This document shows positions 1 through 30,439 of a stretch of DNA of 30,439 bases, piece after piece. The stretch lies in the IMG/VR virus record IMGVR_UViG_3300010392_005354, positions 1-30,439 of that record; one strand, given 5' to 3'. Under the pieces are notes generated by a model. The model made no database searches, was not told the DNA's origin, and was given only the letters and a program-made list of their open reading frames with translations. A program made the translations under genes and the position numbers. The first letter of the stretch is position 1. The number at the start of each line of letters is the position of its first letter. This DNA is from a virus.

Positions 1-504
1 CCCCTTAATCCCCCCGCCCACCCTGACGACGACGACTGCGCGCGCGAGCTGGCAGGGAAGGTTTGCGAGATCGTCGGCCTCGGGACGGAGCGGCCGGGCT
101 TGTGGTCCGGCGTCGAGGAGATGGCCAGGCGGTGGTTGGCGGCCGGCTGCACCGAGGCCGACGTCATCGCCGGCGTCACCACGGCGACGGCGAAGCGGAA
201 GGGCAGCGGGACCTGGCCGCCGGCCAGCCCGAGCTACTTCGACCAGCCGATCGCCGACGCCGAGGTCGCGCGGCTGCGGCCGATGCCGGCGGGCAGGTCG
301 AGCAACGGACGCCATCACGGGACCGTCTGCCTCGTTGCGCCGAGTTCGGCCGAGTACGAGGGCGGGGACGAGCGTCTGGCCAGGATGTGGAAGGCGGGCA
401 TGCGGGACATGCCGGCGTTCCGAAACAAGGTGATCGTCGCGCGCCTGGTGCGCAAGAAGCTGATTGCAGTCGATCAGCCGGAACTCAAGGTGGTGTCGTC
501 ATGA
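1..504 (+). CDS. Phage replication-module protein, C-terminal part (5' end outside window)
   Basis: The reading frame is open from the first base, so the gene begins upstream of the window. The TTG at 100 is only an internal possible start. The visible 167 residues contain a helical block (about residues 13-60) ending in a Pro-rich PPASPSYFDQPIADA segment. That block plus 'SYF..I.DA' is familiar from the C-terminal end of HTH/replication-type proteins in alphaproteobacterial prophages. A basic C-terminal tail follows. The DNA-binding N-terminus that would confirm this is missing. The stop overlaps the next start as ATGA, so it is translationally coupled to the NusG-like gene. The role in replication is inferred, while the frame and stop are directly seen. 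Confidence 0.6.
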   Translation, partial: PLNPPAHPDDDDCARELAGKVCEIVGLGTERPGLWSGVEEMARRWLAAGCTEADVIAGVTTATAKRKGSGTWPPASPSYFDQPIADAEVARLRPMPAGRSSNGRHHGTVCLVAPSSAEYEGGDERLARMWKAGMRDMPAFRNKVIVARLVRKKLIAVDQPELKVVSS

Positions 505-1343
505 CCGAAGACCTCGGCCTGCGCGGCGTACGGCCGGACCCGGAGCTTTCGGCCGGCCGGGAACCGGACGCGTCATGTCCTGATTGTCCCAGCTGCGGGC
601 ACTTCTCGACCCGACTGCCGCGGGGCAGGTTCTGGTGCGCGAACTTTCGATGCGATGCGGTGTTCACCGCAGGCGGCCCGACCGGCCTGACGATCGTTGG
701 CCGGGTCGCCCGGTCCGGAGGCCTGCCGGTGACGATCCTGCCGACCGCACGCGCGAGGGATCTCGGACCGCGGCTGGGCGACGGGCTCGGCGAAGAGGTG
801 CCGATCTCGACAACCGAGATGACGTGGTACGCGCTGCGGTGCGAGATCGGCCGGGAGGCGGAGGTCAAGGACGACCTGGGGCTGATGCGGCTGGCTGCCT
901 ACGTGCCGCTGATGTCGTTCTGGATCCGGGCGAAGCGCACCCGGAAGCACCAGCCCGAGCAGCCTTACCGCGAGATCGAGCGCCCGATCTTCCCCGGCTA
1001 CGTCCTCATGGGCGCCTGGCGCGGGTATGCCGTCGACTGGATCGCGGTGCGGGGCATCGACCACGCGCACGGCCCCGTGCTGACGACCGACGACGCGCCG
1101 TCCGTGCTGCCAGGAGCGGAGATCCGGTCGCTGATCCTGCGGGAGGCGCAGGGCGAGTTCCGTGGCCCGCTGCCCAAGGCCATGCGGAAGCGGAGCGCTG
1201 CGGCCGATGTGAAGCCGGGGGACGAGGTCGAGATCGAGGGCACCGACTATGTCGACCGGATTGCCGGGATCGACGGGATCCGGGCGGTGCTGGCGAACAG
1301 CGGGGTCAGGGTGCACCTGTCGAGCTTGCGGAAGGTGGGGTAG
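501..1343 (+). CDS. NusG/RfaH-like transcription antiterminator with N-terminal zinc ribbon
   Basis: The 280-residue product has a cysteine cluster at the N-terminus (C26, C29, C32, then C46 and C51 in WCANFRC), which looks like a zinc ribbon. A NusG N-terminal (NGN) domain starts near residue 107 (MTWYALRCEIG, YVPL, and RPIFPGYVLMG at 161-171). A KOW-type C-terminal domain spans about 236-280 (VKPGDEVEIEG ... VRVHLSSL). NusG paralogues bind RNA polymerase and suppress pausing or termination, so a role in late transcription is inferred. ATG 501 is preferred because AAGGTGG lies about 7 nt upstream. The in-frame ATG at 819, which would give NusG alone, lacks a well-placed Shine-Dalgarno. No Q-like protein was recognised elsewhere. 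Confidence 0.82.
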   Translation: MTEDLGLRGVRPDPELSAGREPDASCPDCPSCGHFSTRLPRGRFWCANFRCDAVFTAGGPTGLTIVGRVARSGGLPVTILPTARARDLGPRLGDGLGEEVPISTTEMTWYALRCEIGREAEVKDDLGLMRLAAYVPLMSFWIRAKRTRKHQPEQPYREIERPIFPGYVLMGAWRGYAVDWIAVRGIDHAHGPVLTTDDAPSVLPGAEIRSLILREAQGEFRGPLPKAMRKRSAAADVKPGDEVEIEGTDYVDRIAGIDGIRAVLANSGVRVHLSSLRKVG

Positions 1344-1344
1344 G

Positions 1345-2034
1345 ATGGCGGCCATGAAAACTGACCGAAAGCTTCACGAGAGCGATACTGTTCGCCTCGA
1401 CGAAATCGTGATGATTGCCGACGCCGTGTTCGGCCTCGATCACGAGTCAGGATCCTTCGCGGCCATTGAATTCCGTGACGGTATGCGGGTCGAGGTTACC
1501 GAGGATTTGACGGTGCGGCGGAGCCGTCCGACGACATCAGATCCGTCGGACGGGAAGCGGGTGGTGATCGAGGGCAAGGCGGATCCCGCCCTCGACGGGC
1601 AATTCGCCGGCCTCATAGAGGAAGCCCGCGTTCTCGGGCTCGGTGTGCCGGAACTCGAGGCGGCGCTTCTGGCGCGGGCAGAGAGGGTGGAGGCGCAATT
1701 AGCTGCGTTGCGCATAGCAGCGGTTGCCGCACAGGACTTGCGGTTATACGGGACCGCAGATCAGGTGCCGAGGCACTACGTGACAATGGCGCTCGACGCC
1801 TTGGCGAATGCGACACCGCCGGAGGGCGAGAGCATGTTGCGGTATAGCGACGACCTGTCCGGCGCGTCGTGGCCGAAGGGCGAGACGACGATCGGCGAGG
1901 ATTCCGCCGGTGTCGCAGTCGTCGGTCGGACAGCTCGGCGGATGACCATCCAGACCGGCCCCGCTGCTCCTGACGTCGCGCCGGACGAGATCGTGCTGAA
2001 CGGCCGACGGTACATGTCGGCCAAGGAGAAGTGA
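1345..2034 (+). CDS. Unknown protein, 229 aa
   Basis: I do not recognise a family. The start at 1345 follows GGAAGGTGGGG with about 6 nt spacing, and a second ATG at 1354 is also possible. The N-terminal 60 residues look beta-rich (FAAIEFRDGMRVEVTEDL). A central stretch (about residues 75-125) is Ala/Leu/Glu-rich and helical, possibly coiled coil. The C-terminus is mixed and ends in a short beta-like NGRRYMSAKEK. Base use is less GC-biased than in the structural genes. The gene sits one base after the NusG-like stop and overlaps the next gene as TGATG, so it belongs to the same operon. Confidence 0.7.
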   Translation: MAAMKTDRKLHESDTVRLDEIVMIADAVFGLDHESGSFAAIEFRDGMRVEVTEDLTVRRSRPTTSDPSDGKRVVIEGKADPALDGQFAGLIEEARVLGLGVPELEAALLARAERVEAQLAALRIAAVAAQDLRLYGTADQVPRHYVTMALDALANATPPEGESMLRYSDDLSGASWPKGETTIGEDSAGVAVVGRTARRMTIQTGPAAPDVAPDEIVLNGRRYMSAKEK

Positions 2035-2162
2035 TGGCTGAGGTTCTGACCGCGATTCAGTGGGTGGCCGCGGTCGTCACGTTCGTGGCTGGCATCGGTG
2101 TTGCCTGGAACTGCGTCAACATCTGGCGTCAGTGCAGCCGGATCGACAGAGCGCGCGGATGA
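2034..2162 (+). CDS. Small single-pass membrane protein, 42 aa
   Basis: A short ORF starts in a TGATG overlap with the preceding stop and itself ends in an ATGA overlap with the next start. The tight coupling on both sides argues that it is real. The product has one hydrophobic segment (about residues 7-28, Ile/Val/Ala-rich with WVAAVVTFVAGIGVAW) followed by a basic, Cys/Arg-containing tail (RQCSRIDRARG), predicting N-out/C-in topology. AAGGAG lies about 8 nt upstream of the ATG. It could be a holin- or antiholin-like peptide or a host-membrane effector. The sequence does not decide. Confidence 0.6.
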   Translation: MAEVLTAIQWVAAVVTFVAGIGVAWNCVNIWRQCSRIDRARG

Positions 2163-2482
2163 ACCGCCGCCAGTTTCTCATCAGCGCCGGAGCGACCACC
2201 GCAAGCGGGGCGTTCCTGGTCGGACCGGCCGAACTGATCATGGGTGAGGCCTGGTTGGCATCGCCGGCGGAGATGCTGGACTTGGCGCGGCGGGAGTTCG
2301 AGGATGCCATGTCGCGGGCGCTGACCGGAGACACCGACGGCATCGAGAGGGTCGGCCCCTTGAGCATCCGGTACACGAACCTCGCGTACCCGTTCTACGG
2401 GTCGTCGGAAGACTACGCGCGGATCTTGACGCAGGTGCAGAACACCATCAGTGCCATGGCCGACATGCTGCCGGAGGCATGA
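2159..2482 (+). CDS. Small exported protein with Tat signal (1 of 2)
   Basis: The 107-residue product begins MNRRQFLISAGATT followed by a hydrophobic, Ala/Gly-rich stretch. This is a classical twin-arginine (RRxFL) signal, so export of a folded protein is predicted. The mature part (about residues 35-107) is helical and acidic, with no recognised catalytic motif and no cysteines. The start overlaps the previous stop (ATGA), and its own stop overlaps or abuts the next gene. The next gene has the same signal type, which suggests a functional pair. The protein's role is unknown. Confidence 0.68.
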   Translation: MNRRQFLISAGATTASGAFLVGPAELIMGEAWLASPAEMLDLARREFEDAMSRALTGDTDGIERVGPLSIRYTNLAYPFYGSSEDYARILTQVQNTISAMADMLPEA

Positions 2483-2484
2483 AC

Positions 2485-2967
2485 ATGCATCGTCGCCAGT
2501 TCCTCCTCGGGTCGACAGCGCTGGTAGCGGCGCCGGTGATGCCGCACGTTCCGCAACCATGGGCGACAGGTGGCGTGTTGTCGTCCGGTGGCATCAGGAC
2601 CATCGGCGAGCACGCTCCGGTTCACAGCGTCCCGTTCCCCGGTGCCTCCGAGCCCTGGCTGGTCGCCTCCAACCGGTTGTTCCTCGACCTGAAGAACAGT
2701 TTGGCCGAGGCGTGCGAAGCCTTCGACATCCAGACGGAGGCGGCGGCGGCGTTGCGAGTCACCCGAGCCTACATGGTCGAGTCCATGCGGGGCGGCCGGG
2801 AAGTCGCCGAGTTGGCGATGCGCGATCTGCTTGCCGACGCGGAGGAGAACGGCCGCCGCCGGAGCCCGGACTTCGCCGCTCTCCGATCCGACGCGGAGGC
2901 ACTCGGACTATCGGCAGAACAGATCGACATCGGGCAGCCGCCCACCACGCGTTGGTTGACCCGGTAG
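2485..2967 (+). CDS. Small exported protein with Tat signal (2 of 2)
   Basis: The product is about 160 residues and starts MHRRQFLLGSTALVAAP, again a twin-arginine signal with a likely AxA-type cleavage region. ATG 2485 has GGAGG 7 nt upstream. ATG 2479, which overlaps the preceding stop as ATGA, is possible but its Shine-Dalgarno would be too close. The mature part starts with a Pro/Gly-rich segment and is then helical, with Arg/Glu-rich stretches (AELAMRDLLADAEENGRRR). No family is recognised. Its last codons contain the TTGACC of the candidate late promoter. Confidence 0.68.
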   Translation: MHRRQFLLGSTALVAAPVMPHVPQPWATGGVLSSGGIRTIGEHAPVHSVPFPGASEPWLVASNRLFLDLKNSLAEACEAFDIQTEAAAALRVTRAYMVESMRGGREVAELAMRDLLADAEENGRRRSPDFAALRSDAEALGLSAEQIDIGQPPTTRWLTR

Positions 2968-2984
2968 CCGAAACGCTGCATATT
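2956..2984 (+). promoter_or_regulatory. Candidate sigma70-type promoter for the tRNA and late genes
   Basis: TTGACC at 2956-2961 and CATATT at 2979-2984 are separated by exactly 17 nt. Each is close to the -35 and -10 consensus, which stands out in GC-rich DNA. It sits at the end of a gene and just ahead of the only substantial gene-free stretch in the left half (2968-3128) and the tRNA, so it is well placed to start late transcription. The predicted start is near 2991. This is based on sequence match only. Confidence 0.4.
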
Positions 2985-3128
2985 CCAGGCTGACTACGCT
3001 CCGTCCGTGATGGGGATGCTCGCATCCTGCCCGGGAGCACCCAGGCACCGCCTCCAGGCCCTCGACGGCCATCGGTGGCGCCGGGTGCGGAAGCGTGGTG
3101 ATCAGGACATCGAGATCGATACCAAATC
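2985..3128 (+). promoter_or_regulatory. Gene-free structured leader between candidate promoter and tRNA
   Basis: No convincing coding frame was found here. It can fold: GGATG (3014-3018) and CATCC (3023-3027) flank a CTCG tetraloop, and GCACCC (3037-3042) can pair with GGGTGC (3083-3088). There is no T-run, so it does not look like a terminator. Such a leader could be an antitermination or loading site for the NusG-like protein, but that is a hypothesis. Confidence 0.3.
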
Positions 3129-3202
3129 GCGGTCTTGGCCGAGAGGCTAGGCGCCGGGCTTCCATCCCGGTCACGTCGATTCGATTCCGTCAGGCCACTC
3201 CA
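3129..3202 (+). tRNA. tRNA-Gly (anticodon UCC), CCA encoded, slightly degenerate
   Basis: The 74-nt cloverleaf has acceptor arms 3129-3135 and 3192-3198 (6 of 7 paired, one C-A mismatch). The D-arm is GCC/GGC with A14, G15 and the GG pair in the loop. A perfect 5-bp anticodon stem CCGGG/CCCGG encloses loop CTTCCAT, giving anticodon TCC at 3161-3163 (reads GGA, Gly). The T loop is TTCGATT, but its stem has two mismatches, including an A-C pair at the usually invariant 53-61 position. T73 and CCA are encoded (3200-3202). It lies between phage genes, so it is probably phage-borne. The mismatches leave open a decaying or atypical tRNA. Confidence 0.75.
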
Positions 3203-3216
3203 ATCCCGAGGAAATC

Positions 3217-3525
3217 ATGAAAACCCTGGAGACCTACCTGGTCGACGCCGAGCACAAGGGCGTCATCGACCACCGACTGCGTATCCAGCGTGGGCGCGTC
3301 GGCGAGGTCCGGTTTTATATCCATCCGGATGGCGTCGATGGTGACACCCTGGACTTCGAGGTGCAGGGCAACGGGCTGTTCCCGGTGCTGATGCCGATCG
3401 ATGGTGTTGCCGTCGACCTGATCGAGGGACCGGCGCTGGCCACCAAGGCGGACGTGGAGGGAGTCAAGATCCAGGTTGCCGAACTCGGCAACTATCTTAC
3501 GCGTACCCTGCCAGATGGCCGATAG
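3217..3525 (+). CDS. Unknown protein, 102 aa
   Basis: The ATG at 3217 follows GAGGAAA with good spacing, 14 nt after the tRNA. The sequence has a beta-rich core (GEVRFYIHPDGVDGD, LDFEVQGNGLFPV) and a more helical C-terminus. No signal peptide or membrane segment is seen. The last 11 nt overlap the methyltransferase gene. I do not recognise a family. Its position, first after the tRNA and before the terminase, suggests an early-late accessory protein, but no function can be assigned. Confidence 0.65.
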   Translation: MKTLETYLVDAEHKGVIDHRLRIQRGRVGEVRFYIHPDGVDGDTLDFEVQGNGLFPVLMPIDGVAVDLIEGPALATKADVEGVKIQVAELGNYLTRTLPDGR

Positions 3526-4318
3526 GGCTGATGTGCCGACGTGGCGTCCCGGCGACGGCCCCGAGGCGCACCGTTCCAGCCTCGACTATTCGCCCGAGGC
3601 AATCGCGCAATTTCGTTCGCACCGAATATCGGCGGGCCACCAGAAGTGGCCTGACCAGACGGCGGCATTCGATGGCGACTGGTACGCCCGGCCGACTGCC
3701 GCAATCGCCATACCTGCGCTGCGCACCATGCGCGACCGGTTCCGGGCGATGGTGTCGGATGTCGGCCTGTTCGACAGGCTGATTGAAGACGACGGCCGCT
3801 GCGGCGGCGCCGACTGGCGCCTCGACGGGGTGCGCGTCACCTCGACCTCGATCTGGTCAGCGTACTACGCATGCCGGATCCTCGAGCTGGCCCCGCATGC
3901 TCGCTCGGTCGTCGACATCGGAGGCGGCTACGGCCACCTCGCCCATGTGCTCGCCGAGTTCTACGCGAGCGTGACTCTGGTCGATCTTCCCGAAGTGCTC
4001 CGCCTCGCCGAGGCGTTCACGGACCGGGTGACACTGGCGCACCCATCCGGCCAGTGGGGCGGCGACCTCATCGTCAACACCATGTCGATGCAGCACATGA
4101 CGCCGGCCAATCTCGCCTACTACGGCGCCCGAATCGCAGCATGCCGGCCCGCCGGGTTGTACCTGGTGAACCGCACGGTCAAGCGAGACCCCACCGATAC
4201 GCCGCTCGATGCCTATCCGTTCCTCACCGACTTCGCAGAGCAGTCCCGGCGCGCGATCGGACCGAGCCACGCGGAAGTGTTCGCCACCTGGAGGCGCAGC
4301 GATGCCCATGCAGCCTGA
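3515..4318 (+). CDS. SAM-dependent methyltransferase, putative sugar O-methyltransferase (NanM-like)
   Basis: The 267-residue product has a class I SAM-binding motif I, VVDIGGGYG (132-140), followed by a second strand with an acidic residue, TLVDLPEV (154-161). A later block is DLIVNTMSMQHM (184-195). The WSAYYACRI segment just before motif I and the LxDLPEVL block resemble the putative sugar O-methyltransferase family (NanM-like), which acts in surface-polysaccharide loci. DNA methyltransferase motifs such as DPPY are absent. ATG 3515 is chosen over an upstream in-frame start at 3476 because it gives only an 11-nt overlap. The substrate is inferred, while the methyltransferase fold is well supported. 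Confidence 0.75.
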   Translation: MADRADVPTWRPGDGPEAHRSSLDYSPEAIAQFRSHRISAGHQKWPDQTAAFDGDWYARPTAAIAIPALRTMRDRFRAMVSDVGLFDRLIEDDGRCGGADWRLDGVRVTSTSIWSAYYACRILELAPHARSVVDIGGGYGHLAHVLAEFYASVTLVDLPEVLRLAEAFTDRVTLAHPSGQWGGDLIVNTMSMQHMTPANLAYYGARIAACRPAGLYLVNRTVKRDPTDTPLDAYPFLTDFAEQSRRAIGPSHAEVFATWRRSDAHAA

Positions 4319-4523
4319 CCAGCCGGCCGCTCCGCTCGACCGCCGCGAGATCACCCGCCGCCTCGCGCTCTGGGGCGGCGACGCGGCCCCGCTCGACGCG
4401 ATGCTCGACGGCCACACCCGCCGGTCGGCCGGCGCCGGCACCGCCTCCCCCGCCTCGACGGGGCCCCTGGGAGGGGGCGCCCACCACGGGTCGGGCAACC
4501 AGCCGTGCAAATCCACCGGCTGA
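4302..4523 (+). CDS. Short unknown protein upstream of terminase, 73 aa
   Basis: ATG 4302 follows GGAGG with 7 nt spacing and overlaps the methyltransferase stop by 17 nt. The first 47 residues look like a genuine helical peptide (DRREITRRLALWGGDAAP). The C-terminal third is Gly/Ser/Pro-rich and coincides with a self-complementary DNA stretch (about 4446-4480, CCTCCCCC facing GGGAGGGGG). The tail may therefore be shaped by an RNA hairpin rather than by protein selection. No family is recognised. Coding status rests mainly on the Shine-Dalgarno and the gene spacing. Confidence 0.5.
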   Translation: MPMQPDQPAAPLDRREITRRLALWGGDAAPLDAMLDGHTRRSAGAGTASPASTGPLGGGAHHGSGNQPCKSTG

Positions 4524-4569
4524 GAGCTTCTGACCGGCCGTTCAACATCAACATCGCGGGGCGGATCGG

Positions 4570-5100
4570 ATGGCATCGAAGTCCGCTCGGACCTTCAACC
4601 TCAATGAGGCCGCGGCGATCATCGGCGTGACGCGCCAGACGCTCGGCCGATGGATCGATCTTGGCGCGCCGGTGATCACCCGGGCCGATCGCTCAGCCGG
4701 CATCGAGTGGGAGTTGTCCGTCGCCGAGATCATGGAGTGGCGGATCAAGCGGGCGGTCGATGACGCGGTCGCCCGGTACGAGGGCGGCGCCGACAAGATC
4801 ACCAAGGACGAGGCCGATCGCCGCCGAGCCGTCGCCCAGGCGATCACGGCCGAGGTCGAGGCCGACGAGACGCTTCGGAGCGTGGTCGCGGTCGCCGACG
4901 TTGTCGACGTCGTCACCCAGGAATACGCCGCGGTGCGCACGCACCTGCAGTCGGTCGGATCCAAGGTCGCAGGCCGCGCCGCTTCGATGACGAGCGCGCC
5001 TGCGATCCAGGAGCTGGTCGACGAGGCGATCACCGACGCCCTGGAGGCGCTGACCTACGATGGACGCCTCGCTCAGGATCGGCCAGCACAAGCGGGGTGA
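4570..5100 (+). CDS. Terminase small subunit, Nu1 family
   Basis: The 176-residue protein is close to the length of lambda Nu1 (181). The N-terminus holds a winged helix-turn-helix (about residues 10-55: FNLNEAAAIIGVTRQTLGRW), the DNA-recognition domain that binds cos-type sites. The ELSVAEIMEWRI segment follows, then a long charged helical region (60-120) and a C-terminal helix that would contact the large subunit. It recognises concatemeric DNA and recruits gpA for packaging. Its end overlaps terminase large by 41 nt, as expected for a co-translated pair. Confidence 0.88.
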   Translation: MASKSARTFNLNEAAAIIGVTRQTLGRWIDLGAPVITRADRSAGIEWELSVAEIMEWRIKRAVDDAVARYEGGADKITKDEADRRRAVAQAITAEVEADETLRSVVAVADVVDVVTQEYAAVRTHLQSVGSKVAGRAASMTSAPAIQELVDEAITDALEALTYDGRLAQDRPAQAG

Positions 5101-7117
5101 GTATGCCTTCGGCCAGGCGGCACTGACGGAGTCGCTTCGCCAGGTCCGCGGCCACGCCCTGATGATCCGCCGCCGGATCACCGGGTCCGAATGGGCGGAT
5201 CGCCACGGGTACCTGCCCGCCGGCACTGGCGCCGAGACGGGCCGGATCAAGCTCTACGGCTACCAGCGCGGCATCCTCGACGCATTCTGCGACCCGACGA
5301 TTCCGCTGATCACCGTCCCGAAGGCGGCGCGCGTCGGGTACACGCGACTGCTGCTTCTGGCGACGGCCTACCACCTCGAGCAGGACCCGACGACGTGTGC
5401 CATCGCGCAGCCGACCATCCCCGACGCCGAGGACTTCGGACGCTCGGAGGTCGGGCCGATGTTGCGGGACACACCGGCGCTCGCGCGGCTGATGCGGCCG
5501 ATCCGCAAGGGCGAGGCCAGGGACACGCTGACCGACATCTTCCTGTCGAACGGCGGAGTGTTGAGGCTCCGGGGTGCGGCGTCTGACGATGCGTTCCGCC
5601 GCTACCCGGCGCGGTTCCAGGCCGCAGACGAGGTCGACGCCGAGGGCTGGTCGTCGGCCGGCGCCAAGAGCCAGGGCGACAAGTTCAAGCTGTTCTGGAC
5701 CCGTGGCGAGACCTACTGGAACCGCAAGCAGATCCGCGGCGGCACGCCGGTCATCGAAGAGACGTCGCGGGTCTGGCGAGAGTGGCTGAGGTCGGACCAG
5801 CGGCGGTACTTCGTCCCCTGCCCGCACTGCGGGGAGATGCAGTTCCTGGAGTGGGGCGGCCCCGAGGTCGCCCACGGCCTGAAGTGGGAGCTCGACGACG
5901 GCGGCACGATCAAGGGGGTCTGGTACGTCTGCCGCAACGGCTGCGTGATCGAGGAGGGCCACAAGGTCGAGATGGATGCCGCCGGCGAATGGCGGCCGAC
6001 GGCCAAGCCCCGCACGCCCGGGCATGCCGGCTTCCACCTCTGGACCGGCATGTCTCTCAACCCGAACGCGGCCTGGCCTGTGATCGTCCAGGAATGGCTC
6101 GACGCACAGAGCGACCCGGCGACGCTGGTTCAGCCGTTCGTCAACCTCCGCCTCGGCCGGCCGTACAAACTGACCTATGGCCAGGAACTGAAGGTCGAGA
6201 GGTTCACCGGCCGGCGCGAGGCGTACCCATCCGAGCTGCCGCCCGGGGTGCTGTTCCTGACGGTGGGTGCCGACGTGCAGTCGGCCGAGGGCGTCGATCC
6301 GCGCATCGAGGCGAGCATCTACGGCTGGGGCAAGGGCTCCGAGTGCTGGCTGATCGGGCACTGGATCATCCGCGGCGACCCGTCGGGCCCGAAGGTCTGG
6401 CAGGAGCTGTACGACCTGCTCAAGCGCGGGTTCGTCGCGGTCGACGGCCGGCGGTATCCGATCTCCGCTGCGGCGATCGACTCCGGCGGCCACCACACGG
6501 CCGAGACCTACGAGTTTGCATCGGCCCATTCGTCGGAGAGCAACCCCAGGATCTGGGCGATCAAGGGTGCATCCGAACAGAAGGGCCGCCGCCGCCCGGT
6601 GTGGCCCCGCAAGCCGTCGAAGGGCAAGGGTGGGACGGTCTACCTGATCGGCGGCAACGCGGCGCGCGACTTCGTCTACCGGTCCCTGGCGGTCGAGCGG
6701 CCGGGTGCACGCTACGTCCACTTCCCGGCGCAGGCCCCGAGCGGGTCCGAGGATCTGGACGACGAATGGTTTCGCCAGCTGACGCGCGAGCGCCTGACGA
6801 TCCGCAAGGGTGGGTTCACCGAGTGGGTCAAGCCGAAGGAAAGCCACGAGGCCGGCGTCTGCCTGGTCTACGCCTATGCCGCGGTGTGCGGGCTGCAACA
6901 GGTCGACCGGCGGTTCCTGCGTGCAGTCGAGGCCGGGCGCCTGCCGGTCACGCCGCAAGTCGCCGAGCCGGAGGCCGATGAGCCCCAGGCGGATCCCGAG
7001 GTCGAGGCGGCCGAAACCGAAGCCGCACCGGCGCCCGCGCCCGTGGTCAAGGCCGTGGATGCGCCGGCGAAGCCGAAGAGACGGCGCTCGGTGCGCAGCT
7101 CGTTCATGAGCCGGTAG
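5060..7117 (+). CDS. Terminase large subunit, GpA family
   Basis: The 685-residue ATPase/nuclease translocates DNA into the prohead. A lambda gpA-type Walker A variant is present at about 86-97 (VPKAARVGYTRL). An acidic Walker B-like FQAADEVD lies at 186-193. A four-cysteine zinc-like insert uses C254, C257, C291 and C295. The nuclease domain begins near VGADVQ (402-407), with D405 a likely metal ligand and IDSGGHHT downstream. The protein is about 45 residues longer than lambda gpA because of an Ala/Pro/Glu-rich tail ending in KPKRRRS. That tail may be a flexible portal-binding extension. It is followed 8 nt later by gpW. Confidence 0.95.
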   Translation: MDASLRIGQHKRGEYAFGQAALTESLRQVRGHALMIRRRITGSEWADRHGYLPAGTGAETGRIKLYGYQRGILDAFCDPTIPLITVPKAARVGYTRLLLLATAYHLEQDPTTCAIAQPTIPDAEDFGRSEVGPMLRDTPALARLMRPIRKGEARDTLTDIFLSNGGVLRLRGAASDDAFRRYPARFQAADEVDAEGWSSAGAKSQGDKFKLFWTRGETYWNRKQIRGGTPVIEETSRVWREWLRSDQRRYFVPCPHCGEMQFLEWGGPEVAHGLKWELDDGGTIKGVWYVCRNGCVIEEGHKVEMDAAGEWRPTAKPRTPGHAGFHLWTGMSLNPNAAWPVIVQEWLDAQSDPATLVQPFVNLRLGRPYKLTYGQELKVERFTGRREAYPSELPPGVLFLTVGADVQSAEGVDPRIEASIYGWGKGSECWLIGHWIIRGDPSGPKVWQELYDLLKRGFVAVDGRRYPISAAAIDSGGHHTAETYEFASAHSSESNPRIWAIKGASEQKGRRRPVWPRKPSKGKGGTVYLIGGNAARDFVYRSLAVERPGARYVHFPAQAPSGSEDLDDEWFRQLTRERLTIRKGGFTEWVKPKESHEAGVCLVYAYAAVCGLQQVDRRFLRAVEAGRLPVTPQVAEPEADEPQADPEVEAAETEAAPAPAPVVKAVDAPAKPKRRRSVRSSFMSR

Positions 7118-7125
7118 GAGGGCGC

Positions 7126-7332
7126 ATGGCCTGGACTCAGGACGACGCCGACGCTCTGAAGGCTGCCATCGCTGCCGGCGCCAAGGATGTGACCTACAGC
7201 GACGGCTCGCGCGTCGTCTATCGGTCGCTGGCCGAGATGCGCGAGACGCTGCGGCTGATCGAGAACGAGGTCGCCGGGTCGACCGTCAAGCGGACCCGCA
7301 CGCTGCGGTTCACCACGAGCAAGGGGTTCTAG
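7126..7332 (+). CDS. Head-tail joining protein gpW
   Basis: The product is 68 residues, the same length as lambda gpW. It has the characteristic opening helix, an SDGSRVVYRSLAEM hairpin and a second helix ending in a basic tail. gpW stabilises packaged DNA and forms the platform on the portal for the connector. AGGAGG sits just upstream of ATG 7126, and the gene lies between terminase and portal exactly as in lambda. Confidence 0.9.
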   Translation: MAWTQDDADALKAAIAAGAKDVTYSDGSRVVYRSLAEMRETLRLIENEVAGSTVKRTRTLRFTTSKGF

Positions 7333-7335
7333 CCG

Positions 7336-8850
7336 ATGGCCGCTCGCTCGCCCGTGCGCTTCAGGATCAAGGGGACGTCGGTCTATGTGGAGCCGCGCGC
7401 CTCGACTGCCTATGAGACGACCGGCACCGGCCGACGCTCGCTGGCGATGCGCGTCGGCAGCTTCGGACCGAACGCCGCACTCGACTATTCGTCGGACGCG
7501 CTGCGGGCGCAGGCTCGCGACGCCGACCGCAAGAACGGTCTCGCGAAGGTCATCGCCGACCGGCTGGCGGCGAACATCGTCGGCACCGGGATCATGCCGC
7601 AGCCGACCTCGACGCGGGCCCGCGATCTGTGGGCGCGCTGGACGGACGAGGCATCGGCCGACGGAACGCTCGACTTCTACGGCATGCAGGCGCAGATCGC
7701 CCGCGCCCTCCCCGTATCCGGCGAGTGCTTCATCCGGTTCCGCCCGAGGCGCCCGGAAGACGGCCTGACGGTCCCGCTCCAGCTCCAGGTGCTGGAATCC
7801 GACTACGTGCCCATGGACAAGAACGAGACGCTGCCGAACGGGCGCGGCTGGATCCGGCAGGGGGTCGAGTTCAACCCCGTCGGTCAGCGGGTCGCATACT
7901 GGATGTACCGCCAGCATCCGTCCGACCGGCAAGTCCTCCAGACCTTCGACATGATGCCGGTGCGCGTGCCGGCTTCCGAGGTGCTGCACGTCTATGACGC
8001 GTTCAGCGCCCGGCCCGGCCAGGTCCGCGGCGTTCCCTGGATCACCCAAGCGTTGCCGAAGCTGAAGGACCTGGACGGCTACGACGACGCCGAACTGATG
8101 CGCAAGAAGGTCGCGGCGATGTACGTCGGGTCGGTCAAGCGCAACCTGCCGCAGGGCATCACCGCCGAGGAACTGAAGGACATCTGGGGCGAGGATGCCG
8201 AGCTAGAGGACGGCATCGGGTCGGTGTCGTCGGAACCGGGGACGATCAACCTCCTGGAGCCCGGCGAAGAACTGGAGTGGAGCAGCCCCCAGGACGTCGG
8301 CGGCATGTACGAGGTGTACAAGCGCGACCAGCATCGGCTGATCGCCGCTTTCGCAGGCCTGCTGTACGAGCAGCTGACGGGCGACTTCAGCAGCCTCAAC
8401 GACCGGACCTGGCGCGCGGCGTTCAACGAGTTCAAGCGCCGGTGCGAGATGTGGCAGCACCACATTCTGGTCTATCAGTTCTGCCGGCCGGTGTGGTCGC
8501 GATGGATGGCGACGGCGCGTCTGACGGGCGCGCTGCGGCCGGCGGAAGCGCAGGACGTGGTGAAGTGGGTGCCGCAGGCGTGGCCCTACATCAATCCGAC
8601 CCAGGACATCGAGGCGACCGAAGCCGAGATCCGCGCCGGCATCGCCTCGCGGTCGCAGAAAGCATCCGAGCGCGGCCTCGACTCCGCAGAGATCGACGCC
8701 GAGCAGGCTGCGGACAACGCGCGGGCCGACAAGCTGGGGCTGAAGTACGATTCCGACGGCAGGCAGAAGAAGGGCAGCGGGTCGACCCAGCAGCCCGGCC
8801 AGTCGGCGCAGGACGGACAGCAGGACAGCCAGGGGAAGCAGGCGGCATGA
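7336..8850 (+). CDS. Portal protein, lambda gpB family
   Basis: The 504-residue protein has typical lambda-type portal blocks: ARDADRKNGLAKVIADRLA, NIVGTGIMPQP, GECFIRF, LQVLESDYVP and VEFNPVGQRVAYW. Together with its position 3 nt after gpW, this makes the call firm. The portal forms the dodecameric vertex through which DNA enters and to which the connector and tail attach. The last 60 residues are Gln/Gly/Ser-rich and probably disordered. Its stop overlaps the next start (ATGA). In lambda the protease would follow directly, but here a glycosyltransferase-like gene intervenes. Confidence 0.93.
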   Translation: MAARSPVRFRIKGTSVYVEPRASTAYETTGTGRRSLAMRVGSFGPNAALDYSSDALRAQARDADRKNGLAKVIADRLAANIVGTGIMPQPTSTRARDLWARWTDEASADGTLDFYGMQAQIARALPVSGECFIRFRPRRPEDGLTVPLQLQVLESDYVPMDKNETLPNGRGWIRQGVEFNPVGQRVAYWMYRQHPSDRQVLQTFDMMPVRVPASEVLHVYDAFSARPGQVRGVPWITQALPKLKDLDGYDDAELMRKKVAAMYVGSVKRNLPQGITAEELKDIWGEDAELEDGIGSVSSEPGTINLLEPGEELEWSSPQDVGGMYEVYKRDQHRLIAAFAGLLYEQLTGDFSSLNDRTWRAAFNEFKRRCEMWQHHILVYQFCRPVWSRWMATARLTGALRPAEAQDVVKWVPQAWPYINPTQDIEATEAEIRAGIASRSQKASERGLDSAEIDAEQAADNARADKLGLKYDSDGRQKKGSGSTQQPGQSAQDGQQDSQGKQAA

Positions 8851-9701
8851 GGGTCGCGGTCTACGACATGGCCGAGCGGCCGGCGACGTTCGACATCGTC
8901 CCCTGGATCGCCACGGTCGACGCGATGGCCGGCTATGAGGTTGTGCGCTTCGTCGTCCTGGCCGACCGGTTCCGCGACAGGTCGCCGAAGGACAAGGCGC
9001 TCTCGGCGGCCGACAAGATGGCCAGGGTCGAGCGCGTCATCGTCCCCGCCTGCCGGCTGCTGCCGGGCGCGGGAGTCGAGATGATCACGGACCCGGCGCG
9101 TGCGGAGGAATGGCGCCGCCGGTCCGACGCACTCAAGCCCTCGACCTTCGTCGCCGAGACGATCCGCCAGCACGCCGCCGGCCGGGACGTGCGCCGCCTG
9201 CGGGCCTCCGTGCCGTCGCCGCACCCGGGCGCCGCCGTGATCACGATCCGGCAGAACCCGGCGGTTCCGGAGAAGAACTGCGACATCGGCGAATGGCTGG
9301 GTGCCGCCTCGACGTTGATGGCCGAGGGCCACGACGTGGTGATGGTGCCGGACACCGCGACCGCCGCCGGCCGGCTGCCGCAGGGGTTCCGGTGGTGTCG
9401 CGAGGCGGCGATCGACCTTTCCGTCCGGGCCGCGCTTTACCAGGAGGCGGCCTGCTCCCTCTCGATGGGGGTCGGGCCGATGCACATCGCCATGCACATG
9501 CGGGCGACCCGCTACGTCTGCTTCGTGAAGCACCGGAGCCCTCTGGTGGAGCGCCCGGAGGACTACGAGCGGAAGTGGGGCCTGAAGTGGGGCCAGCAGC
9601 TGCCGTTCGCCGGCCCCGGCCAGATCATCGAGTACCGCCAGGACGACGAAGACGTGATCGTCGAGGCGTTCCGCCGCACGCAGGTCCGCGCCGCAGCCTG
9701 A
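8847..9701 (+). CDS. GT-B/heptosyltransferase-like protein inserted in head module
   Basis: The 284-residue product opens with MRVAVYDMAERPATFDIVPW and later has a Rossmann-like C-terminal half. VITIRQNP (about 131-138), GHDVVMVPDTA and CSLSMGVGPMHIAMHM (about 206-221) resemble the nucleotide-sugar site of GT9/heptosyltransferase-type GT-B enzymes. This layout recalls uncharacterised proteins from capsule and LPS clusters of alphaproteobacteria. The N-terminal half is short for a full GT-B enzyme, so it may be a reduced or non-catalytic member. It overlaps the portal stop by 4 nt and precedes the protease by 15 nt, so it is co-expressed with head genes. The enzymatic role is inferred. Confidence 0.6.
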   Translation: MRVAVYDMAERPATFDIVPWIATVDAMAGYEVVRFVVLADRFRDRSPKDKALSAADKMARVERVIVPACRLLPGAGVEMITDPARAEEWRRRSDALKPSTFVAETIRQHAAGRDVRRLRASVPSPHPGAAVITIRQNPAVPEKNCDIGEWLGAASTLMAEGHDVVMVPDTATAAGRLPQGFRWCREAAIDLSVRAALYQEAACSLSMGVGPMHIAMHMRATRYVCFVKHRSPLVERPEDYERKWGLKWGQQLPFAGPGQIIEYRQDDEDVIVEAFRRTQVRAAA

Positions 9702-9716
9702 CACCGGGAGGTGCGC

Positions 9717-10637
9717 ATGACGCAACCCCACGACTATCCGCACGTCCTGTCGCGGCTGATCAACGAGCCGCTGCTGGCGCACCCGACGAAGGCCGAGGTG
9801 GTCGTCGCGGCCGTGCTGCGCCGCCAGGGGGTCGAGGTGAACGTGGCGGCGTCAGCTGAGTTCGTGCAGGCGCCGAAGGCCGGGCCGCTGCAGGAAAAGC
9901 GAATGGTCGACCGCAGCGGAGGCATGCCGTTCCTGTTCGACCCGTCGAGCGGCATCGCGGTCATCAACATCTCTGGCAGCCTGGCGCACAAGCAGGGCTT
10001 CATCGGCAAATCGTCCGGCGTGATGGGCTACGACGGGATCGGGGCGCAGTTCCAGACCGCCATGGACTCCACGATGGTCCGCGGCATCATACTCGACCAT
10101 CACACGGCCGGCGGAGAAGTCCACGGCGCGTTCCAGCTGGCCGACTGGATCTTCGCAGCCCGCGGGCGCAAGCCGATCATCGCGGTTTCCGACGAGATGG
10201 CCTACTCGGCCGGCTACCTGCTCGCCTGCGCCGCCGATGAGGTCTGGCTGGCGTCCAGCACCGCCGGCGTCGGCTCCATCGGCGCCGTCGTGGTGCATAT
10301 GTCCTACCAGACGATGCTGGAAGCCGAGGGCATCAAGGCGACGGTGTTCCGGTTCGGCGAGAGGAAGGCCGACGGCAACCCGTTCGAGGATCTGAGCGCC
10401 GACGCCGCAGACCGGATCCAGGCCCGCATCGACTACCTCGGCCGGGAGTTCGTCGGCCGGGTCGCGAAGTGGCGCGGCATCTCCGAGAAGGCCGTGATCG
10501 ACACCCAGGCCGCCACCTTCGTCGGCCAGGAGGCCGTGCGCCTCCGCCTCGCGGACGGCATCGCCGATCCGATCGACGTGTTCCAGGCGTTCGCCCGGGA
10601 CATCGCCCGCCGGCCGTTCGGCCGACCGCTTCAGTAA
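9717..10637 (+). CDS. S49 family head maturation protease (lambda gpC-like)
   Basis: The 306-residue SppA-type serine protease carries the catalytic serine block DEMAYSAGYLLACAADE (Ser164) and a lysine in FGERKADGNPFEDL (Lys217), the Ser/Lys dyad of S49 peptidases. It cleaves scaffold and portal during prohead maturation. ATG 9717 is preferred over GTG 9711 because GGGAGG lies about 5 nt upstream of it. It is shorter than lambda gpC (439 aa) because the scaffold portion, which in lambda is the C-terminal Nu3 part, is a separate gene here. Confidence 0.93.
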   Translation: MTQPHDYPHVLSRLINEPLLAHPTKAEVVVAAVLRRQGVEVNVAASAEFVQAPKAGPLQEKRMVDRSGGMPFLFDPSSGIAVINISGSLAHKQGFIGKSSGVMGYDGIGAQFQTAMDSTMVRGIILDHHTAGGEVHGAFQLADWIFAARGRKPIIAVSDEMAYSAGYLLACAADEVWLASSTAGVGSIGAVVVHMSYQTMLEAEGIKATVFRFGERKADGNPFEDLSADAADRIQARIDYLGREFVGRVAKWRGISEKAVIDTQAATFVGQEAVRLRLADGIADPIDVFQAFARDIARRPFGRPLQ

Positions 10638-10649
10638 CAGGAGGCCGTG

Positions 10650-11237
10650 ATGGCAATCAGCGACCACCTGCGGAGCCTCATGGGTTCCGCGGCACCCACC
10701 GACGTGCGCGCGAGCGCGACCGCCTCGGAGCCCGAGGCGCCGGAAGCCCCGGAGGATGACACCCCGGAGCCCGAGGTCGAGCCCGAGGAAGAGGCGGGCA
10801 AGGGCGATGGCGAGAAGGCCGAGGCCGATCCGCCCGCGCCCGAGACCCCGAAGGCCGCAGACCCGGCGGAGATCGCGGAATACTGCGCGGCCAACGGCTG
10901 CCCGGCGCTGGCCGGCCCGCTGATCCGCGAGAAGGCGACCATGGACCAGGTCAAGGCCAAGGTCGGCTCTGTCGAGACCACCCGGGCCCTGGTCAAGGAC
11001 GCCGGCCTGCTGGCGCCCGCCATCAAGGCGGATGCGGCCGACGCCTACATCGCCGCCGGCACGTCCGTCGAGGATGTCCGCGCCTCGCTCTGGGATCGCA
11101 TCGTGAAGGCGCAGAGCCCGGAGATCCGCAGTTCGATCGCCGCCGATACCGGCGTTCCGAACGCCGCCGAGGGCTGGAACAAGGCCGTCGGCAAGGTCAA
11201 CGCACGCATCGAAGCCACGCAGCCGAAGGAGGGCTGA
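10650..11237 (+). CDS. Capsid scaffold protein (Nu3-like, separate gene)
   Basis: The 195-residue product has an acidic Pro/Glu-rich first third (about residues 25-75), as in capsid scaffolds. A block follows (DPAEIAEYCAANGCPALAGP ... EDVRASLWDRIVKAQ) that closely resembles the segment usually found C-terminal to phage S49/ClpP proteases. ATG 10650 has AGGAGG 5 nt upstream, and GTG 10647 would be too close. The gene directly follows the protease and precedes gpD, so it acts with them to build the prohead and is then degraded. The assignment relies on position, composition and this block. Confidence 0.7.
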   Translation: MAISDHLRSLMGSAAPTDVRASATASEPEAPEAPEDDTPEPEVEPEEEAGKGDGEKAEADPPAPETPKAADPAEIAEYCAANGCPALAGPLIREKATMDQVKAKVGSVETTRALVKDAGLLAPAIKADAADAYIAAGTSVEDVRASLWDRIVKAQSPEIRSSIAADTGVPNAAEGWNKAVGKVNARIEATQPKEG

Positions 11238-11240
11238 ACC

Positions 11241-11621
11241 ATGACCACCCTGACGGAAGCCTACCCGGCGGCCAACTTCATCCTGTCGGAAGCCGCCGGC
11301 ACCCGCTCGCGCGAGAGCGCGGCCATCGCGGTCGGCCAGACCCTCGTCGTGGGCGAGATCGTCCAGGACGACGGCTCCGGCGGCCTGACCACCATGACCG
11401 GCACCCTGGATTCGGCCGGCGACCTGGTCGCCCAGGCCAAGGGCATCATGGTCTACCCCGGCGCGTCCGACTCCACCGAGACGCAGACCCGCACCTACAT
11501 CGCCCGCGATGCCGAGGTGAACGGCAACCTGCTGACGTTCCCGACGGAGACCTCCACCGGGAACGAGCGCGTCCTGACCATCGCGAGCCTCGCGCTGCTC
11601 GGCATCATCGTCCGCGACTGA
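11241..11621 (+). CDS. Head decoration protein, gpD-like
   Basis: The product is 126 residues (lambda gpD 110). It is beta-rich with no signal peptide and includes the block DLVAQAKGIMVYPGASD, where D-type proteins describe the 'AKGI...' strand, and an RDAEVNGNLLTFP segment. It lies between scaffold and major capsid protein, as in lambda. It forms trimers that cement the expanded capsid. The extra N-terminal residues resemble those of many non-enterobacterial D homologues. Confidence 0.85.
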   Translation: MTTLTEAYPAANFILSEAAGTRSRESAAIAVGQTLVVGEIVQDDGSGGLTTMTGTLDSAGDLVAQAKGIMVYPGASDSTETQTRTYIARDAEVNGNLLTFPTETSTGNERVLTIASLALLGIIVRD

Positions 11622-11677
11622 GCGGTTCCCTGACACCACGACGGCGCTGAACCGCCGATCACGAAGGAGCAAAGACC

Positions 11678-12700
11678 ATGGTTATGCTCGACGTCTTCAA
11701 CTCCGACGCGTTCAGCGTCACCAACCTCACGGACGCGGTCAACAAGATCAGGTTCGTGCCCGGCCGCATCGGACAGATGGGGCTGTTCAACGAGTCCGGA
11801 GTCACCACCACCTCGGTTGCCATCGAGGAGAAGGATGGGACCCTCGCGCTCGTCTCGCCCGCCGCCCGCGGCGCGCCCGGCGGAACCCTGACCAAGGTCA
11901 AGCGCACCCTGCGCAATTTGACCGTCCCGCACTTCCCGATCGAGGACTCGGTCATGGCCGAGGAGGTCCAGGGCGTCCGGGCATTCGGGTCCGAGACCGA
12001 GATCGAGACGGTGATGGGGAAGGTCGCCGAGCGCGGTGCCATCCACACCCAGTCTTACGCGGCAACGCAGGAGTACAGCCGGATCGGCGCGGTCAAGGGC
12101 ACGGTCACCTACGCCGATGGCACCACTCTGAACCTGTTCACGGAGTTCGGCGTGTCGCAGCTGACCGAGGTCGACTTCGACCTGGACAACACCGCGCCGG
12201 CGTCCGGCGCTCTTCGCAAGGCCTGTGCGGGCGTGGTCCGGTCGATGGCGGGTGTCCTCGAGGGGCTCCCGTTCTCCGGTCTGCATGCGTTCTGCGGCGA
12301 CGCGTTCTTCGACGACCTGATCGCGCATCCGGAGGTCCGCGAGACCTACAAGAACTGGACGGCGGCCCAGGAACTCCGCCAGGGCTACGTCCAGGGCGGT
12401 CTGTCCTACGGCGCGTTTCCGTTCGGCGGAATCATGTGGGAGAACTACCGCGGCTCCGTCGGCTCGACGACCTTCGTCAACACCGACAAGTGCCACATCT
12501 TCCCGACGGGCGTTCCCGGGCTCTTCCGGACCTACTACGCGCCGGCCGACTACATCGAGACCGTGAACACCATGGGTCGGCGCCTGTACATGAAGCAGTA
12601 CATGATGCTGAACGGCAAGGGCATCCATCTGGATACCCAGATGAACGCCCTCGAGATCTGCACCCGCCCGCGGGCGCTGATCCAGGGCAAGCGCACCTGA
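11678..12700 (+). CDS. Major capsid protein, gpE family
   Basis: The protein has 340 residues against 341 in lambda gpE. It opens MVMLDVFNSDAFSVTNLTDA and includes VKRTLRNLTVPHFPIEDSVMAEEVQGVRAF (about 69-98) and FPTGVPGLFRTYYAPADYIE near the C-terminus, all typical of the family. It forms the HK97-fold shell. AAGGAG is 8 nt upstream of the ATG, and a 56-nt gap separates it from gpD, so a separate strong initiation region is plausible. Confidence 0.95.
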   Translation: MVMLDVFNSDAFSVTNLTDAVNKIRFVPGRIGQMGLFNESGVTTTSVAIEEKDGTLALVSPAARGAPGGTLTKVKRTLRNLTVPHFPIEDSVMAEEVQGVRAFGSETEIETVMGKVAERGAIHTQSYAATQEYSRIGAVKGTVTYADGTTLNLFTEFGVSQLTEVDFDLDNTAPASGALRKACAGVVRSMAGVLEGLPFSGLHAFCGDAFFDDLIAHPEVRETYKNWTAAQELRQGYVQGGLSYGAFPFGGIMWENYRGSVGSTTFVNTDKCHIFPTGVPGLFRTYYAPADYIETVNTMGRRLYMKQYMMLNGKGIHLDTQMNALEICTRPRALIQGKRT

Positions 12701-12704
12701 TCGC

Positions 12705-14210
12705 GTGAAGCCGACGCCTTGGCGCATCCCCCGGGAGTGGGCGGGCGAGACCTGCTTCATTCTCGGGGGTGGCGCTTCCCTCAAGGGCTTCGACGCCTCG
12801 ATCCTGCGCGGGCGCGGTCGCGTCATCGGGGTCAAGGAGTCGGGCCTGACCCTCGCGCCATGGGCCGACGTGCTCTACTGGTGCGACCCGCGCTGGATAG
12901 ACGCGAACTGGCAACGGCTGCACCTGCACACCGGCCAGTACAAGATCAGCCGCGCCGAGCTCGACAAGCGCGGCACCCCGAACATCCCGGACGGCAAGGC
13001 GAAGCGGATCACCGAGGCGCTGCTGGCGTCAGGCGTTCGCTACGTCCCGCGCGATCCGGTGACGCCCCTCTCGGTCGACCCGACGAAGACCGGCGCCGCA
13101 ATCGATGCCGGCGGATCCGCGATCAACGTGGCCTCCCTGTTCGGGTCGCCGCTGATCGCCCTCCTGGGGTTCGAGTTCAGGCCGGTCGGCCACTGGCACG
13201 ACCGCACGATCAAGGAGCCGGAAGCCGCCCATTACGAGCGCTTCATGGCGCCGATGGAGCGCATGACCGCCGCACTGCGCCAGGCCGGCGTCCGCGTCGT
13301 CAACTGCACGCCCGGTTCTGCGCTGACCTGCTTTCCCTTCCAGCCGCTCGAGGAGTTCCTCGCGATGGACTTCACTCCCCACGTCCGCACGCTGTTCCAG
13401 ACGCGCGGTCGGCTGTCGACCTTCACGCCCGACGGCGGCTCGGCGGTCAACTGCCGGGTCATCCGCCAGGGCGGCGGAGAGCCGGTGCAGATGGGGCCGA
13501 TCAAGGTCGTCGTCGACCGCACCCGGTTCCACGTCCGGCGCGCCGAGGTGGCATCGCCGGCCGCCGGCGACGTGCTGACCTTCGGCGGCAGCCCCTTCAC
13601 CATCGATGCGGTGCAGCCGGTCGAGCGCGACACCGACCAGCAGATGTGGCAGCTCGAAGCGTCCTGGGGCGCGACCGTCACCTATCGCAGCACGACCGGG
13701 TCCGGCATCACGCAGAGCCCGCCGCAGGGCTCCAGCTTCAAGGTCTACGCCGCGGCGCTGGCCGGGGTGTCGGCGATCTCGATAGACGCCACGTTCACCG
13801 TCGGCAAGCTGCTGGGCGGCGACACCTTCACGATCGCGGGGGACGCGACGGTCTACACGATCGCCAGCCCGGTCGCCGCGTCGTCGAACCGCTTCACGAA
13901 CGTGCCGTTCACGCCCGTGCTCGCCGCCGATGCGGCCGAGGATGCGGCCGTCACCTTCGATTTCAGCCGCGACTACAGCGTCCGCGCCGCGATCGCCGGC
14001 TACTCGGCCGAGGAGATCGCGGGCGGCGTCCAGGTCGGCGACCGGCGCGTGGTCATCCTGGAGGACGCGCTGGACGATGCCGGCATGTCGGACAGCCCGA
14101 AGGCGACCGACCGGCTGACGTTCGAGGGCAAGCAGTTCACCGTCGTGAATGCCACGGCGATCTACGGCGACGGCGTTCCGGTCGCCTGGGATCTGCAGGT
14201 CCGGGGCTGA
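12705..14210 (+). CDS. Fusion: MptE/DUF115-like domain + head-tail connector domains
   Basis: The 501-residue ORF starts at GTG 12705. Residues 1-220 form a Rossmann-like domain (CFILGGGASLKGFD, WADVLYWCDPRW, GGSAINVASL, LIALLGFEFR, VVNCTPGSALTCFPFQPLEE) that resembles MptE-like/DUF115 phage proteins. Those normally end just after the PLEE block. From M221 (ATG 13365) begins a connector-like part: a beta-barrel unit, a middle GDTFTIAGDATVYTI module, and a second unit resembling the first (LTFGGSPFTIDAV versus LTFEGKQFTVVNA). The connector part sits where lambda has FII. GAGGAG lies 9 nt before ATG 13365, so the connector could also be made separately. The fusion is the odd feature here. Confidence 0.7.
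   Translation: MKPTPWRIPREWAGETCFILGGGASLKGFDASILRGRGRVIGVKESGLTLAPWADVLYWCDPRWIDANWQRLHLHTGQYKISRAELDKRGTPNIPDGKAKRITEALLASGVRYVPRDPVTPLSVDPTKTGAAIDAGGSAINVASLFGSPLIALLGFEFRPVGHWHDRTIKEPEAAHYERFMAPMERMTAALRQAGVRVVNCTPGSALTCFPFQPLEEFLAMDFTPHVRTLFQTRGRLSTFTPDGGSAVNCRVIRQGGGEPVQMGPIKVVVDRTRFHVRRAEVASPAAGDVLTFGGSPFTIDAVQPVERDTDQQMWQLEASWGATVTYRSTTGSGITQSPPQGSSFKVYAAALAGVSAISIDATFTVGKLLGGDTFTIAGDATVYTIASPVAASSNRFTNVPFTPVLAADAAEDAAVTFDFSRDYSVRAAIAGYSAEEIAGGVQVGDRRVVILEDALDDAGMSDSPKATDRLTFEGKQFTVVNATAIYGDGVPVAWDLQVRG
13365..14210 (+). CDS. Possible independently initiated head-tail connector (in-frame internal start)
   Basis: Within the long fusion ORF, ATG 13365 has AGGAG at 13351-13355, giving 9 nt spacing. 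It lies exactly where the N-terminal family usually ends and the connector homology starts (MDFTPHVRTLF). Translation from here would give a 281-residue connector without the Rossmann domain. This is an alternative product of the same frame, not an additional reading frame. Confidence 0.4.
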   Translation: MDFTPHVRTLFQTRGRLSTFTPDGGSAVNCRVIRQGGGEPVQMGPIKVVVDRTRFHVRRAEVASPAAGDVLTFGGSPFTIDAVQPVERDTDQQMWQLEASWGATVTYRSTTGSGITQSPPQGSSFKVYAAALAGVSAISIDATFTVGKLLGGDTFTIAGDATVYTIASPVAASSNRFTNVPFTPVLAADAAEDAAVTFDFSRDYSVRAAIAGYSAEEIAGGVQVGDRRVVILEDALDDAGMSDSPKATDRLTFEGKQFTVVNATAIYGDGVPVAWDLQVRG

Positions 14211-14827
14211 TGGCCCGCCTCAAGCCGCGCGAGGCCGTCGTCCACCTGCGGGAGCGGCTGACCGGCGAGCCTCGCCGGCAGATGCTGATCCGGGTGGCGC
14301 GCGAGACCATCGCCGAAGTGAGCGCCATCAACGACCGCGCGACAGGCCAGCGGGTCGGACACGAGGTCATCGTCGACGGGCGCCGTGGCGCGGCGATCGA
14401 GAGCGTGAAGCCCGGCGGCGTCGTGGTGGCCCTGTTCGCGGTCCGCGCGGCTGCGATCGACTTCACCTGGGAGGCCCTGGCGCAGCTTTCGCCGGTCGAC
14501 CAGAACCCGAAGACCGTCGACAGCATCGTCTATCGCGACCGCCACCTGCTGCTGGTCAACGGCGAGGAGCGCGAGCCCCCGGTCGACGTGCAGCCCGACG
14601 ACATCGTCACCTTCGTAAACCTGCTGCCCTACGCCCGGAAGATCGAAAAGGGCTGGTCGAAGAAGCAGGCGCCGGACGGGGTCTATGAGGCGGCGACCGC
14701 CATCGTGAAGGCGCGGTTCGGCAACATCGTCGACGTGCGGTTCTCCTACGGCACGTTCCTCGGCGCCACGGCTTCGCGCGACACCAGGTACCCGTACATC
14801 CAGCTCTCGCCGAAGAGGCGCCGATGA
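14210..14827 (+). CDS. Tail completion protein (gpZ/HK97 gp10-like)
   Basis: The 205-residue product (lambda gpZ 192) starts in a TGATG overlap with the connector stop. A basic N-terminus is followed by helices (RVARETIAEVSAIND). The C-terminal block has WSKKQAPDGVYEAATAIVKARFGNI and a closing beta hairpin ending in basic residues. Position between connector and tail terminator, length, and the helix-then-barrel layout fit a tail completion/neck protein that joins the tail to the head. Similarity is moderate, and the call leans on gene order. Confidence 0.65.
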   Translation: MARLKPREAVVHLRERLTGEPRRQMLIRVARETIAEVSAINDRATGQRVGHEVIVDGRRGAAIESVKPGGVVVALFAVRAAAIDFTWEALAQLSPVDQNPKTVDSIVYRDRHLLLVNGEEREPPVDVQPDDIVTFVNLLPYARKIEKGWSKKQAPDGVYEAATAIVKARFGNIVDVRFSYGTFLGATASRDTRYPYIQLSPKRRR

Positions 14828-15240
14828 CCAGCGCCATCGTCAAGGCTGCCGTCGAGACCATCCTCGCCGGCTGGGACGAGACCGCCGCGCCGATCAAGCG
14901 GCCGAACGAGACCTTCACGCCGCCGGCGGGCCCGTGGGCGATGATCGCCTATCCGGGGTCCGGCATCCGCCGGGCAGACATCGGGGCGCCCGATGCGCCG
15001 ATGTGGGACGAGGCCGGCGCCTTCATGGTGCACGTCATGGTCCCGCTCGGCGCCACCGAGGCCGCTGCCGACGCGGTTGGAGACGGCCTCTGGGAGCTGT
15101 TCCGCGGCGAGGAACAGAACGGCGTCCGCTTCGATGAGCGCCTGCCGGGCACCTCCGGCGAGCGCGAGATCCCCGGCCTCGAGGGCGTGTTCTGGGGCAT
15201 CTCCTACGGCATCACGTTCCGCCTGCTCGCGGTCGGCTGA
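14824..15240 (+). CDS. Tail terminator protein (gpU-like)
   Basis: The product is 138 residues (lambda gpU 131). It overlaps the preceding gene by 4 nt (ATGA) and lies just before the tail tube gene, the standard place for the terminator that caps tail polymerisation and attaches to the neck. A long first helix is followed by GPWAMIAYPGSG, MVHVMVPLG and a final strand ISYGITFRLLAVG, consistent with the alpha/beta fold. The call is based on order, size and layout. Confidence 0.72.
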   Translation: MTSAIVKAAVETILAGWDETAAPIKRPNETFTPPAGPWAMIAYPGSGIRRADIGAPDAPMWDEAGAFMVHVMVPLGATEAAADAVGDGLWELFRGEEQNGVRFDERLPGTSGEREIPGLEGVFWGISYGITFRLLAVG

Positions 15241-15315
15241 CCGCTCCCGACACCCCCGATCCACCACGGCGCCCGCTTGCGGCGGCGCTCTCTCGTTCCC
15301 TGAAAGGAGGCCGAC
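15241..15315 (+). promoter_or_regulatory. 75-nt intergenic region with hairpin before tail tube gene
   Basis: GCGCC (15269-15273) pairs with GGCGC (15284-15288) around a small inner stem, followed by CTCTCTCGTTCCC. The pyrimidine stretch is too C-rich for a convincing terminator. AAAGGAGG lies just before ATG 15316. The region may tune expression or mRNA stability of the tail tube gene. Confidence 0.3.
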
Positions 15316-16518
15316 ATGGCGACCGCTTCGTATCTCGCTGGCACCGATTCCAACGATCTCGAACTCTCCCATGCGACCGAGGCGACCTGGGGCACCTCCC
15401 CGGCGACCTCGGGCGCCTATCAGAAGTTCCGGGTCAACTCCGAGGGCTTCAGCGAGCAGAAGAACCGCACGCGGCCGGGCGAGATCCGCTCCGACTGGCA
15501 GGTCTCGGCCGCCGTCACCCAGGACGTCCAGGCCCGCGGCAACCTGCAGTTCGGTATCTCCTACAACAACACCGACGCCCTGCTGGCCGGCCTGCTGACC
15601 GGCGCGTGGACCGCGAATCTGGCGATCTCTGCCACCGGCATCGCCGCCGCCCAGACCGCGTCGGACGGTTCGGCCGGCACATTCACCGGCGTCGCCAGCG
15701 ACTTCGACGACGTGACTGTCGGCCAGTGGATCAAGGTCGCGGGCTTCTCGACCTCGGGCGCGAACGGGTATTTCCGCGTCACCGCCAAGAACACCGACGG
15801 GTCGCAGATCACCGTCGCGCCGGGGCCGGCGGACGATGCCGGCGGCACCGCCGAGACCATCACGATCACCGGCTCGATGCTGCGCAACGCGACGACCTTC
15901 AACAGCTTCTCGATCCAGAAGCGGCTGAGTTCGGCGATCGGCTTCATCTACCCGGGCACCTTCTTCACCGGCGGCCAGATCAACGCCGCCCGCGGCCAGT
16001 TCTTCAGCGGCACGCTCGACGCGCTGTGCAAGAACGAGACGAAGGCCGCCACCGAGGTCGGCTCGAACCCGGTCGCCGCGCCGACGGCCAAGGTGATGAA
16101 CACGGTCGGGCACTTCCAGAGCCTTAACATCGACGGCACGGCGACGACGTCGAAGATCATGAACCTGAACACCACGATCAGCCGCGACGGTGCGGCCCTG
16201 GCGTTCGCGCTCGGCAGCTCGGACGCGCAGGGCGTCGGGTCCGTCGGCGGCCTGAACGTGAGCATCCAGACCGAGATCTACTTCGCCGACTACGACCTGT
16301 ACGACGCCTACAAGGCCGAGACGGAGAAGGAGTTCAGCTACCGCGTCACGGACACGGCGGGGAACACCTACATCATCACGATCCCGATCGTGGTGCTCGG
16401 CACCTCCACGATCACCATCGGCGGACCGAACCAGCCCGTGATGGCGCGGTTCGAGGGCATGGCCGATCCGTCCAGCACCTACGGCTGCTCGATCCAACTC
16501 GACCGCATGGCGGCCTGA
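15316..16518 (+). CDS. Major tail (tube) protein
   Basis: The 400-residue protein opens MATASYLAGTDSNDLELSHA and carries IRSDWQVSAAVTQDVQARG, the GELxSD-x-Q-type block common in tail tube proteins of this group, and GNLQFGISYNNTDALLAGL. It is much longer than lambda gpV (246). About residues 108-185 form a Gly/Thr/Asp-rich beta module (FTGVASDFDDVTVGQWIKVA ... RVTAKNTDG) that looks like an inserted domain, probably displayed on the tube surface. It is isolated by gaps on both sides, each with inverted repeats, and has a strong AAAGGAGG, fitting high expression. Confidence 0.85.
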   Translation: MATASYLAGTDSNDLELSHATEATWGTSPATSGAYQKFRVNSEGFSEQKNRTRPGEIRSDWQVSAAVTQDVQARGNLQFGISYNNTDALLAGLLTGAWTANLAISATGIAAAQTASDGSAGTFTGVASDFDDVTVGQWIKVAGFSTSGANGYFRVTAKNTDGSQITVAPGPADDAGGTAETITITGSMLRNATTFNSFSIQKRLSSAIGFIYPGTFFTGGQINAARGQFFSGTLDALCKNETKAATEVGSNPVAAPTAKVMNTVGHFQSLNIDGTATTSKIMNLNTTISRDGAALAFALGSSDAQGVGSVGGLNVSIQTEIYFADYDLYDAYKAETEKEFSYRVTDTAGNTYIITIPIVVLGTSTITIGGPNQPVMARFEGMADPSSTYGCSIQLDRMAA

Positions 16519-16558
16519 TCCGCGGCATCCCCAGCACCCGCTCCGGCGGGGATCTGAA

Positions 16559-16574
16559 CGTCACGCGCGTGACG
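16559..16574. repeat. Perfect 16-bp palindrome after tail tube gene
   Basis: CGTCACGC is followed directly by its reverse complement GCGTGACG with no spacer. It lies 41 nt after the tail tube stop and one base before a large hairpin. A site for a dimeric DNA-binding protein or part of an RNA processing structure is possible. Confidence 0.6.
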
Positions 16575-16606
16575 GGCGGCCGGGTGTTGCTGGGCACCCG
16601 GCCGCC
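16575..16606 (+). terminator. Perfect 12-bp GC-rich hairpin, terminator-like without T-run
   Basis: GGCGGCCGGGTG (16575-16586) and CACCCGGCCGCC (16595-16606) pair perfectly around an 8-nt loop. The next bases are ACCCCC rather than T's, so classical intrinsic termination is doubtful. It could attenuate readthrough, block exonucleases to stabilise the tail tube mRNA, or set the high tube-to-chaperone ratio. Confidence 0.5.
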
Positions 16607-16637
16607 ACCCCCAGCATCCAGCGAAAGGACCAGCATC

Positions 16638-17096
16638 ATGGACATCAGCGAATTCGCGGTCGACGTCGACCTCTACGAGCAGGGCAAGCGCATCGAGTTC
16701 GGCCAGGGCGCCCACATCTGCATCCGCTCGGCCGGCTCGGAGCGGGCGCAGAAGGTGCGCGAGCGCCTGTACAAGCCCTATGCAACCTGGAAGGAGATCC
16801 CGGCCGACATCCTGGCGCGCATCCACGCCGACTGGCTGGCGCAGGGCCTGGTGACGGAGTTCGTCGGCTTCACCGACGACGGCAAGGCGATCGATGTCGA
16901 CCTGTCGAGCGCCGAGGATCAGAAGCGGTTCGCGGCGCTGCTGGTGAAGCCGAAGTTCAAGGCGTTCCGGGGCAAGATGCTCCAGATCGCGCTCGACGAG
17001 GCGAACTTCCAGGCCGCGGCCGACGAGGCGACGGAAAAAAACTCCGCGAGTACGCCCGCTGGCGGTTCGGCTGGGGGCGGCAAGCCGAAGAGCTGA
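16638..17096 (+). CDS. Tail assembly chaperone, short form (gpG-like)
   Basis: The 152-residue product (lambda gpG 140) starts at ATG 16638 after AAAGGA. It is alpha-helical with a central ERLYKPYATWKEIPADILARI segment and a block KRFAALLVKPKFKAFRGKML before the frameshift point. The last 18 residues after the slippery site are Ser/Gly/Pro-rich and non-descript, as expected for the non-shifted tail. It lies between tail tube and tape measure, the fixed position of G/GT chaperones, which coat the tape measure during tail assembly. Confidence 0.85.
   Translation: MDISEFAVDVDLYEQGKRIEFGQGAHICIRSAGSERAQKVRERLYKPYATWKEIPADILARIHADWLAQGLVTEFVGFTDDGKAIDVDLSSAEDQKRFAALLVKPKFKAFRGKMLQIALDEANFQAAADEATEKNSASTPAGGSAGGGKPKS
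17036..17042 (+). other. Programmed -1 frameshift slippery heptamer A AAA AAC
   Basis: The zero frame reads GAA AAA AAC, so the heptamer A AAA AAC is exactly in register (X XXY YYZ) for a -1 shift. After slipping, translation continues from 17042 with CTC CGC GAG and stays open to the TGA at 17381-17383. The zero frame ends at 17096. Position and outcome match the known G/GT arrangement in long-tailed phages, although lambda uses a different heptamer. Confidence 0.88.
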
Positions 17097-17383
17097 TCAG
17101 GGCGCACATCGAGATCGGTGAGGATGTTCCCGAGCACCTCGCCGACCCGCCCGACCTGAATCCCTGGATCCTCCGCTACTGGCGGGCATTCGTCGGCACC
17201 GATGCGGACCGGCCGGTCGGTATGTCGGCCGGCTCGATCCCTTCCGGGGCGATCATCCAGTGGATGCGCGACGTCGAGGGCGAGACAGACCGGGTCGAGA
17301 TCGCGCGGGCTGTTCGGATGGTCCGTGCCATCGACGACGAAAGCTGGCCGCTCAGGACCGAGAAGAAGCCGGCGGCAGAGTGA
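17042..17383 (+). CDS. Tail assembly chaperone extension (T part of GT fusion), made by -1 frameshift
   Basis: This frame has no start codon of its own at a sensible place and is read by -1 slippage from the upstream gene, giving a 248-residue fusion (lambda gpGT 279). The 113-residue T part begins LREYARWRFGWGRQAEELIR and contains WILRYWRAFVGTDADRP and AIIQWMRDVEG, plausible soluble protein with normal Trp/Tyr content, unlike a shadow frame. T-domains bind the tail tube protein and bring it to the chaperone-coated tape measure. It ends 97 nt before the tape measure start. Confidence 0.82.
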   Translation, partial: LREYARWRFGWGRQAEELIRAHIEIGEDVPEHLADPPDLNPWILRYWRAFVGTDADRPVGMSAGSIPSGAIIQWMRDVEGETDRVEIARAVRMVRAIDDESWPLRTEKKPAAE

Positions 17384-17479
17384 GGTCGCCGGCTTCTCTG
17401 CGACATCCGCCCCCAGGTGTGGCGGTTCGACCTGCAGTGCCGGCCCCGTACCTGCACAACCGTCGCTGGCGGAGGCTTC

Positions 17480-20400
17480 ATGGCCGTCGAGATGAACCAG
17501 GTCATCGAGGAAGTCACGATCCTCGACAAGACGCAGGCCGGTGCCGATGCGGCGGTGCGCTCGATGGAGCGCGTGGCCGACGGCGCCGACAAGATGTCGG
17601 CCGGGGTCAAGGTCAGCGCCTCCGGCTTCGAGGTTCTGAACAAGGCCCAGGCCAGCGCGGCCAGCGCCCTCAATCGACTGAAAGCCCAGACCGACCCGAC
17701 CGAGGCGGCAATCCAGAGACTGGCCCGGGCCGAGCAGGTGCTCGACCGGGCGATCAGGCAGGGTGTCAGCACCGAGGAAGAGAAGATCCGGGTACTCGGT
17801 CAACTCCGGCGGCAACTGTCCGGGGTGTCTACAGCGAACGACAACGCCGCTCGGTCGGTTGCTACTGGCGCCGCGCACTATCGCCAGTTCGGCACGGTCG
17901 CACAGCAGGCGGGGTATCAGGTCGGCGACTTCTTCACGCAGCTCGCCAGCGGGCAAGGCATCATTCGGCCCCTGATTCAGCAGGGCACGCAGTTCATCTC
18001 GATGTTCGGGCCATGGGGGGCGATTCTCGGTGCTGCCGGTGCCGTGGTCGGCGCGCTGGCGGTGATGCTCTTCGATATGGGCGATGGCGCATCTGCGGCT
18101 GAGAAGGCCGTCAAGTCGTATGACGCCGCCGTCGGAGCCGTGGACCGCAACCTTCAGCAGGCCATCGCCTCCGGGCGCACCCTGCGTAGCGGGTTCGACG
18201 AAGAGTCGACCAGCGTCCAGGACCTGACCAGGCACTATGCCAGCCTCTCGGACACGATGCGCGAGGTCGAGCGCCTGCGCCTGACCGCGGCGCGGAACCA
18301 GGTCGTCGAGGCGATCGCCGATCAGCGCGCGGCGCTCGGCGGCCTGCTCGACGAGTTGGACGATGCGGCCGAGCTGTCGCGGCGCATGTCCGAGGTCGGC
18401 ACGCAGATGCCGATGGGCCAGCAGCCGGAAAGCGTGCTCGAGATGGTCCGGGCGCTCGACGAGTTCCGTCGCGCGGCGCCTGACGATATCGAGGCGGCCG
18501 GCCGGCTTGCCGTCGCGCTCGACAAGGTGGCACAGCAGGGCGGCCCGTTCTCCGACGCGGCCCGCAAGGCGGCTCTGGCGCTGGCCGACCCGGCTACCAA
18601 GTCGGCAGAGCTTGCCGACAAGCTGCGGCTGCTCGACGCCAATATGGCGGTCCTGGCCGGCACCGCGACCGCGACCCAGAAGGAGCTGATCAACACCGGC
18701 GACGGGATCAGCAAGGTCGATAAGGCCGCCGCCGCCCTCGCCGACCAGCGGGCCGACACGATTGAGGGCCTGCAGGAAGAACTGCGCTACCAGCAGAATC
18801 TCCGGCAAGCCTATGGCCAGGGCGAAGAGGCGATCAACGCGGTCAAGGATGCCCGCGAGGCCGACCAGATCATCCAGAAGCTCAAGCTCGACCAGGACGG
18901 GCTCGAAGCTGACCTGATCCGCGAACTGATCCAGCGACGGAACGAGGAAAAGCGCGCCATCGAGGGCATCACCGACGCCCAGAAGGAGGCGGAGGCGCAG
19001 GCCAAGAAGCTGGCGGCGGAACAGAAGAAGGCCGCCGAGGAGGCCGCCAAGGCATACGAGAAGGTCATCGACCGGATCGGCGAGTTCTCGGAACAGGCGT
19101 TGGGCGACTCGTTCTTCAAGACCCTCAAGGGCGAGACCGTCGACTTCGCTGAGTTCTTCGAAGACACCATCCTGCGCGCGCTGGCGAACGTGCTGGCCGC
19201 TGCGGCGACCCAGCAGATCGTGATCCCGATCGCGACGCAGGTGGTCGGCGGCGTGCCGGGCCTGTTCGGGCTGTCCGGACAGGCTGCGGGGGTGGCTCAG
19301 TCGGCGGCCGGCAGCGGGCTGTTCGGCAGCGGCAACCCGCTGTCGAGCATCACGAACCTGATTCCGACGGACGGGCTGTTCAACAACTTCGCGATGTCCG
19401 GTCTCGGGCAGTCGTTGGGGCTGTCCTACGGGGCCGGCACGCTGGCGACGGCGCCGGGGATGTTCTTTGCGGGCGGCGCGGTCCCGGCCGGGGTGGCCTC
19501 CACGGTATCGGGCGGGCTGGCAGCCACGGGCCCGCTGGGCGGTTTCGGAACGGTGGCTGGTGGCGCGACGGCATCCTCCGGCGGCGCTATCGGCGCTGCG
19601 ACGGCCGGCGGTTCCTTGGCTGCGTCCGGCGGTCTGACCGGTCTCGGCGCCAGCCTGGGTGCCGCGCTGCCCTATATCGGTATCGGTCTCGCCCTGCTGT
19701 CGATCCTCGGTCCCTCGCTGTTCGGCGGGAATCCAAGCGTTGGGCCGGTCGGTATCGCCGACTTCAGCCCCGGTCTCGGCCACCGCAAGGCGTTCGACGT
19801 CGCCGGGATCGATCCGTTCACTGCCGACAACGGCGGCAACGGCGAGTCCCTGCGCCCGATTGCCGAGGCTATCGCCGACCTGATCGCCGACTCAGCCGAC
19901 CGGTTCAGCGCGACGATAGAGGAATCGCTGCGGTTCCGGGTCGCGAACTACCAGGGCCCGGAGAGCGGCAGCGGCCGGTCGCAGGGTTTCGAGGTCAACG
20001 CCTTCATCCGCGGCGAGGCGGAGAAGCGCGTCGCCGAGGGGCAGAGCCAGGAACGGGCGATCTTCGAGGCGTTGAAGTTCGCGGTCCAGGAGGCGTTCAA
20101 GTTCGACAGCGCCACGCTGGCCGAGGCTGCGGCAAACACCGCGGCAACCACGACCGAAGGGCTGCTGGCCGACCTCGAGTTCGCCGACCACTTCGAGCGG
20201 CTTGGCAAGGCACTGGATGATCTCGGACAGGGTGTCGACGCCAACACCCTGGCGCTGGCGCAGTCGACGGTGGCGACTCAGGATGCGGCGCGGACTTGGG
20301 TCGAGCAGAACGGGCAGCCTGTCGTCGACAGCCTGTCGAAGGCTCTGGAGCTGTTCCCGGCCGAAGTGACCAAGCAGGTCGGCGAACGGAAGGCCGTCAA

Positions 20401-22111
20401 GAGTGTCCTGGTCGGCACCCGCGGCGAGGATGAGCGCTATCTGAACCCCGGCGACGCCGGCTACGACGCGGCCATGGCGGCGCCTGGCGCGCGGGTGTTC
20501 GACCGGATCATCGGCACCAGCGAAGAGGTCACGGCGAAGTCGGACAACTACGCCGCCAACTTGGAGCGGGTCGGGCTCGCCACCGAGATCGCCACCGGCA
20601 GCATCGACCAGCTCGTCCAGCAGATCACCGGCGAGTGGGACCCGGCGCTCAAGGGCCCGTTCGCCCAGGCGCTGGAGACCGGCAACGCCCGCCTGGATGC
20701 GCTGAAGGGCACGATTGAGGACGTCAACGACCAGATCGAGGCCGCGAACACCGCATTCCCCGAGCTGAACGCCTCGCTGATCGACACCACCCAGGTGATC
20801 GCCGACGCGACCGACGCCCTGCAGGCCAGCCTGCAGAAGGACTTCAACGACAGCATCCAGGCGCAGACCAACGCCGCCAACGGGCTGGGGGTGATCAACA
20901 CGATCCAGGGATTCGTCGACGCCCGCGACGTGAACCTCAGCGATGCGGCGGCCCTGGGCATCCAGTATCCGCAGGACCGCTCGAACCCCGTCCAGGGGCT
21001 GTTCGAGGCGCAGATCCGGCAGTCGTTGGGTGGCGCGTCGCTGGCGGACCTGAACAACATCCTCAATTCCGGCCAGATCGTGGACGACGGCGCACGCGCC
21101 ATCATCACCACGATCCTGAACGAGCAGGCCCTGGCGGCGGTGCGCCAGGACGAGCTGGCGGGCCTACAGGACCTGCGCGGCGAGACCGACGCGTTCGCCA
21201 AGGCCGCGAACGACAATGCCCGGCGGCTGCGCCAGGCGGCGGCCGGGCTGCTGGTCGACCCGAACCTGTCGCCGCTGTCACCGCTGGACCGGTTGAACGA
21301 GGCCCGCCGGCAGTTCCAGGCGGCGTTCGACCTAGCCAACGACGGCACGCCGAACGACGCCGAGAGCCAGGACGCGATCCAGCGGCTGCCGGACCTGTCG
21401 CAGACCCTGCTGGAGGCGGCGCGCGATTACTACGCCAGCTCGGCCGGGTACCAGGATGAGTTCAACCGGGTCCAGGCGGCGCTGGCGTCGACCGCGTCGC
21501 GGCAGGAGTCGATCGAGGAGCAGCAGCTGGGCGTGCTAAAGTCGATCGACGAGCAGATCGGCGCGCTGGGCGGGCTGAGCGGCACGCCGTCCGACACGGC
21601 GGCCGCCGGCGGCTTCGACTTCGGGCGCAATCCGGACCGAAACCGGAACATCTACAACGCCCTGGCGGCAGTCGGGCTGCCGACCCCGACGGGCTTCGGG
21701 CAGGGCCAGCTGAACGCGCTGCGCGATCAGAACCCGGCGGTCGATGCGATCGTGCGGGCGCTCGGCTTCGCGTCCGGCGGCGTGTTCGTCAACGGCGTGC
21801 CGGTGAACCTGTACGGCAACGGCGACATCTTCGACCGCCCCACCCTGTTCGGCATGGGCGGCGGCCTGGGCGTGCTGGGCGAGGCCGGACCGGAGGCGAT
21901 CATGCCGCTGGAGCGGATCGGCGGCCGGCTGGGCGTGCGCGCGGCACCGGCAGCGAACGACCGGGGCGTGGTGGCCGAGCTGCGCGGACTGCGGTCGGAC
22001 ATGGCCGGCCTGCGCGCCGACATGGCGCGGTCCGAGGCCCGGGTCGAGGGGCTGGCGCGGCAGATCCAGTCTTCGGGCATCATGCGCGGTCGCCTGCGGG
22101 TCGGGGGCTGA
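17480..22111 (+). CDS. Tape measure protein
   Basis: The gene encodes 1543 residues from ATG 17480, which has GGAGG 5 nt upstream (a GTG at 17417 is open but unlikely). The N-terminal part is helical, and residues 175-199 are a hydrophobic segment (FGPWGAILGAAGAVVGALAVML). An Ala/Lys/Glu coiled coil lies near 505-540, hydrophobic Gly-rich stretches lie at about 570-600 and 724-750, and a long helical second half follows. The C-terminus has the tape-measure signature ASGGVFVNGVPVN, PTLFGMGGGLGVLGEAGPEA. It sets tail length and enters the host envelope at infection. It is far longer than lambda gpH (853), predicting a longer tail. Confidence 0.93.
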   Translation: MAVEMNQVIEEVTILDKTQAGADAAVRSMERVADGADKMSAGVKVSASGFEVLNKAQASAASALNRLKAQTDPTEAAIQRLARAEQVLDRAIRQGVSTEEEKIRVLGQLRRQLSGVSTANDNAARSVATGAAHYRQFGTVAQQAGYQVGDFFTQLASGQGIIRPLIQQGTQFISMFGPWGAILGAAGAVVGALAVMLFDMGDGASAAEKAVKSYDAAVGAVDRNLQQAIASGRTLRSGFDEESTSVQDLTRHYASLSDTMREVERLRLTAARNQVVEAIADQRAALGGLLDELDDAAELSRRMSEVGTQMPMGQQPESVLEMVRALDEFRRAAPDDIEAAGRLAVALDKVAQQGGPFSDAARKAALALADPATKSAELADKLRLLDANMAVLAGTATATQKELINTGDGISKVDKAAAALADQRADTIEGLQEELRYQQNLRQAYGQGEEAINAVKDAREADQIIQKLKLDQDGLEADLIRELIQRRNEEKRAIEGITDAQKEAEAQAKKLAAEQKKAAEEAAKAYEKVIDRIGEFSEQALGDSFFKTLKGETVDFAEFFEDTILRALANVLAAAATQQIVIPIATQVVGGVPGLFGLSGQAAGVAQSAAGSGLFGSGNPLSSITNLIPTDGLFNNFAMSGLGQSLGLSYGAGTLATAPGMFFAGGAVPAGVASTVSGGLAATGPLGGFGTVAGGATASSGGAIGAATAGGSLAASGGLTGLGASLGAALPYIGIGLALLSILGPSLFGGNPSVGPVGIADFSPGLGHRKAFDVAGIDPFTADNGGNGESLRPIAEAIADLIADSADRFSATIEESLRFRVANYQGPESGSGRSQGFEVNAFIRGEAEKRVAEGQSQERAIFEALKFAVQEAFKFDSATLAEAAANTAATTTEGLLADLEFADHFERLGKALDDLGQGVDANTLALAQSTVATQDAARTWVEQNGQPVVDSLSKALELFPAEVTKQVGERKAVKSVLVGTRGEDERYLNPGDAGYDAAMAAPGARVFDRIIGTSEEVTAKSDNYAANLERVGLATEIATGSIDQLVQQITGEWDPALKGPFAQALETGNARLDALKGTIEDVNDQIEAANTAFPELNASLIDTTQVIADATDALQASLQKDFNDSIQAQTNAANGLGVINTIQGFVDARDVNLSDAAALGIQYPQDRSNPVQGLFEAQIRQSLGGASLADLNNILNSGQIVDDGARAIITTILNEQALAAVRQDELAGLQDLRGETDAFAKAANDNARRLRQAAAGLLVDPNLSPLSPLDRLNEARRQFQAAFDLANDGTPNDAESQDAIQRLPDLSQTLLEAARDYYASSAGYQDEFNRVQAALASTASRQESIEEQQLGVLKSIDEQIGALGGLSGTPSDTAAAGGFDFGRNPDRNRNIYNALAAVGLPTPTGFGQGQLNALRDQNPAVDAIVRALGFASGGVFVNGVPVNLYGNGDIFDRPTLFGMGGGLGVLGEAGPEAIMPLERIGGRLGVRAAPAANDRGVVAELRGLRSDMAGLRADMARSEARVEGLARQIQSSGIMRGRLRVGG

Positions 22112-22115
22112 GGCC

Positions 22116-23696
22116 GTGGATCCGCGCAAGACCGGCCACGTGCTGGCCCGGCTGACGGCCTGGGACCCGGTGGCCGAGGCCACGGTGACCGCCCGGATCG
22201 GAACCATCCCCTGGATCGACGACGCCGACGACGACGAGGTCTACGAGCCGCACCTGTCGACCGTGTCGGCGATCGAGCGGTCGGTCGTCATCGAGAACCT
22301 GGACGGCGCCTGGGGCGGCGGCGATCGTGCCGGCGTGACTTTGGCCGTTGCCGACCATCTGGCTGCGGTCGGCCAGGCCGGCGCGCTGGCGGCGTGGCGG
22401 GGATACTGGTGGGAAGGCCACACGGTCGAGCTGTGGTGGGGCCTGGACAGCCTGACGACCCTGGCCGGTCACACTCCGATCTTCACCGGCGTGATCACCG
22501 GCATCGGCTGGGAGAACGGGAAGTTCGAGCTGGCCTGCGAGGACGTGCTGGGCGCACTCGACGTGGAGATCCAGCCGAACGAGTACGACGGCAGTGGCAG
22601 CTATGGGGGCACCGACGACCTGGCCGGCACCCTGAAGCAGATCGTCCTGGGCCGGCCGCTGAATGTCGCGTGCACGCCGGTCGACCGGGCGCTGGGGATC
22701 TGGCAGGTCGGCGACGTCGAGTGGTGCGGCACGACCATCGAGGTCGAGGCGCTGGCGGCCTACGACAAGGCCGCGACCCTGGAGATCGAGGGCGACACCA
22801 CCGCCCTCGGGGCCGCCACCATCACCAGCGGCAAGGTCAAGACCGACAAGTCGACCGGCCTGCTGCGCTATCGCGGGAACCCGCAGGGGCAGCTGACCGC
22901 CGACGTGCGGGCCGAGGCCGCCACCGGGGCCAGCAGCACCGCCGCCGGCCTGGCGCAGCTGGTGGCGGCGGCGACGGCGGTGCAGGCCGGCATTACGGTC
23001 GATAGCGACGCCTTCGACGCGCTGGACACGGCCTGCACCCAGACCGTCGGCTGGGTGGTGCCGTCGGGAGGTCGGGCCGACGATGTGCTGCGGGCCGTGC
23101 TGGGCAGCGTCGGTGCGTTCCGCACGTCGACCGGGGCCGGGCTGCTGAGCGTGGCGCTGCTGTCGGCGCCGACCGCGACCGACGAGGACGACTGCGACCA
23201 CGTGTTCCGGGAGCCCGAGATCGAGGGCCTGCGCCGGCTGACCGCCGACCCGCCGCCCCACACCGTTAGGCTCGGCTACGACCGGAACTGGAGCCCGGCT
23301 GCCGAGACCGATATCGCCGGCGTGGCGATCGACCAGGGCAGGGCGGACTTCCTGACCACCGAATACCGCTGGTCGTCGGCGAGCGACGAGGCGACCAGGA
23401 CGGGCCGTCCGGCGTCGACCGCGTCGGATCACCCGACCGGCCTCCGCGGTGCCGCTGCGGCGGCCGCCGAAGCGGTCAGGCGGATCGGGCTGCTGGCCGG
23501 CGGGCGCGAGCCGTTCGCCTTCACCGTCGAGGCGGCGCCCGGCAGCGTAACGTTGGGCCAGCAGGCATGGATCGAGCACCCGGATGCCCCGCCGATCGGC
23601 GGGGCATCGAGCGCGTCGGTAGGCCGGGCCCTCCGGATCGTGGCCATCAGGCACGATCCGCTGACGCGGCTGGCCGAGATCACGGCCTACGGCTAG
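22116..23696 (+). CDS. Tail hub / distal tail structural protein
   Basis: The 526-residue product starts at GTG 22116, 4 nt after the tape measure stop. The N-terminal third is beta-rich (GYWWEGHTVELWWG, FTGVITGIGWENGKFELACE), where a 'WxG...G.i' pattern recalls hub and Dit proteins. The middle holds ADDVLRAVLGSVGAFRTSTG. The C-terminal block PPHTVRLGYDRNWSPAAE followed by RADFLTTEYRW and IVAIRHDPLTRLAEITAY is typical of a family found right after tape measures in alphaproteobacterial phages. It probably forms the tail-tip hub on which the receptor-binding proteins sit. Lambda's M-L-K-I-J set is not present. Confidence 0.7.
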   Translation: MDPRKTGHVLARLTAWDPVAEATVTARIGTIPWIDDADDDEVYEPHLSTVSAIERSVVIENLDGAWGGGDRAGVTLAVADHLAAVGQAGALAAWRGYWWEGHTVELWWGLDSLTTLAGHTPIFTGVITGIGWENGKFELACEDVLGALDVEIQPNEYDGSGSYGGTDDLAGTLKQIVLGRPLNVACTPVDRALGIWQVGDVEWCGTTIEVEALAAYDKAATLEIEGDTTALGAATITSGKVKTDKSTGLLRYRGNPQGQLTADVRAEAATGASSTAAGLAQLVAAATAVQAGITVDSDAFDALDTACTQTVGWVVPSGGRADDVLRAVLGSVGAFRTSTGAGLLSVALLSAPTATDEDDCDHVFREPEIEGLRRLTADPPPHTVRLGYDRNWSPAAETDIAGVAIDQGRADFLTTEYRWSSASDEATRTGRPASTASDHPTGLRGAAAAAAEAVRRIGLLAGGREPFAFTVEAAPGSVTLGQQAWIEHPDAPPIGGASSASVGRALRIVAIRHDPLTRLAEITAYG

Positions 23697-23707
23697 GAGA
23701 CACGGGA

Positions 23708-24958
23708 ATGGCCAATCTCTCGATCGTCGGGCTGGACGGCGCGACGATCTTCGCGCGCGCGTCGGCCGCAGCCTACTTCGATGCAGACGGCGTGCTGCAG
23801 TCGGCCGCTTCCGGCGGACTGCGGATCGACCATGACCCCGGCGCCGGCAACGCGGTCCTCGGGGCGCTGCTGGAGCGTGCCGCGACGAACGAGTGGACCC
23901 GATCCGAGGCGCTCGACTACGCAAACGATCTCTCGACCGGCGCGGCGCTCTCCGACGTTTCGATCACTGCGGACCAGGCGGCCGCACCGGACGGCGCGAC
24001 CACCATGGACGAGGCGACCGCCACCGGCGGCAGCGCTATCCACACGTTCAGGTCCAGGCGCGGGGCGATTTCGAGCCCATACGACAGCGTGACGTCGCTC
24101 TTCCTGAAGGCCGGCGATACCACTTCCAAGGTCGAGCTGCGGGTGATCTCGGACACCCACAATATCGGCTATTACGCGACGATCGACCTTTCGGCCGAGA
24201 CCATCACCGCCGGCTCGGCGCTCAACAGCGGCGTTCTCAACGGCCTCGGGCTGCAGGACGTCGGCGGCGGCATCTATCGTGCCTGGATGAGCGTCAACCA
24301 TACCGCCACGTCGAACGGTGTCGGTGTGACGGCAATTGTCTATGTCCTCGACGCTTCCGGGAATCAGACGTACACGCCCGCCGGCACGCCGGAGAGCGTG
24401 CTGGCCTGGGGGTCGCAGATCCTGCTCAACAGGAAGGCGCCGGACAGCTATGCGGCCGCTACCGGCGGGTCGGCCGTCACCAGGGCTGCCGATGCGCTGA
24501 CCCTGACCTCGACCAAGTTCTCGGCTGCTCTCGGTGGCAGCGCGACGACGGTGATCGCCACGTTCCAGCGCCGGTTCGTGGCGGCCGAGACCTTCTACCT
24601 GATGTCGCTGCACGGCGATTCCGGCAGCGAGCGGGTGGACATCGTCCGGGACGGCGGTGCGCCCGGCACGCTGAGCCTGGCGCTGATCAAGTCCTCGGGC
24701 TCGGTGGCGCAGATCGACGGGTCGTATACCGACGGCGATGCAACCTCGGTGGCTGCGGCCTGGGCCGAGGACGACGTCGAACTGGCGATCGACGGCGCGA
24801 GCGCCGGTACCGACACCAGCGCAGGGCTGCCGGCCGTAGACAGCGCCTACCTTGCGGCCTCGAACCTCGGCACGTTGCAGCTCGGCGGACATCTGCGACG
24901 GTACATCGCGCTGTCGTTCCGCCTGCCGAGCGCCCTGATGGAGGTGGCCACCGCATGA
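23708..24958 (+). CDS. Tail-tip protein with carbohydrate-binding-like jelly roll
   Basis: The 416-residue protein starts MANLSIVGLDGATIFARASA. It contains the phage block GALLERAATNEWTRSEALDY followed by VSITADQAAAPDGATTMDEA and beta-rich repeats up to AYLAASNLGTLQLGGHLRRY at the end. This LLE.A.TN...RSE / APDG.TT.D pattern is common in phage tail proteins and is usually modelled as a CBM- or lectin-like jelly roll followed by a concanavalin-like domain. It probably contacts surface glycans of the host. There are no cysteines and no signal peptide. Its stop overlaps the next start as ATGA. Confidence 0.65.
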   Translation: MANLSIVGLDGATIFARASAAAYFDADGVLQSAASGGLRIDHDPGAGNAVLGALLERAATNEWTRSEALDYANDLSTGAALSDVSITADQAAAPDGATTMDEATATGGSAIHTFRSRRGAISSPYDSVTSLFLKAGDTTSKVELRVISDTHNIGYYATIDLSAETITAGSALNSGVLNGLGLQDVGGGIYRAWMSVNHTATSNGVGVTAIVYVLDASGNQTYTPAGTPESVLAWGSQILLNRKAPDSYAAATGGSAVTRAADALTLTSTKFSAALGGSATTVIATFQRRFVAAETFYLMSLHGDSGSERVDIVRDGGAPGTLSLALIKSSGSVAQIDGSYTDGDATSVAAAWAEDDVELAIDGASAGTDTSAGLPAVDSAYLAASNLGTLQLGGHLRRYIALSFRLPSALMEVATA

Positions 24959-25344
24959 ACACCGTGTTCGTCGACGTCTATCTGCGCAGCGGCTCGGCCT
25001 CGGCGCTGGCGCAGGGTCTGGCCGGTTTCAGCTGGGTTACCTGGGCGGGTGGCCCGGAGTCGATGCAGGGGGCGGGGTGGGCGTTCGACCCGATAGGGCG
25101 CATCGCGGTCTCGCCGCCGGCGCGGGAGCGGGACGGCCGAGTGGCCGTGGTCACCGGATGGCACGCGAACCTGCGGCTCTACGGCGCCGACGCGACCGGG
25201 CGGGCGACCGCGCTGTGGGAGGCGCACCAGGCGGGGATGCCCGGGGGAGGCGAGGTGCTGGGGATCGAGGCGGTAGACGAGCTCGGCGTTCGGTCGACGC
25301 TGTACGGCACGCCCCCGGCGACGCCGGCCCGGCAGTTTGCATGA
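24955..25344 (+). CDS. Small protein between two tail-tip genes, 129 aa
   Basis: Start ATG 24955 overlaps the preceding stop by 4 nt. The sequence is beta-rich with Gly, Trp and Val (SWVTWAGGPESMQGAG, AVVTGWHANLRLYGADATG) and lacks transmembrane or signal segments. No family is recognised. Its tight position between two receptor-binding-type genes suggests a tail-tip subunit or a folding chaperone for a neighbour. The next gene starts 10 nt after its stop. Confidence 0.65.
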   Translation: MNTVFVDVYLRSGSASALAQGLAGFSWVTWAGGPESMQGAGWAFDPIGRIAVSPPARERDGRVAVVTGWHANLRLYGADATGRATALWEAHQAGMPGGGEVLGIEAVDELGVRSTLYGTPPATPARQFA

Positions 25345-25354
25345 GGGCGACCCG

Positions 25355-27133
25355 ATGACGCAGCAGACGGCTATCCTGAGCGAGAACTACTGCCTGGATG
25401 CGACCGTGACGGCCACCCATGCGGTGACGCTGAGCCTGGACTTCCAGCGGCAGATCTATGCCGCCGGCGGCCTGGGCGTCGACGAGCCGTACAAGGACAG
25501 GCTGACCGACTATCGCCCCGACCGGCCGTTCCGAACCCGCAAGATGGCGCCGGTGGCCCGGTTCAGCTTCGATTTCGGGGCGAACAAGACGGTCCGGCTG
25601 CTGGCGGTGCTGGGCCACAACCTGACGCCCGCCGGGCGGATCCTGCTCGAGCTTTCGACGGCCTCGGACTTCTCGACGATCGCCTACAGCACCACGATCA
25701 CTCCGACCAGCGGGCAGAGCGACGATATACTGGTGCTGCCGGGCGACCAGACGGCGCGGTATTTGCGCGTGACGGCGATCGACATGACGCTGGACTGGCT
25801 GGAGATCGGCCTGGTGGTCGCGGGGAATCCGACGGTCCTCGATCGCTCTGTCTCAGTCGGGGCCGAGGACGCGTGGAACGACCCGTCTATGCAGTCCAGG
25901 ACCGACGGCGGCGGAATGAACGTCACAGCCAAGCAGTCGTTTCGGGAGGTGTCCATTCCGTTTGATCTTGTGTCCACCACGGAGAAGGACGCCATCTACA
26001 CGACGATCGGTAACTCAATCGGTCGGCATGCGCCGATCATGGTGCTCCGGAATTGGGACACCGGCACCCTCGCCTATGCGGGCTGGTGGATCTATGGCCT
26101 GCTGACCCGTAACGTCGCGCACCGATCCGTGCAGCCGATGTATTGGGCGATCACGCTCGATGTCACCGAATTGAAGGGTCGGCCGTCGGCCGGGGCGATC
26201 ACCCAGAACCTGCAGATCACCGTCAGCCCCAGCTCGATCGACTTCGCCGACACCCAGGTGACGGCGACCACCGACGAGACCCTGACCGTGACCAACCAGT
26301 CCAGCAGCACCGGCACGCTGAGCGGGCTGGTGTCGGTCACGGGGACCGGGTTCAGCATCGTCGGCACTCGCTCGTTCAGCCTGGCGGCCGGTGCCTCGGC
26401 CAGCTTCACCGTGCGGTTCGCGCCGACGACGACCGGCGAGAAGAGCGGCACCCTGTCGGTGCAGCACGCCGCGTTCAACGCCGCCAGCCCGGTGGAAGTG
26501 GCGCTGACCGGAACGGCGACCGCGGCGCCGGTATACGACGTGTGGAACGCGGCGGGGACCGACGCGAACATCACGCTGTCGAATGGCAACCTGACGGCGA
26601 CCATGAACGCCACGCCAGGCGGCGGCAAGGCGACCAGAACCCAGACCGGCCGGGACACCGGGTATTTCTATGTCGAGTTCACGGTCGCCAACATCGCCAG
26701 CTCCGCCGCGGACCTGGCGGTCGGCCTGATCGACACCAACCAGACCCCGAACGGAGAGCTGGGCGATCTCACCTACGGCTACGCCTGGCGGCTGGACGGA
26801 TACAAGGAAAACGCCGGCACCGCTTCGGCCTACGGCTCGGCAGCCACCGGCAGCGACGTGATCATGATGGCGTTCAAGCTGTACCAGAGCGGCGGCGCCG
26901 ACGTGGCCGACATCTATTTCGGGCTGAACGGCAGCTGGTTCGGCAGCTCGGATCCGGCGACCGAGACCAGCCCGGCGTTCTCGGCCGTCACGGCAGCGCT
27001 GGCGACCGACTTCCTGGTGGCGTGCACGATGAAGACCAGCGGCGACTCGATCACCGCCAACTTCGGCGCCAGCACGTTCGCCCACACGGTGCCGGCGGGC
27101 TTCGGGGCGGGCTGGGGTCAGAACATCAGCTGA
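25355..27133 (+). CDS. Modular tail protein: discoidin-like, ASH/HYDIN-like and SPRY-like domains
   Basis: ATG 25355 (GAGGG 7 nt upstream) gives 592 residues. Residues about 40-170 look like an F5/8 (discoidin) fold (LLAVLGHNLTPAGRILLELS, RYLRVTAIDM). Residues about 180-285 are a tail-type domain ending in YWAITLDVTELKG. Residues about 288-395 match an ASH/HYDIN-type Ig-like repeat (FSLAAGASASFTVRFAPTTT, GTLSVQHA). Residues about 395-592 resemble a SPRY domain (GYFYVEFTV, GDLTYGYAWRLDGYK, DVIMMAFKLY, NFGASTFAHTVPAGFG). This modular chain with several binding folds suits a receptor-binding protein. Its last 8 nt overlap the convergent methyltransferase. Confidence 0.7.
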   Translation: MTQQTAILSENYCLDATVTATHAVTLSLDFQRQIYAAGGLGVDEPYKDRLTDYRPDRPFRTRKMAPVARFSFDFGANKTVRLLAVLGHNLTPAGRILLELSTASDFSTIAYSTTITPTSGQSDDILVLPGDQTARYLRVTAIDMTLDWLEIGLVVAGNPTVLDRSVSVGAEDAWNDPSMQSRTDGGGMNVTAKQSFREVSIPFDLVSTTEKDAIYTTIGNSIGRHAPIMVLRNWDTGTLAYAGWWIYGLLTRNVAHRSVQPMYWAITLDVTELKGRPSAGAITQNLQITVSPSSIDFADTQVTATTDETLTVTNQSSSTGTLSGLVSVTGTGFSIVGTRSFSLAAGASASFTVRFAPTTTGEKSGTLSVQHAAFNAASPVEVALTGTATAAPVYDVWNAAGTDANITLSNGNLTATMNATPGGGKATRTQTGRDTGYFYVEFTVANIASSAADLAVGLIDTNQTPNGELGDLTYGYAWRLDGYKENAGTASAYGSAATGSDVIMMAFKLYQSGGADVADIYFGLNGSWFGSSDPATETSPAFSAVTAALATDFLVACTMKTSGDSITANFGASTFAHTVPAGFGAGWGQNIS

Positions 27134-27968
27134 CCGGTGGGCGCGAGATCAGGAAGATCTCGGTGTAGACTCCCTTGCCCATGCCCGTACCGACGCTGTC
27201 ATGCAGCCGGCAGCCGCTGCGCAGGACGGCCGCGCGCAGGTCCTCGCGCGGCAGGACGTGCATCTCCATCGCGGTGCCCGAGGCAGGGTCCGCCAGGTAG
27301 CACTCCACGTCGAAGCTGTAGAACGGGTGATGGATCGGCACGTGCAGCGCCGCTGCGCCGCCAGGCGCCAGTCGATTGAGCAGAGCCGTTACGGTGTGGG
27401 CCATCACCGGCGGCGTCGAGTGCTGCAGCGTGATGAGCGAGAAGATGTAGTCGACCTGCGGCAGTGCCTGTAGGGCTGCCAAGTCCGGCAAATGGACTCC
27501 GGTGATCCGGCCCGCCAAGGCAGGGGCGGTCGTTCCGATGTTGTCGGCCAGGACGTCCAAGTGGCCCCGGGAGACGTCGACGCCGTAGACCCGGGCGAAG
27601 CGCTTGGCGGCATGGACCGTCAAGCGGCCGACGCCACAGCCGAAGTCCATCGCTTCGGATTCAGCGGGAGGGCGACGGCCGATGGCGGCGATCAGCTCGT
27701 GGACCGGCTCATAGGCCTTGAGGCCAGTGCCCAGAAACTTGCCGATCGCGGTAGAATCGAGCGCCCGGCGATACGCGTCACTCGTCAGAACGGAGTGGAA
27801 AACCTGCGACGGATCGGCGCCGGCCTGGCGCCAGAACCGGGCGGTGATATCGAACAGGCGCTGCAGGGTCGCAAGATCGACATCGCCGACTCCCGGCAGA
27901 GCCGCCGTCGACCGGGCCCAGCGCCACGCCGCAGCGATGACCGCCTGGCTATCGTCTTCCAAAACCAT
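27126..27968 (-). CDS. Class I SAM-dependent methyltransferase (minus-strand moron)
   Basis: The 280-residue product carries motif I MDFGCGVGRL (107-116), a strand-2 acidic block VYGVDVSRG (128-136) and VDYIFSLITLQHS (172-184), the typical class I methyltransferase pattern with an LQH post-motif. Start 27968 has GGAGAGG about 8 nt upstream. Starts at 27995 and 28073 are also in frame, but the residues they add are Arg-rich and look non-coding. It is the only minus-strand gene, meets the tail gene tail-to-tail with an 8-nt overlap and must be transcribed separately. The substrate (sugar, lipid or protein) is not evident. Confidence 0.75.
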   Translation of the reverse strand: MVLEDDSQAVIAAAWRWARSTAALPGVGDVDLATLQRLFDITARFWRQAGADPSQVFHSVLTSDAYRRALDSTAIGKFLGTGLKAYEPVHELIAAIGRRPPAESEAMDFGCGVGRLTVHAAKRFARVYGVDVSRGHLDVLADNIGTTAPALAGRITGVHLPDLAALQALPQVDYIFSLITLQHSTPPVMAHTVTALLNRLAPGGAAALHVPIHHPFYSFDVECYLADPASGTAMEMHVLPREDLRAAVLRSGCRLHDSVGTGMGKGVYTEIFLISRPPVS

Positions 27969-28105
27969 CCGCCCGCCCTCTCCGTCGGTCTTCATATCGC
28001 ACAAGCCCCGACCTGGCGGACGCCATCGTAGGGCCTGCCAAGCCCTGCGTTGATAAATAGGGCGACGATCCATCTCATGCCGACACCGTAGCACGGGAGG
28101 CGCCC

Positions 28106-28177
28106 ATGCGCCTGATCATCCGGGCCGCTCTACTGGCGGCGGCAGTGCTGACGTGCGGCGCCCCCGCGCCATCCTGA
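28106..28177 (+). CDS. 23-residue hydrophobic peptide
   Basis: MRLIIRAALLAAAVLTCGAPAPS follows GGGAGG at 5 nt spacing. It looks like a signal peptide with an imperfect lipobox (VLTC, Thr at -1 is atypical) and only seven residues after the Cys. It could be an entericidin-like or Rz1-like lipopeptide, or a leader peptide. Coding status rests on the Shine-Dalgarno and composition. Confidence 0.4.
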   Translation: MRLIIRAALLAAAVLTCGAPAPS

Positions 28178-28205
28178 TCAACGACCTCTGGGGAGAGGGC
28201 AGCAC

Positions 28206-28400
28206 ATGCAGGAACAGCCGATCCAAGACAAGGTCGTCATCGCGACCGGCGCCGCAGCCTCGACGGTGCTGGGCCTTCAGTGGCTTGAATCCGGCCTGGC
28301 GCTGATCATTGCCGCTATGACGGCGCTGCTGTTGGGGCTGCGGATCTATCTCGCCGTCCGTGAGATCAGGCGCGGGAGCAAGCCAGCCGGGAACGACTGA
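28206..28400 (+). CDS. Holin-like small membrane protein, 64 aa
   Basis: ATG 28206 follows GGGGAGAGGG at a suitable distance. The sequence has two hydrophobic stretches (about residues 9-24 and 29-50) separated by QWLES and ends in a short basic tail (REIRRGSKPAGND). Size, two-segment layout and charged C-terminus are those of a small class II-type holin. It heads a run of envelope-directed small genes near the end of the late operon, where lysis genes usually lie. No family-specific motif is seen, so the call is functional inference. Confidence 0.5.
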   Translation: MQEQPIQDKVVIATGAAASTVLGLQWLESGLALIIAAMTALLLGLRIYLAVREIRRGSKPAGND

Positions 28401-28488
28401 TACTCGACCCGACCCACTTCTGCATCTTCGTCGCGCGACCGACCCTCACGGTGGTCGGCTCCCGATCATCACCACAACGGAGACCACC
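28401..28488 (+). promoter_or_regulatory. 88-nt intergenic region with weak hairpin
   Basis: CCGACC and GGTCGG can pair around an 8-nt loop about 40 nt before the lipoprotein start. No T-run follows, and no -35/-10 pair stands out. GGAGA is the ribosome site of the next gene. Confidence 0.25.
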
Positions 28489-29103
28489 ATGAAGCGCATC
28501 ACCGCGCCACTGCAGGCGCTTGCCCTGCTGCTGCCCCTGGTTCTGGGCGCGTGCCAGACGACCGGCGACGGCTCGCTGGTGTCCGTCGGTGAACGCGCGC
28601 AGTCGGTCGGCAAGCATCTCGCCTTCTCGACCGTCGGCTATGCCGCGATCGTCTCCGAGCTGGCGCGTGACAGGACGGCGACCGACACCAGAGACCTCGA
28701 CGTCACCATCGCGAGGCTGAAGAGCCTGCGTGCTTCTCTCGAGGTCGTCGTCAAGCGCGTGGGCGCTCAGGATGACGACTGGCCGACGATCGACAACTAC
28801 CTGGCTGCCCGTGCGGTCGAGCGCGCGCTGGTGCCGCTGGTCGGCGCCCGTGTCCCCGCGCTCAGTGGCGCCTTCTCAGGTGGTCTGCCCTCTTTTCGCT
28901 TCCTGCTGGGCCTCGGCAACGGGGGCCTGATCTTCGGAACGATGGGCCACGACGTCGCCGTGATGGCAGCGAAGATCGACGCCGGCACCAGGACGGAGGC
29001 CGACGCGATCAAGTCGGCCTTGCGGCGGTTCGACGACAATCTGGCAGCCATGGAGCGCCACGCCGCGGTGCTCACGTCTGCGATTCCGGAGGCGCAGAAA
29101 TGA
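28489..29103 (+). CDS. Predicted lipoprotein, 204 aa
   Basis: The product begins MKRITAPLQALALLLPLVLGACQTTG, with a good lipobox LGAC (Cys22), so it should be lipidated and exported. The mature part is mostly helical, with charged residues and a Gly/Phe-rich stretch (GAFSGGLPSFRFLLGLGNGG) near the middle. No enzyme motif is recognisable, and muramidase or amidase signatures are absent. It lies in the membrane/lysis cassette between the holin-like gene and another membrane protein and overlaps the latter by 4 nt. It may be a spanin-like or superinfection-exclusion protein. Confidence 0.68.
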   Translation: MKRITAPLQALALLLPLVLGACQTTGDGSLVSVGERAQSVGKHLAFSTVGYAAIVSELARDRTATDTRDLDVTIARLKSLRASLEVVVKRVGAQDDDWPTIDNYLAARAVERALVPLVGARVPALSGAFSGGLPSFRFLLGLGNGGLIFGTMGHDVAVMAAKIDAGTRTEADAIKSALRRFDDNLAAMERHAAVLTSAIPEAQK

Positions 29104-29351
29104 ACCCGTTGATCGAAAGCATGGGCAAGAAGGCGACCTGGGGAACGGCCCTGGCGACCGCCGTCGTTATGACCGTCGATCTCACCGGGCATCTGCCGGC
29201 GATGGAGGATGCCAAGTTCGCCCTGTTCGTCGGATCGTGGGGAGCGGTGGTTACCGGCATCCTGCATGTGCCGGTGATCGCGAGATGGCTTGGCCTCGCG
29301 CTCGCGGATCCGCCATCCTTGCCGGTCGCCGACCCCGACCCCGCACCGTAG
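29100..29351 (+). CDS. Small membrane protein, 83 aa
   Basis: The start overlaps the lipoprotein stop as ATGA. Two hydrophobic stretches are present (about residues 13-30, TWGTALATAVVMTVDLTG, and 40-68, FALFVGSWGAVVTGILHV and following), and the C-terminus is Pro/Asp-rich. This layout would suit a second holin or antiholin, but no signature identifies it. It is the last gene before the strong terminator, closing the late transcript. Confidence 0.6.
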   Translation: MNPLIESMGKKATWGTALATAVVMTVDLTGHLPAMEDAKFALFVGSWGAVVTGILHVPVIARWLGLALADPPSLPVADPDPAP

Positions 29352-29373
29352 GCTCTCCTCAAGCGGCATCCTC

Positions 29374-29401
29374 GACCCCGGTCTCTGGCCGGGGTCTTTT
29401 T
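29374..29401 (+). terminator. Intrinsic terminator
   Basis: A perfect 8-bp stem GACCCCGG (29374-29381) / CCGGGGTC (29389-29396) around a 7-nt loop is followed by five T's (29397-29401). It lies 22 nt after the last late-gene stop and ends the late transcript. It is the best terminator in the window. Confidence 0.88.
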
Positions 29402-29410
29402 CGTTGCGCG

Positions 29411-29425
29411 GAACGAACGGGGAAC
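29411..29425 (+). promoter_or_regulatory. LexA box, alphaproteobacterial type (GAAC-N7-GAAC)
   Basis: GAAC (29411-29414), exactly seven bases, then GAAC (29422-29425) match the direct-repeat LexA operator of alphaproteobacteria. It lies between a TTGCGC (29404-29409) and a TAGCGT (29427-29432) spaced 17 nt, a weak but correctly spaced promoter. LexA bound here would block it. It is 14 nt before ATG 29440, so SOS control of the next genes is predicted. Confidence 0.65.
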
Positions 29426-29439
29426 ATAGCGTCGCGCGA

Positions 29440-29709
29440 ATGAAGCGCCGACGACGCAGCATCTGGCTCGATGGGCACGACACCCTGGCCAAGATCAAGG
29501 CCAGGGGATCGTCGCTCAGGGTCATCTGCGACCGATGTCGCGGCGCGTGGAATGTCGATGTCGACGACCTGATCCGGCGCTATGGGCCGAACTTCAATTT
29601 GGTCGGTCGCCGCGGGCGATGCCGGACGCCAGGCTGTGCCGGTCGGCCGTCATTCCAGGTCTCGGCAGGCCCCGGAACGCCATTTCGGCCGCTGTTGCGG
29701 CCTCCATGA
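29440..29709 (+). CDS. Zinc-ribbon protein, 89 aa, probably SOS-controlled
   Basis: The protein starts MKRRRRSIWLDGHDTL and has two cysteine pairs, CDRC (about residues 30-33) and CRTPGC (60-65), forming a probable zinc ribbon. The GxRGRCRTPGC block is familiar from small uncharacterised alphaproteobacterial proteins. The basic N-terminus suggests nucleic-acid binding. No good Shine-Dalgarno is visible, and the predicted transcription start is almost at the ATG, so the mRNA may be leaderless. A LexA box lies 14 nt upstream. It starts a new transcription unit after the late terminator, and its function is unknown. Confidence 0.65.
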   Translation: MKRRRRSIWLDGHDTLAKIKARGSSLRVICDRCRGAWNVDVDDLIRRYGPNFNLVGRRGRCRTPGCAGRPSFQVSAGPGTPFRPLLRPP

Positions 29710-29725
29710 CACGGGAGGGCAGGAC

Positions 29726-30439
29726 ATGCCCCTTGCGCACCAAGTCGGCACTCCTGGCGAGTTCGCCGAGTGGCTCGACGATATCGAGGATCAGGCGAAG
29801 CGCCGGTTCAACTGGACAATCGGCCTGTCTGGCGATCGTCACCGTCTGGCTTGGCTGCATCGCGGCCGGCCGCCGTTCCCGGGCTGGTACCCGCACGACG
29901 AGGGTGGCGCCCCGGAGGCGTTCTGGATCGACTTCAAGGATCGGGCGGGTAGGACCCGAGCCACGGCCGGCGCGCTGCGCTACCTGCTCGGTCCGGCGAA
30001 CCTGGCCAACTGGATCAACGCCGGCGGCATGAACGCCGATGGACACCGGATCACGATCGAGGGCGAGGCAGCCGCGGAGGCTTCGGCGATCCGCCTCGAG
30101 GTCGGTTTCAGCGGCAATCTGTGGGTGCCCGACGACGCCGACCGGGCGACGGACCAGAGCCGTTGGCTGACCGAGATCGTCCCGCTCCTCAACAAGGTGA
30201 TCGCGGCGTCCCTTTGGCCGTCGGTCGAATCGTTCATCACCTTCGTGCGGGACATCCAGGTCAACCACCTGGCCCCGCGGTATCGACTGCCGATCCTGGT
30301 GCCCGGCGTCAAATGGTGGCAACGGTTCGACGGGACCACGTCGCTGCACCTGGGTGTTCAGACGTTGGACGAGCTGCAGCAGTCCATTCGCGATCAGGGT
30401 AGCCGATCGAAACGACCTCGAGCCCGATCGGCAGCATGA
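29726..30439 (+). CDS. Unknown protein, 237 aa
   Basis: ATG 29726 follows GGGAGGG with about 6 nt spacing, 16 nt after the zinc-ribbon gene, so the two likely share the LexA-controlled transcript. The protein is soluble, Trp- and Pro-containing in the first 60 residues (RLAWLHRGRPPFPGWYPHDE), then mixed alpha/beta with an acidic middle and a very basic end (SRSKRPRARSAA). No membrane segment or known catalytic motif is seen. The stop is the last codon of the window. Confidence 0.7.
   Translation: MPLAHQVGTPGEFAEWLDDIEDQAKRRFNWTIGLSGDRHRLAWLHRGRPPFPGWYPHDEGGAPEAFWIDFKDRAGRTRATAGALRYLLGPANLANWINAGGMNADGHRITIEGEAAAEASAIRLEVGFSGNLWVPDDADRATDQSRWLTEIVPLLNKVIAASLWPSVESFITFVRDIQVNHLAPRYRLPILVPGVKWWQRFDGTTSLHLGVQTLDELQQSIRDQGSRSKRPRARSAA

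Follow-up and report, generated by a model that had tools for sequence, protein, structure and literature searches.

A NusG paralogue between replication and late genes

The window analysed here is a stretch of 30,439 nucleotides from IMG/VR virus record IMGVR_UViG_3300010392_005354, and it corresponds, with 3 mismatches, to positions 17072-47510 of an IMG/VR contig of 47,510 bases, the parent contig. It opens inside a replication initiation gene, whose end is followed by a NusG-like gene, a group of small genes and then the late region:

1-504, + strand: 3' end of a replication initiation gene (16775-17575 of the parent contig; phrog_2447, E=3.3e-7)
501-1343, + strand: phage NusG paralogue of 280 aa with an N-terminal cysteine cluster (open frame; Pfam, PHROGs, AlphaFold2)
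576-653, + strand: putative zinc-ribbon-like C-x2-C-x2-C-x13-C-x4-C, codons 26-51 (sequence)
819-1133, + strand: NGN domain, codons 107-211, with FPGYV motif (PF02357, RfaH NGN fold match)
1200-1340, + strand: short KOW-like beta-barrel, codons 234-280 (AlphaFold2 model)
1345-2034, 2161-2482 and 2479-2967, + strand: small ORFs of unassigned function between NusG and the gap
4570-5100, + strand: terminase small subunit, TerS (phrog_57, E=5e-24)
5060-7117, + strand: terminase large subunit, TerL (phrog_15, E=4.6e-182)
7336-8850, + strand: portal protein, the first head gene (phrog_21, E=2.8e-97)
9711-22111, + strand: late genes for protease, major head protein, neck, tail terminator, tail and tape measure
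29374-29401, + strand: intrinsic-terminator-like hairpin followed by TTTTT in the late region, the sole strong one on this strand

The original prediction of a NusG paralogue at 501-1343, just ahead of about 25 kb of late genes, is borne out on both counts, the genes from TerS to the tape measure all lying downstream on the plus strand. Upstream, the parent contig carries a minus-strand CI-like repressor, a CII-like gene, helicase and methyltransferase genes and the replication initiator. Read from these assignments, the gene order is lambda-like (repressor, CII-like gene, replication genes, NusG, terminase, head, tail), with NusG in the position of lambda's Q. The claim that no other antiterminator is recognisable holds for the proteins scanned, where no Q- or N-type gene turned up, but a CII-like activator is present upstream in the parent contig. 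Two hairpins in the late region had also been singled out for transcription assays. The one at 29374 looks like a true intrinsic terminator, whereas the one at 16575-16606, near the frame start at 16569, has a perfect 12-bp stem (z -3.6) without a T-run.

Several other features of this genome merit mention in their own right. Two of the small ORFs (2161-2482 and 2485-2967) begin MNRRQFLISAGATT and MHRRQFLLGSTALVAAP, which resemble twin-arginine (Tat) signal peptides, here in a phage; neither gave a PHROG match for the frames scanned. The extreme start of the parent contig (1-80) consists of a short tandem repeat, GCTGGCCGTCGCCGCGCCCTGG, and two phrog_947 genes (DNA polymerase processivity factor; 6565-7875 and 14684-15934) share this one phage contig.

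The assignment of the 501-1343 product to the NusG group draws on sequence profiles and on modelling. Residues 107-211 match the NGN family PF02357 in the Pfam search at E=5.6e-10, over the family cut-off, and the protein matches phrog_6386, 'transcription antiterminator', at E=2.4e-9. Structure prediction had been proposed as a check, and the AlphaFold2 model, whose input alignment included 20 relatives, does contain an NGN fold: pLDDT is mostly >90 across the NGN, about 90 in a small C-terminal beta-barrel and largely <50 over residues 1-98. The modelled NGN aligns with that of RfaH (8pen) at Z 12.8 and an rmsd of 2.3 Å over 101 residues, and NusG NGN structures also match. The KOW domain, described as recognisable, is so by structure (residues 234-280 against a DSIF KOW, Z 7.6, 1.2 Å over 45 residues) but not by sequence, as Pfam profiles give no match there; judged from the model, a KOW is present, but it is short and divergent. 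The protein scores 22.1 bits against the housekeeping NusG model TIGR00922 (cut-off 135.7), 18.8 bits against the LoaP NCBIfam model NF033641 (cut-off 125) and far under the cut-off of the UpxY model. Significant matches in Pfam, PHROGs and the PDB are NusG-type, with no Q-family match listed. The product is distinct from housekeeping NusG by score and, from its domains as read in sequence and model together, is probably a specialised NusG paralogue (NusG-SP). Its full-length close relatives are two near-identical phage contigs in IMG/VR; none was found in GTDB genomes and none in annotated phages at E<=0.01, and a plasmid search returned weak, partial NusG matches only.

The N-terminal cluster is real as a sequence feature. 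Cysteines 26, 29, 32, 46 and 51 form a CxxC-x13-CxxxxC arrangement plus one additional CxxC step, and to this extent the proposed zinc-ribbon N-terminus stands. Its fold is less secure, with no significant match for this part in Pfam, the PDB or Foldseek; the best Pfam match is weak (zf-tcix, E=0.055), as is a similarity to ribosomal eL43 (E=0.076). A single-sequence model reaches a pLDDT of about 65, which is low confidence, with strands at residues 35-39, 43-46 and 53-57 flanking the cysteine pairs. An Ogr/Delta-like zinc finger was considered and dropped, being absent from the Pfam matches listed. We would guess that the cluster probably forms a small zinc-ribbon fold, which might provide extra contacts, specific to this phage, with nucleic acid or polymerase.

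Whether the cluster belongs to the protein depends on the start codon. Codon bias supports 660-1340, but it is weak over the first 53 codons (501-659), where the frame is the best of six by a small margin only. This weakness, and the occurrence of a comparable cysteine pattern in 0 of about 45 NusG relatives inspected, would fit translation from ATG 819, giving a plain 174-residue NusG with the cluster outside the protein. We nonetheless consider such a start improbable. No ribosome-binding site lies at the usual distance ahead of 819, about 315 nt would be left after the replication gene, and the upstream frame is open with its cysteines paired. A gene starting at 501 overlaps the replication gene, whose stop codon is at 502-504, and this start is favored because annotated relatives overlap that gene in the same way.

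NusG and its leader in related phages

NusG genes hold the same position in other phages. The order replication initiator, NusG, gap, terminase is seen in phi3LM21 and phi2LM21 (Sinorhizobium), PPF1 (Rhizobium), Rivra (Agrobacterium), vB_MseS-P1 (Mesorhizobium) and Nsp-JY10 (Nostoc), though in some of these six a helix-turn-helix or unnamed gene stands in the initiator's place. Where records open at the terminase, the NusG-terminase order continues across the record ends, as it also does in Microcystis phage yong2. Contigs carrying relatives of the window's TerL (L014-L018) encode a divergent NusG ahead of TerS, and ten candidate ORFs downstream of NusG in other viral loci comprise seven for TerL, two for portal proteins and one for a ParB-like/methyltransferase fusion. 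That phage NusGs are annotated as antiterminators is already known (phrog_6386, GenBank records, PMC12429752); all phiLM21-like prophages studied in PMC12429752 carry a 'transcription antiterminator', and the leader is left undescribed there. The window's protein shares about 26% identity with the NusG of phi3LM21 and, on sequence comparison, is a divergent, cysteine-bearing variant of these annotated phage NusGs. It is homologous to them (phi3LM21, PPF1, Rivra and others) and encoded at the same gene position, but phi3LM21 and the other relatives inspected lack the cysteine cluster, and the annotated phages have the GTGC-NNNA-GCTATG leader.

In the rhizobial phages, the gap after NusG holds a common element, CCCTGA-[hairpin]-TCAGGG-CCAGTGC-NNNA-GCTATG, which in most leaders is then followed by a terminator, e.g. 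AGGCGGCCGAAAGGTCGCCTTTTT. Scanning IMG/VR with the DNA pattern TCARGGYCNGTGCNNNAGCTATG alone recovered at least 80 phage contigs. Among the matches listed, a NusG-family frame (E<1e-3) on the same strand ends 91-154 nt upstream of the element in 75 of 80; four of the remaining five contigs end within 115 nt upstream of it, and one is a chance match. We assembled 77 distinct leader copies (contigs L085-L164 plus L025, L073, L074, L077 and L081), bearing in mind that the contigs are related phages and not fully independent, so that all counts are of distinct sequences rather than evolutionary events. Across these copies, 92.7% of hairpin cells are paired, as against at most 45.3% when partners are slid by 1-3 columns. 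Covariation is likewise evident, with 72 double-change cells compared with 26.0 (sd 6.1) in shuffles; the search pattern had fixed the 3' strand of the outer stem but not the inner stem, and the inner stem accounts for most of the double-change cells. Of the 77 copies, 55 have a GNRA sequence as the four-base loop that follows GTGC. Within 100 nt downstream, an intrinsic terminator is found in 52 of 74 distinct stretches, the corresponding rate being 1.2% in 2,869 control windows and 1.9% in shuffles, and several of the other stretches have the same stem with a shorter T-run. Finally, 45 loci have downstream DNA of 2.5 kb or more, and in every one of them a terminase-like frame lies 0.8-3.0 kb downstream.

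Under strict filters, model R1 matched once in 297 genomes of one order, downstream of a NusG gene, and among relatives beyond the rhizobial phages it gave weak stray matches only. For the genome scan, alignment A1 proved too divergent and alignment A3 was usable. Some divergent relatives have leaders of a different make. Contigs L014, L015 and L018 form one set and L016, L017 and L083 another, each set with two-tier hairpins of its own that precede GCGG(T/C)AGC; in L014-L018 a hairpin with CGGCGGGTTT lies beyond it:

L014 9000-9100; L016 8410-8570; L017 4695-4850: downstream of divergent NusGs, different two-tier leader hairpins, GCGG(T/C)AGC and then a terminator-like hairpin

The likeness of these leaders to the rhizobial one lies in the plan and not the sequence, and is an observation on few sequences rather than a test; the L016-type pattern was found in three contigs only, and a scan of IMG/VR with pattern P0002 gave no match. 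An ops-like motif in the gaps is not significant. Rfam gave no match in 12 loci tested, nine of them element-bearing phages, and neither Rfam nor the literature searched contains a description of the leader, its covariation or its linkage to NusG, terminator and terminase. Relative to those sources, the leader, the covariation and the near-perfect linkage, as read from these alignments, appear to be new.

The gap in the window

The window's own main non-coding gap after the NusG region spans 2968-3216 and contains the following:

2956-2984, + strand: promoter-like TTGACC-17-CATATT, a candidate late promoter at the gap edge (suggestive only)
3037-3088, + strand: candidate leader hairpin with outer stem GCACCC..GGGTGC (suggestive only)
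3085-3094, + strand: GTGCGGAAGC, a fit to GTGC-NNNA-GC, which is invariant in the element of the rhizobial phages (suggestive only, via position)
3129-3202, + strand: tRNA-Gly, anticodon TCC (41.9 bits, cut-off 29)

The tRNA gene corrects the earlier reading of 2985-3216 as a leader, since it lies inside that interval. It encodes its CCA, has one acceptor mismatch and sits between the NusG and terminase genes. The other pieces are each near chance when taken alone, while their placement is suggestive. The promoter-like pattern was found once in 5.1 kb where 0.5 are expected, GTGC-NNNA-GC occurs twice in the window against 1.35 expected, and the stretch holding the candidate hairpin (2985-3128) has a folding z of -1.6. 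The best ops-like match in the window (10/12, at 3086) was equalled by 74 of 200 shuffles and is not significant. At E<=10, model R1 found no copy of the rhizobial GTGC-NNNA-GCTATG element anywhere in the window, and the stricter scans for intrinsic-terminator-like sites came up empty for the interval from NusG to TerS (1344-4570). The window's loading site for NusG is perhaps 3037-3094.

A gap so poor in conserved elements and intrinsic terminators would suit a NusG that acts globally, competing with host NusG on RNA polymerase and blunting Rho-dependent termination of phage RNA everywhere; it would have no dedicated loading site, and the leader would serve another factor. The NGN fold with its RNA-polymerase-binding motif is also consistent with such action. 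A global factor, however, would not need the NusG-element-terminase linkage seen in the relatives (NusG directly upstream in 75 of 80 listed element contigs, terminase downstream in 45 of 45), and because of this linkage we regard global action as unlikely. We think it similarly doubtful that the element and terminator after NusG just end the early operon, with the late genes served by an independently activated promoter downstream. Terminators are common at the ends of operons, and the window does have its promoter-like site at 2956-2984, but in the relatives NusG, element and terminator are narrowly spaced and co-occur over 77 distinct copies, and a covarying RNA structure lies upstream of the terminator. 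An end-of-operon terminator needs no such structure, which is why we disfavor this explanation.

Proposed late-gene control by a NusG paralogue

We instead favor antitermination of the late genes from a leader, and think it likely that the NusG paralogue does for the window's phage what Q does for lambda. The paralogue would be made at the end of the early operon, and its NGN would bind transcribing RNA polymerase at a site in the leader, between the NusG and terminase genes, a contact that we infer because of the fold and the FPGYV motif. NusG would then stay on the polymerase, which would read through terminators into late genes spanning roughly 25 kb. The corresponding site in the related rhizobial phages would be the two-tier hairpin, then the GTGC-NNNA-GCTATG hairpin just ahead of the intrinsic terminator. 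That leader-terminator arrangement is established by comparison of sequences, and since it is of the LoaP/RfaH sort, loading at the leader and processive read-through into late genes can be proposed for the phage NusGs. For read-through, the NusG paralogue LoaP depends on a small hairpin in the leader ahead of a terminator, and it acts against NusA (PMC12691694), and recruitment of RfaH occurs at ops (PMC7593976). Taken together, the comparative data support a Q-like, LoaP-like antitermination module in such phages.

The idea that the window's protein is an operon-specific antiterminator thus gains from its Q position and from the relatives' leader and terminator before the terminase, but the lack of an intrinsic terminator in 1344-4570 counts against it. 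So do the lack of the rhizobial element in the window and the three small ORFs and tRNA gene that intervene. The candidate promoter and GTGCGGAAGC are near chance and the ops-like resemblance is not significant. The KOW is short and divergent, and the parent contig has its CII-like activator.

The proposed module can be compared with several known systems. Like LoaP of Bacillus velezensis, the protein is a NusG paralogue associated with a long gene cluster, and a leader RNA hairpin precedes an intrinsic terminator (PMC12691694); it differs in falling under the NF033641 cut-off, in being phage-borne and in its extra cysteine cluster, and the relatives' leader is different and larger. RfaH provides the best structural match to the NGN, and operon-specific recruitment is proposed for both, but the window's KOW is modelled (one model) as a beta-barrel rather than alpha-helical. 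Lambda Q and Q21 share with it a gene position that closes the early operon and precedes the terminase and other late genes, and a terminator in the relatives' gap, whereas the protein fold appears unrelated and loading is proposed to occur via a NusG-type site. Spt4/Spt5 likewise brings together a zinc-binding module and an NGN, Spt4 being the zinc-finger partner of Spt5 (PMC7819879), but here cysteine module and NGN are on one chain, and there is no sequence or structural sign of resemblance to Spt4.

A broader scenario is possible, though we hold it only tentatively. A large group of phages, mainly of Alphaproteobacteria, may have swapped Q for a NusG paralogue and a dedicated leader RNA before a terminator, and the window's NusG may have gained a zinc-ribbon-like head that accounts for a change of specificity to a different leader (3037-3088 with GTGCGGAAGC).

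For many phages beyond the lambda group, it is not known what turns on the late genes. The protein, leader and terminator described here are compact and directly testable parts. If the proposal is true, NusG paralogues paired with a conserved leader and terminator would represent a new and widespread way of controlling late genes, and the mechanism of RfaH and LoaP would extend to phages.

Follow-up and report, generated by a model that had tools for sequence, protein, structure and literature searches.

We identified a set of likely genes for glycan modification beside or within the head gene block of the phage represented by IMG/VR record IMGVR_UViG_3300010392_005354, which we analysed over a stretch of 30,439 nucleotides (the window). 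Three open frames on the plus strand make up this set: a putative sugar O-methyltransferase gene (3515..4318), a putative GT-B glycosyltransferase gene (GT; 8847..9701), and a frame (12705..14210) in which a DUF115/MptE-like domain with a predicted Cst-II fold (12705..13364) is fused to the head-tail connector (13365..14210). A preliminary description of this DNA had read these genes as a possible modification system for virion or host glycans. Homology, fold and comparison with other phages support the presence of such a set, and virion glycosylation is the best reading of it rather than a demonstrated property. We see about an even chance that a virion protein of this phage is glycosylated and O-methylated in the host cytoplasm.

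The window proteins that we tested are 100% identical to parts of two other IMG/VR contigs, one of which (47.5 kb) appears to include the whole window plus ~17 kb of upstream sequence. This upstream part encodes a GcrA-domain protein, two DNA methylases and a DNA polymerase III beta-like clamp. Since GcrA is a regulator of alphaproteobacteria, the host of the phage is likely an alphaproteobacterium. Within the window, the head genes follow a lambda-like order: small and large terminase, gpW-like adaptor, portal, protease, decoration protein, capsid, connector and tail terminator. The head maturation protease (9711..10637, plus strand; phrog_53) lies downstream of the GT, and the next two products, the decoration protein (11241..11621, plus strand; phrog_49, E = 1e-8), with 21% Ser+Thr, and the major capsid protein (11678..12700, plus strand; phrog_29, E = 3e-57), are candidate acceptors of the modification.

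All three genes had been proposed to lie on one transcript with the head genes. Terminator and promoter signals in the window did not exceed the level of shuffled sequences, and no terminator above that level separates the three genes. Against a single transcript, the methyltransferase gene, which follows a tRNA-Gly and a small ORF, is separated by 252 bp from the small terminase gene downstream; its start overlaps by 11 bases the small ORF at 3217-3525 upstream. Since neither type of signal rises above the shuffles, the methyltransferase could, but need not, share a transcript with the head genes.

The product of 3515..4318 (METHYLTRANSFERASE) passed the curated TIGR04371 cut-off of 44 with 50.9 bits, matched Methyltransf_23 (E = 7e-5) and retains an intact SAM motif (DIGGGYGHLA), which bears out its original designation as sugar O-methyltransferase-like; the putative enzyme would methylate a sugar hydroxyl. 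A scan of 2.9 million viral contigs recovered methyltransferase relatives in two lineages only, namely the window's phage and the T7-like contigs L007-L009 (42% identical), and both lineages also hold a GT homologue. This co-occurrence in unrelated phages is our best evidence that the methyltransferase and the GT probably form a functional pair. In 50,697 phage records, tblastn detected no homologue of either. Likewise, a viral scan with the window-L016 GT alignment (L016 being a related contig described below) recovered no further GT relatives, and profile searches of genome contigs with the GT alignment and a TerL alignment recovered no relatives.

The setting of this pair in the T7-like lineage speaks against virion glycosylation: in L007-L009 the two genes are found among nucleotide-metabolism genes and not among head genes, and in L008 they lie ~1.5 kb apart and adjoin ribonucleotide reductase, ThyX and dNMP kinase. 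The methyltransferase and the GT might thus have another target, for instance a host metabolite or the bases of DNA, in which case their place in the window would be that of accessory (moron) genes. An HNH endonuclease that occupies the GT slot in the related contig L021 points to an accessory site, and the phage itself carries the DNA methylases upstream. However, the TIGR04371 and TibC/GT9-like features of the two products indicate sugars, and the family of the third enzyme recurs behind head genes, so that we regard this explanation as improbable.

The GT gene occupies the interval between portal and protease, with its ATG overlapping the portal stop (ATGA). A close homologue is present only in L016, in the same slot and at 63% identity, and the homologues in L007-L009 are remote. 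The 284-residue product had no sequence match in Pfam (PF01075 of GT9 included), PHROG, NCBIfam or PDB. Its C-terminal stretch GVGPMHIAMHMRATRYVCF presumably resembles the GT9 signature, as judged by hand reading, and residues 138-232 align with a phage GT9 alignment (hhalign, probability 20%). In a structure-based search with a low-confidence model of this product (pLDDT 50), the top PDB matches were mostly TibC heptosyltransferase chains, with a best E of 7e-3. This E value lies above the usual significance limit. The GT-B-like reading of the preliminary description is therefore plausible by fold but weak, given the missing family match and the low-confidence model, and we consider the product likely, not proven, to be a GT-B enzyme. 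Its four cysteines (C69, C184, C203 and C225) include no CxxC pair. The iron finger of the BAHT family, to which TibC belongs, has four cysteines including such a pair (PMC4358343), and we rejected BAHT membership of the product because these iron-finger cysteines are missing. Between the window and L016, omega is 0.41 for the GT and 0.31 for the DUF115-like domain, compared with 0.10-0.39 for the structural genes. Both are under purifying selection and are therefore more than chance frames.

The third member of the set was assigned to its family by both profile and structure. Residues 1-220 of the fusion match phrog_4603 with an E of 3e-27 over profile positions 2-174 of 178, and the domain aligns with Cst-II by profile at an E of 1e-3. 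Its AlphaFold model has a pLDDT mostly >90, and Foldseek matched this model to Cst-II (GT42; E = 7.6e-5, probability 1.00), in agreement with a GT42 fold. The window's own domain sequence had no direct Pfam match to PF01973 at an E of 0.01, and 44 of the 57 alignment sequences (the window's own left out) matched PF01973 at an E of 0.01 or better; the earlier MptE/DUF115-like assignment is thus right at the family level. The literal name "alpha-2,3-sialyltransferase", a label inherited from PHROGs, was rejected, as both sialic acid use and the CMP-site Asn are unsupported. The remainder of the frame (13365..14210) encodes a double connector, in which a gpFII-like head-tail joining domain is followed by a C-terminal head-completion-like domain. 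This part matches NF049848 (E = 1e-15), PF05354 (gpFII head-tail joining) and PF05521, and Foldseek paired it with the lambda neck chain 8k37_M (probability 1.00).

The fused frame is open in both the window and L016, which are 78% identical over it with a synonymous divergence near 0.7. We considered an assembly artefact and rejected it, because three contigs show an uninterrupted frame and L016 conserves it at this identity. The whole fusion product would have 501 residues, and a product begun at the connector's own ATG about 282. The boundary of the domain at 13364 had been placed correctly: a possible independent connector start (13350..13367, plus strand) consists of the Shine-Dalgarno sequence GAGGAG at 13350-13355, a 9-base spacer and an ATG at 13365-13367, and the free-standing connector of L021 starts at a Met homologous to this internal ATG. 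In L021 and L022 (TerL 81% and 62% identical to that of the window), the connector is without the DUF115-like domain, and the GT is absent as well. Either the domain was therefore added to a connector that already existed, or L021 and L022 have lost it.

Comparison of these relatives suggests that the DUF115-like domain follows the type of capsid more closely than that of portal or terminase, although the comparisons are few. L016 keeps the GT, the domain and the capsid (83%), while its protease is replaced by an unrelated ClpP-like protease. L021 is close to the window in terminase (81%), portal (69%) and connector (61%), has a capsid of only 33% identity and is without the domain. Conversely, L081 has the domain along with a capsid 63% identical to that of the window and a portal of 34% identity. 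This link can be explained by mere adjacency of the domain to the capsid gene. A corresponding link of the GT to capsid type is visible in L016 and L021 alone. The DUF115-like domain is linked to the other two enzymes by the window and L016 only, and L016 ends before the methyltransferase position, which counts against a joint system of all three.

Close inspection of conserved residues bears on whether the fused domain is an active enzyme. The window and L016 have a Lys at position 44 (K44), where the 53 other family members in the alignment all have Asn; one copy from Tetraselmis viridis virus S20, outside those 53, also has Lys. By HMMER alignment and hand reading, this position corresponds to Asn31 in the donor pocket of Cst-II. 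The Cst-II profile alignment ends before His188, the general base of Cst-II (PMC4202792), and the phrog_4603 family has a conserved HWH motif. Because K44 replaces the Asn of all 53 other members, the fused domain may be inactive; it may be either retargeted or dead. Loss of key nucleotide-sugar residues had been named in advance as a sign that the proteins are inactive, and such a loss is seen here in one protein of the three, which amounts to only part of that objection. The other strongly conserved positions (GGG-S, D61, G155, HWH 163-165, N200 and S205) are all kept in the window.

These residues frame two readings of the fused domain. According to one, it is a retired enzyme that now serves the virion neck as a structural or decoration domain, leaving the methyltransferase and the GT alone active. 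The K44 substitution in both fusion-bearing phages fits this proposal, as does the narrow distribution of the fusion, which occurred in no other locus of our phrog_4603 survey (described below), with no phage record found that covers 80% of the fused protein; the omega of the domain indicates that it is still constrained. However, retention of all the other strongly conserved positions argues for an enzyme, and the internal ATG with its Shine-Dalgarno sequence could separate two products, so that we consider a retired enzyme unlikely. In the other reading, the virion neck carries the Cst-II/Maf-like domain covalently joined to the gpFII-like connector, either as a sugar-transfer enzyme or as a derived sugar-binding collar, with the GT-methyltransferase pair making an O-methylated virion glycan. 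We hold this version as tentative and rather doubtful.

To place the set in a wider context, we scanned viral contigs with a 4-sequence DUF115 alignment. Relatives of the domain are encoded on 118 stretches, from which 80 loci were taken; 67 of these were counted after removal of the window group and near-duplicates, and 29 head-operon loci selected by TerL served as the control. Glycan-type genes (methyltransferase, GT9, GT-A, NDP-sugar-transferase or orf12-like) occurred in 35 of the 67 phrog_4603 loci and in 0 of the 29 control loci, the former count being biased upwards by reference enzymes drawn from domain-carrying phages and the control being scored with the same references. On the basis of this sequence comparison, a glycan cassette in phage head operons is recurrent. 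At least 12 of the 67 loci have a head gene no more than 1.5 kb from the domain, and in 12 cases the domain is fused to a methyltransferase or orf12-like domain.

Annotated phages show the same arrangement. The phrog_4603 domain is present in giant phages of Caulobacter and Brevundimonas and in many environmental phages, mostly adjoining head or tail genes, and methyltransferase and glycosyltransferase genes often adjoin it. In Caulobacter phage CcrColossus it lies behind the tail genes, with a GT9 gene, a methyltransferase and an NDP-sugar transferase. In D3, PAJU2 and S20, it is found between capsid or portal genes and tail genes. In view of all these phages, the earlier statement that nothing comparable is known in lambda/HK97-like or alphaproteobacterial phages was too strong. 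D3 (orf6.5-orf13) and PAJU2 (gp10-gp12) resemble the window in combining a phrog_4603 protein, orf7 in D3, with a methyltransferase, orf13 in D3; they differ in that the domain is a separate gene with another partner (orf12, phrog_6804) and that tblastn found no homologue of the 8847..9701 GT. S20 carries two phrog_4603 copies, two glycosyltransferases and a methyltransferase between its capsid and head-closure genes and shares the Lys of the window in one copy; unlike the window, it has no connector fusion, and a GT homologue was not found by tblastn. Our search of the open literature turned up no account of phage sialyltransferases close to head genes or together with major capsid proteins; D3-like phrog_4603 proteins are annotated there, but we found no description of them as a virion-glycosylation system.

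The maximum 19-residue hydropathy is below 1.7 in all three sugar-enzyme products, which therefore have no likely transmembrane segment, as expected for modification of proteins in the cytoplasm. This observation also bears on the possibility of a target on the host surface (LPS or capsule), whose modification would block superinfection or change the serotype. LPS and O-antigen synthesis also use sugar O-methyltransferases and GT-B enzymes, which is in keeping with such a role. As to the features of gtr-type serotype conversion (membrane flippase and membrane glycosyltransferase), no transmembrane-like segment was found among the three products, and the rest of the genome was partly scanned. 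None of the three products is a flippase or a membrane-anchored GT, and this, the position in a late head operon and the fusion of one enzyme to a virion protein all argue against modification of the host surface, which we rank as the least probable of the explanations considered.

We favor virion glycosylation, in which a small O-methylated glycan would be placed on one of the phage's own virion proteins in the cytoplasm of the host, as the head assembles or earlier. The putative GT-B enzyme would move a sugar from a host nucleotide sugar onto this protein in the manner of TibC, with the major capsid or decoration protein as the most likely acceptor. The Cst-II/Maf-like domain would add another sugar, or extend the glycan with it, and may reach the assembling head through its fusion to the gpFII-like neck protein. 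Finally, the methyltransferase would cap the sugar. By analogy, Maf and TibC could serve as working models, as the protein targets of both leave the cell after modification. The Maf flagellin glycosyltransferase domain (pfam01973) resembles Cst-II, and its target protein is exported and assembled later (PMC11339370). Maf (PF01973) and Cst-II (GT42) have their fold in common with the domain at 12705..13364, although Maf has two further domains, and the window has Lys in place of the Asn at the presumed nucleotide site. The TibC/BAHT autotransporter heptosyltransferases, which act in protein glycosylation, are the best fold matches of the GT; the GT differs from them in its missing iron-finger cysteine set, in having no sequence family match and in being shorter.

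Glycosylation of phage virions is already known from mycobacteriophages, for which Freeman et al. 2023 is reportedly the source. Phage glycosyltransferases are encoded by Che8 (gp110), Corndog (gp38) and Myrna, and capsid or tail proteins are reported as glycosylated, according to two accounts that cite this work (PMC12363180, PMC11256854). These systems likewise depend on phage-encoded glycosyltransferases, but they belong to another host phylum, use other enzymes and have no neck fusion. In Maravista, the glycosylation genes lie near the 3' end of the genome, unlike those of the window. New in this work are the survey figures, the pairing of the methyltransferase with the GT, and the neck fusion; to our knowledge, no earlier case of a head-tail connector with an attached glycosyltransferase-fold domain would exist. 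Should the head operons of many proteobacterial phages include virion glycosylation, phage sugar genes would set the particle surface, antibody recognition and adsorption, and the reach of such genes would extend far beyond the mycobacteriophages. Because phrog_4603 recurs behind capsid genes, virion glycosylation is open to immediate testing in a laboratory phage such as D3.

The connector of the window (13365-14210), like those of the loci L016, L021 and L022, which are relatives in the head genes, is a double protein in which gpFII-like and head-completion-like domains share a single polypeptide. The two are separated by a beta domain similar to portions of head or distal tail proteins. The DUF115/MptE-like phrog_4603 domain that is fused in frame to this connector in the window occurs in other arrangements elsewhere. 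In L057 (4977-6234), two phrog_4603 genes stand in tandem, followed by a GT-A-like gene, and lie behind a protease ORF of 712 aa that may also comprise the capsid protein. Proteins of ~1000 residues in L076 (4815-7751) and L081 (4593-7745) combine phrog_4603, orf12-like (phrog_6804) and methyltransferase domains, and are immediately preceded by the capsid gene.

The head maturation proteases of L016 (5196-6398) and the window (9711-10637) occupy the identical slot but are unrelated, whereas the flanking head genes are otherwise closely related.

Upstream of the putative sugar O-methyltransferase gene of the window, two small overlapping ORFs (2060-2482 and 2479-2967) both encode products with Tat-like signals (MNRRQFLISAG and MHRRQFLLGSTALVAAP), which are unusual in phage. 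A tRNA-Gly (TCC) gene (3129-3202) lies immediately 5' of a small ORF and the methyltransferase gene.

On the contig L134, a phage protein (7754-8779) carries a GcrA cell-cycle regulator domain at its C-terminal end, and its gene adjoins those for a helicase, N6 and C5 DNA methylases and a beta clamp.
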